A stretch of DNA of 64,000 nucleotides, from assembly GCF_000018605.1 (NCBI RefSeq), contig NC_010003.1:1092501-1156500 (forward strand), given 5' to 3'. Below the pieces are notes generated by a model. That model saw only the letters and a program-made list of their open reading frames with translations, did no database searches and was not told the origin of the DNA. The DNA comes from Petrotoga mobilis SJ95. Its GTDB lineage: Bacteria; Thermotogota; Thermotogae; Petrotogales; Petrotogaceae. Each line of letters begins with the position of its first letter. The stretch's first letter is position 1. Below, in pieces: positions 1-64,000 of this stretch. Position numbers and translations under genes: made by a program.

Positions 1-105
1 CGCAGATGCTAAATTATCAAGGGAAATACCAACGGACATGCCCCCTTGGATTATTGGCAACTTTGGAACTAAACCATTGATGTTTAAAATATTTATTAGA
101 TTCAC
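1..105 (-). CDS. Nitronate monooxygenase / FabK-like flavoprotein, N-terminal fragment (runs off left edge)
   Basis: Only the first 35 codons are inside the window. The translation holds the segment LPIIQGGMSVGISLDNLASA, the usual opening of the FMN-dependent nitronate monooxygenase / enoyl-ACP reductase II family (a strand, then the GGM-x-VGIS-x-x-LAxA flavin-binding start). The start is uncertain. The first possible codon, a GTG at 105-103, lies only one base from the AAGGAG ribosome site. A better-spaced start would need a rarer codon (ATA or ATT) a few codons downstream. This is a separate gene from the fabK at 9.0-10.0 kb. Which family member it is cannot be told from this fragment. Confidence 0.6.
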   Translation of the reverse strand, partial: MNLINILNINGLVPKLPIIQGGMSVGISLDNLASA

Positions 106-221
106 TCTCCTTTTTTGTCTTCTATACAGCTTTTAGTTGCTTTGGCACTTTTCGCCCCACTGCTCACCCATTTAATTACTCATTTAAATTATATCATAAA
201 AGAACTTTATGTGAAAAAAAA

Positions 222-253
222 TTGCATTCAAAGAATATTACTTGTGGTATAAT
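222..253 (+). promoter_or_regulatory. Probable promoter of the CDF-obgE-nadD run
   Basis: TATAAT at 248-253 is preceded by TGG (extended -10 element). A TTGCAT at 222-227 could act as -35, but the 20-base spacing is long, so the extended -10 probably does most of the work. It sits about 75 bases before the first gene. Confidence 0.5.
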
Positions 254-326
254 AAGCAATGCACATAGGTGTATTGAATTTCAATTTTAGCTGACATTCA
301 CTGAAGTCAACAAAGGAGAATACTAT

Positions 327-2637
<2,311 letters not shown>

Positions 2638-2652
2638 GAAAAGGTGTTTATT

Positions 2653-3207
2653 ATGCTAATGCTTTTTGGAGGTAGTTTTAATCCTCCTCATATAGGTCAT
2701 AGAATAATTGCCGAAATAGCTTATGATGAATTTAACCCTGATAGGTTTTTAATAGTACCGTCTAAAAATCCCCCACACAAAAGCATAGATTTCATAGCAA
2801 ATTTCGACAAGAGGTATTCTTGGTGTGAGAGGGTTTTTTTTGAACATTATTTCGAAGTAAGCGATATAGAAAATAAACTACCCTCACCATCATACACAAT
2901 AAGGACCATAGAATATTTATCAAATTTTGATAAAAACATTAATCTTTTGATAGGTGAAGACTCCCTTAAAAACTTTCACAAATGGTATAAATGGGAAGAA
3001 ATATTAAAGAAAGTAAAATTAGTAGTTTATCCCAGATATTTCGAAGAAAAAAATTCATACAGTGTAGACTTTGATTATGTAAAATTGGAAAGTCCTATCG
3101 TTGAAATATCTTCCACTTATATCAGACAAAGGATCAAAAAGGGAAAAACTGTTAAAGGTTTGATAGACGATAAGATATTTGAGGAAGTTTTAAAAGAGTA
3201 CAGTTAA
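2653..3207 (+). CDS. nadD: Nicotinate-nucleotide adenylyltransferase
   Basis: A 184-residue enzyme that joins nicotinate mononucleotide and ATP to make deamido-NAD, the penultimate step of NAD synthesis. The nucleotidyltransferase signature [12 protein letters not shown] is at the N-terminus, and the C-terminal [11 protein letters not shown] matches the ISST-x-IR phosphate-binding motif. The ATG at 2653 is preferred over the GTG at 2644 because the AAAAGGTG site (about 2638-2645) is correctly spaced for it. It follows obgE by 15 bases, a common obgE-nadD pairing. Confidence 0.93.
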
Positions 3208-3239
3208 AATCAATTTTTATAAGACTAAGGGGGATAAAA

Positions 3240-3998
3240 ATGTCGTCTTATATAGCCAAAAGTGCCAAAATTGATACTAGCGTTAAAATAGGTTACAATG
3301 TAATAATTGAAGAAGATGTTGTTATTCAAAAAGGTACTATCATTGGAAACAATGTAATAATTAAAGAAGGTAGTATTATTGGAGAAAACTGTACAATATC
3401 GGATAATTGTATAATAGGTAAATCACCCCTTAAAGCTAAAAATTCTGCCACAACCGAAACAAAAGATCTTTCTCCCTTAATTTTGAACAATAATGTAATC
3501 GTGGGAGCATGTTGTATCTTATATAAAGGTACTAAAATATCAAATGACGTTTTTATTGGAGATTTGGCGACCATCCGAGAAGATGTGGAAATCGGAGAAC
3601 ATACTATCATCGGAAAAGGCGCAACAATAGAAAATAAAAGCAAAATAGGTAGTTACGTAAAAATAGAAACAGAGGCTTACGTTACCGCCATTTCTACAAT
3701 AGAAGATTATTGCTTCATAGCTCCGGGAGTTACCTTTACCAACGATCAATTTTTGGGGAGAACGGAGAAAAGAAAAACACTTTTCAAAGGTCCTACTATC
3801 AAAAAAGGGGCTAGAATAGGAGCTAATGCAACAATATTACCAGGAATAATAATTGGAGAGGATGCTTTGGTTGGTGCAGGGAGCGTAGTCACTAAAAATT
3901 TAGAACCAAAAAAAATATACGTTGGCGTTCCCGCGAGGGAAATTCGAAACGTCCCAATCGAAGAATTATTAGAAAATCAAACTTATTTTCACCCTTAA
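3240..3998 (+). CDS. Left-handed beta-helix (hexapeptide repeat) acyltransferase
   Basis: A 252-residue protein made almost entirely of [I/V]G-x-x-x-x hexapeptide turns ([26 protein letters not shown] and so on), which form a trimeric left-handed beta helix. The C-terminal run [20 protein letters not shown] and [10 protein letters not shown] is typical of sugar N-/O-acetyltransferases that use acetyl-CoA, such as those acting on UDP-sugars. Start ATG is preceded by AAGGGGG. It is the last gene of the leftmost + strand run and ends at a strong hairpin. The substrate is not identifiable. Confidence 0.85.
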
Positions 3999-4021
3999 AA
4001 TCCCAATCAAATGAGTTTTAT

Positions 4022-4060
4022 AAACATAAGGGCCGGGAAGAAAAACCCGGCCAATGTTTT
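4022..4060. terminator. Bidirectional rho-independent terminator
   Basis: GGCCGGG (4031-4037) pairs with CCCGGCC (4046-4052) around an 8-base loop. Flanking AAACAT and ATGTTT extend the stem. It sits between the convergent acyltransferase gene and the small gene at 4062. Confidence 0.85.
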
Positions 4061-4061
4061 A

Positions 4062-4247
4062 TTAATTTTCTATTTCTTTAAGCTGTTTTTCTATTTGCTC
4101 TAACTCTTGGTTAATCCTTTCCCATTCTTTTTCAAGAGATTCATCATGCTCATGAGGGCCCATGTACTTTTCTATAGATTTCTTCTGTGCCTCTAAAGTT
4201 TTCTTCTTTTTTATTAATTCTTCTCTTAAATATTCTTCTTCGGCCAT
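4062..4247 (-). CDS. Small charged coiled-coil protein of unknown function
   Basis: A 61-residue, highly charged protein (Glu/Lys-rich) with heptad-like spacing throughout and a short GPHEHDE linker near residue 31. It looks like two alpha helices. It has a good GGGGGTG ribosome site and lies 26 bases after the cyclodeaminase-like gene on the same strand, so they are probably one transcript ending at the 4031-4052 hairpin. There is no signal peptide and no known motif. Confidence 0.65.
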   Translation of the reverse strand: MAEEEYLREELIKKKKTLEAQKKSIEKYMGPHEHDESLEKEWERINQELEQIEKQLKEIEN

Positions 4248-4273
4248 TATGTTCCACCCCCTTAATTAAATTA

Positions 4274-4891
4274 TTATATATAAACTTTGGAAAGCAGCCT
4301 TAATTCAAGAGTGTTCGCTTCTCCTTCAATTTTTTCAATTTGACTGTTAATGTCTCTTAGAAAATCTTCGTCTTTAATAGATGGAAGGTTTATTTTTACA
4401 TTGTATAATCCACCATCAACCGCTGCTTTTGCCATTACAAGAGAAATTGCTGCGTCACTTTTAGCCATTTTGTACCCTTTTTCTATTGTAATCCCCGAAA
4501 GTTCCATAACTTCCAACGCGTCTTTGGCTATCTGCAGGGGTAAAAGTGTTGCCTTTTTTGTTTTTTCTTGGATTTTTTCATTTCTTGCTCTTTTCTCTTC
4601 TTCGGTACTTTTTGGAAGTTTTAATGCCTCTATCACCTCGTTGAAAGCTTGCGCATCTTCCTCCATGAGTTGAAGGAATTTGTCTCTGTACTCTTCAAAC
4701 TTTACTTTCAAATCTTTCATTTCTTCTTCCACATCTTCGTACTTTTTTTTGCCGATAGTTAAATTTGCCACCATGCATCCCAAACTGGCTCCTATAGAGC
4801 CCGCCAATGCCGCAGCACTTCCGCCGCCGGGAGCTGGTTCGTTTGACGAAAGCTTTTCTAAAAAATCTTTTAAACTCATTTCCGACAACAA
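4274..4891 (-). CDS. Cyclodeaminase/cyclohydrolase family protein (FchA-like)
   Basis: A 205-residue helical protein of the formiminotransferase-cyclodeaminase family. The hallmark PAPGGGSAAALAGSIGASL is at residues 20-38. Stand-alone members act as methenyltetrahydrofolate cyclohydrolase or formimino-THF cyclodeaminase in one-carbon metabolism. The TTG at 4891 lies a few bases from AGGAGGAG; an ATG four codons later is an alternative. No folate partner gene is adjacent, so the exact reaction is open. Confidence 0.85.
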   Translation of the reverse strand: MLSEMSLKDFLEKLSSNEPAPGGGSAAALAGSIGASLGCMVANLTIGKKKYEDVEEEMKDLKVKFEEYRDKFLQLMEEDAQAFNEVIEALKLPKSTEEEKRARNEKIQEKTKKATLLPLQIAKDALEVMELSGITIEKGYKMAKSDAAISLVMAKAAVDGGLYNVKINLPSIKDEDFLRDINSQIEKIEGEANTLELRLLSKVYI

Positions 4892-5023
4892 ATTAACTCC
4901 TCCTTTTTTGTGATATTTAACGCAATAGGCATATTAGTTTTCCTGAAAAATTCTATTACTACTATATATTCTATCAAAAGTGAATTGAAAAACAATAAAT
5001 ACCCTTTGGAAGAAATATCCTTC

Positions 5024-5076
5024 TAATTGTTTCTAAAGTCGTTTAATTGTTCCTAATCACATTTAACTGCCATTTT
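5024..5076 (+). repeat. Three helically phased repeats upstream of hppA
   Basis: TAATTGTTTCTAA (5024-5036), TAATTGTTCCTAA (5044-5056) and a weaker TAACTGCC copy beginning at 5064 start exactly 20 bases apart, i.e. two helical turns. They lie just upstream of the hppA -10 element, a typical place for cooperative activator or repressor binding. The factor is unknown. Confidence 0.5.
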
Positions 5077-5102
5077 TAAAACTTATTTTTTTGAGTAGAG
5101 GA

Positions 5103-5111
5103 TGGTATAAT
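5103..5111 (+). promoter_or_regulatory. Extended -10 promoter element of hppA
   Basis: TGGTATAAT is an extended -10 element. No good -35 is visible 17 bases upstream, in keeping with an activator- or extended -10-dependent promoter. A second TATAAT occurs at 5121-5126. Confidence 0.5.
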
Positions 5112-5165
5112 AAAATGGGGTATAATGTTATACTTCAAATTTCACAACACTTTGGAGGTGAAACA

Positions 5166-7340
5166 GTGGGTAGTCTATGGATTCTGGCAATAGTTCCAGT
5201 AATAGCTTTAATATTTGCAAGTGTTAACTTTAGACAGGTCGTTGTTTTAGACGAAGGTACAGAGAAGATGCAACACATTGCAAAGGCTATTAGAATTGGT
5301 GCTTCCGCCTTTGTTAACCACGAGCTTAAAGTATTGACGATTTATGGAATATTTATCGCTTTAGCTTTAGGTATCGTGGTAGAGTGGTATGTTGGAGCCG
5401 CTTTTGTAATGGGGGCTTTTATGAGTGCCCTTGCTGGATACATAGGTATGAAAATAGCTACTTACGCTAACGTCAGAGTTAGCAATAAAGCTCGTACAGA
5501 GAAAAGTATTGGAAAAACTCTGAAAGTTGCATTTCAAGGTGGAAGCGTTATGGGTCTTAGCGTTTCTGGATTGGCTCTATTAGGTTTATTTTTAGTATAT
5601 ATTATCTTTGGAAATTGGTTAGGACAGCTTTCTGCAGAAAATTTGGTAATCAAAGTCAATTGGTTGGGAATAAATTATATTCCTTTCACCATGACTGTTT
5701 CAGGATATGCCCTTGGATGCTCAATAATCGCTATGTTTGATAGGGTTGGTGGAGGAATTTACACAAAAGCTGCGGACATGGGAGCAGACTTGGTTGGAAA
5801 AACAGAATTGGCTTTACCGGAAGATGATGCACGAAATCCCGCAACTATCGCCGATAACGTGGGAGATGATGTTGGAGATGTTGCAGGACTTGGGGCAGAT
5901 TTGTTGGAAAGTTATGTAGGTGCGGTAATTTCATCTATAGTTCTAATATTATATACTCATTTCCTTTTGGGACCTCAAAACTTTTCTTATGATTCCACAA
6001 TGAGATTAACTTACTATCCTATACTTTTTATATCTTTAGGATTAATTTCTTCGATGATTGGAATATTGTATATAATCTTAAAAAAACCTTCAAATGATCC
6101 CCATAGAGATTTGAATATATCTTTGATGACATCAGCATTTTTAACTGTAATTTTAACTTTTTTCCTTAGCTTTTTCTACTTGAGGGGCATCAGTATTACC
6201 GAATTTCAAAATATCGGTTTCAGATTGGGATACTTCTCCCCTTGGTTGGCAGCTTTCATCGGTATAGTAGACGGTATTTTTATGGGACTTATAGCAGAAT
6301 ATTACACTAATGATGCATACCATCCTACAAAAGAATTGAGTGAATTCGCTAAGGGTGGTTCAGCTATTGTCATTACAAAAGGATTAGCGTTGGGAATGGA
6401 AAGCGTTCTTTTGCCTGTTTTCCTTTTGATGTTGGGAATTCTTGTGTCCTTCGAAATAGCAGGATTGTATGGTGTAGCAATGGCAGCTTTGGGTATGCTT
6501 TCTTTCGTTGCCACAACGGTTTCAGTTGATTCGTACGGTCCAATAGCAGATAATGCTGGTGGGATAAGCGAAATGGCAAAATTGCCGCCTGAAGTTAGAG
6601 AGATAACCGATAAACTAGACTCTGTAGGGAACACAACGGCTGCTATAGGAAAAGGTTTTGCTATCGGTTCGGCTGCTTTAGCGGCATTAGCTCTCTTCGC
6701 ATCTTTTATTTATTCTCAAGCTGGTCCTGGAGATGGAGGAGTAGGGCATTTAGAAAATATTCTGATCTTGAACATGATAGATTCTAGAACAATAGCCGGT
6801 GCTATTTTCGGCGCGGCATTACCTTTCTTTTTTAGTTCTTTTCTAATAAATGCCGTGGTAAATGCAGCTAACAAGATGGTGGATGAGGTAAGAAGACAGT
6901 TTAGAGAAATCCCTGGATTGATGGAGGGCACAACAGATCCAGATTACGAAAGATGTATCAGGATTAGTAGTGAAGGTTCGCTAAGTCAAATAAAATTCCC
7001 TGCCCTTATCGCCACTCTAACCCCTATAATTTCTGGATTTTTACTAGGACCAAACTTTGTAGGAGGACTTTTGATTGGAACTACTCTCAGTGGTGTTATG
7101 TTAGCAATATTTACAGCTAATTCTGGAGGTGCTTGGGACAACGCAAAAAAGAGAATAGAAGCTGGAGGCGTTGAAGGAGAAGGGAAAGGTACCGATGCCC
7201 ATAAAGCAGCAGTTGTGGGTGATACAGTTGGAGATCCACTGAAAGATACTGTTGGCCCTTCTCTAGATATACTAATCAAGATTATGGCGGTAACTTCCCT
7301 TATAACCGTTTCAATCTTTAAAGTGTATCATCTATTTTGA
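5166..7340 (+). CDS. hppA: K+-dependent membrane-bound pyrophosphatase (ion pump)
   Basis: A 724-residue integral membrane pyrophosphatase that couples pyrophosphate hydrolysis to Na+ and/or H+ transport. The catalytic loop is intact (GGGIYTKAADMGADLVGK, then DDARNPATIADNVGDDVGD), and so is the C-terminal loop (NSGGAWDNAKK, DTVGDPLKDTVGPS). The segment GNTTAAIGKGF has Ala where K+-independent enzymes have Lys, so it belongs to the K+-dependent class. The well-studied Thermotoga relative pumps Na+, so Na+ transport is likely here. The GTG at 5166 behind GGAGG is chosen; an upstream in-frame extension lacks a ribosome site. About 16 membrane helices. Confidence 0.95.
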   Translation: MGSLWILAIVPVIALIFASVNFRQVVVLDEGTEKMQHIAKAIRIGASAFVNHELKVLTIYGIFIALALGIVVEWYVGAAFVMGAFMSALAGYIGMKIATYANVRVSNKARTEKSIGKTLKVAFQGGSVMGLSVSGLALLGLFLVYIIFGNWLGQLSAENLVIKVNWLGINYIPFTMTVSGYALGCSIIAMFDRVGGGIYTKAADMGADLVGKTELALPEDDARNPATIADNVGDDVGDVAGLGADLLESYVGAVISSIVLILYTHFLLGPQNFSYDSTMRLTYYPILFISLGLISSMIGILYIILKKPSNDPHRDLNISLMTSAFLTVILTFFLSFFYLRGISITEFQNIGFRLGYFSPWLAAFIGIVDGIFMGLIAEYYTNDAYHPTKELSEFAKGGSAIVITKGLALGMESVLLPVFLLMLGILVSFEIAGLYGVAMAALGMLSFVATTVSVDSYGPIADNAGGISEMAKLPPEVREITDKLDSVGNTTAAIGKGFAIGSAALAALALFASFIYSQAGPGDGGVGHLENILILNMIDSRTIAGAIFGAALPFFFSSFLINAVVNAANKMVDEVRRQFREIPGLMEGTTDPDYERCIRISSEGSLSQIKFPALIATLTPIISGFLLGPNFVGGLLIGTTLSGVMLAIFTANSGGAWDNAKKRIEAGGVEGEGKGTDAHKAAVVGDTVGDPLKDTVGPSLDILIKIMAVTSLITVSIFKVYHLF

Positions 7341-7344
7341 AAAC

Positions 7345-7383
7345 AAAATCCCGAGGTTGTACATTTAATTGCCTCGGGATTTT
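7345..7383. terminator. Bidirectional terminator between hppA and the fab operon
   Basis: AAAATCCCGAGG (7345-7356) pairs perfectly with CCTCGGGATTTT (7372-7383), giving A- and T-tracts on both strands. It serves the convergent hppA and fabG transcripts. Confidence 0.92.
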
Positions 7384-7395
7384 AATTCAGTATAA

Positions 7396-8142
7396 TTAAA
7401 TTCTTAATCCACCGTCTATCCTTATAACTTGTCCCGTTATGAAGGAAGAATCATCACTGGCTAAAAATACGGCTAATTTTGCTATATCCTGAGGTTCTCC
7501 CAATCGTTTTAAACACGTATTCTCTACAACATACTCTATTAATTCTTCCTTTAAACTTTCGGTCATCCCTGTTCTAACAAATCCTGGCGCAATAGCGTTT
7601 ACTCTGATATTTTCTCCTTTCATTGTAAGTTCTTTCGCCCAAGATTTTGTCATTCCTATTATACCTGCTTTTGCTGCCGAATAATTAGTTTGACCGATGT
7701 TACCTTCAATTCCTACCACGCTCGCCATGCTTATTATATTCCCAAACTTTTGTTTTCTCATTATCTTTGCAACCGCTTTTGTCATAACAAAAGTTCCTTT
7801 TAAATTCACTTGAATTACCTTATCAAAATCTTCTTCTTTCATAATAACCAAGAAGTTATCTTTTGCCATTCCGGCATTGTTTACTAATATGTCTATTTTT
7901 TGGTATTTGTTATATATCTCAGTCACAATTTCGCTAATCGCATTGAAATCGGTTATGTCTGCTTGGTAATAAATGAACCTATCTTCTGGAAAATCACTTT
8001 TTTCATTTTCTTCTATTTGAGGTCTTTCATCTATAGCGATCGCTATTACGGTGGCACCTTCTTTTATGAAATTCCGAGATATTTCTTTCCCTATTCCTCT
8101 AGAGCCACCTGTTACGATCGCAATCTTTTGATTTAATTTCAA
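7396..8142 (-). CDS. fabG: 3-oxoacyl-ACP reductase
   Basis: A 248-residue short-chain dehydrogenase that reduces beta-ketoacyl-ACP with NADPH in fatty acid elongation. It has the cofactor motif TGGSRGIG, the NNAG motif, and the Ser-Tyr-Lys catalytic set in SMASVVGIEGN followed by NYSAAKAG. I chose the TTG giving LKLNQKIAIVTGG, spaced eight bases from GGGGGTG. Longer frames would start inside the ribosome site. It is the last gene of the fab operon, 18 bases after fabD. Confidence 0.93.
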   Translation of the reverse strand: MKLNQKIAIVTGGSRGIGKEISRNFIKEGATVIAIAIDERPQIEENEKSDFPEDRFIYYQADITDFNAISEIVTEIYNKYQKIDILVNNAGMAKDNFLVIMKEEDFDKVIQVNLKGTFVMTKAVAKIMRKQKFGNIISMASVVGIEGNIGQTNYSAAKAGIIGMTKSWAKELTMKGENIRVNAIAPGFVRTGMTESLKEELIEYVVENTCLKRLGEPQDIAKLAVFLASDDSSFITGQVIRIDGGLRI

Positions 8143-8160
8143 AGGGAACACCCCCAATTT

Positions 8161-9036
8161 TTATATATTAAGTAGTTTAACGGTTTTATTTATTTGTTTA
8201 ATAAATTTTGTGAGCACATTTGTAGGTCCAATTTCAACAAATTCATCCACACCATTATTCACACATTCCTCAATACACTCTATCCATCTAACGGGAGAAG
8301 TTATTTGCTTAATTACATTTTCCTTGATGAAAACAGGATCTGTTTCAAACTTCGCCGTCACATTCTGAACAATGGGAACCCTTGGTTTTTTGAATTCTAA
8401 ATGTTCAATTTTTCTTCTTAACCTTTCTTCTGCATCTTTTAGAAATTTCGAATGAAACGGACCGCTTACATTCAACGGTACGACCTTTCTGGCTCCTCCT
8501 TCCTTGAGCTTTTCCATAGAGATCAAAAGCTCTTCCATTTCTCCACTAATTACAATTTGTGAGGGAGAATTGTAATTAGCTATTTGAACGTTTGGATAAT
8601 TGGCTAAAACTTTTTCAATCTCATTTAAATCCATGCCTATTACAGCTGCCATACCGCCTTTTCCTGGTTCAAAAGCTTCACTCATGTACAATCCCCTATA
8701 ATAAACTGCTTCAACTGCCTCTTCAAAATTGATCACGTTTGCTGCTAAAAGTGCTGTCCATTCCCCTAAAGAATGACCAGCTACCACATCAGGTTTGAGA
8801 CCTTCTTCTAAAGCATTCAAATATTTCATATAGCTAATTGTTAGTATGGCAACTTGTGCATTTTGGGTTAAGGTAAGCTCTTTTTCATCAGTTCCAAATA
8901 TTATACTTTTTATGTCTACTCTAATCTTATTTTTTACTTTATCAAAATATAACTCATATTCAGGCTTTTTTTCTAATATATCCTTTCCCATTCCCAGGTA
9001 TTGGGATCCTTGCCCCGTAAACACAAAACATCGCAA
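8161..9036 (-). CDS. fabD: Malonyl-CoA:ACP transacylase
   Basis: A 291-residue acyltransferase that loads malonate onto acyl carrier protein. It has the N-terminal FTGQGSQ motif, the nucleophile in GHSLGEW, and the downstream GPFHSKF motif carrying the catalytic His. The TTG start lies behind AAGGAGGAG. It sits 3 bases after fabK. No acpP, fabH or acc genes are visible in this cluster, so the carrier and starter enzymes must be elsewhere. Confidence 0.94.
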   Translation of the reverse strand: MRCFVFTGQGSQYLGMGKDILEKKPEYELYFDKVKNKIRVDIKSIIFGTDEKELTLTQNAQVAILTISYMKYLNALEEGLKPDVVAGHSLGEWTALLAANVINFEEAVEAVYYRGLYMSEAFEPGKGGMAAVIGMDLNEIEKVLANYPNVQIANYNSPSQIVISGEMEELLISMEKLKEGGARKVVPLNVSGPFHSKFLKDAEERLRRKIEHLEFKKPRVPIVQNVTAKFETDPVFIKENVIKQITSPVRWIECIEECVNNGVDEFVEIGPTNVLTKFIKQINKTVKLLNI

Positions 9037-9039
9037 AAC

Positions 9040-9993
9040 TTATCTCCTCCTTTCATCGACATTTTTCTCTAAGTCGTAATTTTTCAAGATATACGACATT
9101 ATATCTTCTATAACTTCGTTAACACTTTTTATTTCATCGATCAAACCAGAGGATTGTCCCGCCATGAAAGACCCGCTTTCTTCATCACCGTACAAGAAAG
9201 CCCTCATAAGGCTGCCTACCAAAGCTTCTTCTGCTTCTTCAGGTGAAGATGCTTCTAGCTTCGCTATTTTTTTACCGAACTTTGTTTTTATTATGCGAGC
9301 TGGATGACCCATTTTCTGACCAGTAATTATGGTGTCTCTAATACCCGCATTTATTATTTTTTCTTTGTAATTTTCATGGGCTTCACATTCATATGTGGCT
9401 ATAAAGCGAGTCCCCATCTGAATGCCTTCTGCTCCTAAGGATAAGGCTGCAACCGCACCAGGCCCGTTAGCAATTCCACCTGCTGCGATTACAGGAACCG
9501 ACAAGATACTGGAAAGCTTTGGAACTAAAACCATAGTGGTTACATCTCCAATGTGTCCACCACATTCCATTCCTTCACCTATTATAGCTTCAGCGCCAGC
9601 ATTTTCTAACCTCAAAGCTAGATTTTCCGATGAGACTACGGCTAATGTTGTTATCCCATTTTCTCTAAGCAAGGGAATGTATTTGCTAGAATTTCCAGCT
9701 CCTAAAATGGCAACAGGCACTTTTTCTTGAATTATCAAATCTATGACTTCATCTATATGAGGATTAAGCATAATAACGTTTACGGCATAAGGTTTATCGG
9801 TCATCTCTCTTATTAAATCAATCTGTTTCTTCAAAAGTTTTGCATCCATGTTTCCAGAACCTATAGTTCCTAATCCACCAGCATTAGAAACAGCTGCAGC
9901 CAATTTTGCAGTACCCACCCATGCCATTCCGCCTTCTAATATGGGATATTTAATTTTCAATAAGTCAGTAACCCTATTTTTTACTGGTTCCAA
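9040..9993 (-). CDS. fabK: FMN-dependent enoyl-ACP reductase II
   Basis: A 317-residue TIM-barrel flavoprotein that carries out the last reduction of each fatty acid cycle. It has the FMN-site segments YPILEGGMAWVG at the N-terminus, the GGHIGDVTT loop with the active-site His, and AAGGIANGPGAVAALSLGA. Its place among fabZ, fabD and fabG separates it from stand-alone nitronate monooxygenases. The TTG start has GGAGGTG upstream. FabK is insensitive to triclosan-type inhibitors in other organisms. Confidence 0.9.
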   Translation of the reverse strand: MEPVKNRVTDLLKIKYPILEGGMAWVGTAKLAAAVSNAGGLGTIGSGNMDAKLLKKQIDLIREMTDKPYAVNVIMLNPHIDEVIDLIIQEKVPVAILGAGNSSKYIPLLRENGITTLAVVSSENLALRLENAGAEAIIGEGMECGGHIGDVTTMVLVPKLSSILSVPVIAAGGIANGPGAVAALSLGAEGIQMGTRFIATYECEAHENYKEKIINAGIRDTIITGQKMGHPARIIKTKFGKKIAKLEASSPEEAEEALVGSLMRAFLYGDEESGSFMAGQSSGLIDEIKSVNEVIEDIMSYILKNYDLEKNVDERRR

Positions 9994-10009
9994 TTCGGCA
10001 CCTCCATCT

Positions 10010-10429
10010 TCAACTCTTTTTGATACCTACCATTATCTCTGCTTGTGCACATACCTGTTCTTCCACTGTAGCTATTCCCTTTAATTTGAACATGTTTGCT
10101 TTCTTCTGTAGAATTTCTAGATCGTATATCAATTTATCTCCAGGTCTTACTTCCTTTTTAAATCGAGCCTTATCTATACCCGTAAACAAAGGAATTACAT
10201 TCTCATCGGTATCTTTTAGAAGCAATAATCCAGCAGTTTGAGCCATACCCTCAACAATAAGTACTCCCGGCATTATGGGATAATTTGGGAAGTGACCTTG
10301 AAAAAAAGATTCGTTAATGCTAACGTTTTTAAACGCCTTGATCTTTTCTTCATTTAATTCTAAAACCCCATCAACAAGCAAAAAAGGGTAACGGTGGGGC
10401 AATATTTTCATTATTTCCTCTATATTCAT
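10010..10429 (-). CDS. fabZ: 3-hydroxyacyl-ACP dehydratase
   Basis: A 139-residue hotdog-fold enzyme that removes water from 3-hydroxyacyl-ACP. It has the family motif LPHRYPFLLVD with the catalytic His, then GHFPNYPIMPGVLIVEGMAQ with the catalytic Glu. I chose the ATG of MNIEEIMKILPHRYP because GGGAGTG lies seven bases before it; a slightly longer frame starts within that site. It follows degV by 5 bases. Confidence 0.94.
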   Translation of the reverse strand: MNIEEIMKILPHRYPFLLVDGVLELNEEKIKAFKNVSINESFFQGHFPNYPIMPGVLIVEGMAQTAGLLLLKDTDENVIPLFTGIDKARFKKEVRPGDKLIYDLEILQKKANMFKLKGIATVEEQVCAQAEIMVGIKKS

Positions 10430-10434
10430 AATTT

Positions 10435-11283
10435 TCACTCCCATGTAGTTACTATTCCACCAGAATCAGGCCCTAAATGCATACCTATTATTATATCCAT
10501 CGGTTCAAAGATTATCTTTTCCCTCGGTACTCCCAATTTAACTACTTCATCCAACAAATCGCCACCTATTTTTAAGCTCCCTGTATGTTCAACGGTTATA
10601 TTCTTTAACTCTCCTCTGCCTTTTTCTTCCATTGCCAATGTAGTAAGCTCTTTAATTATTTTATTGTATCCTCTAATCCTTTTAACGGGCAATATTTCAC
10701 CATTCTCCAGTTTTAACAATGGTTTAATGTTTAACATGCTTCCCACAAAAGCAGTTGCTTTTCCTATTCTTCCACCTTTTGCAAGATAATTTAAACTTCC
10801 TACGGTAAAGTATACATTCACTTTTTCTTGAAAATGTTCCACAAAACTCTTCAACTCTTCTATACTATAATCTCCTGAATCTATAAGCTTTTTTAATTCT
10901 AGTACTACATAACCTAATCCCCATGTAGCTTCATAACTTTCCACTATATGGATCCTTTTTTCATCTACTTCCTTAGCGGCTATCCTAGCAGAATTATAGG
11001 TGCCACTAAGTTTTCCTGAAAGATGGACAGATATCAATTCATCGTAATCTTTAAGCATTTTTTTGTATACCTCTTCAAAATCTTGAGGCGTGGGTTGTGA
11101 AGTGGCTGGTATATAGTCAGACGTTTTTAAAAACTCATAGAAGTCGTCTACATCAATATCCACAGCCTTTTCAAACTTGTCTTTCATCTTTACATACAAT
11201 GAAACACAGCCTATCCCCATTTCTTCTAATTGTTTTGGATCAATGTCGCAGGTATTATCGGTTACTATTCCTATTTTAGGCAT
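10435..11283 (-). CDS. DegV family fatty-acid-binding protein
   Basis: A 282-residue two-domain protein starting MPKIGIVTDNTCDI, with the T/S-rich fatty-acid pocket segment PATSQPTPQDF and the SGKLSGTYNSA motif of the DegV/FakB family. Members bind a fatty acid and present it to a kinase such as FakA for use as acyl-phosphate. Its place between fabF and fabZ supports a lipid role. It could handle exogenous or recycled fatty acids. No fakA is in the window. Confidence 0.88.
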   Translation of the reverse strand: MPKIGIVTDNTCDIDPKQLEEMGIGCVSLYVKMKDKFEKAVDIDVDDFYEFLKTSDYIPATSQPTPQDFEEVYKKMLKDYDELISVHLSGKLSGTYNSARIAAKEVDEKRIHIVESYEATWGLGYVVLELKKLIDSGDYSIEELKSFVEHFQEKVNVYFTVGSLNYLAKGGRIGKATAFVGSMLNIKPLLKLENGEILPVKRIRGYNKIIKELTTLAMEEKGRGELKNITVEHTGSLKIGGDLLDEVVKLGVPREKIIFEPMDIIIGMHLGPDSGGIVTTWE

Positions 11284-11297
11284 AATTGTGCCCCCTT

Positions 11298-12530
11298 TTA
11301 TGATTTAACAAAAATTAGAGACGCATTGTGTCCCCCAAAACCAAAGGAGTTCTTTAAAATTACGTTTACTTCAGCGTCTTGAGTCTCTCTTGGGATATTG
11401 AGCGTTTTCATCTCTTCATCAGGCTCTTCTAAATTTGGCATTCCATGAACAAAATGATTATGGCTTTCTATTATTGAAGCTATTAATTCAATTGCCCCTG
11501 CAGCTCCTAAAGTATGTCCTATTAAAGTTTTAGTTGACTGTAAATACGGTTTATCCGCAAATTCACCGAATATTTTTTTAATAGCTTTTACTTCTGAATT
11601 ATCTCCAACAGGGGTACTGGTAGCATGACAATTTATAAGATCCACCTTAGAAGGATCTAATTCAGCCATTTTTAAGGCGTTCTTTATTGCTCTTGCAGCC
11701 CCCTCACCTTCCGGATCAGATTGACTAATATGGTAAGCATCCCCTGTCATTCCATATCCTGCTATATATCCATAAATCTTTGCTCCTCTTGCCTTTGCAT
11801 GTTCTTCTGATTCTAAAACTAATATCCCAGCTCCTTCTCCCATCACAAACCCGTCTCTATCTTTGTCAAAAGGTCTTGATGCTTTTTGTGGTTCATCATT
11901 TCTTTGAGAAAGAGCCATCATGTTGGCAAAAGCTGCTATTGGCATAGGATCAATAACCGCTTCGGAACCTCCCGTTATTGCCACATCAACTTCTCCACTT
12001 CTTATCAACATAACAGAACTTATTATTGAATGGACAGCTGAAGCACAGGCGCTAACAGTAGTAAAATTTGGTCCCTTTAATTTATGCCTTATAGAAACAA
12101 CTCCACTTGCCATATCGGCAATCATCATAGGTATTAAAAAAGGGCTAACATACTTCGGACCTTTTTCGTTCATTACTCCAAACTCATGATACAGAGTTTT
12201 AAAACCGCCTATTCCTGAACCTATTATTACTGCAGCATTTTCTCTCCAATCTTGATCTTGAGACAATCCGGCATCTTCAATAGCTTCATCTGAGGCAGCA
12301 ACAGCTAATTGCAAAAACCTATCATAACGTTTGGCAGTTTTCCTATCCATGTACTCCTCGGGGTCAAAATCTTTTATTTCAGCAGCTATCTTAACTTTAT
12401 GATCAGAGGTATCAAACTGAGTTATTTTATCTATGCCGCTTCTCATTTCTTTTAAACCTTCTAAAAATCCCTGTGTGTTCTTTGCTATCGGGTTTATTGT
12501 TCCCATACCAGTTATTACGACTTTGTGCAT
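11298..12530 (-). CDS. fabF: 3-oxoacyl-ACP synthase II
   Basis: A 410-residue condensing enzyme that extends acyl-ACP with malonyl-ACP. The Cys-His-His triad is complete: Cys in VSACASAVHS, His in NCHATSTPVGD, and His in LIGHTLGAAGAIE. The ATG giving MHKVVITGMG is seven bases from AGGAGG; the upstream ATG is only one base from it. It is the first enzyme gene after tetR, 60 bases downstream. This KAS II type does not start synthesis from acetyl-CoA, so a fabH is expected elsewhere. Confidence 0.94.
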   Translation of the reverse strand: MHKVVITGMGTINPIAKNTQGFLEGLKEMRSGIDKITQFDTSDHKVKIAAEIKDFDPEEYMDRKTAKRYDRFLQLAVAASDEAIEDAGLSQDQDWRENAAVIIGSGIGGFKTLYHEFGVMNEKGPKYVSPFLIPMMIADMASGVVSIRHKLKGPNFTTVSACASAVHSIISSVMLIRSGEVDVAITGGSEAVIDPMPIAAFANMMALSQRNDEPQKASRPFDKDRDGFVMGEGAGILVLESEEHAKARGAKIYGYIAGYGMTGDAYHISQSDPEGEGAARAIKNALKMAELDPSKVDLINCHATSTPVGDNSEVKAIKKIFGEFADKPYLQSTKTLIGHTLGAAGAIELIASIIESHNHFVHGMPNLEEPDEEMKTLNIPRETQDAEVNVILKNSFGFGGHNASLIFVKS

Positions 12531-12590
12531 CCACATACCTCCTGACTGTTATTTTATGAATTTGTAAAAGCTCTCTTGATAGATGTGTGA

Positions 12591-13232
12591 TTATGATGAA
12601 GAAGCCAACATCTTTTTTGTTACTTCTATGTAATACTCATATATTTGTTGAGGTTTCAACCCCGCCCATTTTTTGTACAATGTCTCTCGAAGACTTGCTT
12701 GCTGAACCATTCCTGTTATCTCACTCCACAAAACCATTGCGATCTTTATAGGCTCTAATCTTTCGTCTATTGAACCATCTTTTATCCCTTCTTCAACGGA
12801 ACTAACTAACAACTTAAAAATCTCTTCACTCTTTTCATATGCCTTCTTCACATGGGGATCTTTGTCATCGAAACGAACTTCCAAGGTTTCATAATTCAAT
12901 ATCAACTTATAATAATCAACATATTCAAGGCTGAATGATACGTATGTTTCTCCCATTGATACAACCTTTTCAAAACCGTTTTTACAAGAGGAAAATTTTT
13001 CAATAATAGACCTGAGCAAAGCAGATAACGCTCTTTCAACAGAGGTAAAATATAGATCTTTTTTGCTTGAAAAGTACAAATACAACGTCCCTTTTGCAAG
13101 ATTAGCTTTCTTTGCAATTTCGGTCATTGTAGCTTTCTCATAACCTTTTTCAACAAAAATTTTTTCTGCTACATTCATTATTAAATTCAATTTTCCCTCT
13201 TTATTTTTCTTCTCCAAACTATTTCGCCTCAT
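12591..13232 (-). CDS. TetR family transcriptional regulator of the fab operon (predicted)
   Basis: A 213-residue regulator. The N-terminal helix-turn-helix is clear (AEKIFVEKGYEKATMTEIAKKANLAKGTLYLYFSSKKDLY), followed by an all-helical ligand/dimer domain with no recognised motif. The ATG giving MRRNSLEKK is behind GAGGGT; a longer frame runs into the operator. It is the first gene behind a consensus promoter with a palindromic operator and lies 60 bases before fabF. It is therefore likely an autoregulated repressor of fatty acid synthesis. The effector, perhaps an acyl-ACP or acyl-CoA, is unknown. Confidence 0.88.
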   Translation of the reverse strand: MRRNSLEKKNKEGKLNLIMNVAEKIFVEKGYEKATMTEIAKKANLAKGTLYLYFSSKKDLYFTSVERALSALLRSIIEKFSSCKNGFEKVVSMGETYVSFSLEYVDYYKLILNYETLEVRFDDKDPHVKKAYEKSEEIFKLLVSSVEEGIKDGSIDERLEPIKIAMVLWSEITGMVQQASLRETLYKKWAGLKPQQIYEYYIEVTKKMLASSS

Positions 13233-13257
13233 ATTTTTACCCTCTAATAAAATAAAA

Positions 13258-13272
13258 ATGACCAAAGGTCAT
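13258..13272. promoter_or_regulatory. Palindromic operator, probably bound by the adjacent TetR regulator
   Basis: ATGACC-AAA-GGTCAT is a perfect 6+3+6 inverted repeat. It lies 12 bases downstream of the -10 box and 25 bases before the tetR start codon, covering the likely transcription start. Confidence 0.75.
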
Positions 13273-13284
13273 CACTTTCATAAG

Positions 13285-13313
13285 ATTATACCACAACAAA
13301 AAATCTATTTCAA
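13285..13313 (-). promoter_or_regulatory. Consensus promoter of the tetR-fab operon
   Basis: Read leftward, TTGAAA (13313-13308) is separated by 17 bases from TATAAT (13290-13285), with a TGG extended -10. It is the only strong promoter seen for tetR-fabF-degV-fabZ-fabK-fabD-fabG. Confidence 0.85.
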
Positions 13314-13323
13314 GTTTTCGCAG

Positions 13324-13525
13324 GATTCTCTTTCAAAAAGTGCTGGTAGATAAAATTGAATATGAACAAAGGATTAAATAATATGGTTTCATTCTGAAAA
13401 ACACAAAATATATCACGATTGATATTCGATGGGAAAAGACCAACCCAGCATACGATACGATACGATTCAAAGGAGTTGGAGACATTTAAACCTATTCCAA
13501 TCTGAAACATATATTAGAGGATACT
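13324..13525 (+). mobile_element. Degenerate ISL3 element, 5' remnant
   Basis: The sequence aligns with the left end and transposase start of the ISL3 copy at 33178-34293, read in reverse. A terminal repeat (TTCTCTTTCAAAAAGTG, from 13326) is followed by matching AATATGAACAAA and AACACAAAATA segments. A stretch coding YDTIQRSWRHLNLFQSETYI matches YDTVQRSQKHLNLFQYETYI of that copy. Most of the transposase and the other end are gone, and there are internal deletions. It lies between the fab promoter and the end of the TolC-like gene. Confidence 0.75.
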
Positions 13526-13529
13526 AATT

Positions 13530-14499
13530 TTATTCCTCTTTTTCGTTGGTAATTAAATTATATTTCTTTTCTAACGTATTAACTTCACATTCCATAAGGA
13601 AACAATAATAAGCTAAATTACCCTTTGCATTTAGAAGAGAAGAGTATATTATTAAATAATCTGATATTAGTTTTAAATCATTAGGATAACGAGTTAATAA
13701 ATATTCTAATTGTTCTAAATTCATAGAATAGATTTCAACGGATGATTCCCATTTATCGATATTATTTTGAATATTATAAATATTCATTATTTGATTGTTA
13801 TTTTGCTCTTCCACTAATAGTCTTAAATCATCGATATTATTCTGCGGAGGGAAAGTAGATATAGTTTTGAAAGATATTCCAACAGAAAAACCATTTGAGA
13901 CGTTATAAGATATATTTGGAGATAAAGAGAAGAAATCCCCCACATTAAAAGTATTTTCAAGATTTAACGAATATGAAATATTTGGATCATCGAATGTATA
14001 TGAATTTCTGTAAGTTAAATTGGAGGATATACTGGGAGCATTGGTATAATATTTTGGGGCCAATGTGATATAATAATTAAGAATAGTAATTTTGATAATT
14101 TTTTAATATTTCTCCTTGAATGAAGTAATTCAAAAATGACGAGAATACAGAAATTATAAGTTCTTGTTCCACATTTATTTCTTGAAATTTTGCTTTGATT
14201 ATTTCTTTCTCTTTTTCTTCTTTTATCTTCCCCATATACAAGATATCTCTTAAGTCCTTAGAAATATTTATACTATAGTCGTTTTGATTAAAAGTGAAAG
14301 TTGTTGATGGAATGGCATTAAAATTAATTAATTGTTCTTCCATGGTTAGTTGATTCACTTGGTTACTGAAAATTCTTTTGTCATAAGTGTCTAGTGCTTT
14401 AACATGTTCTTCAATTACACAATAGATGTTAGAAGAATTAGCTAAAAGAGATAAGCTTAGCAAAATATACATCAAAAACATAACTTTTCTTCTAATCAT
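13530..14499 (-). pseudogene. TolC-like outer membrane efflux protein, frameshifted at an A6 tract
   Basis: Two consecutive frames together make one protein of about 320 residues. The first frame (14499-14077) has a signal peptide (MIRRKVMFLMYILLSLSLLANS) and a long helical stretch. The second (to 13530) has beta strands (PSISSNLTYRNSYTFDD, LSPNISYNVSNGFSVGISF) and then another helical stretch, the TolC-type alternation. The second frame has no ribosome site of its own. Removing one A from the A6 tract (TTTTTT at 14099-14104 on +) joins the frames without a gap. This could be a decayed gene, phase variation, programmed slippage or a base-calling error. It may serve export in peptide locus A. 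Confidence 0.65.
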
Positions 14500-14608
14500 A
14501 TCCCATCTCCTCTTTTGAAGAAATGTTGTATATGAATACAAATTAAATATTTTATTTCTTTTTTGCTTGACCTTAACTACAAGCTATTTTTTATTTCTTG
14601 TATTTTTG

Positions 14609-15661
14609 TTATTCATCTTTTAGTTTTTCTATTATCGGTAAAGTTTGATATATCTGATAGTTTTCTTTAGTAACTAATATTAAAAATCCTCTGTGCGCCA
14701 ACAATTTTATCGGTTTCTCTGTAAATGGTTCCTCGTGAAATATTTTAGCTGAATATTTCCCATCATCTTCTTCAACAAGTACAGCCATTTTGAGCTTGTT
14801 GTCTGATGTAGAATGGTAAAGTATGAAGATATTTCCTAATGAATCGATAGCAAAACTGATAATCTCATCATCTTTCAATTCTTCTACAAATATTGCCTTA
14901 AAAAATCCTTGGGGGTAAACGTATTGAAAAATATGGTTTGAAGAATCTCTAACAAATAAACTTCTTTCAAAAGTTAAGGCTGCTTCAAATTGTTGGGCAT
15001 CTATACCCTCGTATTTTATTCCTGACGTTGCAGGAAATGAAGAAAGAATCTCACCTGAGATCGTCATCCTGATAATTTCATTTTTCTTTTTATCGATAAG
15101 CCAAAAATCTTCTTTCTTTAAAGATCCATTTTGAATAAATCCAAAATTAGTAGGCGACGAAAGTAATAAGTCATTTTTTGAATCAATTCCTACGTCTATT
15201 GTATTGACTAAATCACCTTCTAAAGAGAAAACAACTACTTCCTTTATTTTTTCCGAATAACCAACAAAGTACTCTGAACCTTCACCTGGTATCCATCCTA
15301 ATTTTACAAAGATTAAGTTACTTAATTCGTAATCTTGATATTCTTCTTTCGGAAATGTGTGAGCAACACTGTGTGGTGCATAATTATCAGGTTTGATAAC
15401 TGAGTAGATTTCGATAAAATTTTCCACAAGGAGGTTATCTGGATCTGAGTAAACATAAAACTTATTATCATAAAAAGAAAATGCATCAGTAATTGGAGAA
15501 GGATTATCAACAGCTAAAGTAAGAGACATAGTTTTAGATGGAGAAATATTCATAAACATATCTTCCTTTGTTTCGTTAGCAAATAAACTGCTAACACCAA
15601 AAGCGGTAAACATGAATAAAAGAACAAATAACAACATCCTCTTTTCAATAATCATTTTCAT
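14609..15661 (-). CDS. Secreted protein, possible beta-propeller
   Basis: 350 residues with a clear signal peptide (about 1-29, ending SSLFANE), then alternating short beta strands with propeller-like repeats (FYDNKFYVYSDPDN, SEKIKEVVVFSLEGDLVNTIDVG, SLGNIFILYHS). No catalytic motif is visible. It resembles the neighbouring 330-residue protein in layout, so the two are probably paralogues. Start ATG lies behind AGGAGG. The position downstream of the precursor, maturase and exporter genes suggests an extracytoplasmic role in that system, such as immunity, sensing or scaffold. That role is inferred from place only. Confidence 0.7.
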   Translation of the reverse strand: MKMIIEKRMLLFVLLFMFTAFGVSSLFANETKEDMFMNISPSKTMSLTLAVDNPSPITDAFSFYDNKFYVYSDPDNLLVENFIEIYSVIKPDNYAPHSVAHTFPKEEYQDYELSNLIFVKLGWIPGEGSEYFVGYSEKIKEVVVFSLEGDLVNTIDVGIDSKNDLLLSSPTNFGFIQNGSLKKEDFWLIDKKKNEIIRMTISGEILSSFPATSGIKYEGIDAQQFEAALTFERSLFVRDSSNHIFQYVYPQGFFKAIFVEELKDDEIISFAIDSLGNIFILYHSTSDNKLKMAVLVEEDDGKYSAKIFHEEPFTEKPIKLLAHRGFLILVTKENYQIYQTLPIIEKLKDE

Positions 15662-15720
15662 TAAACCTCCTCCTATTTTATTCCATCATGCTTCCTTTCC
15701 TCTTTCAACTTTTTAATTAT

Positions 15721-16713
15721 TTAAAAAGTTTCCCATTTACATATTTTTTGTGGTAGAGAAAACTCAAAGAAATATCTCTTAAGGTCTCTGTGATTGTAAA
15801 TATAGAGGATATTTTTCCCATCGGCATTTACATTTTCATCAAAGGCAAACTTCGGATAGTAAAGCAAATTTGGACTATTTATATACAATCTTATATTCAG
15901 GTCTTCATCTAATACGAATATTTCCGCTTCACCTTTTGACAAGATTAAATGGTTTTCAAAAGTCACAAATGATTCATTGATAACAGCATTTTCTCCTAAT
16001 TCTTTATTTTCTTCTTCCATGTATTTTCCATCTTTATTTGATAATTTATATACCCCTTGTACAAAAGGTTCTGAAGTGGCGTAAGCTTTCGGACCAACTT
16101 GTTCAGTTTTACCATACATGTAACCTAAGTATATCGTATCCCCTATTACTTCTATATTGGTATAATTCATACCAGGTGATTCTTGGCCTAGTTCAGGGAA
16201 TACCCTTTCTATTGTATCACCTTTCACTTTAAAAAGGCCCTTGATTTGATCTAAAACGAATATTTTTGAATCAATTATTTTTACATTGCTTATACTAAGA
16301 TCGTTGTTTAATGTAATCGTGTTCAGAATTTCTCCTTCTGAATTGAAAACTTTTACTATGTTGTAGAAAGCTACATATAAAGAATCATCGTAAATATCCA
16401 TTCCACCCGCGGTCAAAAGATATTTTTCTATTTCTTCACCATTGTAAATGATTTTCACAGGAACTTTCCCGTAACTTTCCAATTCTAAATCAATTATATT
16501 GTTGATCTTTCCTTTTGAATCTATGAAATACACTAAGCCGTTCTCTGACAAAAGATAGACATTACCATTTTGACTAGCTATATCCAATATTTCGCTTTCA
16601 TTGTCAAGCAGATTAACAATAAAGCTTTTATCGAATTCTAAACTCACTGAAAAAGTGAAGGTGATAGAAATCAAAATAAACATTATCAAAAATTGCCCTC
16701 TCAACATTTTCAT
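15721..16713 (-). CDS. Secreted protein, possible beta-propeller (paralogue of the next gene)
   Basis: 330 residues. The signal peptide is MKMLRGQFLIMFILISITFTFSVS, followed by about six strand-rich repeats of the type NGNVYLLSENGLVYFIDSKGKINN and DDSLYVAFYNIVKVFNSEGEILNTI, as seen in six-bladed propellers. There is no enzyme motif. The ribosome site is AAGGAAG. On the minus strand it follows IS110 copy 1 and a hairpin. Before insertion it would have lain directly behind the precursor gene at 18413-18547. Confidence 0.7.
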   Translation of the reverse strand: MKMLRGQFLIMFILISITFTFSVSLEFDKSFIVNLLDNESEILDIASQNGNVYLLSENGLVYFIDSKGKINNIIDLELESYGKVPVKIIYNGEEIEKYLLTAGGMDIYDDSLYVAFYNIVKVFNSEGEILNTITLNNDLSISNVKIIDSKIFVLDQIKGLFKVKGDTIERVFPELGQESPGMNYTNIEVIGDTIYLGYMYGKTEQVGPKAYATSEPFVQGVYKLSNKDGKYMEEENKELGENAVINESFVTFENHLILSKGEAEIFVLDEDLNIRLYINSPNLLYYPKFAFDENVNADGKNILYIYNHRDLKRYFFEFSLPQKICKWETF

Positions 16714-16760
16714 TTTTTTCTTCCTTTCTTTATATTCCCTACAAAAATGAATCTCTTATA

Positions 16761-16785
16761 GGGAAGAGGGAAAATTCCTCTTCCC
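16761..16785. terminator. Hairpin behind IS110 copy 1 (attenuator or terminator)
   Basis: GGGAAGAGG (16761-16769) pairs with CCTCTTCCC (16777-16785), with the loop GAAAATT. It is the counterpart of the hairpin at 21874-21896; the surrounding sequence is similar, not identical. Without the IS it would separate the precursor gene from the downstream genes, a place where partial terminators are common in peptide operons. Confidence 0.55.
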
Positions 16786-16866
16786 CTGCAATAATAAATC
16801 ACTTATCTTTCTTCTATGATATTTGATGATACAATATAAGCATAAACAACTATTTTCTTTAAAAAA

Positions 16867-17006
16867 TGAGTGGGTAGTAGAACGCTTATTCTTTCTGAAC
16901 TTTTAAGTTCGTTTAAAAGTTTGTTCGCTACCCACTTTCCGCCCATAAATCCGATACTTGATTGACCTTTCAAGGCCGTATTAGAAGGATGATTGCAAAA
17001 GGCGGA
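16867..17006 (+). ncRNA. Candidate bridge RNA of IS110 copy 1
   Basis: The noncoding leader between the element's left end and its transposase folds into two domains. AGTGGGTAG (16869-16877) pairs perfectly with CTACCCACT (16928-16936), enclosing GAAC/GTTC and a GAACTTTTAAGTTC hairpin. Then CCGCC (16939-16943) pairs with GGCGG (17001-17005), enclosing a CCTT-TC-AAGG hairpin. IS110-family recombinases are known to use a leader-encoded bridge RNA with target- and donor-binding loops. The role here is inferred from position and structure. Confidence 0.55.
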
Positions 17007-17039
17007 TCCTCAAACAATACTAAAGCGAGGTGAAAAAAT

Positions 17040-18302
17040 ATGTATTTTGTAGGTATTGATATTTCTAAAAACTCTTTTCATTACTACATCTCCGATTCAG
17101 GTAGGACCAAAATCGATAGTGGTAAATTCAAACAGAATATGAGTGGTTTCACCACTTTCGACAAAATTCTTAAAAAGTTCAACAAAAGAGAGATTATAAT
17201 TGGTATGGAATCCACTTCTATTTACCATCAACATTTGTTTTCTTATTTACTTAAACACGATTATGATGTCCATATCATTAATCCCCTTTTGTTGAAAGAA
17301 TTCAGAAAAAGTGAAACTCTTCGCCATTCTAAAAACGACAACATTGATTCCAAGCTGATCTCCATTTGGCTGAAAGAAAAGTATCCAGACAACATCCCTT
17401 CTTCTAAGGAGATAGATAATTTCACTCAATACTCTCGCGAGATCATTAACCTTTCTGAGGAGATTTCAAGGGTTAAGAATGAAATCAAACGTTATGTCTA
17501 CCTTTTGTTCCCTGAATTGGAATCTTTTCAATCTAATATCTTTATCAAGAGTTTAATGAATTTATTGTATAACTTCCCTTCTGCAAGGAAGATCGCTACA
17601 ACCAACAAAAAACAGCTTATTGATGCGATGAAGATAGATAATCAATTGTATTTCGATGAAAATAAGTTGGACCAAATCATTGAACTTTCTAAAAATTCAA
17701 TAGCAAGTGGCAACGATGCGCATGAGTTAGCTCTTCAAAAAAGAATAGAATTGTTGTTCAAACTTGAATCAGATCAAAAGCTCTTCAAAGAAAAATTGAA
17801 AGAAACTTTGAACAATTCATCAAACGATGTAATTAAAAACCAGGTAGAATTAATACAATCTCTTGATGGTTTCAATGAAACAGCTTTAAATATTGTAGCA
17901 GAAACAGGAGATATTAACCGATTCTATTCTGCTTCTGCCCTGGTGGCTTTCGTTGGCATCGATCCTCGTACAGAGGAATCAGGTCAAATGAAAAAAGGCT
18001 GGTTCATCAATAGAAAAGGTAACAGATACCTAAGAAAAGCTGTTTACATCGCTGCCATCGTTGCTATTCAAAACAATGAATACTTCAAGAATTATTACAT
18101 GAAACTACGTACTCGAGGTAAATCACATACTGTTGCTGTGTTAGCCGTAGCGGGAAAATTGTTGAGAATAATATATTCACTGGTAAAGAGTGGGAAAAAA
18201 TATGATTCTGACTATCATTACAAATTACAAAATCAAGAACTGAGAGCTCATGGCAATTATACAGCAAAAAAATTAAAAAGGAAAAGAGAAATAGTAACCT
18301 GA
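17040..18302 (+). CDS. IS110 family transposase (DEDD recombinase), copy 1
   Basis: 420 residues. The N-terminal RuvC-like DEDD domain shows D8 in FVGIDISK, an acidic residue in GMESTS and KNDNIDSKLI. A coiled-coil stretch follows, then a C-terminal Transposase_20 domain with the presumed catalytic Ser in EESGQMKKGWFINRKGNRYLR. The ribosome site GCGAGGTG lies before the ATG. The protein is identical to the one at 22151-23413. It looks intact and recently active. Confidence 0.95.
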   Translation: MYFVGIDISKNSFHYYISDSGRTKIDSGKFKQNMSGFTTFDKILKKFNKREIIIGMESTSIYHQHLFSYLLKHDYDVHIINPLLLKEFRKSETLRHSKNDNIDSKLISIWLKEKYPDNIPSSKEIDNFTQYSREIINLSEEISRVKNEIKRYVYLLFPELESFQSNIFIKSLMNLLYNFPSARKIATTNKKQLIDAMKIDNQLYFDENKLDQIIELSKNSIASGNDAHELALQKRIELLFKLESDQKLFKEKLKETLNNSSNDVIKNQVELIQSLDGFNETALNIVAETGDINRFYSASALVAFVGIDPRTEESGQMKKGWFINRKGNRYLRKAVYIAAIVAIQNNEYFKNYYMKLRTRGKSHTVAVLAVAGKLLRIIYSLVKSGKKYDSDYHYKLQNQELRAHGNYTAKKLKRKREIVT

Positions 18303-18412
18303 ATAAACAACAACTGCTACTTTCAACCTAGAAGTATGACTGAATGAGGATTTTTTAAATAGAAAATATTTAAAATTTTTTTAATTAAATAGGGGACTAT
18401 CATACTTGACTT

Positions 18413-18547
18413 TTAACCAACGTATACCATACTAATTGTACCGATTAGCATAAGTGCGGACCAACCTCCTAATAAACAAAAACTACAAATAAAACATCCA
18501 GCACAATCGACTCCCTCAATGATGTATTCGGGGTTCAAATCATTCAT
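18413..18547 (-). CDS. Cys-rich RiPP precursor peptide (locus A, paralogue 1)
   Basis: A 44-residue peptide. The leader-like N-terminus MNDLNPEYIIEGV is followed by DCAGCFICSFC, four Cys at x2 spacing, then a Gly/hydrophobic tail ending MVYVG. It shares LNP-E/D-Y and the C-x2-C-x2-C-x2-C block with the peptides at 23524 and 23723. GGAGG lies 11 bases before the ATG. It is just upstream of IS110 copy 1 and follows the ABC exporter gene. It is likely a substrate of the radical SAM maturase at 20417-21823. Thioether or other Cys crosslinks are a guess from the family context. Confidence 0.75.
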   Translation of the reverse strand: MNDLNPEYIIEGVDCAGCFICSFCLLGGWSALMLIGTISMVYVG

Positions 18548-18573
18548 ATTTTCATTCACCTCCTCGTACAAGG

Positions 18574-18660
18574 TTTTTTAATTGGCTTCAAATATACATC
18601 AATAAACTATTACAGGGATCGGACAAAAAATTTATGTTAAAATCAAGCTCGATAATTTTT
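18574..18660 (-). promoter_or_regulatory. Conserved upstream block, copy in front of precursor 1
   Basis: About 85 bases, centred on GGCTTCAAATATACATCAAT and ATGTTAAAAT. They are clearly similar to blocks at 24983-25071 and 36092-36180. Here the block lies directly before the ribosome site of the precursor gene, so it must include or overlap its promoter. Confidence 0.6.
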
Positions 18661-18765
18661 GTTATCTTTAAATTATTTTATATTCTCTTTTCCTTCTTTT
18701 ATTCCTATTATGATATAGTTTTTTGGAAGATTTTACTCTATTTTTTTTAAAATTAGAAATAAAAA

Positions 18766-20430
18766 TCAATTTTTTAATTGTTCTTCTTTCGTTAGATCTA
18801 TAATTTTGTTGCAAATATCATCAAAGTTATTTGAATGATCTATTATTAAACATATTTTATCGTTCAATTCTTCTTTGATGAATCTCTTTATCAACTCTCT
18901 TGTTTCACTATCTAGATGTGCGGTAGCTTCATCAAAAACATAAACGTCCGAATTAGCTTTTGCGATAGCTCGAGCTATTGCTATCTTTTGGATCTGTCCA
19001 CCTGATAATTTTATCCCATTTTCCCCCACAGGTGTTTTGTCTTTCAAGGGTAGAGAATTCACAAATTCCTTTAAGCCCGATTTAAGTAAAACCTTTTGAT
19101 ATTGTTCCTCATCTAGTTCATCAACGATTTTTATATTTTCTGCTATCGAAGAGTTTAAGAGAAAAATTCTCTGCGATACGATTGAAAAAAGTTTTCTTAA
19201 CGATTTTTTTGAGATCTTTTTCGAGTCTGTTCCATTGACCAATATCTTCCCATCATAGTTGTTATAAAACCCTAAAAGCAATCTTATTATCGTCGATTTA
19301 CCGCTTCCATTTGGACCCTTTAAAAGTATTTTAGTACCTTTTTTGGCATTTAAATCAAAGTTTTCTATCACATAATCATTACCATCAGGATATTTAAAGC
19401 TTACATTTTTCATCTCTATCTCATTTATTTGGTTTAATTCTAATTCATCACCAGTTTCTTCCTCTTTTTGGTATTTGAAGAAAAAATTTCTAATTCTTTC
19501 CAAAGCAACGAAGGCTGGTTGAATAGTCAACATCGTTGTGTTCCAATTTAAAACAGGGGCATATAATTTCGAAAAATAACCTGCGAATGCCATATAGGTA
19601 CCGATAGAGATATTTTCATTTAGAACTGCACTTCCTCCAACGTATAGCAAAAATACACTTGCAAGAGAAGAAAAAAGTGTCAATAACTCCGTTCCCCCTG
19701 ACATCGAGATTCCCCTTTTTATCATCGTCTTTGCAAATTGTTCACTCGCTTGGTTTATCTCCTTTACCTGTTTTTCTTCTATGCCAAGTCTCTTTATTTC
19801 TTCTCCACCTAAAATCGCTTGTTGCAATTTCCCGCTGTACATTGCACCTTTTTCAAGAGAGGAATGAGTGAATTTTTTAAGAGATCTTCCAAAGATTTTT
19901 GTTACTATACCGAATACAGGAACCATTAAAAGTAGTAGAATAGTAAGCTTGAAGTTCATTGAAAACATAATAAAAAGAGCACCTACAAATTCAAAGATGC
20001 TTATGATCGTTCTTAGAGTATTCATGGAGAAAAAGGAACTCAAAGAGTCAACTTCTTTCATTCGGGCAAGGATATATCCACTTTCGTTGGTCGTAAAAAA
20101 TTCTAATGGAAGATTCAAAATATTTTTGTTGAGATCTTTCTTCATATCAAGAAGCGTATGTTGATTTAAAAAAGTGAACAACACGGAAGAACTGTAGTTA
20201 AGTATACTTTGTAAAAGATAGGTACCAACAAGGATCAACACATATTTAATAAGAACATTCATGTTTCTTGCCATAATCCCTTCATCAAAAACGAGTTTTG
20301 TGAGATAGGGTGGTAAAAGAGCAACCAACGTGAGTGCAATCAACAGAATCATGCCTAAGATAAAAAGCCATATTCTCCTTTTTACGTATTTAAAAACAAA
20401 ACTTAAAGTACCGAATTTATTTAAGGCCAT
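18766..20430 (-). CDS. ABC exporter (fused membrane and ATPase domains), RiPP locus A
   Basis: A 554-residue half-transporter. Residues 1-310 hold about six membrane helices of the ABC type I exporter fold. The C-terminal ATPase has Walker A GPNGSGKST, the signature LSGGQIQKI and Walker B DVYVFDEATAHLD. There is no N-terminal C39 peptidase, so leader removal must be done by something else. Its start overlaps the end of the radical SAM gene by 14 bases, so translation is probably coupled. It likely exports the modified Cys-rich peptides or confers immunity. Confidence 0.88.
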   Translation of the reverse strand: MALNKFGTLSFVFKYVKRRIWLFILGMILLIALTLVALLPPYLTKLVFDEGIMARNMNVLIKYVLILVGTYLLQSILNYSSSVLFTFLNQHTLLDMKKDLNKNILNLPLEFFTTNESGYILARMKEVDSLSSFFSMNTLRTIISIFEFVGALFIMFSMNFKLTILLLLMVPVFGIVTKIFGRSLKKFTHSSLEKGAMYSGKLQQAILGGEEIKRLGIEEKQVKEINQASEQFAKTMIKRGISMSGGTELLTLFSSLASVFLLYVGGSAVLNENISIGTYMAFAGYFSKLYAPVLNWNTTMLTIQPAFVALERIRNFFFKYQKEEETGDELELNQINEIEMKNVSFKYPDGNDYVIENFDLNAKKGTKILLKGPNGSGKSTIIRLLLGFYNNYDGKILVNGTDSKKISKKSLRKLFSIVSQRIFLLNSSIAENIKIVDELDEEQYQKVLLKSGLKEFVNSLPLKDKTPVGENGIKLSGGQIQKIAIARAIAKANSDVYVFDEATAHLDSETRELIKRFIKEELNDKICLIIDHSNNFDDICNKIIDLTKEEQLKN

Positions 20431-21823
20431 CTTTATCTCCTCTATTTGGTACTTTTACCTTTAAAAATTCTACATACGAATCATTCATCCACTTGCATTT
20501 ATCAATATCCATCAATCCATCTTCACCCGCTTTTCTAGCTCTTAAAATACAAGGCCAACAGAAATGGAGTAACACACAATCACCGCAAATTTCCCTATTG
20601 GGAGGAACAATTTTAGAATAGAAAAAAGTTTCTTCTTTGTGATCCTCAAAAAATTTCGTTGGGTTATCAGGATCGATTATTCCGATAACGTCTCTTTTTG
20701 GTTCTGACATAACACATGGTCTCACAGCAAAATCAGGACCAACGGTGAAGTTCTTCCAACCGGCTCCACAATTTTTTGAATGCTTCAATAGATCCCCAGA
20801 TTCTTCTTGTACTATGGGTATAATTCCTTCGTATTTTTTTATTACTTTGTTCCCTTCTTCAAAAAGTTTTAGTGCATATTCCTCTTTCCATTCGATATTT
20901 TTCCCTTTTCCGAAAGGAAGTGATGCAGAAAAGGTGAAAAATCTTGCGCCTAAATTCACAGACAATTCTGCAGTTTTATCCAAATGATCGATATTTTCAG
21001 GTGTTACCACCATCGCTACTCTAACAAAGAAATTGTGGTTTACCAATTTTTTGATGTTTTTAACAGTAGATTCCCAAGCCCCTTTTTTGCCCCTAAATTT
21101 ATCATGATATTCTGGATCGTAACTATCTAAGCTAACCCCCCATATTATTTTATCTGCATATGGTTCCAACTCTTCCGTTGAATTTTCTGGTAATTTAACT
21201 CCATTTGTTAGTACTCCAACCGTTATACCTCTTTCCAAGATATACTTTAAAATCTCTGTAAAATGCGGATGTAAAGTAGGCTCTCCACCAGTTATTTCAA
21301 CCATAGATAGAGTTTCTTTATTCAATTTTTCAACCATTACTTTTAATTTTTCTGAATCGATAAAAGTACTTTTTCTTATATCTTCTCTTCTATAACAGTA
21401 TTTACAATTTAAGTTGCATCCATCGGTTAGTTCTATTGACATATGTAAAGGTAGGAAAAAGTCTTTTGTTCCTCTTACATCTAAACCATCAACAGAAGGT
21501 TTATCGACCAAACTCACATGATTTCTTTCAATGGCTCTAAATAAAAATTGCCTAATTTTATCGTCATTTGAAAACATTTCAAATATTTCCTTGAGCGTTT
21601 TACTGCCGTTGCAAAGTTTAAACAATTCCACAGCATCGTGATTTATAAAAGAAGAGGCTTGTTTCAGAAACAAACCTTTTTCAATATTTTCTTTTCCATC
21701 TATTTGAATTATTCTATCTCTATTCTTCATATTATCTGATTTCACCTGTAAAACACCATATGTTGGGAATTCTAAAAGTTTGTAATGATTATTTAAAATT
21801 GCGTATTTATTGATATCATACAC
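20417..21823 (-). CDS. Radical SAM/SPASM peptide maturase with N-terminal PqqD-like region (locus A)
   Basis: 468 residues. Residues about 50-110 (HDAVELFKLCNGSKTLKEIFE...) resemble a PqqD-like RiPP recognition element. The radical SAM core carries CNLNCKYC for the SAM cluster and the GGEPTLHP motif. The C-terminal part has the extra Cys typical of SPASM auxiliary clusters (NCGAG, RPCVMSE, CGDCVLLHFCWPC, DKCKW). Such enzymes install thioether or C-C crosslinks on precursor peptides. It lies between three Cys-rich precursor genes and an ABC exporter. Similar loci exist in Thermotoga maritima (the TM1316 region) and clostridia. Confidence 0.88.
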   Translation of the reverse strand: MYDINKYAILNNHYKLLEFPTYGVLQVKSDNMKNRDRIIQIDGKENIEKGLFLKQASSFINHDAVELFKLCNGSKTLKEIFEMFSNDDKIRQFLFRAIERNHVSLVDKPSVDGLDVRGTKDFFLPLHMSIELTDGCNLNCKYCYRREDIRKSTFIDSEKLKVMVEKLNKETLSMVEITGGEPTLHPHFTEILKYILERGITVGVLTNGVKLPENSTEELEPYADKIIWGVSLDSYDPEYHDKFRGKKGAWESTVKNIKKLVNHNFFVRVAMVVTPENIDHLDKTAELSVNLGARFFTFSASLPFGKGKNIEWKEEYALKLFEEGNKVIKKYEGIIPIVQEESGDLLKHSKNCGAGWKNFTVGPDFAVRPCVMSEPKRDVIGIIDPDNPTKFFEDHKEETFFYSKIVPPNREICGDCVLLHFCWPCILRARKAGEDGLMDIDKCKWMNDSYVEFLKVKVPNRGDKDGLK

Positions 21824-21872
21824 CTTTATTCACCCCTTTCTTTATATTTCATACAAAAATGAATCTCTTACA

Positions 21873-21897
21873 AGGAAGAGGGAAAATTCCTCTTCCC
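21873..21897. terminator. Hairpin behind IS110 copy 2, before the maturase gene
   Basis: GGAAGAGG (21874-21881) pairs with CCTCTTCC (21889-21896), loop GAAAATT. It is the diverged counterpart of the hairpin at 16761-16785 and lies about 50 bases before the maturase start. Confidence 0.55.
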
Positions 21898-21977
21898 TGT
21901 AATAATAAATTACTTATCTTCCTTCTATGATATTTGATGATACAATATAAGCATAAACAACTATTTTCTTTAAAAAA

Positions 21978-22117
21978 TGAGTGGGTAGTAGAACGCTTAT
22001 TCTTTCTGAACTTTTAAGTTCGTTTAAAAGTTTGTTCGCTACCCACTTTCCGCCCATAAATCCGATACTTGATTGACCTTTCAAGGCCGTATTAGAAGGA
22101 TGATTGCAAAAGGCGGA
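21978..22117 (+). ncRNA. Candidate bridge RNA of IS110 copy 2
   Basis: Identical to the leader RNA of copy 1: a 9-bp AGTGGGTAG/CTACCCACT stem and a CCGCC/GGCGG-closed second domain ahead of the transposase. The assignment rests on position and fold. Confidence 0.55.
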
Positions 22118-22150
22118 TCCTCAAACAATACTAAAGCGAGGTGAAAAAAT

Positions 22151-23413
22151 ATGTATTTTGTAGGTATTGATATTTCTAAAAACTCTTTTCATTACTACAT
22201 CTCCGATTCAGGTAGGACCAAAATCGATAGTGGTAAATTCAAACAGAATATGAGTGGTTTCACCACTTTCGACAAAATTCTTAAAAAGTTCAACAAAAGA
22301 GAGATTATAATTGGTATGGAATCCACTTCTATTTACCATCAACATTTGTTTTCTTATTTACTTAAACACGATTATGATGTCCATATCATTAATCCCCTTT
22401 TGTTGAAAGAATTCAGAAAAAGTGAAACTCTTCGCCATTCTAAAAACGACAACATTGATTCCAAGCTGATCTCCATTTGGCTGAAAGAAAAGTATCCAGA
22501 CAACATCCCTTCTTCTAAGGAGATAGATAATTTCACTCAATACTCTCGCGAGATCATTAACCTTTCTGAGGAGATTTCAAGGGTTAAGAATGAAATCAAA
22601 CGTTATGTCTACCTTTTGTTCCCTGAATTGGAATCTTTTCAATCTAATATCTTTATCAAGAGTTTAATGAATTTATTGTATAACTTCCCTTCTGCAAGGA
22701 AGATCGCTACAACCAACAAAAAACAGCTTATTGATGCGATGAAGATAGATAATCAATTGTATTTCGATGAAAATAAGTTGGACCAAATCATTGAACTTTC
22801 TAAAAATTCAATAGCAAGTGGCAACGATGCGCATGAGTTAGCTCTTCAAAAAAGAATAGAATTGTTGTTCAAACTTGAATCAGATCAAAAGCTCTTCAAA
22901 GAAAAATTGAAAGAAACTTTGAACAATTCATCAAACGATGTAATTAAAAACCAGGTAGAATTAATACAATCTCTTGATGGTTTCAATGAAACAGCTTTAA
23001 ATATTGTAGCAGAAACAGGAGATATTAACCGATTCTATTCTGCTTCTGCCCTGGTGGCTTTCGTTGGCATCGATCCTCGTACAGAGGAATCAGGTCAAAT
23101 GAAAAAAGGCTGGTTCATCAATAGAAAAGGTAACAGATACCTAAGAAAAGCTGTTTACATCGCTGCCATCGTTGCTATTCAAAACAATGAATACTTCAAG
23201 AATTATTACATGAAACTACGTACTCGAGGTAAATCACATACTGTTGCTGTGTTAGCCGTAGCGGGAAAATTGTTGAGAATAATATATTCACTGGTAAAGA
23301 GTGGGAAAAAATATGATTCTGACTATCATTACAAATTACAAAATCAAGAACTGAGAGCTCATGGCAATTATACAGCAAAAAAATTAAAAAGGAAAAGAGA
23401 AATAGTAACCTGA
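22151..23413 (+). CDS. IS110 family transposase (DEDD recombinase), copy 2
   Basis: 420 residues, identical to the protein at 17040-18302, with the DEDD N-terminal domain and the Ser-containing C-terminal domain intact. The lack of any difference between the copies points to recent transposition or gene conversion. Confidence 0.95.
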   Translation: MYFVGIDISKNSFHYYISDSGRTKIDSGKFKQNMSGFTTFDKILKKFNKREIIIGMESTSIYHQHLFSYLLKHDYDVHIINPLLLKEFRKSETLRHSKNDNIDSKLISIWLKEKYPDNIPSSKEIDNFTQYSREIINLSEEISRVKNEIKRYVYLLFPELESFQSNIFIKSLMNLLYNFPSARKIATTNKKQLIDAMKIDNQLYFDENKLDQIIELSKNSIASGNDAHELALQKRIELLFKLESDQKLFKEKLKETLNNSSNDVIKNQVELIQSLDGFNETALNIVAETGDINRFYSASALVAFVGIDPRTEESGQMKKGWFINRKGNRYLRKAVYIAAIVAIQNNEYFKNYYMKLRTRGKSHTVAVLAVAGKLLRIIYSLVKSGKKYDSDYHYKLQNQELRAHGNYTAKKLKRKREIVT

Positions 23414-23523
23414 ATAAACAACAACTGCTACTTTCAACCTAGAAGTATGACTGAATGAGGATTTTTTAAATAGAAAATATTTAAAATTTTTTTAATTAAA
23501 TAGGGGACTATCATACTTGACTT

Positions 23524-23664
23524 TTAACCAACGTATACCATAGTAGCTAAACCAATGAGCATAAGTGCAGACCAATCTGCATCTGTCCCTAAACAACCAC
23601 CACAAATAAAACATCCAGCACATTCAACCCCCTCAATGGTGTATTCAGGATTTAGATTATTCAT
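23524..23664 (-). CDS. Cys-rich RiPP precursor peptide (locus A, paralogue 2)
   Basis: A 46-residue peptide. MNNLNPEYTIEGV is followed by ECAGCFICGGC (C-x2-C-x2-C-x2-C), then LGTDADWSALMLIG and the tail MVYVG. It is nearly the same as paralogue 1 except for the segment after the Cys block. A strong AGGAGGTG site lies ahead. In the ancestral arrangement it would have been directly upstream of the radical SAM maturase; IS110 copy 2 now sits between. Confidence 0.75.
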   Translation of the reverse strand: MNNLNPEYTIEGVECAGCFICGGCLGTDADWSALMLIGLATMVYVG

Positions 23665-23722
23665 ATTTTCATTCACCTCCTTTTCTGATAATCGTAATGA
23701 ATTTGCTTTTACGTGAAATCAT

Positions 23723-23863
23723 TCATTCAACGTCTGCAATTCCGATTATGCCAAAAGCTCCAAAACCCGAAAGACTTGGAAAAAAACATGCAATGCACCC
23801 AAGACAAGAATAACAAACTTCCGACTCTGGAGAAGTATAATCTGGATTTAATGTGGTTTCCAT
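23723..23863 (-). CDS. Cys-rich RiPP precursor peptide (locus A, paralogue 3)
   Basis: A 46-residue peptide. METTLNPDYTSPESE is followed by VCYSCLGCIAC, again four Cys at x2 spacing, then a Phe/Gly/Ser-rich tail ending IADVE. The leader motif LNP-[ED]-Y and the Cys block tie it to the two others, but the core tail is different. AAGGAGGTG lies six bases before the ATG. It is the first precursor on the minus strand, 58 bases upstream of paralogue 2. Confidence 0.75.
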   Translation of the reverse strand: METTLNPDYTSPESEVCYSCLGCIACFFPSLSGFGAFGIIGIADVE

Positions 23864-23963
23864 TTTTTCACCTCCTTCTCTTTCGCTTTCTCCCTTTTCT
23901 TAATAGAAAAAACCTAAAAACCTTATAAACAATTATCCGAACAGTAGAAATTAACAATCTGAA

Positions 23964-24416
23964 TTAAAATTTAGAACCAAATCCAAATCCCCCTCTATAA
24001 TCGACATTCCATTCAGGATAAAAAATGAAACCCGGCGCTACTTCTATAAAGAAAAATATCGTTTCTTCAGGTGAGTCCTGGTTGTAAGTTAAAGGGAGAT
24101 ACATGCCCCAATTAATTGAATTTTCTTCGGCTTCAAATTTAAGGGAAGCTCCATAACTAAAAAAACGACCCTTATTGCTATCAGAAGCATAAACTGGAGT
24201 AGTGAATTCTAAATCTCCGTCAATTCGTAAATAATCAGAATTTGTCCAAGTAAGAGTAAATCCTATAAAACTGGATTCTCCAATATAGCTTCTCATATAA
24301 ACTCCCGCTGGTTTTTCAGTTACTTTTCCAATTTTTATTCCCAATCCAAAATCATTAGAAAATACAATCAACGATAAAACGCTAAAAAAGATGATCAAAA
24401 TAACCTCTTTTTTCAT
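23964..24416 (-). CDS. Small envelope protein, probable outer-membrane beta-barrel
   Basis: 150 residues. The signal peptide MKKEVILIIFFSVLSLIVFS is followed by alternating strands with aromatic girdles (FIGFTLTWTNSDYLRIDGDLEFTTPVY, FSYGASLKFEAEENSINWGMYLPL), ending in an aromatic residue (GFGFGSKF), as outer-membrane barrels do. It lies 100 bases upstream of the precursor genes on the same strand. An outer-envelope role in peptide release or self-protection is possible but not shown. Confidence 0.6.
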   Translation of the reverse strand: MKKEVILIIFFSVLSLIVFSNDFGLGIKIGKVTEKPAGVYMRSYIGESSFIGFTLTWTNSDYLRIDGDLEFTTPVYASDSNKGRFFSYGASLKFEAEENSINWGMYLPLTYNQDSPEETIFFFIEVAPGFIFYPEWNVDYRGGFGFGSKF

Positions 24417-24476
24417 TTTTATTTCCCCCTCGTATAATATGTATGGATATGAAACTTAAAAAATGGTACTAAAAAT

Positions 24477-24632
24477 CTATTTTTTGCTCTTTTTCATTAT
24501 TTCTTTTGCAAAGAGATGCCCTAATGCTAAAATAGTACCAGGATGATTAGCGAGGGAAGATTCCTCGCCTCCTCCTATTTTATTTTTTTCTACTTTCCCT
24601 GCAGGGTTGCTTCTTGCCGGCAAATAATTCAT
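24477..24632 (-). CDS. Possible small protein (51 residues)
   Basis: An open frame starting MNYLPARSNPAGKVEKNK, with a Gly-Gly-Gly-Glu-Glu segment and a basic, helical C-terminus (LGHLFAKEIMKKSKK). The ribosome site (GTGAGGTT) is weak and too close. It lies between the exported peptide gene and the envelope protein gene on the same strand. It could be a real small peptide of the locus or a chance frame. Confidence 0.3.
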   Translation of the reverse strand: MNYLPARSNPAGKVEKNKIGGGEESSLANHPGTILALGHLFAKEIMKKSKK

Positions 24633-24736
24633 AACCTCACATTCTTTTCCTTTGAAAAATTATCTAGTTACTTTCTTAAGTCTTCTAAGCTTTTTCAAGC
24701 GTTGTTTTTTGTAAAGTAAAAGTCCCAACCAAGCAT

Positions 24737-24880
24737 TTACTCTACTTCTTCCACAACACTTACAATCTCTGTTGGTTTTAAACCAGATGTGCCATTTTCT
24801 CCCCCATCATCCCCTCCAAAAACAAATATACTCCCTAACACCAGAACAGTGATCAACAAAGCAACAATAAATTTCTTCAT
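24737..24880 (-). CDS. Small exported peptide (47 residues), candidate signal peptide of locus A
   Basis: MKKFIVALLITVLVLGSIFVFGG is a signal sequence. It is followed by an acidic/Gly linker (DDGGENGTSG) and a short tail LKPTEIVSVVEEVE. GGGGGTG lies before the ATG. It is divergent from the 574-residue helical-repeat protein at 25247 and has a close paralogue at 35847-35990 with the same neighbours. The design (a tiny secreted peptide beside a cytoplasmic repeat protein) recalls peptide pheromone/RRNPP receptor pairs. That function is inferred. Confidence 0.65.
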   Translation of the reverse strand: MKKFIVALLITVLVLGSIFVFGGDDGGENGTSGLKPTEIVSVVEEVE

Positions 24881-24982
24881 CCTCTTTCACCCCCTTGAAT
24901 TATTCTTTTAATTTAAAACTAATATCTCAAATAATCCAACCTCTTATTTTAATCATACGCTTTTCCATATGATTTTCAAGTG

Positions 24983-25071
24983 TTTTTTTAATTGGCTTCA
25001 AATATGTATTGATAAAGTATTACAGAGATTGGTAAAAAAAACTTATGTTAAAATTAATTACGATGGTTTTT
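24983..25071 (-). promoter_or_regulatory. Conserved upstream block, copy in the peptide/receptor intergenic region (locus A)
   Basis: It holds GGCTTCAAATATGTATTGAT and ATTACAGAGATTGG, shared with blocks at 18574-18660 and 36092-36180. Downstream of it on the minus strand, TTGAAA-16-TATGAT forms a possible promoter for the exported peptide. Confidence 0.55.
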
Positions 25072-25098
25072 ATCTGATATAATACCTTTGTCTTTCTT

Positions 25099-25128
25099 TT
25101 GGTTATTATAAGCGAATTATGATATAAT
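25099..25128 (+). promoter_or_regulatory. Promoter of the helical-repeat protein gene
   Basis: TTGGTT (25099-25104), 18 bases, then TATAAT (25123-25128) with a TGA extension. It is followed by a leader of about 120 bases containing a CTTCAA...TTGAAG inverted repeat. Confidence 0.6.
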
Positions 25129-25246
25129 AAACTTTAGAATAATATATAGAAGCTTCAAGAGTTGTTAACATACCAAAGAAAAGGTTTTTGAAGTAAATTT
25201 TATTTTATATTTTTGTTGCTATCAGGTAAAGGAAAAGGGTGGAGAA

Positions 25247-26971
25247 ATGAACATTAAAGTATTGATTGAAATTGTGAATAAAGGACAGTTCATAAGGCCA
25301 ATTTTGAATTATGTTGCTCATTACTTAGAAAGTGATAGACCAGATAAAAATAAAAACATCGTTAATTACATAAACGTTTTGAAATTAAAATGGGATGTTA
25401 AATACGATGAAGCCCTTGAGATAATAGATGAAGAGTTACAGAGGTTGAAGAAAGGTGGCTTGTACTACCTTTTCTTGGATCAAAAAGTTCATATATTGAA
25501 TAGAATTAAACAGAAAGAGGGAGTTAAAAAAGTATTTGATGAACTAAAGGATAATTTTGATAATATACCTGTTTATGTCAGAGGACTTGTTGTAGAAACT
25601 TTAAGAAACATACATGAATTGTATTATGAACCAGATGAAAGTATGGAAAAGATAAGATATTGGAGTGAGAATTACGAACAGAACCCTGTTGATAAAGGCT
25701 TCATATTGCTATCAAAAGCAAGAGAAAAAAAGAACGAAGAAAGATACGAAGAAGCGGTTTCTTTAAACATCGAAGCATTTAAGATTTTAAAAACCGTTCC
25801 ACATCCTTCTGGTATGGTGCAAGCTTTAAATAATATATCTTGGTGGTTGAAAAATACAAAAAAAGAAAAGGCTTTAGTTTTTATTTTTCCATTGGGTTTC
25901 TATCTTGGTTACTATTTCGATGATGATAATTTAAAAGTTTTCAATTCCCTTGATACTATGTTTCAAGTACAGAAGAATAATAACGATCCTTTGGTTTATG
26001 AAACCGCCTTTATTTTTTCGAGGTGTTTGTCTCAACTAAATAAAGTGGAAAGTGAACCGATAAAAAATACTTTTAAAGATATCATTAACCAATTAAAGTG
26101 CTTTGTATTCAATTTGGATAACAACCAACACAGAAGTACACCAAAACTGAGAGATTTCATAAGGAAAGAGATAGGGAAAGAAAAGATACCCATAGATTCA
26201 ATAAACATTTCTGAAAGTGCGTTGAAAGAGTTTTTATTTGAAGAGACACAGTACATTCAACCAAGTACCTTGAGAAACATAATAGATGCTCTTGAGTTTG
26301 AAATCACCACATCCACACCTATATGTATAATCAAAGAATTGAAAAAGAAGGATATAGATAAAAAATTTGAGATAAACCTTGAAAAGTTTAAAAACCTTCC
26401 AAAAGAAAGACAAATATCAGAACTCTTTACATCTTACCTCGCTCATTACTACAAAGAAGAGATCGATCTAAAAAAGATAATTAAAGAGATAGAAGATGAC
26501 AGTTTAACTGAAGAAAGATGTGATTACTACACGAAAGAGTTAATAAACTCTATCTTTGAAAGAAATCCAAAGATAGATTTTAATTCTTTACTAACAAACG
26601 TTCAAAAACCAAAAATCTACACAAACAAAAATATAACCTTCAACGAACATCCTTTTTATTTGGGAAGGAAAGAAGTTGTAAAAAGGTTTATGAAAGACTT
26701 AAATAAAAAGAATTTAAAAGAGTTCATAGAAAATTACATTGATCTTGATACAAGACAAAAAAAGACAGTAGAAAAGTTCATAATGAATTACGGTAGGTAC
26801 TATGATTTAAAGGTAAAGGATATCCCCAAAGAATTCACACCGAAAGTACCAAAAGAGATTGATCCATTAGTGAAAAAATACACGTTGAAAAGAAAACCTT
26901 CTACCATTTCTTTTTATGTTTTTGAAGGGGATGAAAGAGAAAAGTTTGTGGAAATTATTGGCAAATTTTAA
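25247..26971 (+). CDS. Large helical-repeat (TPR-like) cytoplasmic protein, candidate peptide receptor/regulator
   Basis: A 574-residue soluble protein, almost all alpha-helical. Repeat-like pairs include DEALEIIDEELQRLKKGG, YEEAVSLNIEAFKILKT and AQLxNxxW-type helices in the first 300 residues; the C-terminal half is Lys/Glu-rich. There is no signal peptide, no classic helix-turn-helix and no enzyme motif. The N-terminal 63 residues are closely repeated in a truncated copy at 36356. It is divergent from an exported 47-residue peptide in both places. I suggest a Rap/RRNPP-like receptor that controls locus A. Family membership is not proven. Confidence 0.6.
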   Translation: MNIKVLIEIVNKGQFIRPILNYVAHYLESDRPDKNKNIVNYINVLKLKWDVKYDEALEIIDEELQRLKKGGLYYLFLDQKVHILNRIKQKEGVKKVFDELKDNFDNIPVYVRGLVVETLRNIHELYYEPDESMEKIRYWSENYEQNPVDKGFILLSKAREKKNEERYEEAVSLNIEAFKILKTVPHPSGMVQALNNISWWLKNTKKEKALVFIFPLGFYLGYYFDDDNLKVFNSLDTMFQVQKNNNDPLVYETAFIFSRCLSQLNKVESEPIKNTFKDIINQLKCFVFNLDNNQHRSTPKLRDFIRKEIGKEKIPIDSINISESALKEFLFEETQYIQPSTLRNIIDALEFEITTSTPICIIKELKKKDIDKKFEINLEKFKNLPKERQISELFTSYLAHYYKEEIDLKKIIKEIEDDSLTEERCDYYTKELINSIFERNPKIDFNSLLTNVQKPKIYTNKNITFNEHPFYLGRKEVVKRFMKDLNKKNLKEFIENYIDLDTRQKKTVEKFIMNYGRYYDLKVKDIPKEFTPKVPKEIDPLVKKYTLKRKPSTISFYVFEGDEREKFVEIIGKF

Positions 26972-26978
26972 TTGAAAA

Positions 26979-27000
26979 ACGCCCATGTTGGGCGTCTTTT
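26979..27000 (+). terminator. Rho-independent terminator
   Basis: ACGCCCA (26979-26985) pairs with TGGGCGT (26989-26995), followed by CTTTT. It closes the helical-repeat gene and faces the ABC pseudogene at 27042. Confidence 0.85.
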
Positions 27001-27041
27001 CAGAAATTAGGTTCTCCCGAAAATAATAGCTAATTAGTCTT

Positions 27042-28360
27042 TCATACAACCAACTGACTTTCTATTATTTCTTTGTAAAGGGGAGAATTTTTTAGTAACT
27101 CTTCATGTACTCCTTCTCCCATTATCTCTCCATCTTTTAATAGTATCACTTTGTCAGCTTTTCTTATCGTCGATAGTCTGTGGGATATTATAATCAAAGT
27201 CATCTCGTACTCTTTCAATTCATCGAATATTTCTTCTTCTGTCTGTGAATCTACACCAGACGTTGCTTCATCCAGTATCAATACCTTTGGTTCCCTTATC
27301 AATGCTCTTGCTATCGCTACTCTCTGCCTTTGCCCATCTGATAACTTACTTCCCCTTTCTCCTACTACAGTATCGTATCCTTCATCTAAAAGCCCTATGA
27401 ATTTATCTACCTTCGCTTTTTTTACCGCCTTCATGAATTCTTCTTCAGTGAATTCATCATCCAACATTATGTTTTCTTTGACCGTCATGTTGAATAAGGG
27501 TTCGTTACCTCTGACTAACTTTATCTTTTCTCTGATTTCTTGTAATTTGTAATCTATTATGTTTTTATTCCCTAATAGTATTTTACCGTTTGTGGGATCA
27601 TATAATCTCACAAGAAGACTCACCATCGTACTTTTGCCGGATCCACTCGTTCCTACCAACGCTACCTTTTCGTTTTTGTCAATGGAGAGATTTATGTTTT
27701 TCAAAACTATCTCGTTTCTATAATATTGATCCCTTCAATCTTTTCTCTCAGACTTTCCATGACCTTGCTGTATTCTTTTCTTTCCTTCTTTGAAGCATCT
27801 AATAATCTTTTATTGAAATGGTTTAATATCCAGTAATATAACGGTATCGTTGCAATAACTAACAAAGTAAGCTGCCAACTAAAAGTTGATAAAACAATTA
27901 AAATAATGAAAACATCTATGATGTTTAATATTATCACGGGTTTTGTTAGTACGAGAAAGTTGGCTATTTCAGCTATATCAGATGTGATTCTGGCAAGGAA
28001 ATCTCCAATTTGGCTGTCTGAGGAGTAAGCAGAAGGAATCTTTTGAACTTTTTCATATAAAGTCAATTGTTCATTCTTTATCACATCTGCTTCACTTGCA
28101 CTTGCATAATAATTTTCAAAAAAGCCCAAAACCACTTGGCCTACTACCACAGTTAAATACGCCAACATGGAAGGTAAGAGAAGAGAAAACTTGTTTTGAA
28201 ATATAACTTCATCGATCATGTATCTCAAGATATAGGGATTGGCTATGAAAAAAAACGTAAGTGGAATTGAAAAAAGATAAAGATTAAGATGAACCTTTTT
28301 GTACTTTTTTGAATATTCGAAAAATCTTTTAACGTTAGAAGAAATTATTTTTGATTTCAC
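27042..28360 (-). pseudogene. ABC exporter pseudogene with internal deletion
   Basis: The first part (28360-27707) is an ABC membrane domain of about 217 residues that stops abruptly after EGINIIETR. The second part is an intact ATPase domain (Walker A GTSGSGKST, signature LSDGQRQRV, Walker B VLILDEATSGVD). It begins in another frame right at the junction (NEIVLKNINLSI). The connecting region of about 100 residues is missing and the frames do not match, so this is a deletion with frameshift. The GTG at 28360 is behind AAGGAGGAG. It is probably a former exporter of the same peptide region. Confidence 0.8.
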
Positions 28361-28463
28361 TGGATAAATCTCCTCCTTTTTATAAGTTATTAATAGTGTC
28401 TTCAGAAAGTCTAAAACATGGATTTTCACTAACTTTTAATACCTTTAATATTAAAGATTCAAA

Positions 28464-29014
28464 GTTCTATCACGAAAATAGTGGGTAATTAAGCTAAAGT
28501 TAAATTAAGTTTATCAACGGCAATAAAGGAAAATAGAAAATATTTACTTAAGAATGTTCTTGTAATCGAATGTCTTTTTAAACTCAAGTACTAATCCCTC
28601 GGCTTGAACTGTGCCAAACGCTAACTCTTCTCAATTGTACTTCGATTTCGCCTACTCTGATTATATGAAAGAACATTCTGAATTTAAATATCTTTTAACT
28701 TAAAACCTTTGTCAATACCCAGTATTTGTGCTATAATTTTGTTGCTCATGATATCACTCCTCTCTCTCTTTTTATTTTTTTGTTTTTTGTTCTATGAGGA
28801 GTGATATCTTTTTTTACCCCTTTTGTCAAGTACCTAATCAACCATTTTTATTATACAGCCCCGTCCACATTAGATAATATTAAATGTCCGTGAAAAAGAT
28901 TGGTTAGACCAGAGACATAAATACATTCCAACCAATTCCTTATTTGAATGACAATTAATTATAGTCTAGTACGCAAGTTCCTAATTTTTCTACCTTCACT
29001 TTTTGAAAGAGATC
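28464..29014 (-). mobile_element. Internally deleted ISL3 element
   Basis: The left end (28464-28488, GTTCTATCACGAAAATAGTG...) matches the left end of the ISL3 copy at 33178. The right end (28990-29014, CTACCTTCACTTTTTGAAAG...) matches its other terminal repeat. Between them are scraps of the transposase 3' region (around 28560-28615) and a start region, read leftward from 28749, encoding MSNKIIAQILGIDKGFKLKDI. A 13-bp inverted repeat GATATCACTCCTC/GAGGAGTGATATC (28750-28762 and 28796-28808) is also inside. It ends 8 bases from the ABC exporter stop codon. Confidence 0.7.
28868..28903 (+). repeat. 36-bp repeat, copy 1 (inverted relative to 36575-36610)
   Basis: The reverse complement matches 36575-36610 at 34 of 36 bases. 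The two copies are in opposite orientation and bracket peptide locus B. Confidence 0.65.
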
Positions 29015-29022
29015 CAAATGAT

Positions 29023-30771
29023 TTATCCCATCTTCTTTCGTCCGATCTCGTTAGCACTTGATAGATAGCTTTCAATTATTCCTTTGAAAGTATCATCTCC
29101 AGACATAAGCTCACTAAAACTACCTGTTGCTGCAACCGTTCCATTTTTTAACACAAATACCCTATTTGCAAGACTAATAACATTTGGTTTATGGGAAATA
29201 ATAATCCCAGAACGTGTGGATAAATAATCTTCAAGTTTTTCAAGTAAAATACTTTCGTTTATGGTATCTAGATTAGTAAGTGGTTCGTCAACCACCACTA
29301 CATCTTTTTCAGCGTAAAATAACCTTGCAAGTTGTATCCGTTGTTTTTCACCGCCCGAAACAAAACTACCTCCTTCTCCTAAAAGTCTTCCTTTTAAATG
29401 ATCCAATTTAAGATCATCGATTACTTTTTCCAATCGTTCCTCGTCTAACTTTCTTCCCATAACGATATTGCTTTCAAGCGTTTCATTGAAAATTCCAACA
29501 GTTTGAGAGTAATATCCAACATATTTGAACACTGCCAGGGGGTAGGTCCCTTTTAATTCATTACCTAGGAGTTTTACTTCTCCTTCATAGTTTTGCTCTA
29601 ATCCAAGTAGTATATTGAGTAAAGTGGATTTTCCTTCTCCTGATAAACCTACAATAGCAATTGTTTCCCCATGCTGAACGTTTAAGGAAATTTTTTTTAG
29701 AAACGGTTTATCAGGTTCAAAACCAAAACTGACATCTTTCAGACTATATACGGGAGCCTTTGGAACCGGAAATATTTCATGCTTCGTGTAATTCTTTTGT
29801 GCATGTTCTGCTTCGTCGAAATAATTAAGGATGGTATCAAGATTTGCAGAAACACGTACTGCAATTCGGGCCAATTCCCTAAATAGGTATAAAGGTTCCG
29901 TCACAAAGGAAAAATATGTCCACAATGCCCATATTGTTCCAACGGTCATACGTCCATTAATTACTAAAAAACTTCCATATACCAAGATTATTAGACGAGA
30001 AAAATAATCTGGCAGATCAACCATCAATTTATCAAACCTTGATCTTGGTATTTCTGCTTCCACCACTGAGTCTGTAATCTTTTGGTATATTCTTTCATAT
30101 TCATTTTCACGTTTTGATTTTGCTTCTCCAGCAAAAATTTCATGGAGATTTTCGAAAGTTTCAACTATGAAATTCGTTGCTTGTCTCATTAATTCATACC
30201 CTCGGGAGTAAGGGCGATGGCTTACTCGATCAATAATATTTGTGTATAGACCTACAATTGCCACATTCACCACATACAAGAAGAAAAAGAATTTACTCCA
30301 AGCGAAAACCATTACCAAAATTAGTACCATTCGTATAAGCACAAAAATGTTGCGAATAAAACCATAATCAAGAACGACAAAAGCTTCGTTAAGTTGATTA
30401 TTAATCAAAGAGGCATAGTATGCCGAACCTTGTTGCTTAAGTTTTTTCCAAGGGAAAAAGAAAGAGAGTTTGAAAATACGATTTGATAGATCCGCGGCAG
30501 CTTTGAATTTTTCACGTAAATAAATTTGATCGCCAATGTAGGTTAAGATAAACGAGGTAGTGTATAAGATAGCTAAAAGATAAATGGAGTTCCATTCCAT
30601 TTGCATATTTATAGTTAACCCGTCTATGATGTTTCTTACCAGCAATGGAATGAAAAAACCGAATACAACTGATGATGTTGCAAGAAAGCCACCAATCAAT
30701 ATGGGTATAAGCCTTCGTTTCCCAATCAAAGAATAAAAAGATATTATCTTACGCAAGTTTGTTAAATTCAT
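29023..30771 (-). CDS. ABC exporter (fused membrane and ATPase domains), RiPP locus B
   Basis: A 582-residue half-transporter with six membrane helices in the first 330 residues. The ATPase has Walker A GLSGEGKST, signature VSGGEKQRI and Walker B VVVVDEPLTNLD. There is no peptidase domain. The ATG giving MNLTNLRKII is behind AGGAGGAG. It is likely the exporter for the Cys/Gly-rich peptide at 32780-32923, but an IS110 and a group II intron now separate them. The IS110 end lies within about 50 bases of its ribosome site, so its original promoter has probably been displaced. Confidence 0.87.
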   Translation of the reverse strand: MNLTNLRKIISFYSLIGKRRLIPILIGGFLATSSVVFGFFIPLLVRNIIDGLTINMQMEWNSIYLLAILYTTSFILTYIGDQIYLREKFKAAADLSNRIFKLSFFFPWKKLKQQGSAYYASLINNQLNEAFVVLDYGFIRNIFVLIRMVLILVMVFAWSKFFFFLYVVNVAIVGLYTNIIDRVSHRPYSRGYELMRQATNFIVETFENLHEIFAGEAKSKRENEYERIYQKITDSVVEAEIPRSRFDKLMVDLPDYFSRLIILVYGSFLVINGRMTVGTIWALWTYFSFVTEPLYLFRELARIAVRVSANLDTILNYFDEAEHAQKNYTKHEIFPVPKAPVYSLKDVSFGFEPDKPFLKKISLNVQHGETIAIVGLSGEGKSTLLNILLGLEQNYEGEVKLLGNELKGTYPLAVFKYVGYYSQTVGIFNETLESNIVMGRKLDEERLEKVIDDLKLDHLKGRLLGEGGSFVSGGEKQRIQLARLFYAEKDVVVVDEPLTNLDTINESILLEKLEDYLSTRSGIIISHKPNVISLANRVFVLKNGTVAATGSFSELMSGDDTFKGIIESYLSSANEIGRKKMG

Positions 30772-30823
30772 TTCTCCTCCTATGATGAAAATCAAGATTT
30801 TAGTAAAGAATCTATCCTATTTT

Positions 30824-31837
30824 TTATGCTAATATGAAATTATTAAAATCCTCAAAGACCCAATCGTTTTTTAAGGTCTCATAAATTATGCTTAACATCT
30901 TACGTGCGGTAGCGATTATTGCTTTACCGCTACCTTTCTTATGTTTCAACCGCTCGTAAAAACCTCTTATATATGGACTATATCTTATCGCTATCAGCGC
31001 TACTTGTACCAGGGTAGTACGTAATATCTTATCGCCTCGTTTGGTTATTCGTCCATGTCTTATACTTTCATTTGAATCATATACACGGGGTACCAGTTCA
31101 GCATAAGCACATAATTTCTTAGAATTATCAAAATCATTAATGTCACCAATATTGCTCAGAATTATTGTTGAACTTAGTTTACCTATCCGTGTTATACTCC
31201 GCAGATTTTTCTGGCCTTTCAATCCTTCTCCGTTTCCTTTTATTTTCTCTTCTATCTTCTTTATACCCTCATTTAACGACTTTATCTGGTCAACAATTAC
31301 CCCTATCTCAAACCGGCTTGTTTCACTCACTGCCGCATTTCTAACTTCTTCTAACGCCTTCTCACTAGAAAACATTTCCCGGCGAGTCGTTATTCCATAT
31401 TCCATTAATATCCCATGTATCTTATTTTTTAAGGTACTGCGTAGCTTTACTAGTTTGTTTCTTGTCTGAATTAAACTCTTTAACTCCCTATTCTCTTTAC
31501 TCATTACTCTTACCTCTGGCAATAACCCTTTGCTTAAATACTCCGCTATTATTTCCGCATCATGTCGGTCAGTCTTTTTCACACTCTCACTTATTACCTT
31601 GAACTGCGACGAATTTATTACTCGAACTTTCTTTACCTGGCTAACTATACTGTTGTAGAAAAATCTGCTGTTACCCGTTGCTTCTACTGCCACTTCTGTC
31701 TCTTTGTCTAAATTCTTTTTGAACTCTTCTATTCCTTTTTTCGTCATCGGATATTTTTTGAATATTCCTTTACCTTCTTATGTCTTCCAGTACACACTAA
31801 ACTGATTCTTGTGTAAATCTACCCCTACATACTTCAT
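30824..31837 (-). pseudogene. IS110 family transposase with premature stop at codon 20
   Basis: The frame from the ATG at 31837 reads MKYVGVDLHKNQFSVYWKT, then TAA (31780-31778), then continues in frame for 318 codons. It has the DEDD residues (GVDLHKN, AVEATGN, TDRHDAEIIAEYL) and the C-terminal Ser region (SNESIRHGRITKRGDKILRTT). The GGAGG ribosome site belongs to the upstream ATG. Restart at the internal ATG of MTKKGIEEF (31747) would lack the first catalytic Asp, so the protein is probably inactive. Confidence 0.85.
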
Positions 31838-31844
31838 CCCTTTT

Positions 31845-32043
31845 ACCTCCTATTTTTTTCGGAGTAGATTCTTTACTGGTGACTCACCATCCTCCTATTC
31901 AGGGTCTTTGCCCTATGGTGACCATTCGGTAATAGGTCTGATTAATCTCTTTTACGGGATCTTTATCCCGGTCAAGAATCCAACCTACTACCTATCCACT
32001 CCGGATATTATATTTTATTATATTTTACCTTATTTATCCGGAG
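31845..32043 (-). ncRNA. Candidate bridge RNA region of the type 2 IS110
   Basis: The noncoding leader contains nested hairpins. CACCAT (31885-31890) pairs with ATGGTG (31915-31920), flanked by GGT/ACC and enclosing AGGG/CCCT. CGGGAT (31955-31960) pairs with ATCCCG (31965-31970). CTCCGGATA pairs with TATCCGGAG. The position directly ahead of an IS110 transposase suggests a bridge RNA. The function is inferred. Confidence 0.45.
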
Positions 32044-32103
32044 TTATTGTCACCTCTTGATTTTTATCATATCATCTCCTTTATAAATGGAAATCATGTT
32101 TAA

Positions 32104-32739
32104 ATCGAGTAGGAGGTAGATAATTAATTTATCTGCCGTCCTTCCGCACCACCGTACGTACCATTCTGTATACGGCGGTTCAACAGGTTTGATGTATAAG
32201 ACCCTTCACATCGTTTCTCCCTCTTTCAGATGTAGAAGTTATACTAGGCGCTTGGTACATTATTTTCGGGCTCTCCCTTATCTTCATGTAGGAAACCTTC
32301 TAGTCGAAGTTGTATGCCTTTTCCGTATCCCTTCGCATCTTTCAAGATTCGAAACCTTCTGTTGTTCAGTCCTTCCTCATCTCTCAATGAGTACTATGAC
32401 TTCTGCTGACTTCTCAAGATTCAGCCATACATTGCTGTATGGGTTGCCTCAATAGCATATTCTTGAGATCTCCCCAGGTAAGTGCAATAACTTTCATCCC
32501 ATCTATCCGCCAGATCTACTCCGTGAAGTTCAGGGTAGCTGTTGGACTTCGTTTTGAGTGGCAAACTCGTCCACTTCACTTAGCCTTATATCTGGTTCTT
32601 GTTCATCGGACCGGGACTTTGCCTTGGGCTTCCTTCAGATTCCACCTCACGATGGACACCCTTGCCTTCGACTAGTGGTTCCCGCTACCTGGCCCACAAC
32701 GGACTTTCACCGCTTAGCTATTGCACATGCTGGGCGCAC
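32104..32739 (-). mobile_element. ORF-less group II intron (IIC-like)
   Basis: Read leftward, it opens with GTGCGCCC and runs through domain I-type sequence (GGTGAAAGTCCG, GAAGGCAAGGGTG). A domain V hairpin is at 32179-32148 (ACCGCCGTATAC...GTACGTACGGTGGT, with a CGC triad). It ends with a domain VI segment and CCTACTCGAT. It is about 636 bases long and has no reverse transcriptase gene; only a short remnant could fit in domain IV. It sits 5 bases after a terminator hairpin, the known insertion preference of group IIC introns. Splicing ability cannot be judged here; it would need a maturase in trans. Confidence 0.82.
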
Positions 32740-32743
32740 AAGG

Positions 32744-32767
32744 AAAAGAGGGGAGTCTTCCCCTCCT
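32744..32767 (-). terminator. Terminator of the locus B precursor, target site of the intron
   Basis: Read leftward, GAGGGGA (32765-32759) pairs with TCCCCTC (32754-32748), then TTTT. It lies 15 bases after the precursor stop codon and immediately before the intron. Confidence 0.82.
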
Positions 32768-32779
32768 GAAACTTTATGA

Positions 32780-32923
32780 TCATGGAAAAAATGCGGAATT
32801 ACCACCGCCTCCGCCTTTACAACAAAATCCTGCTAAGCAGCATAGACCGGCGAAGTGAAAGCATTCCCACTCGAAAATACTTAGATCCTCTTCAATATGC
32901 ACTCCCTTTCGGAGAACTTCCAT
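32780..32923 (-). CDS. Cys/Gly-rich RiPP precursor peptide (locus B)
   Basis: A 47-residue peptide. The leader-like part MEVLRKGVHIEEDLSIFEWE is followed by a core with five Cys (CFHFAGLCCLAGFCCKGGGGG) and the tail NSAFFP. It is unlike the locus A peptides in sequence but similar in size and layout. AAAGGAGGTG lies before the ATG and a terminator follows. The SPASM maturase at 34300-35667 and the ABC exporter at 29023-30771 flank it, now separated by an ISL3, an intron and an IS110. The nature of the modification is unknown. Confidence 0.72.
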   Translation of the reverse strand: MEVLRKGVHIEEDLSIFEWECFHFAGLCCLAGFCCKGGGGGNSAFFP

Positions 32924-33177
32924 GCTAATCACCTCCTTTCCATAATATGCTTAGTTACTGTCTTTAGAATTTCTAAAGCTTGTTTTAAATCAAATCTCGA
33001 GCATTCGAAAGTTCTTAAAATACACCCACCAACGTAATACACCTGATTTTCCCTAGTTCTCCTTCGGCTAGCAGCCTACTTCAATGGTAGAGATAGTTCT
33101 CTCCTATATACCCCTTCAAAACTTATTATTAGAAATTAATTACTTCTCAAGTCTTTAAACATATATAAAAAAGATGG
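32924..33177. other. Leader region of the locus B precursor
   Basis: 254 bases with no gene. It contains the ribosome site of the precursor and, around 33060-33120, a stretch with CTAGTTCTCC...GGAGAACTAG-type symmetry. That stretch could be the end of another decayed mobile element, but I cannot name it. Confidence 0.3.
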
Positions 33178-34293
33178 TTCTATCACGAAAATAGTGGGTA
33201 ATTAAGCTGGAGTTAAATTAAGTTTACCAAGGGCAATAAAGATAGTGATTTTTAAATTCTTTAATGTTTTAAACCCAAAAGCCCTTTTAGTAAATCCTCT
33301 AAGTTTAGAGTTCATACCTTCTATTTTACCGTTTGAGATATTCGTTTTCATGTGCAACAAGATACCTTCTATGTGATTTAAAAGAGTCTTAGCAGCTTTA
33401 ATCATTTCGGGTATATTTGATTTCATTACCTTTTCATACCATCGATTAAAATACTTAGCTGCATAAGAAGGTTTTTTGTAATCGAACATCTTTTTAAACT
33501 CAAGTACCAATCCGTAGGCTTGAACTGTGTCAAGATGTTGATATTCCATCAATTCATCGAGTTTAACTTTATCTTTCTTGGTAAGGTTGTTAGGATTTTT
33601 TAATAGCAAGTATTTCGTCCTTTTGAGTATCTCATGGTACCCTTTATTCTCTCTGGCTCTTACTTTATCAAGTTGGACACTTAATACATTAAGCACATGG
33701 AATTTGTCAAATATTATCTTTGCTTTGGGGAAATGTTTCCTTGCTCCAACTTTGAAAGGTACCGACATATCCTTTGAAAAGTAAAAGTCTAATATTCTCC
33801 ACAACCTATTTTGGGTTATATTATACTTTTTAGCTATCTCAGCAACCGTCATGTGATTGTACAACTCGAGGATAAACGCTTCAAACAATCAGGTGAATCC
33901 AGAGTTTTTTCGAGCCCAAGGAACCTCTACAGTCTTTGTCCCATCATCTGTTTTTATCCTAGCTACCCTCGCATGTATGTATGTTTCATATTGGAATAGG
34001 TTTAAGTGTTTCTGGCTTCTTTGAACCGTATCGTACGCACTGTAATATTTACCGTTGTATTCAAACTTTGCATCTTTTTTGAAATCCACATATATGTTGA
34101 TTGTATTTCCTTGTTGCTCTATCTTTTTTATGAACCATGGCTCTGTTATATTCAGTATCTGTTCAAAGAATTTGGGTAGCTCTTTTCTCATCTGGTATCA
34201 TCTTATGTATTTTGTGTTCTCCTATATAGTACCTGATTGTTTAATCATTTGTTCATATTACTTTTTTTCTACCCACACTTTTTGGAAGAGAAC
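33178..34293 (-). mobile_element. ISL3-family insertion sequence (defective)
   Basis: Imperfect terminal inverted repeats of about 25 bases are seen: GTTCTATCACGAAAATAGTG... at 33178 and, inverted, GTTCTCTTCCAAAAAGTGTG... ending at 34293. It holds one broken transposase gene. No clear 8-bp target duplication is seen. It is inserted 6 bases after the stop codon of the radical SAM gene and upstream of the precursor gene. It is shorter than usual because of an internal deletion. Confidence 0.82.
33202..34191 (-). pseudogene. ISL3 family transposase, nonsense codon and internal deletion
   Basis: One frame of 329 codons is interrupted by an in-frame TGA at 33891-33889, between ...WARKNSGFT and LFEAFILELYNHMTVAEIAKKYNI (helix-turn-helix region). 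Downstream, WRILDFYFSKDMSVPF joins the region of the second catalytic Asp directly (DMSVPFKVGARKHFPKAKIIFDKFHV). The segment that normally carries the first DDE Asp is therefore absent, consistent with a length below the usual 400 or so residues. The last catalytic Glu region (NGKIEGMNSKLRGFTKRAFGF) remains. The product is non-functional. Confidence 0.82.
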
Positions 34294-34299
34294 TTTTTT

Positions 34300-35667
34300 T
34301 CAATTTAAAAGCTTAGCGTACTCATGCATAGAAAAAATAATATCATCTTCTGTAAGAAAACAGGCTGTTTTGTTTGGAGAGGCCATTCTTGTTCGACGAC
34401 ACCCTCCCATGCAGATAGGAAGGAGTCTGCAACTTAAACACGGATTATCTCTACTGTAAAATAGGGACTTTTTCCATTGTGAAAAATTTTGATTGTAAAT
34501 AGTCTCACCACTAGAAGCCAGATACCCTATGCTGTGTTCTTTGCTACCGACATACGTATCACACGGGAAAAGTAAACCATCGGCTCCTATTATGTAACTA
34601 TATCTTCGTTCTGATTCGCACCAACAGGGAGTGGGCATTGGTAATAGTTCAAGCATTTTTCCATAAGGAGAGAGAAGATCTGCCTCAGGTCTGAGAGACT
34701 TTAATTCTTTGAACATCTCTAGAGCTAAAGATAACTGTTGTCGTATACCATCTTTGTAACTTAAAATATCTTCTGATAAGCTATGAATATCATTTCTAGT
34801 GGTTTCAAAATTATACACTGGACGAAAATACATGATAAATCGATGGTCGTTTCCAAAGTCTTTCACAAATCTTCGAGCCAAATTTTGAACGGATTGAAGC
34901 GTACTTCTTAGGAAATTAACTCTTATTGCAAGATTGAATTTTAATTCTTGAGAGATATTGTGAATGCTTTTCAGATTATTATAAATTCTTTGGAAAGTAG
35001 GGCCTCCGTTTTTGAGTACACGAAGTTTATCATGAGTTGATTTTTCTCCATCGAGAGTTACTTGAAAATCATTAATTCCAGCATGGACCAATTGTTTAAA
35101 TATATTTGAATCTAGAAAATAACCATTTGTTACAATTGATCCACTAATATTAATTGGGAATTTTTCACAAAGTTCTTTTACCCTTTTATGGAAATTCAAA
35201 ATTGCATTGGTTGCCAGGAGAGGTTCACCACCGAACCACAAAATCTTTAGAAATGTTTTATTCCCTTGTTTATAATTTTCTAAAGCCATCCGTTCCACTA
35301 ATCGCAATACAGCATCATATACCTCCGTCTTCATCAGTTTATTCCGCTTTCGATACTGAAAACAATAAGGACAAGCAAAATTACACGCTTCAGCCGGAAG
35401 TAAGGTTAAACTAATTAAAGACGAATCATTAATATGTTTGTTGTGCCATTCTTGTATTTCAACTATTTCATCCTTTTCTTCAGGAATTAAAAAGCCCTCT
35501 GTTTTCAACATCATTATGACATCGCTTGGTAAGTTTTCTTTTGGGTTATTCAAACTTTGTAAAATATTTTCCTTCACCGCTGCAACTGCCCCTGTTTTGG
35601 TGTTGTACAAAAGAAGTTTTCCATCTTTTATAGGAATTTTGAAATTATAATTACTTTCTCTTATCAT
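34300..35667 (-). CDS. Radical SAM/SPASM peptide maturase (locus B)
   Basis: 455 residues. The N-terminal part (YNFKIPIKDGKLLLYNTKTGAVAAV) looks like a short substrate-recognition region. The radical SAM core has CNFACPYC and WFGGEPLL. The C-terminal SPASM-type Cys include PCWCESE, FPCDTYVGS, NPCLSCRLLPICMGGC and a final Cys in KTACF. This resembles enzymes that crosslink Cys-rich precursor peptides. It is not closely similar to the locus A maturase. It starts a minus-strand unit leading to the precursor gene, now interrupted by the ISL3 copy. Confidence 0.88.
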   Translation of the reverse strand: MIRESNYNFKIPIKDGKLLLYNTKTGAVAAVKENILQSLNNPKENLPSDVIMMLKTEGFLIPEEKDEIVEIQEWHNKHINDSSLISLTLLPAEACNFACPYCFQYRKRNKLMKTEVYDAVLRLVERMALENYKQGNKTFLKILWFGGEPLLATNAILNFHKRVKELCEKFPINISGSIVTNGYFLDSNIFKQLVHAGINDFQVTLDGEKSTHDKLRVLKNGGPTFQRIYNNLKSIHNISQELKFNLAIRVNFLRSTLQSVQNLARRFVKDFGNDHRFIMYFRPVYNFETTRNDIHSLSEDILSYKDGIRQQLSLALEMFKELKSLRPEADLLSPYGKMLELLPMPTPCWCESERRYSYIIGADGLLFPCDTYVGSKEHSIGYLASSGETIYNQNFSQWKKSLFYSRDNPCLSCRLLPICMGGCRRTRMASPNKTACFLTEDDIIFSMHEYAKLLN

Positions 35668-35701
35668 TTAATTCTTCACTCCTTCCATTTTGTTATTGTT
35701 G

Positions 35702-35732
35702 ATAATATCTCTACTACACTACTTAGTAGCAA
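35702..35732 (-). promoter_or_regulatory. Possible promoter/operator of the locus B maturase
   Basis: Read leftward, TTGCTA (35732-35727) is followed by an AT-rich -10 candidate (GATATT or TATTAT, 17-19 bases away). The palindrome CTACTTAGTAG (35719-35729) overlaps the -35 box. Confidence 0.4.
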
Positions 35733-35846
35733 AAAATCTTAAATTTTTTCTCTTTCCTTCAAAAACTTATCTAGATAATTTCTTAAATCTTTTAAGCTTT
35801 TTAAAAGCGTTGTTTTTTGTAGAGAGTAAATGACCCAAACAAGCAT

Positions 35847-35990
35847 TTACTCTACTTCTTCCACAACATTTACAATCTCTGTGGGTTCTAAACCACTTGT
35901 CTTATCTATTCCATCATCATCTCCTCCAAAAACAAATATACCCCCTAACACCAGAACAGTGATTAACAAAACAACAAAAAATTTCTTCAT
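35847..35990 (-). CDS. Small exported peptide (47 residues), paralogue in locus B
   Basis: MKKFFVVLLITVLVLGGIFVFGG is a signal sequence. The acidic linker DDDGIDKTSG follows, then the tail LEPTEIVNVVEEVE. The signal and the last 14 residues are nearly the same as in the 24737-24880 peptide, while the linker differs. It is divergent from a truncated copy of the helical-repeat gene. Its retention next to a dead receptor would matter if the peptide still signals to the locus A receptor. Confidence 0.65.
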   Translation of the reverse strand: MKKFFVVLLITVLVLGGIFVFGGDDDGIDKTSGLEPTEIVNVVEEVE

Positions 35991-36091
35991 CCTTCCTCAC
36001 CCCCTTAGACTATTCTTTTAATTTAAAACTAATATCTCAAATAATCCCATCCCTCATTTTAATCATACGCTTTTCCATATGATTTTCAAGT

Positions 36092-36180
36092 GTTTTTTAA
36101 GTGGGTTCAAATATGTATTTATAAAGCATTGCAGAGATCGGTCAAAAAACTAACGTTAAAATTATTTACGATGATTTTTA
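36092..36180 (-). promoter_or_regulatory. Conserved upstream block, copy in locus B
   Basis: It has GGGTTCAAATATGTATTTAT and ATTGCAGAGATCGG, matching the blocks at 18574-18660 and 24983-25071. It lies upstream of the exported peptide gene. Confidence 0.55.
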
Positions 36181-36355
36181 TCGGATATAATGCATTTGTC
36201 TTTCTTTTAGTTATTATAAGAGAGTTATGATATAATGAACTTTAGAATAAAATATAGAAGCTTCAAGTGTTATTAACATTCCAAAGGAAGGGTTTTTGAA
36301 GTAAATTTTATTTTATATTTTTGTTGCTATTGGGGAAAGGAAAGAGGGTTGAGAA

Positions 36356-36547
36356 ATGAACATTAAACTACTGGATAAAATTGTGAGTAAAGGACAGTTC
36401 ATAAGACCTATTTTGAATTATGTTGTCCATTATTTAGAAAGTGATAGATCAGATAAAAATAAAAACATCATCAATTACATAAACGTTTTAAAATTAAAAT
36501 GGGATGTTAAATACGATGAAGCCCTTGAGATAATAGATGAAGCCTCC
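36356..36547 (+). pseudogene. Truncated copy of the helical-repeat receptor-like gene
   Basis: The first 63 codons (MNIKLLDKIVSKGQFIRPILNY...DEALEIIDEA) closely match the start of the 574-residue protein at 25247. Homology then stops at about 36543 and unrelated sequence follows, including the 36-bp repeat at 36575-36610. The upstream intergenic region and the divergent peptide gene are also duplicated. The remaining frame would end after 80 residues. Confidence 0.8.
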
Positions 36548-36574
36548 GCTCCCTATTGCGCATGTATGATCTAT

Positions 36575-36610
36575 CCAATCTTTTTTACGGACATGTAATA
36601 TTATCTAATG
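36575..36610 (-). repeat. 36-bp repeat, copy 2 (inverted relative to 28868-28903)
   Basis: 34 of 36 bases match the reverse complement of 28868-28903. It lies about 30 bases past the breakpoint of the truncated helical-repeat gene. Confidence 0.65.
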
Positions 36611-36721
36611 CGTTCGCTTTCTTAAGAAGTGGCTTTATGATATAATTATTACTACAAAAATGTATTGATGAAAATTTTTCAAAAAGCTTTTAAAACTATT
36701 TGACATTGTAGGAGGAACGTT

Positions 36722-37876
36722 TTGAGACAAAAATTATTTGTGTTGCTTTTTTTTATTATTTTTACGTTATCGACCTTTGCCACAGTTTTTGATGATTTTG
36801 TTTACTACGTAGATCTTCAAACAATGTATGAATCAGATGATCCATATTTAAAGATCCTTGGAGGCTTGTTGAAACGATGGGAAACGGGATTATCGATGTA
36901 TGTAGATAATTTGCAACTTTCAAATCTAGTGCTGTTTCCTGATGATGAGACAACCCTAAAGATATTAAAAGAGTCAGACCCTTATTTTTACCTTGAACCT
37001 ACCGAATTGTTTGAAGAAGCCCTAAGAGAATACCCTGATTCAATAATAATAAATTCTATGTATCTTTTTTTCAACTTCCAATATTGGCAAAATTCTTTGG
37101 ACCCATCTGTAGCGAAAGAAATCTTTGAATATTCTGAAAAAATCGAAAGGCTTGTGGGAGGGAAAACTCCCTATACTGTTTATTACCAAGGACAAATCTT
37201 ATCAAAATCTAAAATATATAATGATCCTCAAAAAGCTTATAATGACTTAAAAGAAATCTATCTCACTTACAATTATGATAAAAAAATAATTGAATCATTG
37301 GTAGAAATAAGTTTTCAAACAAATAACTACGAAATTATAAAAGACCTTTATAATAGTTATATGGATTTAAAAGGGCAAAATGCTCAAACTTTACTGTACT
37401 TTTCAAAAATTTTTTACAACATGGGAGAAACGGAAAAATCTAAGGAAATAGCCCTTTCTTTAATTCCAGTTTCAAAGGACTCATCAATTCTATCTGAAAC
37501 ATACGAATTTTTAGGTGACATAGAAAACAATTACGGAAAACAGATAGAATATTATCAAAAAGCTTTAACCCACGACAAGGAAAATGGAAGAATAATGTCT
37601 AAATTGGGATTAACCTACTATCATTGGGATAAAAAAGAATATGGCCAATTAGCTAGATACTTTCTCAATGGTGCTCAAAGTCGTAACTATGTCACCGAAG
37701 AAATGGAAAAAGCTCTAAAAGAATTGAGATCGAGAGTTGTATTCGAAATTTTCCTTAAATATTTATTACCCTTGCTGTTAGGAGTAGCTTTTGCATTATG
37801 GTTGCTATATTATTTGGATAAAAAAAGGAAGATCAAGGAGCACAATCGGATATTTAAAGAGCAGAATAATAAATAG
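36722..37876 (+). CDS. Exported TPR-like protein with C-terminal membrane anchor
   Basis: 384 residues. The signal peptide is MRQKLFVLLFFIIFTLSTFA, followed by a helical-repeat domain with TPR-like pairs (LYNSYMDLKGQNAQTLLYFSKIFYNMGETEKSKEIAL, ETYEFLGDIENNYGKQIEYYQKAL). A C-terminal membrane helix (FLKYLLPLLLGVAFALWLLYYL) precedes a basic tail. The TTG start is behind AGGAGG. It should sit at the cytoplasmic membrane with repeats outside. The partner is unknown. mazG begins 34 bases downstream, so the two probably shared a transcript. Confidence 0.75.
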   Translation: MRQKLFVLLFFIIFTLSTFATVFDDFVYYVDLQTMYESDDPYLKILGGLLKRWETGLSMYVDNLQLSNLVLFPDDETTLKILKESDPYFYLEPTELFEEALREYPDSIIINSMYLFFNFQYWQNSLDPSVAKEIFEYSEKIERLVGGKTPYTVYYQGQILSKSKIYNDPQKAYNDLKEIYLTYNYDKKIIESLVEISFQTNNYEIIKDLYNSYMDLKGQNAQTLLYFSKIFYNMGETEKSKEIALSLIPVSKDSSILSETYEFLGDIENNYGKQIEYYQKALTHDKENGRIMSKLGLTYYHWDKKEYGQLARYFLNGAQSRNYVTEEMEKALKELRSRVVFEIFLKYLLPLLLGVAFALWLLYYLDKKRKIKEHNRIFKEQNNK

Positions 37877-37910
37877 GGAAGCTAATAAGTACAATACAGG
37901 AGGAATTATT

Positions 37911-37949
37911 TTGGAATTAGGCGAAAAATTTGAAGAGCTTATGAAAGTG
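37911..37949 (+). pseudogene. mazG: mazG 5' fragment (13 codons), cut off by the IscB element
   Basis: TTG start behind AGGAGG, reading LELGEKFEELMKV. Joined in frame to MKRLRGPKGC at 39589, it gives a normal MazG opening. The element between 37950 and 39588 therefore interrupts the gene. Confidence 0.75.
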
Positions 37950-38201
37950 GTCAACTACCCACCGTCTAAAGACGGGGGCTTGCAAAAGCCTTAGTTGACT
38001 ACCCTCAGCCGATTGAAGAAACGGGCTTCCGCCTCTTAAGGAAGAAGAAACGGGCTCACGCCTCTAAAGGAAGATCATCGGGCTACGTTATATAGGTCAT
38101 AACACCTTCGGATGTTTCTCCTAGTCTGTCGCTCTGTTGTTTAGCTTTAAACAATCCTGAGGGGTAGGGATAGTGAGCTAAACGTAAAAAGCCTATATAA
38201 C
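37934..38201 (+). ncRNA. Candidate omega RNA of IscB, with guide derived from mazG
   Basis: The region ahead of iscB is noncoding and highly structured. GTCAACTA (37950-37957) pairs with TAGTTGAC (37992-37999), enclosing CCGTC-TAAA-GACGG and GGCTT-GCAA-AAGCC hairpins. Two near-identical units of about 29 bases follow (GAAGAAACGGGCT...; 38014 and 38045). GTTATATAGG (38088-38097) pairs with CCTATATAAC (38192-38201) around further hairpins. Omega RNAs of IscB lie 5' of the gene, with the guide at their 5' end in flanking DNA. Here that would be the last 16 or so bases of the mazG fragment. Exact ends are estimates. Confidence 0.7.
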
Positions 38202-39588
38202 ATTGGGGAAGGAGAATAACTCCATTAAGGAGATGCACTTTATGTTAGTGTACGTTTTAAACAAATACGGGAAACCTCTTATGCCTTGTAAACCTTCAAA
38301 GGCAAGAAAACTACTTAAAGAGGGAAAAGCCAAGGTTGTTAGAAAAGAACCTTTTACTATTCAATTACTCTATGGTAGTAGTGGTTATAAACAACCTATT
38401 ACTTTAGGAGTAGACGCAGGAAGTAAAAGTATAGGGTTGTCTGCTACTACTGAAAATAAGGAACTTTTTGCAGCAGAAGTTGAAATAAGAGATGATATAC
38501 CTAAACTTATATCTCAGAAACGACAGTATCGTAAAGGTAGACGTTTCAGAAAAACAAGGTATAGGAAACCACGCTTTTTAAACCGTGTCCACAGTAGAAA
38601 AAAACAGAAACAGGCTGACGCCACACAGCCTTACGGCAGACAAGGGAACTGGCTTGCACCGTCAGTAGAACATAAAATAAAGTCGCACATTAAACTGATC
38701 GATCTAGTTCATAGCATACTTCCTATTACAACGATTGTAGTAGAAGTTGCAAGTTTCGATATACAAAAGATTAAGAATCCTAACATTGAAGGCAAACAAT
38801 ACCAACAAGGTGAACAATTAGATTTTTGGAATGTAAGAGAATATGTTCTTTGGAGAGATAATTATACCTGTCAACGCTGCAAAGATAAGTCCAAAGATAA
38901 GAGGCTCAATGTTCACCACATCGAAAGTAGACAAATAGGTGGGAACGCACCTAGTAATTTAATTACATTGTGTGAAACATGTCATAAGGATTACCACGAT
39001 GGAAAAATTAAATTGGATTTTAAAAGAGGACAAAAATTTAAAGATGCTACCTCTATGAATATTATGAGATGGACATTATACAATAGATTGAAAGATTTGT
39101 ATTCTAACGTTCATCTAACTTATGGATATATCACTAAAAATACAAGGATACAAAATAGTTTAACTAAAACACATAGAATAGACGCCTTATGTATTAGTGG
39201 TCATCCTCAAGCAAAACAATTAGATTACTATTATCACATTAAAGAAGTTCGACGACACAATAGACAAATACACAAAGCTAAAATTCTAAAGGGAGGAATA
39301 AGAAAACTAAACCAAGCACCTTATCTAGTACATGGTTTTAGATTGTTTGATAAAGTAAAATACAAGGGTATTGAATGTTTCATATTTGGAAGACGTTCAA
39401 CTGGATATTTTGATATAAGAAAACTTGATGGTACAGTAATTCATAGAAGTGCAAAAAGCAAAGATTTAATCTTGGTAAGTAAAGCTAAAACTCTATTATG
39501 GGAAAGGAGGGAAAATTCTGCATTCCTCTCACCACTTCCTTATCTGCCGTAAGGCTGTTCTCTGGTGAGTCTCCTGCAGATATTTTTC
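37950..39588 (+). mobile_element. IS200/IS605-like IscB element inserted in mazG
   Basis: The boundaries are set by rejoining mazG in frame (13 codons, then 39589). The element carries the omega RNA region, iscB, and a right-end hairpin around TCTGC...GCAGA (39543-39580). There is no TnpA transposase, so movement would need one in trans. There is no target duplication, as expected for this class. The 3' flank begins ATGAAA. Confidence 0.72.
38242..39552 (+). CDS. iscB: IscB RNA-guided nuclease
   Basis: 436 residues. The PLMP domain (VLNKYGKPLMPCKPSKARKLL) is at the N-terminus. RuvC-I follows (TLGVDAGSKSIGLSA), then an Arg-rich bridge helix (KRQYRKGRRFRKTRYRKPR) and RuvC-II (TTIVVEVASFD). The HNH domain has two CxxC pairs and a double His (CQRCKDK, NVHHIES, LCETCHKDYH). 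RuvC-III is KTHRIDALCISG. All expected catalytic residues are present. The C-terminus would contact the target-adjacent motif. The ATG at 38242 follows AAGGAG by nine bases; an earlier frame start adds 13 unlikely residues. IscB is the ancestor class of Cas9. It nicks or cuts DNA matched by the omega RNA guide. Confidence 0.93.
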   Translation: MLVYVLNKYGKPLMPCKPSKARKLLKEGKAKVVRKEPFTIQLLYGSSGYKQPITLGVDAGSKSIGLSATTENKELFAAEVEIRDDIPKLISQKRQYRKGRRFRKTRYRKPRFLNRVHSRKKQKQADATQPYGRQGNWLAPSVEHKIKSHIKLIDLVHSILPITTIVVEVASFDIQKIKNPNIEGKQYQQGEQLDFWNVREYVLWRDNYTCQRCKDKSKDKRLNVHHIESRQIGGNAPSNLITLCETCHKDYHDGKIKLDFKRGQKFKDATSMNIMRWTLYNRLKDLYSNVHLTYGYITKNTRIQNSLTKTHRIDALCISGHPQAKQLDYYYHIKEVRRHNRQIHKAKILKGGIRKLNQAPYLVHGFRLFDKVKYKGIECFIFGRRSTGYFDIRKLDGTVIHRSAKSKDLILVSKAKTLLWERRENSAFLSPLPYLP

Positions 39589-39978
39589 ATGAAAAGATTG
39601 AGGGGACCAAAAGGTTGCGATCCTGCACTCTCTTTAGCAAGAAGAATTCAAGAAAATGCTGCTGCGGTAGGGTTTGACTGGGTAGAAGTTAAAGATGTGC
39701 TCGATAAAGTAAAAGAAGAAGTGGAAGAACTTAATGAAGCAAAAACCCAAGCAGAAGTAGAAGAAGAGTTTGGGGATTTGTTGTTTGCGCTGGTTAACTT
39801 GGCTCGTTTTTTAAAGATAGATCCGGAAGTATCTTTAAGAAAGGCAAGTGAGAAGTTTATAGAACGGTTCACTCAGATGGAAAAAGCGATTGAAAAAGAT
39901 GGAAAGGAATTTGAAGCTTTAAATTTAGAAGAGTTAGATAAATATTGGGAATTAATTAAAAAAGAGGAAAAGAGGTGA
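39589..39978 (+). CDS. mazG: MazG-type nucleotide pyrophosphohydrolase, separated 3' part
   Basis: 129 residues from MKRLRGPKGCDP. After the N-terminal LRGP-x-GC motif it jumps to ALSLARRIQENAAAVGFDW, the start of the second MazG domain. The metal-binding helices follow (EEVEELNEA, EEEFGDLLFALVNLARFL). Full-length MazG has two such domains in about 260 residues. The first appears deleted in frame, apart from the IscB insertion. Translation could start at 39589 or at a GTG at 39565 inside the element's right end. MazG hydrolyses nucleoside triphosphates; whether this short form is active is unclear. Confidence 0.75.
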   Translation: MKRLRGPKGCDPALSLARRIQENAAAVGFDWVEVKDVLDKVKEEVEELNEAKTQAEVEEEFGDLLFALVNLARFLKIDPEVSLRKASEKFIERFTQMEKAIEKDGKEFEALNLEELDKYWELIKKEEKR

Positions 39979-39985
39979 AAATTAG

Positions 39986-41068
39986 GTGGAAATAGGCATA
40001 TTCGGCCTTCCGTTAACGGGTAAAACTACTATTTTTTCCCTTTTAACTGATTATAAAATAGAGGATAGTTATAAAAGAGAGGCTATAAAAAGAACGGCAA
40101 TTATAAAAGATGAAAGAGTTAATTCTCTTGCACGTTTATACAATCCTAAAAAGATTATCTTTGCTAGTTTAGATTTTATCGATATTCCAAGCTATGACCA
40201 CAAAGGGGACCCTAAAGAAAAAACGAGAATTTTTCAGATGATACAGAATGTTGATGCCTTGCTTTTGGTTATAAGATCGTTTAAAAACCCCTCGGTACCT
40301 TGGCCTGAAAATGCTGATAATCCAATAAAACAACTAGAAATTTTGAAAACAGAACTAATTCTCAGAGATTTAGAAATTGTAGAAAATCGATTAGAGAGGC
40401 TTGAAACGCAAAAGAAAAAGACAAAATTCTCAGTGACGGAAGAAAACGAAGAAAAAATTTTGTTGAAAATAAAAGAAGTTTTGGAGGATGAGGTTTTCGT
40501 TTCGAAGATGGAATTGAGTGAAGAGGATAAAAAATTAGTTGGTTCTTTAGCTTTATTCACTTTAAAACCTATTATCGTATGTGTCAACGTCGATGATGAC
40601 CAATTTTCAAAAAATAGCTACGAATATAAGGAACAGGTAATTGAAGAATGTAAAAAGCAAAATTTTGCCTACATTGAAATAGACGGAAAAATAGAAGTAG
40701 AAATAAACGAGCTTGAGGACGAAGAAGAAAAAAGACTATTCTTAGAAGATTTATCAATTAAAGAACCTGGTGTTGAAAGATTAGCAAAAATTGTGTATAA
40801 TCATGTTGGACTAATTTCTTTCTTCACCGTCGGAAAAGACGAGGTAAGAGCTTGGACGGTAAAAAAAGGTAGTACAATGAAGGAAGCCGCTGGAAAAATA
40901 CATTCTGATTTCGAGAAGAACTTCATTCGTGCAGAGGTTATGAAATATGAGGACCTAATTAAATACGGAAGCGAAGAAAAAGTGAAAGAACAGGGACTTT
41001 GGAGGCTGGCGGGAAAAGATGAAATATTGGAAGATGGTGAAATATTAAACATTAGAGCTAGCACTTGA
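39986..41068 (+). CDS. ychF: YchF/OLA1-type P-loop NTPase
   Basis: 360 residues, starting MEIGIFGLPLTGKTTIFSLL (Walker A in GLPLTGKTT). A helical, charged insert follows (about 130-165), then a C-terminal TGS domain (LISFFTVGKDEVRAWTVKKGSTMKEAAGKIHSDFEKNFI). YchF proteins are ribosome- and ATP-associated Obg relatives. The nucleotide-specificity region reads CVNVDD, not NKxD, as expected for an ATP-preferring member. GTG start behind GAGGTG, 7 bases after mazG. Confidence 0.85.
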   Translation: MEIGIFGLPLTGKTTIFSLLTDYKIEDSYKREAIKRTAIIKDERVNSLARLYNPKKIIFASLDFIDIPSYDHKGDPKEKTRIFQMIQNVDALLLVIRSFKNPSVPWPENADNPIKQLEILKTELILRDLEIVENRLERLETQKKKTKFSVTEENEEKILLKIKEVLEDEVFVSKMELSEEDKKLVGSLALFTLKPIIVCVNVDDDQFSKNSYEYKEQVIEECKKQNFAYIEIDGKIEVEINELEDEEEKRLFLEDLSIKEPGVERLAKIVYNHVGLISFFTVGKDEVRAWTVKKGSTMKEAAGKIHSDFEKNFIRAEVMKYEDLIKYGSEEKVKEQGLWRLAGKDEILEDGEILNIRAST

Positions 41069-41084
41069 TTTGAGGGGTGACCTA

Positions 41085-42071
41085 ATGATACTTGTTACAG
41101 GAGGAGCTGGGTACATAGGTTCTCATTTGGTGAAAAGGCTGCAAGATCAAAATAAAGAAGTAGTAGTTTTTGATAACTTCGAAAAAGGCCATAGGTGGGC
41201 TGTTAAAGATGTACAAGTCGTTGAAGGAGATCTTAGAAACGAAAAAGACATTGATTACGCTTTTGAAAATTACAAAATAGACGAGGTATATCATTTCGCG
41301 GCTTTTTCATTAGTTGGTGAATCCATGACAGAACCTAATAAATATTTTAATAACAATATTTGTGGAACATTGAACCTTTTAAAAAACATGCAAAAACATA
41401 AATGTAGATACATAGTTTTTTCTTCTACCGCAGCTGTTTATGGAGAACCAGAAAAAGTCCCCATCACTGAAAATCAACCTAAGAATCCTACGAACATCTA
41501 TGGTCAATCAAAATTAATGATTGAAGATATTCTCAATTGGTATTCTAAACTTGATATTATAAGGTATGTAGCTTTAAGATATTTCAACGCCGCTGGGGCG
41601 TATTATGATGGTAGTATAGGCGAAGCCCACGAACCTGAAACTCACTTGATCCCATTAGTTCTTGAAACAGCTTTAGGGAAAAGAGACCAACTGTACGTTT
41701 ATGGCAATGATTACCCAACCAAGGACGGAACAGCCGTTAGAGACTATATCCATGTAATGGATTTGATAGATGCCCATATTTTAGCTATGAAATGGATGAA
41801 GGAAAATGAAAAATCTGACGTTTTTAATTTAGGTAATGGTCAAGGATTTACCGTTTTAGAGGTTATTAAAACAGCTGAAAAAGTAACTTCAAAAAAAATA
41901 AATTACGAAGTAGTAGAAAGAAGGCCTGGTGATCCTGCTGTTTTAATAGCTTCCTCAAAGAAAGCAGAGGAAGTTTTAAACTGGCACCCTCAAAATAAAG
42001 AATTAGAAAAGATAATATCTGATGCATGGAAATGGCATAAAAATAAAGACAAAAATGTTTTAGGAGGATAA
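41085..42071 (+). CDS. galE: UDP-glucose 4-epimerase
   Basis: 328 residues of the extended short-chain dehydrogenase type, interconverting UDP-glucose and UDP-galactose. It has NAD-binding VTGGAGYIGSHL, catalytic Ser/Thr in FSSTAAVYG, Tyr-x3-Lys in YGQSKLM, and the RYFNAAGAYYDGSIGE segment typical of GalE. The ATG at 41085 behind GAGGGGTG is preferred to a start five codons earlier. apt follows after 3 bases, so this is part of the ychF-galE-apt-pgi-coaE run. Confidence 0.92.
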   Translation: MILVTGGAGYIGSHLVKRLQDQNKEVVVFDNFEKGHRWAVKDVQVVEGDLRNEKDIDYAFENYKIDEVYHFAAFSLVGESMTEPNKYFNNNICGTLNLLKNMQKHKCRYIVFSSTAAVYGEPEKVPITENQPKNPTNIYGQSKLMIEDILNWYSKLDIIRYVALRYFNAAGAYYDGSIGEAHEPETHLIPLVLETALGKRDQLYVYGNDYPTKDGTAVRDYIHVMDLIDAHILAMKWMKENEKSDVFNLGNGQGFTVLEVIKTAEKVTSKKINYEVVERRPGDPAVLIASSKKAEEVLNWHPQNKELEKIISDAWKWHKNKDKNVLGG

Positions 42072-42074
42072 CTC

Positions 42075-42596
42075 ATGGAGATAGTAGACCTAAAAAAATG
42101 GATAAGAGATATACCAGATTTTCCAGAAAAAGGAGTTATATTTAGAGATATCACACCACTTTTGAAAAACCCTGAAGTTTTTAAGTATTCGGTCGAAAAA
42201 ATCGCTGAATTGATAAAAGAGTGGGATTTCGATTGTATCGTATCCCCCGAGTCAAGGGGGTTTATATTTGCTACACCTTTAGCTTACCTCATGAATAAAG
42301 AATTCGTTCCCATAAGAAAACCAGGAAAACTGCCTTACAAAACCTATTCGATCTCTTATGAACTGGAATATGGTCAAACATCCCTGGAAATGCATGTTGA
42401 CGCGATAGATAAAGGAGAAAAGGTGATAGTCGTTGATGATGTGTTAGCCACCGGAGGTACTACAAAAGCGATAAAAGAATTAGTAGACAGAGCCGGAGGC
42501 AAAACCGTTGGAGTTGTCTGCCTTGCTGAATTAACCTATCTAAATCCAAGAGAAAATTTAAAAGATTTGGAAATTGCCAGCTTGATACGATATTGA
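42075..42596 (+). CDS. apt: Adenine phosphoribosyltransferase
   Basis: 173 residues. It converts adenine and PRPP to AMP in purine salvage. The PRPP-binding motif is VIVVDDVLATGGT, with SPESRGFIFATPLA and IRKPGKLPY as family signatures. ATG preceded by AGGAGG. Length is normal for the family. Confidence 0.95.
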   Translation: MEIVDLKKWIRDIPDFPEKGVIFRDITPLLKNPEVFKYSVEKIAELIKEWDFDCIVSPESRGFIFATPLAYLMNKEFVPIRKPGKLPYKTYSISYELEYGQTSLEMHVDAIDKGEKVIVVDDVLATGGTTKAIKELVDRAGGKTVGVVCLAELTYLNPRENLKDLEIASLIRY

Positions 42597-42630
42597 AAGT
42601 TTAATTTAAACGTAAGAAGGGGGAAAAAAG

Positions 42631-44004
42631 ATGAATGGTATAAAATTTGATTTTTCAAATGTTTTCCATCCCAATATTGAAAATGGCTTAACGGAAGAAG
42701 AAATAAACGACCAAGGCAATAGAGTTCAAGATATTGTGGAAACGATAATACAAAACAATCCTGGCTTTTTAAATCTGCCCTTCACAAGGGTTTACATAGA
42801 TAGAGTTTTGGATTTAAAAACGTGGATACAAAGTTTTGAAAGTGTAGTAGTTTTAGGCATAGGTGGTTCTGCATTAGGAAATCAGGCGCTGCAAACAGCC
42901 CTTAATCCATTGCATTATAACGCTTTATCTAAAGAAATAAGAAAAACCCCTAAGATTTTCATCCTTGATAATGTTGACCCCGATTTTATAGCATCAGTTT
43001 TGGACCAAATCGATCCAAAGACTACCTTGTTCAATGTTATTTCAAAATCTGGAACAACAGCAGAAGCCATGGCAAATTATCTGGTTGCAAGAGGAATAAT
43101 CGAAGGATACGGATTAGATCCAAAAAAACACTTCCTATTCACCACCGATCCTGAAAAAGGTATATTAAAGAAAATAGCCGAAGAAGAAGGAATCAAAACC
43201 TTGGATATACCTCCTTCAATTGGCGGTAGATTCAGCGTTTTAACCCCTGTTGGCTTATTATCAGCTTTGGCAAGTGGAATAGATATAATTGATCTATACA
43301 ACGGTGCAAAAGAAATGCACAAAAGGGTTACCAATCCAAATATTTGGGAAAATCCTGCGGCTTTTAACGCCTTAGTGCATTATCTATATTACCAGAAAGG
43401 TTACAATATTTCCGTAATGATGTCCTACTCAAACAAATTGTTTCTACTAGCTGATTGGTACAGACAATTATGGGCAGAAAGCCTTGGAAAAAAATACAAT
43501 TTAAAAGGTGAAGTAGTCAACGTTGGGCAAACTCCAATAAAAGCATTAGGCACAACAGACCAACATTCCCAAGTTCAACTATACAACGAAGGTCCATACG
43601 ATAAGGTAATCACTTTCATACAACTAGAAAATTTTGAACGAAACATAAAAATCCCTAATATACACTGTGACCTTCCCGAGCTATCATATCTGGGAGGTAA
43701 AAATCTTTCAGCCCTTTTGAATACAGAATTAGCTGGTACGGAATACGCTTTAACAGAAAACAATAGACCAAATCTAAAAGTTATTTTCCCTCAGATCAAT
43801 CCCTTCAATGTGGGACAATTCATATTCGCATATGAATTTCAAACAGCAGTAATGGGAAATCTTTTAGATATAAACCCTTATGACCAACCAGGCGTCGAAT
43901 TAGGTAAAAAGGTTACTTATGCTTTGATGGGCAGGAAAGGGTACGAAGATTTTAACATCGAAGTAGAAAACAAACTTAAAAACAAAAAACAGGTGACGAT
44001 GTAA
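42631..44004 (+). CDS. pgi: Glucose-6-phosphate isomerase
   Basis: 457 residues catalysing glucose-6-phosphate to fructose-6-phosphate. It has two SIS-type sugar-phosphate folds, with [15 protein letters not shown], the [12 protein letters not shown] phosphate loop and the [15 protein letters not shown] segment carrying the catalytic His. AAGGGGG precedes the ATG. The length agrees with the compact bacterial type of Thermotoga and Bacillus. Confidence 0.95.
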
Positions 44005-44007
44005 AAA

Positions 44008-44589
44008 ATGGTAATAGGAATTACAGGCCCGGCTGGATCTGGAAAAAGCACTATATCAAAGATAATAAAAACAATATACAAAGATAAGGCATCCATAATC
44101 GATGTGGATAGGTTAGGACACGAGGTCTTAACCTATTTTTTTATCAAAGAGAAATTGAAAGAAAATTTTGGAGAAGAAATATTCGATGATGATAACAATA
44201 TTTCTAGATCAAAACTTGGCGAAATAGTTTTTTCAAATCAAGAAAAGTTAGAATTATTGAATCAGATAGTCCATCCAGAAATTCTTAATAAAACTGAACA
44301 AATACTGAAAGAAATTTCAAATAAAAATGATATAATAATCATAGATGCAGCTTTGCTTTTCAAAATAGGATTGGACAAATTATGCGATAAAATTATCTAC
44401 GTAGATGCCCCAGAAGAATTACGTATTGAAAGGCTGTCAGAAAAACGTGGTATCCCCTTGGAGAAGGCAAAAAACATCGTCAAATCCCAAGAACACATAA
44501 ACTCTAAGCGTTGTGATTTCAAAATATTGAATATTGGTAATTTTGACCAATTGTACAAAGAAACAGAAAAAATTATCCAAAACTTATGA
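44008..44589 (+). CDS. coaE: Dephospho-CoA kinase
   Basis: 193 residues. It performs the last step of coenzyme A synthesis. P-loop GITGPAGSGKSTIS, DVDRLGHEVL, and the HPEI motif (NQIVHPEIL) with the CoA-domain helix are all present. It starts 3 bases after pgi and ends 13 bases before the binding-protein gene, whose ribosome site overlaps its end. Confidence 0.93.
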   Translation: MVIGITGPAGSGKSTISKIIKTIYKDKASIIDVDRLGHEVLTYFFIKEKLKENFGEEIFDDDNNISRSKLGEIVFSNQEKLELLNQIVHPEILNKTEQILKEISNKNDIIIIDAALLFKIGLDKLCDKIIYVDAPEELRIERLSEKRGIPLEKAKNIVKSQEHINSKRCDFKILNIGNFDQLYKETEKIIQNL

Positions 44590-44602
44590 GGAGGTGTTCG
44601 GA

Positions 44603-45892
44603 ATGAAGAAAGTTGTTTCTATTCTTTTCACGGTTTTACTTGTTTCTTTTGCTTTTTCTCAAGTCGAGATAGAGTTTTGGCATGGCATGGGAGGACAGCT
44701 GGGAGAAACTCTGAATTCCTTAGTCGATACTTTTAATAGGGAAAACCCAGATGTTCATGTGTCAGCCATATATGTGGGAAACTACAGTGCATTAAACCAA
44801 AAGTTACTTTCTACGATCACCGCTTATTCCCAAGGAAGTACCACAGACCTTCCAACTTTATCTCAAGCTTATGGAAACTGGACCGCAATGTACCTGTTTT
44901 CTGATGTAGTGCAACCACTCAACGGATATATTGAAAAGGATCCTGAGTTTAAAGAAGCTTGGGATAATCAGATATTCCCTGTTCTAAAGGATTTAGTTAC
45001 ATGGGGAGACACAGTATATGGAATCCCATTTAACAAATCTGTTTATGTTTATTATTATAACCCTGATCTATTTGACTTATTTGGAATCGATCCCCCAAAA
45101 ACTATGGATGAATTATGGGAAGTAAGTGAACTTTTAACAATGGATTTAGACATGGATGGAGAAACGGATCAATATGGATTAGGTGCGAGAAACTTTATCG
45201 ACGATTTTCAAATATTCTTATATGCATATAACGCAACATTTTTAGAATACGTCGGCGATGGCAAATACAGAGTTGTTTTACCTGAAGAAGAAACAAAAGA
45301 AGTTTTAACATTCATAAAGAACCTGAAAGATTCTGGATACGCTTTGTTCCAAAACGCATATTTGGATCCCCAGTTTGGCTCTGGAGAAATAGCCGCATAC
45401 ATGGGAACGGTTGCAGGTTTAACTTATGCTGAACAATCGTCCAGAGGAAAACACGGTGTTGCTTGGGCTCCATTACCTTCTGTAGATGGTGTCCCTCACT
45501 CTCCTATAGCTGGAACTGATGTGATAATGTTTAACTGGGTAAGCCAAGAGCAAAAAGACGCAGCTTGGAGATTCTTGAAATTTTTGATGGATCCCGTTAA
45601 CGTTGCATACTGGTCTATAAATACTGGATATGTTCCAATAAGAAGAGATGTTGAAGAGGTTCCACAGTGGCAAGCCTATACAGCAACAGATGATAAGCCA
45701 AGTATTGCACTTAACGAATTAGAAACCGCTATCCCAGATCCAAAACCAGCTGCATGGAACGATATAAGAAATGATATCAGTACATTATTTGCTAACTTCC
45801 TAAACGATATGGCAACTGTAGATGAGACATACGATGCCATCGTGAATACTTTAGAAACAGGATTAAAGGAGACAGGCGAATACGCTGAATAA
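44603..45892 (+). CDS. Extracellular solute-binding protein (ABC, family 1, sugar type)
   Basis: 429 residues. The signal peptide is MKKVVSILFTVLLVSFAFS, followed by VEIEFWHGMGGQLGETLNSLVDTFNRENPDV, typical of the UgpB/maltose-type family. GEIAAYMGTVAGLTYA and WRFLKFLMDPVNVAYWS are further conserved segments. It binds a sugar or glycerol-phosphate-like solute outside the membrane and delivers it to an ABC permease. No permease or ATPase genes follow. A strong terminator comes directly after, so its transporter is encoded elsewhere. Confidence 0.9.
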   Translation: MKKVVSILFTVLLVSFAFSQVEIEFWHGMGGQLGETLNSLVDTFNRENPDVHVSAIYVGNYSALNQKLLSTITAYSQGSTTDLPTLSQAYGNWTAMYLFSDVVQPLNGYIEKDPEFKEAWDNQIFPVLKDLVTWGDTVYGIPFNKSVYVYYYNPDLFDLFGIDPPKTMDELWEVSELLTMDLDMDGETDQYGLGARNFIDDFQIFLYAYNATFLEYVGDGKYRVVLPEEETKEVLTFIKNLKDSGYALFQNAYLDPQFGSGEIAAYMGTVAGLTYAEQSSRGKHGVAWAPLPSVDGVPHSPIAGTDVIMFNWVSQEQKDAAWRFLKFLMDPVNVAYWSINTGYVPIRRDVEEVPQWQAYTATDDKPSIALNELETAIPDPKPAAWNDIRNDISTLFANFLNDMATVDETYDAIVNTLETGLKETGEYAE

Positions 45893-45907
45893 TAAGTAAT
45901 AATTATC

Positions 45908-45940
45908 AAAACCCCAGGTAAAACCAAAACCTGGGGTTTT
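45908..45940 (+). terminator. Rho-independent terminator
   Basis: AAAACCCCAGG (45908-45918) pairs perfectly with CCTGGGGTTTT (45930-45940). It ends the ychF-to-binding-protein run. Confidence 0.92.
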
Positions 45941-46008
45941 ATTTTGGGTGGTATTTACTGAACGATTGAAATTCTTAAATTTCTATCTGCTCTTCAAAGT
46001 TCAAGGCA

Positions 46009-46021
46009 ATAGCACCGTAGC
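46009..46021 (+). repeat. 13-bp direct repeat, left copy, flanking the type I R-M island
   Basis: ATAGCACCGTAGC, identical to 53807-53819. The two copies bracket the hsdMSR/YgjP genes. Confidence 0.5.
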
Positions 46022-46099
46022 GACAAAAAGAGCGATGAGTCAGACAAGGTCAGAACTAAGTGCCATAGAGTGCCCAAGCCCGCCTAATTTGATTTCCTG

Positions 46100-46771
46100 T
46101 TATAACCTCAACAAATAGGAGTTCTTTTTTAGCCAGTCCTCATATTTTTCATAGTCTGGCATCAACATTTTAACCTTATTCCAGAAGGATTTTGAGTGGT
46201 TTTTTTCTTCCAAATGAACAAGTTCATGAATAACAACGTAATCTATCACGGGCAAAGGGGCCATGATAAGCCGCCATGAGAAATTTAAATTTCCATTGGA
46301 AGAAGAGGAACCCCACCTTTTTTGTGCATTGGTAATGTTAACTTTGCTATATTTAAAACCTCTTTGCTGCGCGTACCATCTAACTCTCTCAGAAATTTTT
46401 TCGTAAGCCATCTTCTTGTACCATTCAATAAATACTTCTTTAGCTTGTGATAATGAATTTCTCGAAAGATAGAATTCGTTTTCAAATTTCAGCGGTACTT
46501 CTTCGTTATCCACTATTTTTAATTTGTGATATCTCCCCAGATAGAGAAAGCCTTCTCCATTAACAAACTCTTTCGGAGAAAATTTCGGATCTCTCGCCTC
46601 TATTTCTCTTTTCTTTTCTTCGATCCATCTTTTATGTTTATGAACGACCCCCATAATTGTTTTATTATTTGCATTAAAAGGAGCCCGTACAATTAACGTA
46701 GCATCATCTGTTATCTGCAAAGCGATTGTTCTTCTTTTTGTCCGTATTATTTTTTCGATCTCAATATCCAT
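46100..46771 (-). CDS. YgjP-like metallopeptidase (DUF45 / M48-type zinc site)
   Basis: 223 residues. The N-terminal part (KRRTIALQITDDATLIVRAPF) is typical of the YgjP/DUF45 family. The zinc motif HELVH lies in VIDYVVIHELVHLEEKNHSKSFW, with the third ligand downstream, and the NAQKRWGS motif precedes it. The ATG giving MDIEIEK is behind GGGAAGTG. It follows hsdR by 4 bases; this family is often the last gene of type I restriction-modification operons. Its substrate is unknown. Confidence 0.88.
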   Translation of the reverse strand: MDIEIEKIIRTKRRTIALQITDDATLIVRAPFNANNKTIMGVVHKHKRWIEEKKREIEARDPKFSPKEFVNGEGFLYLGRYHKLKIVDNEEVPLKFENEFYLSRNSLSQAKEVFIEWYKKMAYEKISERVRWYAQQRGFKYSKVNITNAQKRWGSSSSNGNLNFSWRLIMAPLPVIDYVVIHELVHLEEKNHSKSFWNKVKMLMPDYEKYEDWLKKNSYLLRL

Positions 46772-46775
46772 AAAA

Positions 46776-49700
46776 TCACTTCCCATAAATGTGATAAGCA
46801 AGTTCCATCAACTTCTGGGCTATTTCATTTCTTTTTCCAAATATCACTTTGTTCTCCTCTGCTAAATACGGAGCAGGATTTTCCCTTAACACATACTCTT
46901 CGTTTCGGGATTGGGAATAAGAAGAGAGTAACCTGGATATCAAAAAAGATTTTAATATCTTTTGCCTGGTGTAGTTCTCCCAGAAGTCAACCACTTGACT
47001 CTCTCTTCTTACGATTTCAATCACATCCTTGGTTAAACTAACTAAAAAGTCAATATCTTTATCGCTCAGTGTTTCGATAGGTTTTACACCGTATATTTCT
47101 TGTTTTATCAGTCCGAAAAATGGCATCTCTTTTTTTGGTTCAAAACCAAAGGTCTCTTCTGCTTCTCTTCCTTTTTTTATAGCTTCTCTAAACTTTTTAA
47201 GCTCGATGGCAAGATTGTCCCAGTTATCTTTGTATTCTTCAAGGATTCTCCTTAACCTATCAGAAAACCTCTCGTAAAACTCAGGGTCTTCTTCATAGTG
47301 CTTTTCAATGTGTTCTACAATGGCATACCTAAGTTCTTCAGCTCTCGCTTTGCTCGATTTTTTCTTTTCTAATTTATTGATGAATTTATCTTCAAGAAGA
47401 GGAGTTGGTGGTATTTTTGGATCAACACCTTTTGATATTAGATACTCTTCAACAATCTCCCTTATCTTTCTACTTGCATCCTTGATGCTTAACTTGTCGT
47501 CCCTATACCTGTTCCTTGCGGACTCTTTTATGAAATTGAGAATCTTTAGATCCGTGACGTATTTTAGAGCATCTGGGTCAGGAAGCACAGCATCCATTGC
47601 GCTATTAAAGCTTCTTATAAGCATTATAAATTCATTTCTCACCTCTTCATCAACAAGAAGATCTATGCATTCATCTATGTTATCTCTCCAGTTTTCAATC
47701 TCATACTTTTTAAAAAAATCTTCGATAAGGCTATGGATAAATTTTAAATCATCAATGCTTTTGGCTTTATCCTTAACAACTTGCGTGATCTCTTCAATAT
47801 CTTCATCGGCATAAATGGCAAGAGATTCTCTTAAATGCTTTAAAACTCCAACATAATCCACAATAAAACCACAACTCTTGTTTTTGTAAACTCTGTTCAC
47901 TCTGGCAATTGCTTGTAATAAGTTGTGTTCTTTAATTACATTATCTAAATACATAACCTGTTCAATAGGGGCATCAAATCCAGTAATAAGCATACTCTGA
48001 ACAACTAAAATACCAACATCACCAGAAATGCCTCCATCATCAGTTTTATCAAAGGGAAACTTGAAGCTCTTTATTATCTTTTCATGCTCGTTTGTGTCGG
48101 TGTAAGGCTGGTACTCTGGAGGATCATTAGCCAATCCAGAAATAACCACGCCAACTTTTAATTTCTCAAGCTGATTTATATCTATTTTACTCAGAGTATT
48201 CTTTTTTAATTCCTCTATTTTTTCCTTCAATGCATTCTCAAGGGCTTTTTTATATCTTATTGCAGCAAGCCTTGAAACAGTTACAACCTGAGCCTTAAAT
48301 CCATTTGGAAAGACATGGGCAACGTAGTGATTTATCATATCCTTCGCCTTGTCCATTATCACATTCTCATCTTCAAGATAAGCCTGCCATGTGTATCTCC
48401 CCATAATCTTGGCTTTCTGATCTGCATCAATCATGGAGAAAACATCCTCAAACTTTGCATTTGCAGCTTCTTCATCAGAAAGTTCTGCGGTGTGTGATCT
48501 ACCTTCATAAACGATTTCCACGGTTACACCATCATCAACCGCTTGTCTTATACTGTATTTATCTATGTACTCACCAAAAGTTTTTTCAGTTTTTTCAATT
48601 GGTGTGCCTGTGAAGGCTATTTTTAGAGCATTTGGGAGGGCTTTTCTCAGATTGGCCCCCAGGAATTTGTATTGTGTTCTGTGTGCTTCGTCTATCATGA
48701 TAAGAATGTTCGGGGATGTATTTAACAGAGGAAATTCTATTTTAAGTTCTCTTTCTTGAAATTTGTGAATCATGCCCATAACAAGGTCTGGAGTGTCAGT
48801 CTTTAAAAGGTTCTGTAACTCTTTTATACTCCCAGCAGGATGGACCGTAAAGCCAACACTTTTTGATGTTTCTTTTAATTGTCTTTCTAGATCTTTTCTG
48901 TCTGTTATAAAAATAACCTTGAAGTTGCCAAATTCAGGGTTATGATACATTTCTCTAACAGTAAACATCATGGTTAATGATTTTCCAGAGCCCTGGGTAT
49001 GCCAGATAATTCCCCCTCTTTCTTCAGGGGTTTTCCCTTCTTTTATCTTTTTTACGATCTTCTTAACTGCTCTGAACTGCTGGTATCTTGCCACAACCTT
49101 TATAACACCGCCCTTAGAATCCTCTTTGAAAATGGTAAACGTATGGAGAAGATCTAAGATGTTGCCCTTTGCTAGCATTCCCTGAACTAAAACCTGTTGA
49201 CTAGTTACACTTCTCTCAGGATTTATGTCTGATAGAGTGTAAGGGTACGGATCTTTCCATTCGACAAAATGTTCATATTCTGCAGTTATAGTACCATACT
49301 TTGCAGTTTGATTAGATGTAGCAATCGTAAAGAGATTATACCAGAAGAGTTTTTCATTCCCCTCTTTTTCTCCCCTTCTGTTGGAGTATCTCCTAAGCTG
49401 GGTTATCGCCTCTGTAATTGGGTCTGCAATGGCTGGAGATTTACATTCCACGACCACCAAAGGCAAACCATTTACAAAAAGAACAATATCGGGTATTATA
49501 TGCTTCTCAGTCCCTGGTATATTTACCTTAAACTGGGAAATTGCAATAAATGAGTTATTTTCTGGGTTTCTAAAATCTATAAATCTGACAGTTGGACTTT
49601 TTTCTCCTGTTTTCCTGTTCTCTGATACAGAAGTATTTTCAAGTAACAAATCGTGAATTTCCTTGTTCGCCTCCAGAAGAAAGTTTGCTGAAGGCGTTTT

Positions 49701-49979
49701 TATCCTTCTTACAACTTCATTTATCTGGTCTTCTTCCATCCATGGATTTATTCTTTTGATTGAACTTATGAGTTCCTCTTCGAGAATTACCTCTCCAAAT
49801 GTTTCCCTGAATTTTATGCTTTCACTATAGTCAGGTTCAGAGGATGAGTTAAAAGATTTGATTTCTTTTACATCTTCAGGGTTATCCTTATTCTGTCTAT
49901 AAACTTTCCAGCCCAACCTCAGAAGCTGAGCGAGGAAAGGATTTTCTACATAATGTTCTTCATCAAGTCTGCGATACAT
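46776..49979 (-). CDS. hsdR: Type I restriction enzyme, R subunit
   Basis: 1067 residues. The N-terminal nuclease has a PD-(D/E)xK-like site (IPDIVLFVNGLPLVVVECK). The two RecA-like translocase domains carry Walker A HTQGSGKSLT, the DEAH-type box MIDEAHRTQ, and VQSMLITGFDAP with QAIARVNR. A helical C-terminus binds the methylase core. The ATG giving [15 protein letters not shown] is behind AAGGTG and overlaps the end of hsdS by 17 bases. It cleaves unmodified DNA far from the recognition site while translocating. Confidence 0.94.
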   Translation of the reverse strand: MYRRLDEEHYVENPFLAQLLRLGWKVYRQNKDNPEDVKEIKSFNSSSEPDYSESIKFRETFGEVILEEELISSIKRINPWMEEDQINEVVRRIKTPSANFLLEANKEIHDLLLENTSVSENRKTGEKSPTVRFIDFRNPENNSFIAISQFKVNIPGTEKHIIPDIVLFVNGLPLVVVECKSPAIADPITEAITQLRRYSNRRGEKEGNEKLFWYNLFTIATSNQTAKYGTITAEYEHFVEWKDPYPYTLSDINPERSVTSQQVLVQGMLAKGNILDLLHTFTIFKEDSKGGVIKVVARYQQFRAVKKIVKKIKEGKTPEERGGIIWHTQGSGKSLTMMFTVREMYHNPEFGNFKVIFITDRKDLERQLKETSKSVGFTVHPAGSIKELQNLLKTDTPDLVMGMIHKFQERELKIEFPLLNTSPNILIMIDEAHRTQYKFLGANLRKALPNALKIAFTGTPIEKTEKTFGEYIDKYSIRQAVDDGVTVEIVYEGRSHTAELSDEEAANAKFEDVFSMIDADQKAKIMGRYTWQAYLEDENVIMDKAKDMINHYVAHVFPNGFKAQVVTVSRLAAIRYKKALENALKEKIEELKKNTLSKIDINQLEKLKVGVVISGLANDPPEYQPYTDTNEHEKIIKSFKFPFDKTDDGGISGDVGILVVQSMLITGFDAPIEQVMYLDNVIKEHNLLQAIARVNRVYKNKSCGFIVDYVGVLKHLRESLAIYADEDIEEITQVVKDKAKSIDDLKFIHSLIEDFFKKYEIENWRDNIDECIDLLVDEEVRNEFIMLIRSFNSAMDAVLPDPDALKYVTDLKILNFIKESARNRYRDDKLSIKDASRKIREIVEEYLISKGVDPKIPPTPLLEDKFINKLEKKKSSKARAEELRYAIVEHIEKHYEEDPEFYERFSDRLRRILEEYKDNWDNLAIELKKFREAIKKGREAEETFGFEPKKEMPFFGLIKQEIYGVKPIETLSDKDIDFLVSLTKDVIEIVRRESQVVDFWENYTRQKILKSFLISRLLSSYSQSRNEEYVLRENPAPYLAEENKVIFGKRNEIAQKLMELAYHIYGK

Positions 49980-51252
49980 TTTCAACACCTTCAATTAAAT
50001 GATTAACTCTGACTTTACCTGTAAGCAAATCCTCCATCAACCCCTGCTTTATTCGTTCAAGTTTTTCTTTGTATCTTTGCTCCTTCTCTATGGTCTCGTC
50101 TATCTGGGAGAGGATGGAAGCAATGCGATGTTGTTCGGGGAGGGACGGCAAAGGGATTAATATATTTCTTATTTGAGTTAAATTAACTCTTGGTCTTGTT
50201 GTTCCAATTATATAGGCATTTAATTGTTTCCTGCAAATGCTGTAATTTAGTATATAAGAGATAAATTCTTTATTTGCAAATTTTGGACTTACCCTGATTC
50301 TTACAACATCGGCAACTACAATCCCATACTTGTATTTCTCAGGAACTATGCACGCTTTTCCTACAGGCATTCCTAATTTTGCTAAAACTATATCCCCTTC
50401 CTCGAATGAATGGTATGATAATGCTTTTGCTTTCTTTTCAGTGATGAACTTAATATCTTTATCTATAAATTTATTTTCATCTACATTTTGTAATCTCAGG
50501 ATTGGTATTCCTATTTCTTTATAGTCTTCAACCTTTAGACTAGATCCAAATGGTCCAGCAACAATTAAACTTGGATTATTACCTAGACCTTTGATAAGTT
50601 CCACTACTTCCCACTCCTCTGGTATCCTTCCAAGTGGCGAGTCTTTGAATCTGTGCGTCCCCTCGCTTCTGATTTGCCCGTTTTCGTCTATTCCTTTTGT
50701 TAGCAAATCCTGCATCAACCCTTGCTTTATGCGTTTATATTTCTCTATAATTTTGTCGGTCTTTTCTATGGCATTATCAACGGTTTTTATAATTTCTGCG
50801 ATTTTGCACTGTGCAAAATAATTGGCAGGATGAACTAATTTTATCCCTCTTACTACGTTATTCATTAACTTAGGATTCCCAATATAAGAGACATATTTCT
50901 TTAAAACGTTAGAAAGTAAATAAGCAAAGTATTTTGAACAGACTTCTTTATTTCTTGCCTCCAGAGTACCACAAACATTTGTACAGTTGAATCTTCCATT
51001 GCGATAAAAAACAGTTCCCGCATTAGCTCCATCTGTTGTCCAAGTTATATATTCACCTTCAAAATCATATGTATTTATTTTTCCCAGTTCGCCTTTATTC
51101 TTTGTTTGAGAAGAAAATACTGGATATATCCCTTCTTTATTTTTTATTTCTTCTTCACTAATAACCCTCCCTCTTCCATCTATAAACAAATCCTTAACTG
51201 ACGAAATTTTCCACCCTTCTGGCAGTTTTTCCATTTCTTTAACTTCTGCCAT
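49963..51252 (-). CDS. hsdS: Type I restriction-modification specificity subunit
   Basis: 429 residues. Two target-recognition domains are separated by conserved helical spacers. The first runs from about [12 protein letters not shown] to the helix ending [15 protein letters not shown]; the second runs from [11 protein letters not shown] to the matching helix [15 protein letters not shown]. The near-repeat of the spacer sequence is usual for HsdS. It reads a bipartite DNA site; the sequence cannot be predicted. It overlaps hsdM by 14 bases. Confidence 0.93.
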
Positions 51253-53686
51253 TGTAATACCCCAACCTTTCTAAAAACTCGTCCAGTTTTTTAACTTCTG
51301 TTTCTCTTTCTTCTGTCAGCTCTATCAAAGAAACCTTATACTTATCCCACAAGTTTTCAAAAATCTTTATTATTTCTTTTTTCTCTGCATTCAGATATTT
51401 TTCAAGTTGCGTATCAATAAGTTCATAAAATTTCTTCAGAAGTAACTCCTTTACTTCTTGCTCGCACAATGATTCTCTTTTTTGTATTGTCTTATTCTCA
51501 ATCTCTTTTTCTTTATCTTTTAGTTGTTTATTAACTTCCTTTAACTTCTTCTCTTTCTGCTTAATCCCAGAGAGCAATTTCTGCCATTTTGCAGCTTCTT
51601 TAAATACTGACGCGCTTTTGTTTGCTCTTAAATCCTTAACAATTTCTTCTAAGTACTTTTTAACCTTATTAGCCGTTTTATTACCCTGTTCCTCTTCATC
51701 CCAGTCCTCAACCTCTTCTAAAAGCTCGTTTAGTTCGTCGTCAATCTCTGCTACTTTGCTTTCCAACTTTTCGATCTCTTCCATTTCTGCCCTGAAAAAT
51801 TTCTCTTTTATCATTTCATCTTCAATCAGATTTTTGCTCCAACCAGTAGAAACTATGGTTTTAAAATCATACATGAGATCTTCCCACCAGTTCACAAATA
51901 TGCCAGAAATCTTAAACTCATCAAGTAAACCAAGCTGTCGAAATCTCTCCTTTAGCAGTTTCATAGTTCTATTCCTGAAGTCCCAGAGATTGTTATTTCC
52001 ATGAAACCGCTCAATCTCAGGTGTTACTTTATCCCACCATTCTTGTAGTTTTTCTCTGTGCTTTGAGATGGTGACCCTTACATTATCATCGCTCTCAATG
52101 ATTTCTCTAAGCTTGCTTTTTTCCTCAATATTGTCATTAAACTCCAAATAATTTTTATCTTTTTCTTTCAGAAGACGGTTAAGGGAAAGGTCAAAACTTT
52201 GGAATAGTTCCTTATAAAGTTCAACCTCCCTCTTTGGAACACCACAAACAAGATGAGCATGAACATCCTCAATCTCAGGGTCTGGAGAATTGTCCAAATA
52301 CCTTCTGATGTTCAGATTAAAATCATTATCTTCAATCTCCATAATATCTACGATTCTCGAGTATTTTGGTATATCCTTTTTCTCGTCGAACACCGTTACA
52401 ATCTTCTCGATGTCTTCTGGTCTTAGATAATTCTGATTCCGCCCCTCTCCGTATTCCCTGTCTGCATTGATGAATAAAATTTTATCTTTCATATGTTCTG
52501 GTTTGTTTTTATTGATAACTATCACGCATGCTGGAATACCTACATTGTAAAAGAGTTTGGAGGGTAAACCAATAATAGCCTCAATTAAATTATCTCTCAC
52601 TATACCTTCTCTAATGACCTTTTCCTGTCCACCTCTGAACAATACACCATGAGGCATGACAGTTGCCATAACGCCATTATCATTTAAGCTGGCAATCATA
52701 TGTTGCAAAAACATTAAATCTGCTTTCTTGCCTGTCTCCGGAGTAAAACCATACTTAAATCTTTCCTGGAACTGCATGTTTGTACGAGTATAATTCTGAG
52801 AAAATGGAGGATTGGCTAGAACCCTATCAAAATGCCTTATGTATCCATTTTCTACAAACATAGGGGTTGTTAAAGTATCTTCATTTTCTATATGCGCATC
52901 TGAAATCCCGTGGAGAATCATATTCATCTTACATATAGACCATGTCAATCCGTTCAGCTCCTGCCCATAAAGAGCTATGTTTATGGGATCCTGCCCCTGC
53001 TCTTCAATATAATGTCTTGATTCTATAAGGAATCCCCCCGAGCCAACTGTAGGATCATAGATTGTCATGCCTTCTTGTGGTTTAACAAGTCTGACCATTA
53101 GTTTCTTTACGTATGTAGGGGTGTAAAATTCACCGCCCTTTTTACCTGCAGAGTCGGCAAATTCTTTAAGAAGATACTCGTATGCAGCACCAAGCAAATC
53201 CGGAAACTCAAAATCCTCGTTTGTAAGTCTATATTTATTAAAATGGTGAATCAGGTCAATGAGTTGTTGGCTTTTAAGACGAGTTTTCCCTTTTATGGCA
53301 TTGAAATCAATATACTTTAAAACACCATCCAATTCACGGTTTGCCTCTTCTAATGCAGCTAATGCTTTATTTAAGTGGTTCCCTACATCTTCCTTCAAGG
53401 TAAGAATATTTCGCCATCTTGCTTTTTCGGGAACAAAGAAGGTATCCCAATATAAATCAGGATCTTCCAAAAGTTCATTAATCTGTTCATCGGTAAAACT
53501 CTGAGCTTTGAATTTGTTTCTTAATTTTTCCTTACTTACTTCAAAAACATCCGAAGCACGTTTTAAAAAGAGCATACCAAAAATATATTCCTTATACTCA
53601 GAGGCATCCATGTTCCCCCTAAGAATATCTGCAGCTTTAAAAAGATGCGTTTCAAGCTGTCTAATGGTTATCTTTCCATTATTCAT
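51239..53686 (-). CDS. hsdM: Type I DNA methyltransferase, M subunit
   Basis: 815 residues. The N-terminal helical domain ([32 protein letters not shown]) is followed by the adenine methylase core with the SAM motif [13 protein letters not shown] and the catalytic NPPF ([10 protein letters not shown]). The C-terminal 300 or so residues are a long charged coiled coil, larger than in minimal HsdM proteins, probably for complex assembly. The ATG giving [12 protein letters not shown] is behind AAGGATG. It is the first gene of hsdM-hsdS-hsdR-ygjP. Confidence 0.94.
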
Positions 53687-53699
53687 AGTATCATCCTTC

Positions 53700-54043
53700 A
53701 TATATTATGCATTCTATATCTTAAACCCTTCTAAGATGGGTTTGGGCATATTATATAACGTTTTAGGGATAAAAGAAGTTAACAAAGGCAATTCTGACAA
53801 AGGTTCATAGCACCGTAGCCTTTTATCCGTTTCTTTAACAGCCTCAAGTTTAGACTTTACCAGCTTTGAAAGGAGAAAACCGAATCTGATAGAAAGAGTA
53901 ATAGTGAAAATGCAACTTTTCCTCCTCATATCTCGGCAATATAAGGAATTTCACTAACATTTCGGCTTATGAGAAGTTTTTTCGACAGAAGGGAGAAAAA
54001 TTTGGGAAATTTAGGCGCCGAGGGTGAGGCGGCTAATTCAATA
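53700..54043. other. Intergenic region between hsdM and tRNA-Ala
   Basis: About 340 bases. A 71-codon minus-strand frame (53929-53714) has no good ribosome site and no recognisable product, so I do not call it. The region holds the right 13-bp repeat and a GCCG-rich stretch (GGCGCCGAGGGTGAGGCGGC near 54013) just before the tRNA. It may be the scar of island insertion. Confidence 0.4.
53807..53819 (+). repeat. 13-bp direct repeat, right copy
   Basis: ATAGCACCGTAGC, identical to 46009-46021. Confidence 0.5.
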
Positions 54044-54118
54044 TGGTGGAGTTGATGGGATTCGAACCCACGACCTTTGCCTTGCGAAGGCAACGCGCTC
54101 CCGCTGCGCTACAACCCC
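54044..54118 (-). tRNA. tRNA-Ala (anticodon CGC), CCA encoded
   Basis: Read leftward, the acceptor stem GGGGTTG pairs with CAACTCC, with discriminator A and CCA at 54046-54044. D arm is GCGC/GCGC. Anticodon stem TTGCC/GGCAA has the loop TTCGCAA, giving anticodon CGC (codon GCG). The T arm is GTGGG-TTCGAAT-CCCAT. All four stems close. Confidence 0.93.
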
Positions 54119-54152
54119 TTCTTTTTATATTATATCAAAATTCATGAAAGAA

Positions 54153-54848
54153 TTAAATTTCTTGTATAATTCCATCTCTAATTTGGATAATTCTATCGGC
54201 TCTTTTTGCAATATTCAAATCATGGGTAACTACTACAAGTGTAGTTCCATTTTCTTTTCTTATCCCTTCCAAAAGTTCTATTATTATTTCACCATTTTCA
54301 CTGTCAAGATTTCCAGTTGGTTCGTCAGCCCATATAACCTCTGGAGAATGTATTATAGCCCTTGCAATAGCAACTCTTTGTTGTTCACCACCGGATAGTT
54401 CATATGGGAATCTTTCTACTTTATTATCAAGCTTAACTTTCTTTAAAACTTCATATGCTTTTTCTTTTGAGGTCTTGTTCTTTTCTCCTAAGATCAACAA
54501 AGGCAATTGGACATTTTCTAAAACCGTCAAAACTGGAATAAGATTAAAAAATTGAAACACAAAACCCATGTTTTTGGCTCTGAAGGAAGTCCGTTCTTCT
54601 TCTTTCAAATTTTGGAATGGAACCCCTTTAAAGTAAATCTCTCCGCTGGTAGGATTATCAATTGCAGAAAGGCAATTAAGCAATGTCGTTTTACCTGAAC
54701 CTGAAGGCCCTAATATACCAATAAATTCACCCTTTTTTATAGTTAAGGTAACGTTCTTTAAAGCTTCTACTTTTATTCTTTTGTCGTTGTACACTTTGTA
54801 CAATTCAATTGCTTTTATCAAAGCGCTATTTTTGCTCTCAACTTCCAT
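54153..54848 (-). CDS. LolD/MacB-type ABC transporter ATPase
   Basis: 231 residues. Walker A is GPSGSGKTT, then FQFFNLIPVLTVLENV (Q-loop region, typical of LolD/FtsE/MacB), signature LSGGEQQRV, and Walker B VIWADEPTGNLD. It ends where expected for the minimal ATPase. Its start codon overlaps the last base of the FtsX-like permease, so the pair is translated together. It probably powers lipoprotein, peptide or lipid movement at the cytoplasmic membrane. Confidence 0.92.
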   Translation of the reverse strand: MEVESKNSALIKAIELYKVYNDKRIKVEALKNVTLTIKKGEFIGILGPSGSGKTTLLNCLSAIDNPTSGEIYFKGVPFQNLKEEERTSFRAKNMGFVFQFFNLIPVLTVLENVQLPLLILGEKNKTSKEKAYEVLKKVKLDNKVERFPYELSGGEQQRVAIARAIIHSPEVIWADEPTGNLDSENGEIIIELLEGIRKENGTTLVVVTHDLNIAKRADRIIQIRDGIIQEI

Positions 54849-57448
54849 TATCCAATCTCCCTCAAACTGTCTGCTGGTGTGATTTTAGTTATTAAAAACG
54901 AAGGTATCATCAAGGTTAGAAAAGTGATTAAATACACCATTCCAATTATTCCCACTACATTCAACAAAGGAAAATAAAAATCAACATTTCCTAAAAATTG
55001 AAAGATGGCGAAAATAATATCCTTCGCGACTAGGTAACCTCCAACAAGACCAATGAAAGCTCCTACGGAAACAATGCTGAAATTTTCAATGAGAAGCCCC
55101 TTGGTTATATCTTTTGAGCTTGAACCGATTGCTCTTAGAGTTCCGATTATTCTTTGGCGAATTATGCATGATCTTACAGAGTACAGTGCCAGTCCTGAAA
55201 ATCCACTAATCAATCCAAGATAAAGCATTCCAGTTGCTAGAGAAATTATACCATCTATCCCATTATAAATAGTCTGTAATTCCTCTTCTATAAAAATAGG
55301 ATAATCAAAAGTTGACATATATTTCTGCTTGACTTCGTCAATATTTTCTTTAGGCACATTCCCTAAAAGTATATCGACACTTTTTACGCTATTAGGTTTG
55401 GATACTATACTTGCTACATATTTTACAGGAATTGTAATATCTTTTAAGTTAAAAAAACCAACGACATCGTAAGAAACATTAGATACTCCACCTAAGGGTG
55501 TAATGGAGGAAAGATTACCCTTCACGTACTCTGGAATTTGTTCTTCATCACTAAATTTTCCATAAAGAACGGTATTTTTACTTTTCAGTTCCTCTCTCCA
55601 ATCTGTTACTGATTCCGATGGAATTATCGCCGATTCAAGAAAAGTATCGTCTACAAAAGCTATGATCTGTGAATCGAGAATGGCAATTTGAACCTTTGTT
55701 GGCTTTTCTATCCCTTCATAAACAGCTATATCATCAGAAAAAAATAGGTTTTTTATAGGATTTGATACAACCAAAAAATTATATCCAAATAATCCTTCTT
55801 GCATAGAAGTATCAACAAACCTAACCAAATTCGCTGGTATGGAAGAAATAACAATCAAACCAAAAATAATTATACCAAACATTAAAGAAAGCATTAAAAC
55901 TCTAACTGGGAATCTTTCAACATACGAAAATCCCAAAAGAAAAGGAACACTCTTCTTTGAGGAAAACACTTTAGAAAACCTTTTTAAAATTGGAATTATA
56001 GAAGTAAAAAAAAGAACAACGATGAAACCGAATAAAAAAGATCTTTGAAAAATAAAATTAAAAGATAATGCTCCCGAAGAGAGAGAAAAAAATGTTTTAC
56101 TAAGGATCATAAGAAAAACGGATAACCCAACATTAAACAAGGGGTTTTTGAATACAAATACTAATCCCACTGAAATCAAAATTAATGCCAGAATTTCAAA
56201 CTCATTTGCAAAGGACATTAAAAGAACACCAGATATAATAAAAAGAAGAGAAAACCATCCGTTAATACCATGAGGCACATATGCCTCCACATCTTTTTTC
56301 AAGGATTCTACAGGAGAGTTGTTGGAAATTTGTAACCCTTTAATCATAAAAATGATCAATGGTATTACAATACCTATTAAAAAACCAAATATTATTGTTC
56401 TAACACTTAATTCATAAGGAACGACTGTAAAACTTCCCAAAGTTTCGAAAGTTAGACCTGATGCAATTTCACCAAGTTGATTTAATAGAACAGCTCCTAT
56501 TTTCGCCCCCAAAATAACTCCTATTGCTGAAGATATCCCAAAATATAACAAAGCTTCCATAAAGAAAAGAAGTAAGATCTTAAATCTTTTAAAACCTAAA
56601 ATTCTTAAAATACCTACCGTTTTTTCTTGCTCGTTTGCAAAATTGTTCCCGAAAACAATAACTAATATTAAACCCGCCAATATTGAAAAAGAACTAAAGG
56701 CAAAAACAATATATCCCAGAATTTCATTTACTGGGGAATTCAAAAAATCTTCTTTTATATTATTAATCTCTAAATTTGAAGGAAGGGAAATATTGGAAAT
56801 ATCAACATTTTCGGATTCAACAAAATCCACATACGCCTTTGAAGGATAAACTGTATTACCTTTGAAATCCAACACATTAACAAAAACCGATCCCGGATAT
56901 TGCGCCATCTCTCCTCGGTAATTCAAAAAACCTTTCTCACCAACATGGGAAACCTCTAAATTCTTTGAACCCCCTGGCATATGAATTACAATGGTTTCTC
57001 CTTCATTAACTCCAATTTCGTTAGCTATCTCTTGAGAGACAACTACTTTACCTGGACTTAAATCAATATTTTGACCTATAAAGTTCGAAAGATCTTCTCC
57101 TTCAACCGCAACAACCAAAACTTCCAAAAAACGTCCATTATTTTCTATTCTTCCGAAACTTTCTGAAGCCGGTAAAATGTTTTTTACTTGGGGATTGCTT
57201 TTTAGATCATCTAATATCATTTGTGACAAGGGAAAAGAGAGAAATAGTGATGTCCTGTTATTAACAACAAAGGCATCTGCTTGACCAAAATTAACCTCAA
57301 GCTGAGTTTTTCTATAAGAAACTATCGAATCATTAAGTGAAAGAGAAGAAACAGTTAACAAAGAAGGAATGATAGCCCCCAAAACTAACAAAATGCTCAC
57401 TTGCCATCTCTTTAAAAAATTGCGAAAGGCAAATTTCCAAAAAAACAC
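54848..57448 (-). CDS. FtsX-like ABC permease (long, duplicated type)
   Basis: 866 residues. An N-terminal membrane helix (RWQVSILLVLGAIIPSLLTVSSL) is followed by a large extracytoplasmic domain. A first FtsX block (FSILAGLILVIVFGNNFANEQEKTVGILRILGF) and a second at the C-terminus (GFSGLALYSVRSCIIRQRIIGTLRAIGSSSKDI) follow, with additional helices between. This is the type VII ABC layout with about ten helices. The GTG at 57448, eight bases from GGGAG, is preferred to a start five codons earlier. The substrate is unknown. Confidence 0.88.
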   Translation of the reverse strand: MFFWKFAFRNFLKRWQVSILLVLGAIIPSLLTVSSLSLNDSIVSYRKTQLEVNFGQADAFVVNNRTSLFLSFPLSQMILDDLKSNPQVKNILPASESFGRIENNGRFLEVLVVAVEGEDLSNFIGQNIDLSPGKVVVSQEIANEIGVNEGETIVIHMPGGSKNLEVSHVGEKGFLNYRGEMAQYPGSVFVNVLDFKGNTVYPSKAYVDFVESENVDISNISLPSNLEINNIKEDFLNSPVNEILGYIVFAFSSFSILAGLILVIVFGNNFANEQEKTVGILRILGFKRFKILLLFFMEALLYFGISSAIGVILGAKIGAVLLNQLGEIASGLTFETLGSFTVVPYELSVRTIIFGFLIGIVIPLIIFMIKGLQISNNSPVESLKKDVEAYVPHGINGWFSLLFIISGVLLMSFANEFEILALILISVGLVFVFKNPLFNVGLSVFLMILSKTFFSLSSGALSFNFIFQRSFLFGFIVVLFFTSIIPILKRFSKVFSSKKSVPFLLGFSYVERFPVRVLMLSLMFGIIIFGLIVISSIPANLVRFVDTSMQEGLFGYNFLVVSNPIKNLFFSDDIAVYEGIEKPTKVQIAILDSQIIAFVDDTFLESAIIPSESVTDWREELKSKNTVLYGKFSDEEQIPEYVKGNLSSITPLGGVSNVSYDVVGFFNLKDITIPVKYVASIVSKPNSVKSVDILLGNVPKENIDEVKQKYMSTFDYPIFIEEELQTIYNGIDGIISLATGMLYLGLISGFSGLALYSVRSCIIRQRIIGTLRAIGSSSKDITKGLLIENFSIVSVGAFIGLVGGYLVAKDIIFAIFQFLGNVDFYFPLLNVVGIIGMVYLITFLTLMIPSFLITKITPADSLREIG

Positions 57449-57625
57449 TAAACCATCTCCCAAAATGCTTTATTCAGTGCATAGTGTTATTTTATCAAAT
57501 TACTTTCAAAAATACTATAGTTTTACAAAAAATATATCAAAATCGATTACATAATAAAATGAGTTTGTGAGCTCAATAAAGTTCTCTATTAATCTCAATC
57601 TCTTCGAATTCTTTTATGTCACATC

Positions 57626-57645
57626 TTTACATACAAAAATGTAAA
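57626..57645. promoter_or_regulatory. Inverted repeat upstream of the lysine-fermentation operon
   Basis: TTTACAT-ACAAAA-ATGTAAA is a perfect 7+6+7 inverted repeat. A related TACATGTA palindrome occurs at 57662-57669, about 65 bases before atoD. Together they look like tandem operator sites for an unknown regulator. Confidence 0.5.
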
Positions 57646-57732
57646 AAAAGAGGTAAAATATTACATGTATAAAAAAGTTAAGAAATTTTTTGATAAAAGT
57701 ATAACAAAAACATTACAGAAGGGGTGAGTGAA

Positions 57733-58389
57733 TTGAAAATCGTCAGCCCACAAGAAGCAATTTCCTTCATTTCTGAAGGAACTACCTTAATGATAGGGGG
57801 GTTTTTGGGCGTTGGAACACCAGAAACTTTGATAGACGAACTAATAAATAAAAGGAAAAGTAACTTAACAGTTATATGCAACGATACTTCTTTTGAAGAC
57901 AAGGGTATCGGTAGATTAATTGCTAGCAAACTCGTAAAAAAAGTGATAACCTCCCATATTGGAACGAACAAAGAAACTCAAAGACAATGTATAGAAAACG
58001 AGTTGGAAGTTGAGTTTGTCCCTCAAGGCACATTAATAGAACAAATTAGAGCTGGGGGGGCTGGGCTTGGAGGCATATTAACTCCAACCGGGATAGGAAC
58101 TATAAGAGAAAAAAATAAACAACTCATTGAGATAGAGGGGAAAAAATATATTCTTGAAAAAGCTCTTAGAGGAAGAGTAGCGCTTGTTAAATCCAGTAAA
58201 GCCGATCATCTTGGAAATTTACAATGTTCATTCACCGCAAGAAACTTTAACCCGGTTATGGCCCTAGCTTGTGACATCGTTATTGCCGAAGTAGATGAAC
58301 TTGTTCCAACAGGTAGTATATGTCCTGATGAAATTCATATTCCTGGAGCTATTGTTGATTACGTTGTTATAAGGAGTGAAAAAAGATGA
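57733..58389 (+). CDS. atoD: Acetoacetate/butyrate CoA-transferase, subunit A
   Basis: 218 residues. MIGGFLGVGTPETLIDEL and AGGAGLGGILTPTGIGT are hallmarks of the alpha subunit of family I CoA-transferases. With AtoA it moves CoA between butyryl-CoA and acetoacetate, which ties together the two halves of lysine fermentation. I chose the TTG at 57733, eight bases from AAGGGG, over the GTG at 57724. The stop overlaps the atoA start by 4 bases. Confidence 0.92.
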   Translation: MKIVSPQEAISFISEGTTLMIGGFLGVGTPETLIDELINKRKSNLTVICNDTSFEDKGIGRLIASKLVKKVITSHIGTNKETQRQCIENELEVEFVPQGTLIEQIRAGGAGLGGILTPTGIGTIREKNKQLIEIEGKKYILEKALRGRVALVKSSKADHLGNLQCSFTARNFNPVMALACDIVIAEVDELVPTGSICPDEIHIPGAIVDYVVIRSEKR

Positions 58390-59036
58390 ATGAAAAAGAA
58401 AGGATCGCTAAAAGGGTAGCAAAAGAATTGAAACCAGGAAATATTGTCAACTTAGGAATCGGTTTGCCGACTTTGGTATCTAACTTTGTGTCTAAAGATG
58501 CTGAAATATTTTTCCAAGGAGAAAACGGGATTCTCGGAATAGCTTCAGAGATTCCTGAAGAAATATCTAACCCCAACTTAATCAATGCAGGCGGAAAATA
58601 TGTGGATATAATACCCGGTGCAATGATATTTGATTCTGCTTTTTCTTTTGCGTTAATTAGAGGAGGTCATATAGATGTAACGGTTCTTGGAGCTTTTCAA
58701 GTTGATCAGGAAGGACACCTAGCAAACTGGATGGTCCCCGGAAAAGTTATCGCTGGCATGGGTGGAGCAATGGACTTAGTTACCGGTGCAAAAAAGGTAA
58801 TAATAGCTATGACACACACCTCAAAAGGTACACCTAAAATAATTAAAAAGTGTTCTTTACCTTTAACCTCAATCAGAAGGGTTGATTTGATAGTAACCGA
58901 GTTTTCTGTCATTGAACCAACTGATAATGGGTTATTATTAAAAGAGATTTCCCCTGACATTACTTTAGAAGAATTAAAGGAAATAACTGAAGCAGAACTA
59001 ATAGTTCCAGACGACTTAAAACTTATGGAATTCTAA
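58386..59036 (+). CDS. atoA: Acetoacetate/butyrate CoA-transferase, subunit B
   Basis: 216 residues. The catalytic Glu lies in FFQGENGILGI, the family signature. GGHIDVTVLGAFQVDQEGHLANWMVPG and GGAMDLVTGAKKV also match. It forms a complex with the preceding subunit. Translational coupling is shown by the ATGA overlap. The gene is followed by a 60-base gap with AAGGGGGG before kal. Confidence 0.93.
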   Translation: MNEKERIAKRVAKELKPGNIVNLGIGLPTLVSNFVSKDAEIFFQGENGILGIASEIPEEISNPNLINAGGKYVDIIPGAMIFDSAFSFALIRGGHIDVTVLGAFQVDQEGHLANWMVPGKVIAGMGGAMDLVTGAKKVIIAMTHTSKGTPKIIKKCSLPLTSIRRVDLIVTEFSVIEPTDNGLLLKEISPDITLEELKEITEAELIVPDDLKLMEF

Positions 59037-59096
59037 CTATAGGGAAAACCAAGCTTGAAACCTTTATATTCAATATTTCAAAGGGGGGAACAATAA

Positions 59097-59480
59097 ATGG
59101 AAAAAGCGATTATACGCGTAAGAATGGGTTTGCAAGACGCTCATTATGGAGGTAACCTAGTAGATGGAGCAAAAATCCTACAATTATTTGGAGATGTTGC
59201 AACAGAGTTGCTCATAAAACATGATGGTGATGAAGGTTTATTTAAAGCATACGATAATGTAGAATTTATCTCTCCCGTTTATGCAGGGGATTATATCGAA
59301 GCAGAAGGAGAGATAACAAAGGTTGGAAATACCTCTAGAACTATGAGTTTTGAAGCTAGAAAGGTTATAACAAAGAGAACCGATATATCAGATTCGGCTG
59401 CGGATTACCTTGAAAAACCCATAATAGTTTGTAAGGCGAGCGGTACATGTGTAGTTCCAAAAGATAAAAAAAGGAAGTGA
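59097..59480 (+). CDS. kal: 3-Aminobutyryl-CoA ammonia-lyase
   Basis: A 127-residue hotdog-fold protein ([32 protein letters not shown], then [28 protein letters not shown]). In lysine fermenters this protein removes ammonia from 3-aminobutyryl-CoA to give crotonyl-CoA. The call relies on the hotdog pattern plus its place directly before kce and kdd, the known gene order. Four bases separate it from kce. Confidence 0.9.
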
Positions 59481-59484
59481 AAAA

Positions 59485-60306
59485 ATGGAAAAGTTAATTA
59501 TCACTGCAGCCTTAACAGGAGCCGAAGTAACTAGGGAACAACAACCTGCCTTGCCGATGTCTCCTCAAGAAATAGCCCAAGCAGCTTACGATTGTTATTT
59601 AGCTGGTGCTTCTATCGTTCATGTCCATGCAAGAGATCAAAAAGGAAATCCAACTCAATCTATATATGTATATAAAGAGATTAAAGAAGAGATAGAAAGT
59701 AGATGTAACATCATCTTTCAACCCTCTACAGGCGGGGCTGTTTATCACACTTTTGAAGAAAGAAGACAGCCATTAGAACTAAACCCAGAGATGGCTACTC
59801 TATCGGCCGGAACAACAAACTTTGGAAAAGATATTTTTCTAAACACGGAGGAATACATCGAAAAATTTGCTCACGAGATGAAACAGAGAAAAATCAAGCC
59901 AGAGATAGAGGTATTTGAAAGGGGACATATAAATAACGCTCTAAGGATAGAAAAAAAAGGCTTAATAGACAGACCAATTCACTTTGATTTTGTAATGGGT
60001 GTTCCAGGGGCGATACCTGGTGAAATTGATGACCTTATATATCTTGTAAGTCATATCCCACCAAATAGTACCTGGACGGTGGCGGGAATAGGGAAGTATG
60101 AACTATCACTTGCGGTTCATGCCATATTGATGGGTGGGCATGTAAGGGTAGGATTCGAAGATAACATATACTTTAAAAAAGGAGAACTTGCCAAATCTAA
60201 TGCCCAATTAGTCGAAAGAATAGCCAAAATATCTATAGAATTAGGTAGAGAAGTTGCTGGACCTGAAGAAGCCCGAAAAATATTAAACATTGGAGGTGAA
60301 GGATGA
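59485..60306 (+). CDS. kce: 3-Keto-5-aminohexanoate cleavage enzyme
   Basis: 273 residues, a zinc TIM-barrel of the BKACE family. The HVHARD motif (ASIVHVHARDQKGN) carries the metal ligands, and TLSAGTTNFGKDIF and GHVRVGFEDNIY follow. With acetyl-CoA it converts 3-keto-5-aminohexanoate to acetoacetate and 3-aminobutyryl-CoA. The stop overlaps the kdd start by 4 bases. Confidence 0.93.
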   Translation: MEKLIITAALTGAEVTREQQPALPMSPQEIAQAAYDCYLAGASIVHVHARDQKGNPTQSIYVYKEIKEEIESRCNIIFQPSTGGAVYHTFEERRQPLELNPEMATLSAGTTNFGKDIFLNTEEYIEKFAHEMKQRKIKPEIEVFERGHINNALRIEKKGLIDRPIHFDFVMGVPGAIPGEIDDLIYLVSHIPPNSTWTVAGIGKYELSLAVHAILMGGHVRVGFEDNIYFKKGELAKSNAQLVERIAKISIELGREVAGPEEARKILNIGGEG

Positions 60307-61337
60307 AAAAAGGTTGTCCATTCGGCTCTCATAGAGTTATCGAACCAAAAGGGTTGTTGCCTCAAGCCGCAAACAAAATAGATAACTCACCAGAAATATA
60401 TTCAAATGAGATATTAATAGATGTACTAACCTTAAATATAGATTCCGCAAGTTTTACCCAGATAAAAGAATCATGTAAAAATGATGTTGAGAAAATAAAA
60501 GAGCGAATTATAGAAATAGTAAACGAAAAAGGAAAGATGCAAAATCCCGTTACCGGTTCCGGGGGAATGCTTATAGGGATAGTAGAAAAAATTGGTTCAG
60601 ATTTTCCACACAAAGATTTAAAAGTTGGAGACAAAATTGCCACCCTTGTTTCCCTATCAGCCACACCTCTAAAAATTAACAAAATAAAAAAAATAAAATT
60701 GGAAAATGAACAGGTAGATATACAAGGTAAAGCCATATTATTTGAAAGCGCAATTTATGCTATTTTACCAACAGATATCCCAGAAAAATTAGCCTTATCG
60801 GCTTTGGATGTTGCTGGAGCTCCTGCTCAAACATCTAAATTAGTTAAAAAAGGGGACACAGTTTGCATCATTGGCGGTGGAGGAAAATCAGGAATACTAT
60901 GCTCTTACCAAGCAATGAAAATTACTAGAGAAAAAGGGAAAGTTATAGTTGTCGAATATTCTGGAGAAAATGCAAAAAGGATAAAAGAGTTGAATTTAGC
61001 AGATGAATTGATAATTGCAGATGCAACCAAACCAATTGAAGTATATCAAAAAGTATTGGAAAAAAACAATGGGAAACTTTGCGATGTAACGATTAACAAC
61101 GTGAACGTCCCTAATACCGAAATGTCATCGATTTTAATAACGAAAGATGAAGGCGTGGTCTATTTTTTTTCTATGGCAACATCTTTTACCAAGGCAGCCT
61201 TGGGAGCAGAAGGAGTTGGAAAGGATTTAACCATGATCATAGGAAATGGTTACACAAAGGGTCATGCGGATTTAACCCTTCAAATATTGAGAGAGTCAAG
61301 TGAAATAAGATCTTTGTTTGAAAAATTATATGCATGA
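60303..61337 (+). CDS. kdd: L-erythro-3,5-diaminohexanoate dehydrogenase
   Basis: 344 residues. The C-terminal Rossmann domain has GDTVCIIGGGGKSGILCSYQAMK, and the segment starting CPFGSHRVIEPKGLLPQAA is typical of Kdd. It oxidatively deaminates 3,5-diaminohexanoate to 3-keto-5-aminohexanoate with NAD. The kamA ribosome site overlaps its end. Confidence 0.92.
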   Translation: MKKGCPFGSHRVIEPKGLLPQAANKIDNSPEIYSNEILIDVLTLNIDSASFTQIKESCKNDVEKIKERIIEIVNEKGKMQNPVTGSGGMLIGIVEKIGSDFPHKDLKVGDKIATLVSLSATPLKINKIKKIKLENEQVDIQGKAILFESAIYAILPTDIPEKLALSALDVAGAPAQTSKLVKKGDTVCIIGGGGKSGILCSYQAMKITREKGKVIVVEYSGENAKRIKELNLADELIIADATKPIEVYQKVLEKNNGKLCDVTINNVNVPNTEMSSILITKDEGVVYFFSMATSFTKAALGAEGVGKDLTMIIGNGYTKGHADLTLQILRESSEIRSLFEKLYA

Positions 61338-61350
61338 GGAGGACTCATTT

Positions 61351-62661
61351 ATGAATATCCCTAGAAATTACAAGGAGATACCCTTATGGAAAGATGTGAC
61401 CGAAGAAGAATGGAAAGATTGGCATTGGCAACTCAGAAACAGAATTACAGATGTCGAAAAATTAAGGCAGATAATCAATTTAACCCCTGAAGAGGAACAA
61501 GGGATTAAAAACACTTTAAAAACTTTGAGAATGGCTATTACACCCTATTTTGCTACTCTAATGGATCCTGATAACCCCAAATGTCCGATTAGAAGGCAAG
61601 CCGTACCCAGCTCAAAAGAATTGATAAAGGGCCCATGGGACCAAATAGATCCACTCCATGAAGATGCAGATTCGCCCGCACCCGGGCTTACTCATAGATA
61701 TCCCGACAGAGTGCTATTTTTAATAACTGATATGTGCTCGATGTACTGCAGGCATTGCACTAGAAGAAGGTTCGCCGGTCAGACAGATTCCAACAGAAAA
61801 AGGAACGAGATCGATGCCTCACTTCAATACATACGAGATACCCCTCAAGTTAGAGACGTACTTTTATCCGGTGGGGATGCCTTAATGGCTGGAATACCTA
61901 TTCTAGAATATATATTAAGTGAGTTGAAGAAAATACCCCATGTGGAGGTAGTAAGAATAGGGACGAGAGTTCCCGTGGTATTCCCTCAACTAATTACAGA
62001 TAATTTAGTTAACGTACTCAAAAAATACCATCCTTTATGGCTCAACACTCAGTTCAATCATCCAAAAGAAATAACCCCGGAATCTGCTGAAGCTTGCCGA
62101 AAACTAGCCGATGCTGGGATCCCACTTGGAAACCAATCAGTACTGCTAAGGGGGGTGAACGACAGCAAATATATTATTATGGAATTAGTGCATGAATTGG
62201 TGAAAATACGGGTGAGGCCATACTACTTATACCAATGTGATTTATCGCAAGGTATAGAACATTTCAGAACATCGGTATCAAAAGGTATAGAGATTATGGA
62301 ATCCCTTATTGGCCATACATCCGGATTTGCCATACCTGAGTTCGTCGTAGATGCACCAGGGGGTGGGGGAAAGATTAGAATAATGCCAAACTATTTGATA
62401 TCACAAAACAAGGATACTGTAATCTTAAGAAATTACGAAGGTGTGATATCAACCTACCACGAGCCCAAAGATACAACCACTGACGTTGATGATTCACTTT
62501 ACAGAGAAAAATATGAGTGGTTTGGGGTGGCAAGACTATTCGATGATAAAGAAAAATTAAGCTTGGAACCTGATCTTTTAGAAAGACATGAAAGAGTAAA
62601 AAAACGCAAGAAATATGAAGAACTAGGGGGTAAAAATGAAATACGAAGAGATAAAAATTAA
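61351..62661 (+). CDS. kamA: Lysine 2,3-aminomutase
   Basis: 436 residues. It is a radical SAM, PLP-dependent enzyme that moves the 2-amino group of lysine to carbon 3, the first step of the pathway. The SAM cluster motif is CSMYCRHC in LITDMCSMYCRHCTRRRFAG. The PLP Lys lies in DAPGGGGKIRIMPNY. The ATG at 61351 follows AGGAGG; an upstream in-frame extension into kdd is unlikely. It overlaps the next gene by 26 bases. Confidence 0.95.
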   Translation: MNIPRNYKEIPLWKDVTEEEWKDWHWQLRNRITDVEKLRQIINLTPEEEQGIKNTLKTLRMAITPYFATLMDPDNPKCPIRRQAVPSSKELIKGPWDQIDPLHEDADSPAPGLTHRYPDRVLFLITDMCSMYCRHCTRRRFAGQTDSNRKRNEIDASLQYIRDTPQVRDVLLSGGDALMAGIPILEYILSELKKIPHVEVVRIGTRVPVVFPQLITDNLVNVLKKYHPLWLNTQFNHPKEITPESAEACRKLADAGIPLGNQSVLLRGVNDSKYIIMELVHELVKIRVRPYYLYQCDLSQGIEHFRTSVSKGIEIMESLIGHTSGFAIPEFVVDAPGGGGKIRIMPNYLISQNKDTVILRNYEGVISTYHEPKDTTTDVDDSLYREKYEWFGVARLFDDKEKLSLEPDLLERHERVKKRKKYEELGGKNEIRRDKN

Positions 62662-63043
62662 TCAAGCTTATGAAACGGATAAAAAAATAACCGCCAACAT
62701 GGTAGAATCTTTTGCAGAGATAACAGGCGATAAAAACCCTATTCATTTAGACGAAGAATTTGCATCTCACACCTTATTCAAAAAAAGAATAGTTCATGGA
62801 ATGTTGAGCGTGAGTATAATATCGTCCATTCTTGGCATGGAGTTCCCAGGTCCAGGAACTATATATATGAAGCAAGAGGTAAAATTCTTAAAACCCATAT
62901 ACATCGATGAAAAAATAACGGTTAAAATAACTGTGAAGGACAAAATAGAGGAAAAATTCAGATTAGTACTTGCAACACAAATAATAAAAGAGGATGGATC
63001 TTTGGGGATAGATGGTGAAGCTTTGGTATTATTCAAAAGCTGA
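62636..63043 (+). CDS. MaoC-like (R)-enoyl-CoA hydratase
   Basis: A 135-residue hotdog protein with the hydratase-2 motif (AEITGDKNPIHLDEEFASHTLFKKRIVHGML), including the catalytic Asp and His. It should hydrate a short trans-2-enoyl-CoA to the (R)-3-hydroxyacyl-CoA. In this operon the obvious substrate is crotonyl-CoA made by Kal. It is not part of the minimal lysine pathway and may open a side route to 3-hydroxybutyryl-CoA. GGGGG ribosome site inside kamA. Confidence 0.87.
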   Translation: MKYEEIKINQAYETDKKITANMVESFAEITGDKNPIHLDEEFASHTLFKKRIVHGMLSVSIISSILGMEFPGPGTIYMKQEVKFLKPIYIDEKITVKITVKDKIEEKFRLVLATQIIKEDGSLGIDGEALVLFKS

Positions 63044-63066
63044 ATATTGTAAAGGGAGTTATAAAT

Positions 63067-64000
63067 TTGAAAAGTGTCTCTATTGTTGGTCTTGAAAAAA
63101 ATACCGGAAAAACAGAAACGATAAATTTTTTATTAAAAACCCTCAATAAAAGAGTTGGAATTACTTCTATCGGCTTAGATGGCGAACCAATAGATCAATT
63201 AACTTCTTTGCCAAAACCTCACATAGGAATTGTAAAAGGAACAATCTTTGCTACCGCTGAAAAATATTACAAACTAAAAAGATTTCATTCTGAAATCTTG
63301 TCCGTTGATGACGATTTAAGAACACCTTTAGGAAGAATAGTTGTATCCAAGGCACTTGAAAATGGCGAGGTAATATTGGCCGGCCCTCAAAAGATCAAAG
63401 ACATAAAAACTCTCATAGAAAAAATGTTAAAATTAGGAGCACAGATAGTCTTAATAGATGGCGCGTTATCGAGACTCACTCCCGCTTCACCAGTTATTAC
63501 TGATGCTATGATACTTGCAACAGGAGCAGCTGTAAGTCTAAACATAAATGAACTTGTTAAAAAAACCAAATTTGTTACAGATTTGATCCAATTAGAAAAA
63601 GAGAATAACAGCGAATTGGAAAATCTGACAGATGGAATATATGCAATAGATGAAAGAGCTATTAAATTATCCATAAGATCACTACTCTCTTTTGAAGAAT
63701 GTGACAAGCCAATTCTTGATTACGGGAAAAAGTTTTATATATGTGGTGCTTTGGGGGAAAGCTTTTTGAAGTATCTATCTAAGGAAAAAAATTTAAACGA
63801 AGTAGAATTAATAGTAAAAGATTTCACTAAAATATTTGTAAAACCAGAAACTTATTACACATTTATACAAAAAGGCGGAAAAATAAAGGTACTCCACAGT
63901 ACAAAATTATTGGCTATAACTATTAATCCTATCTCTCCATACGGATATACTATGGACTCAGATGAAATCATAAAGAGATTAAAAGAAGCAATAAACATAC
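63067..64000 (+). CDS. kamB: KamB-like protein, lysine 5,6-aminomutase reactivation (partial, runs off right edge)
   Basis: An open frame of 311 codons to the end of the window with a TTG start, eight bases behind GGGAG. It begins LKSVSIVGLEKNTGKTETI, a P-loop-like segment in GLEKNTGKT. The rest is alpha/beta with no other known motif (VILAGPQKIKD, ILIDGALSRL-type segments). Lysine-fermentation clusters carry kamB and the MutS-like kamC next to kamDE, thought to reactivate the B12-dependent 5,6-aminomutase. Position, size and the NTP-binding start fit kamB. This is a context-based call. Confidence 0.7.
   Translation, partial: MKSVSIVGLEKNTGKTETINFLLKTLNKRVGITSIGLDGEPIDQLTSLPKPHIGIVKGTIFATAEKYYKLKRFHSEILSVDDDLRTPLGRIVVSKALENGEVILAGPQKIKDIKTLIEKMLKLGAQIVLIDGALSRLTPASPVITDAMILATGAAVSLNINELVKKTKFVTDLIQLEKENNSELENLTDGIYAIDERAIKLSIRSLLSFEECDKPILDYGKKFYICGALGESFLKYLSKEKNLNEVELIVKDFTKIFVKPETYYTFIQKGGKIKVLHSTKLLAITINPISPYGYTMDSDEIIKRLKEAINI

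Follow-up and report, generated by a model that had tools for sequence, protein, structure and literature searches.

Frock and colleagues reportedly described, in 2013, a stationary-phase operon of Thermotoga maritima (TM1315-TM1319) encoding a 31-aa Cys peptide, a radical SAM enzyme and ABC transporters; to our knowledge, a receptor-propeptide pair was not part of that description. Streptococcal RaS-RiPP clusters are reported to be Rgg/SHP-controlled (PMC13361665, PMC8092268). The published signature of RRNPP systems comprises a propeptide of 10-100 aa, Sec-secreted by SignalP, and a TPR receptor of 250-500 aa, with the genes -60 to 400 bp apart; transcription-factor members have an N-terminal HTH, and the accompanying scan covered Firmicutes and viruses (Bernard et al. 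2023, PMC10075063). No complete peptide-based quorum-sensing system is reported from a survey covering 106 thermophilic bacteria and 21 archaea, which gives T. maritima as the sole thermophile with reported peptide signalling (PMC6022435). For Petrotoga mobilis SJ95 a thuricin-CD-like radical-SAM cluster, Pmob_0674-0678, has been described, with a 197-aa protein without Cys proposed as the precursor (Murphy et al. 2011, PMC3132745). The gene lengths of one locus in our set (L111; 464, 430 and 197 aa) match this cluster, apparently in the same genome as our window, and L111 also holds a receptor, a propeptide and a Cys-rich small ORF. Among the open-licence papers searched, none joins Thermotoga and RRNPP or combines Thermotoga, radical SAM, stationary phase and TPR; the one paper found with both RRNPP and Thermotogota is a phage-plasmid review.

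Locus B and its insertions

The window analysed here is a 64,000-nt stretch of the genome of P. mobilis SJ95, a heat-loving bacterium of oil fields. Judged from its sequence, locus B within this window is a real RiPP operon with maturase, precursor and exporter, separate from Pmob_0674-0678 and unmentioned in the description of that cluster in PMC3132745. In our main reading, to which we assign a probability of about 0.7, exported propeptide, maturase, Cys-rich precursor and exporter form an operon under pheromone-receptor-type control, the receptor being dead. All parts of the operon are on the minus strand; the truncated regulator and the motif are entered as plus.

29023..30771, minus: ABC exporter, 582 aa, intact (ABC_membrane and ABC_tran)
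30824..31747, minus: IS110-family transposase (NF033542, 221 bits, cut-off 140)
32104..32741, minus: group II intron RNA without intron protein (RF02001, RF01998, sub-threshold RF00029)
32746..32767, minus: intrinsic terminator directly 3' of the precursor (9-bp stem, then T-rich tail)
32780..32923, minus: Cys-rich precursor peptide, 47 aa (ATG at 32923; C-x6-CC-x4-CC core, conserved EWEC)
33177..34295, minus: ISL3-family insertion (outer ends approximate)
34300..35667, minus: radical SAM/SPASM RiPP maturase of 455 aa (intact CxxxCxxC motif, intact set of seven SPASM Cys)
35847..35990, minus: exported-type propeptide, 47 aa, candidate pheromone precursor, first gene of the operon
36076..36091, plus: conserved promoter motif CATATGATTTTCAAGT, between propeptide and regulator
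36356..36598, plus: truncated regulator/receptor gene, facing the propeptide gene (76 aa align with the locus A copy at 75% identity)

The initial annotation had proposed that a RiPP precursor is served by a dedicated SPASM maturase and an exporter, all in intact frames and separated by three insertions (ISL3, group II intron, IS110). The frames are indeed intact and the three insertions lie between the genes as described, and the operon assignment is borne out by one Thermotogota genome besides that of the window (G063), in which propeptide, maturase, precursor and exporter follow one another without interruption (maturase 59%, precursor 49% and exporter 64% identical). The annotation had also suggested looking for the uninterrupted locus, and had named relatives with a maturase lacking such a peptide beside it as counter-evidence; G063 answers both points in favour of the operon, its precursor homologue lying directly between maturase and exporter. 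What it overlooked were the exported-type peptide upstream and the truncated TPR-HTH regulator. Searches with precursor and maturase gave no counterpart of locus B in 5 other genomes of the genus. A scan of genome contigs with the maturase (alone and as an alignment with G063) returned no relatives, and tblastn against plasmids found only general relatives of less than 60% identity (53 records; 24-29% for the 10 listed).

Mobile DNA splits the operon into three pieces. The ISL3 transposase is broken into two in-frame ORFs (33202-33888 and 33889-34191). The intron RNA is matched at 32483-32656 and 32369-32446 (RF02001, RF01998) and, below threshold, at 32104-32180 (Intron_gpII, RF00029); its 5' end, GTGCGCCC, was placed by eye a few bases past the terminator stem. 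No ORF for an intron protein was seen in the intron region, and the Rfam search of locus B gave nothing besides the intron matches. The terminator after the precursor, the intron and the IS110 element would probably uncouple the exporter from the other genes. A 44-nt inverted repeat (28868-28911 and 36567-36610) sits at the regulator truncation point, and its end, 36610, is also the end point of the locus as originally noted. Locus B as a transposon bounded by this repeat was considered and set aside: the repeat also occurs singly elsewhere, in varying orientation and context. An ABC gene near the locus (27042-28429) is in two pieces.

The receptor of locus B is dead, with homology to the intact copy at 25247-26971 only over about its first 61 residues. 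The operon would therefore be either off, uncontrolled, or driven in trans by one of the intact paralogues in the genome, and control in trans would be possible because the propeptide and motif of locus B are intact. A lesser but serious possibility is that the locus is a dead relic, unexpressed or unused, its intact frames reflecting only recent damage. Such a fate would fit the truncated receptor, the 44-nt repeat at the truncation, the three insertions between operon genes, the split ABC gene alongside and the absence of the locus from the 5 congeneric genomes searched; it is opposed by the intact state of maturase, precursor, exporter, propeptide and motif together, and by paralogous receptors in the same genome (10 family matches). 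The regulator is certainly lost and the biosynthetic frames are intact, and frames alone decide neither survival nor decay.

Putative receptor family, propeptide and promoter motif

The regulator family is matched in 58 of 103 Thermotogota genomes. Its intact copies are mostly 514-605 aa long, and full copies carry TPR and Cro/C1-type HTH domains: the L086 copy (genome G090) scores 38.9 bits for TPR_12 (gathering 30.1), 29.7 for HTH_26 (22) and 26.4 for HTH_3 (23), the L090 copy 37.8, 33.8 and 32.6 bits, and in a 31-member receptor alignment the three were detected in 10, 10 and 8 members, respectively, at E<=0.5. The HTH is central: in a copy of 535 residues, TPR_12 spans 148-212 and HTH_26 follows at 285-334. 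On its own, the intact receptor in the window has no Pfam TPR or HTH match, and AlphaFold of the window regulator without an alignment gave a mean pLDDT of 39.7. A profile search of PDB sequences with the receptor returned no RRNPP receptor among 6 matches (best E 0.19), a regulator scan of viral contigs found no relatives, and the L086 regulator had no tblastn match among plasmids.

The receptor loci studied are mostly the best matches of the family search plus flanks, not every match. From 62 listed receptor-family ORFs we counted 50 start positions, excluding fragments and copies whose start is absent or coincides with the end of a contig (L080 2492-3838, L081, L085, L086 415-684, L099, four L104 fragments and L111 7523-7738) and treating the two halves in L092, and likewise in L109, as one copy each; fewer than 2 kb of upstream DNA were available for 6 of the 50 (L071, L078, L096, L100, L105, L109). 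Since the copies are related, their counts are not independent trials. With export judged by our own hydrophobicity and charge rule (basic start, hydrophobic stretch), a strict scan found a small divergent exported-type ORF beside 36 of the 50 copies and beside 4 of 213 control genes. These propeptides are 35-73 aa long and start 139-385 bp from the receptor start, and the type, whose tail is poor in Cys and for the most part acidic, is seen beside the receptor in at least four families. Among the 14 copies failing the strict scan, four gained peptide candidates from other scans (L035, L094, L080 and, at 26 aa, L097), and no convincing peptide was found near ten (L071, L072, L073, L076, L090, L093, L095 twice, L096, L109).

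The motif of the receptor-propeptide promoter region is written ATATGRTTTTCAA, and at locus B its reverse complement overlaps the -35-like TTGAAA of the propeptide promoter (promoter-like match 36089-36062). The exact core motif is present at 29 of 50 receptor loci and 0 of 215 controls. Of the exact sites in whole genomes, 7 of 8 in P. mobilis SJ95 and 3 of 3 in G019 immediately precede a receptor gene or its remnant, and those in G063 (2) and G090 (3) are within or beside receptor loci. On the divergent strand, 25 of the 50 copies have a radical-SAM gene no more than 5 kb away; such genes occur upstream on the same strand at none and downstream at 7, and were absent from 20 control regions of 20 kb. 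For 25 copies no radical-SAM gene lies inside the 5 kb limit, and for 8 of these the available upstream DNA falls short of 4 kb.

We consider it rather probable that Thermotogota own a large family of intracellular peptide-pheromone receptors, each with a cognate exported propeptide and a conserved promoter motif, controlling RiPP and other operons; the predicted receptor layout runs from TPR through Cro/C1 HTH to a conserved C-terminal region. We judge it rather unlikely that the RiPP operon is real while the TPR-HTH protein and the small peptide have no part in cell-cell signalling as a pair; in that case the peptide could serve in immunity, in the membrane or as a leader, and the regulator could sense something else. 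Signalling is read here from sequence, TPR-HTH regulators can bind partner proteins, and some of the small ORFs are long or atypical (L094, L097); yet one small-ORF type recurs beside the receptor across families at 139-385 bp, and receptor and small ORF share the motif between them even where no radical-SAM gene is nearby.

Precursor, maturase and proposed pathway

The maturase has Radical_SAM (50.5 bits, cut-off 29.5) and SPASM (TIGR04085, 54.5 bits, cut-off 27) domains, and C95/C99/C102 and C350, C369, C410, C413, C419, C423 and C436 are invariant with G063. Its best-scoring NCBIfam model is TIGR04463, a family of radical SAM/SPASM RiPP maturases, yet at 211.7 bits it falls far under the curated cut-off of 525 and, by this score, is not a member of that equivalog. 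The precursor ORF is preceded by a strong Shine-Dalgarno sequence, ggaaaggaggtgattagcATG, and a homologue (49% identity, E 1e-10) was found in 1 of 102 other genomes searched. The two CC pairs, one further Cys and GGGGG run had been singled out in the initial annotation; all five Cys (C-x6-CC-x4-CC) have identical spacing in the G063 homologue, from which the GGGGG run is absent. Differences at codon positions 1/2/3 number 16/11/24 over 41 codons, as expected of a translated, constrained frame, and dN/dS against G063 is unusable because synonymous sites are saturated. That this short frame beside an intron arose by chance is extremely improbable, being already contradicted by the homologue in the expected operon slot of G063 as well as by the Cys spacing, ribosome-binding site and coding-like substitutions.

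We suggest that receptor and propeptide form a pheromone-receptor module like RRNPP and Rgg/SHP, wired to RiPP operons. The small peptide would leave the cell through Sec, and its C-terminal part, acidic in most cases, would be released by trimming and taken up again; the TPR part of the divergent receptor would bind it, and the Cro/C1-type HTH would then act where the conserved motif covers the -35 region of the promoter before the propeptide gene, switching on the operon with cell density. The maturase may introduce cross-links, probably Cys thioethers, into the C-x6-CC-x4-CC core, and the ABC exporter, in which a domain search found no Peptidase_C39, would secrete the modified product.

The putative likeness to Rgg/SHP lies in a peptide pheromone and intracellular receptor switching on a radical-SAM RiPP operon, whereas the present system has a Thermotogota host, receptors of ~514-605 aa in which the HTH follows the TPRs, a putatively Sec-type propeptide and very varied maturases, and no sequence homology to solved RRNPP receptors was found. 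With RRNPP it shares a small exported-type propeptide (47 aa at locus B), a TPR receptor with Cro/C1-type HTH and genes no more than 400 bp apart (36 of 50 copies); it differs in receptor length (above 250-500 aa), in the central rather than N-terminal HTH, in giving no sequence match to solved receptors in the PDB search and in a taxon outside Firmicutes and viruses. The published signature would miss the Thermotogota system because of receptor length and taxon. A locus in G090 resembles TM1315-TM1319: next to a TPR-HTH receptor and an exported-type ORF of 57 aa it has a radical-SAM gene and a Cys ORF of 31 aa. The precursor and maturase of locus B are different ones.

Receptor, propeptide and promoter motif are named for a concrete, testable candidate signalling system, which is linked to radical-SAM peptides that have yet to be explored and whose family is matched in 58 of the 103 Thermotogota genomes. 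At locus B nature has done the experiment of removing the receptor and keeping the operon, propeptide and motif. If the candidate system is real, it would be peptide quorum sensing of hyperthermophiles, and would explain the stationary-phase response of TM1315-TM1319 in T. maritima.

Locus B and its uninterrupted counterpart

The genome of P. mobilis SJ95 is one contig of 2,169,548 bp, and locus B is transcribed from its minus strand (window positions 29023-35990) in the order exported-type peptide, maturase, Cys-rich peptide and ABC exporter:

35847-35990, minus strand, exported-type peptide (propeptide), 47 aa
34300-35667, minus strand, radical SAM/SPASM maturase
32780-32923, minus strand, Cys-rich peptide (precursor), 47 aa
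29023-30771, minus strand, ABC exporter

The initial annotation described a RiPP locus with its own SPASM maturase, broken up by mobile DNA. The RiPP reading is borne out by one other of the 103 Thermotogota genomes searched, G063, in which homologous genes form a contiguous operon: the precursor start directly follows the maturase stop and the exporter is next (59%, 49% and 64% identity for maturase, precursor and exporter, respectively). G063 holds the only clear precursor homologue (E 1e-10), the other five matches having E-values of 0.03-0.1 and being stop-free in only two cases. Its maturase is likewise the one close match (E 1e-184); the best hit outside G063 is at 1.9e-48. Conserved between the two precursors are LRK, EWEC and the Cys spacing C-x6-CC-x4-CC; only the window peptide has the GGGGG run and the C-terminal tail. 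The G063 precursor is also followed by a hairpin and then T (by eye), matching the window terminator. The mobile DNA was also correctly recognized. An ISL3, its transposase broken, stands between maturase and precursor; precursor and exporter are set apart by the terminator, by group II intron RNA lacking its protein and by an IS110. Comparison with G063 places the insertions in the gaps flanking the precursor on both sides.

The intron starts only a few bases past the precursor's terminator stem (32741-32767), and some group II introns are known to insert after terminators. Beside locus B, an ABC transporter gene (27042-28429, minus strand) is split into two ORFs, a near-identical stretch occurring within a 528-aa ORF of another fetched locus (L069). 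A HEARO RNA (RF02033, 155 bits) precedes a 449-aa ORF at 38203-39552 (37950-39552 overall, plus strand). A second, degraded locus adjoins the G063 operon (L035 3258-6118, minus strand), comprising an exported-type 44-aa ORF, a 31-aa Cys ORF closely resembling the one in genome G090, and broken radical-SAM ORFs.

The locus B maturase retains the radical-SAM cysteines C95, C99 and C102 and the seven SPASM cysteines C350, C369, C410, C413, C419, C423 and C436; all are invariant relative to G063. Its nearest NCBIfam models are TIGR04463 and the Clo7bot, CefB, geopeptide and FlmE/OhkG maturases, with PapB next. Because every one scores far below its own cut-off, it is from kin that we infer thioether formation by this enzyme.

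A proposed receptor-propeptide module

A 574-aa protein of the receptor family (25247-26971, plus strand) faces locus A; the remnant opposite locus B, 80 codons long, comes from a close relative (75% identity over 76 aa); G063 encodes a 523-aa homologue in the equivalent position (26% identity, E 3e-55). The family has matches in 58 of the 103 genomes (E<=1e-5), and 10 matches, some partial, in the window's genome. An alignment of 31 members spans the whole length, and single members with clear signal comprise TPR_12 followed by a Cro/C1-type HTH, above Pfam gathering scores. In locus A (24737-26971, 18766-21823) the same module is present with its receptor intact and an exact motif at 24966-24981. 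The locus also has two small Cys ORFs, and an IS110-type ORF of 420 aa occurs with identical translation at 17040-18302 and 22151-23413. Miniature receptor remnants, in which residues about 1-77 are closely followed by about 512-574, represent either an internal deletion that recurs or a small repeat element, with several copies in genome G050:

G050:C5 56904-57347, miniature receptor remnant
G050:C5 61436-61879, miniature receptor remnant
G050:C5 80546-80935, miniature receptor remnant
G050:C14 13126-13524, miniature receptor remnant

A strict rule asked for a divergent ORF of 30-75 codons at a distance of 100-420 bp from the receptor start, with a basic start, a hydrophobic stretch and Shine-Dalgarno-like purines. 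Such candidate propeptides lie beside 36/50 receptor copies versus 4/213 control genes, the controls being drawn from 20 arbitrary regions of 20 kb in the window's genome (G000), G090 and G063; candidates had been visible in a differently set scan and a looser scan before the rule was fixed. The peptides of G063 and L094 were found only in the earlier, differently set scan. The candidate propeptides share one layout: they start with basic residues and continue with a hydrophobic stretch; F-A-D, F-G-G-D or a similar motif comes next, and the tail is variable and mostly acidic, with no Cys in 29 of the 31 tabulated. The locus B tail is identical to that of L067, a locus with an intact receptor from another genome of the genus.

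Radical-SAM ORFs, identified with a home-made profile seeded from ORFs with CxxxCxxC and GGEP in all loci, control regions included, lie no more than 5 kb away on the divergent strand for 25/50 receptor copies, versus 0/50 upstream on the same strand and 7/50 downstream (19/33 vs 4/33 for copies with 5 kb available on both sides). The control regions, 400 kb in all, contain no ORF that this profile recognizes. Ten maturases downstream of propeptides have as best models Clo7bot (2), TIGR04463, PapB (2), AlbA, CcpM (2), CefB and TIGR04133, all below cut-off; given this diversity, a single control module thus precedes many peptide chemistries.

Promoter motif and proposed control of locus B

The motif ATATGRTTTTCAA (receptor orientation) is exact in 29/50 gaps at receptor copies, from families f1, f2, f8 and f10, versus 0/215 control upstream regions (1/215 on the opposite strand); since it was derived from alignments A4 and A5, their rows support it by construction, and L095, L096, L098 (family f2), L083 and L110 are among the rows outside them. 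At locus B, a promoter-like match precedes the propeptide, and the motif overlaps its -35 hexamer; the region contains 25 matches of this kind, versus 30 from shuffles. Searched genome-wide, the 16-base form matches exactly at 8 places in the genome of the window, 7 of them just upstream of a receptor or receptor remnant; with at most one mismatch it has 12 forward sites and 1 reverse (control pattern, 2 and 2). Exact sites elsewhere number 3 in G019, 2 in G063 and 3 in G090.

From the observed genes, domains (in good members), motif and association, we infer export, uptake, binding and the direction of control as follows. The propeptide would be exported, trimmed and taken up again by the cell, where it would bind the TPR part of the receptor; the HTH would act on the motif that overlies the -35 region, inducing the RiPP operon. 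The locus B receptor stops after about 61 residues, and control by its own receptor is therefore lost. Propeptide and motif are intact, so receptor paralogues might still act on the locus.

A 44-nt inverted repeat (91%) flanks locus B on both sides (28868-28911 and 36567-36610), its right arm coinciding with the receptor truncation point. The repeat is also present elsewhere: in L110 it follows the receptor stop, in L107 it lies at one end of a cluster, and L170 and L171 contain it as well.

Relation to known systems

In G090, the receptor (L086 9311-10918, minus strand) is divergent from an exported-type ORF of 57 aa, followed by a three-Cys ORF of 31 aa and a radical-SAM gene of 463 aa, an arrangement consistent with the TM1315-TM1319 operon of T. 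maritima. Frock and colleagues reportedly found in 2013 that stationary phase strongly induces this operon. The proposed Thermotogota module works like the Rgg/SHP control of RaS-RiPP clusters in streptococci. We do not file the receptor family as RRNPP because its length departs from the published signature and its HTH position from the usual one, and a profile search of solved (PDB) sequences found no RRNPP receptor.

Murphy et al. (2011; PMC3132745) describe a P. mobilis cluster with genes of 464, 430 and 197 aa, the 197-aa protein being the proposed precursor. Locus L111 (G000:C1:712000-731900) has these same gene lengths; a receptor and a propeptide are encoded there too, along with a small Cys-rich ORF that is a more fitting precursor than the proposed 197-aa protein. 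Locus B alone is a further case of an already known type of system; the receptor-propeptide family, judged by a literature search among open-licence papers, would be a new form of intracellular peptide signalling.
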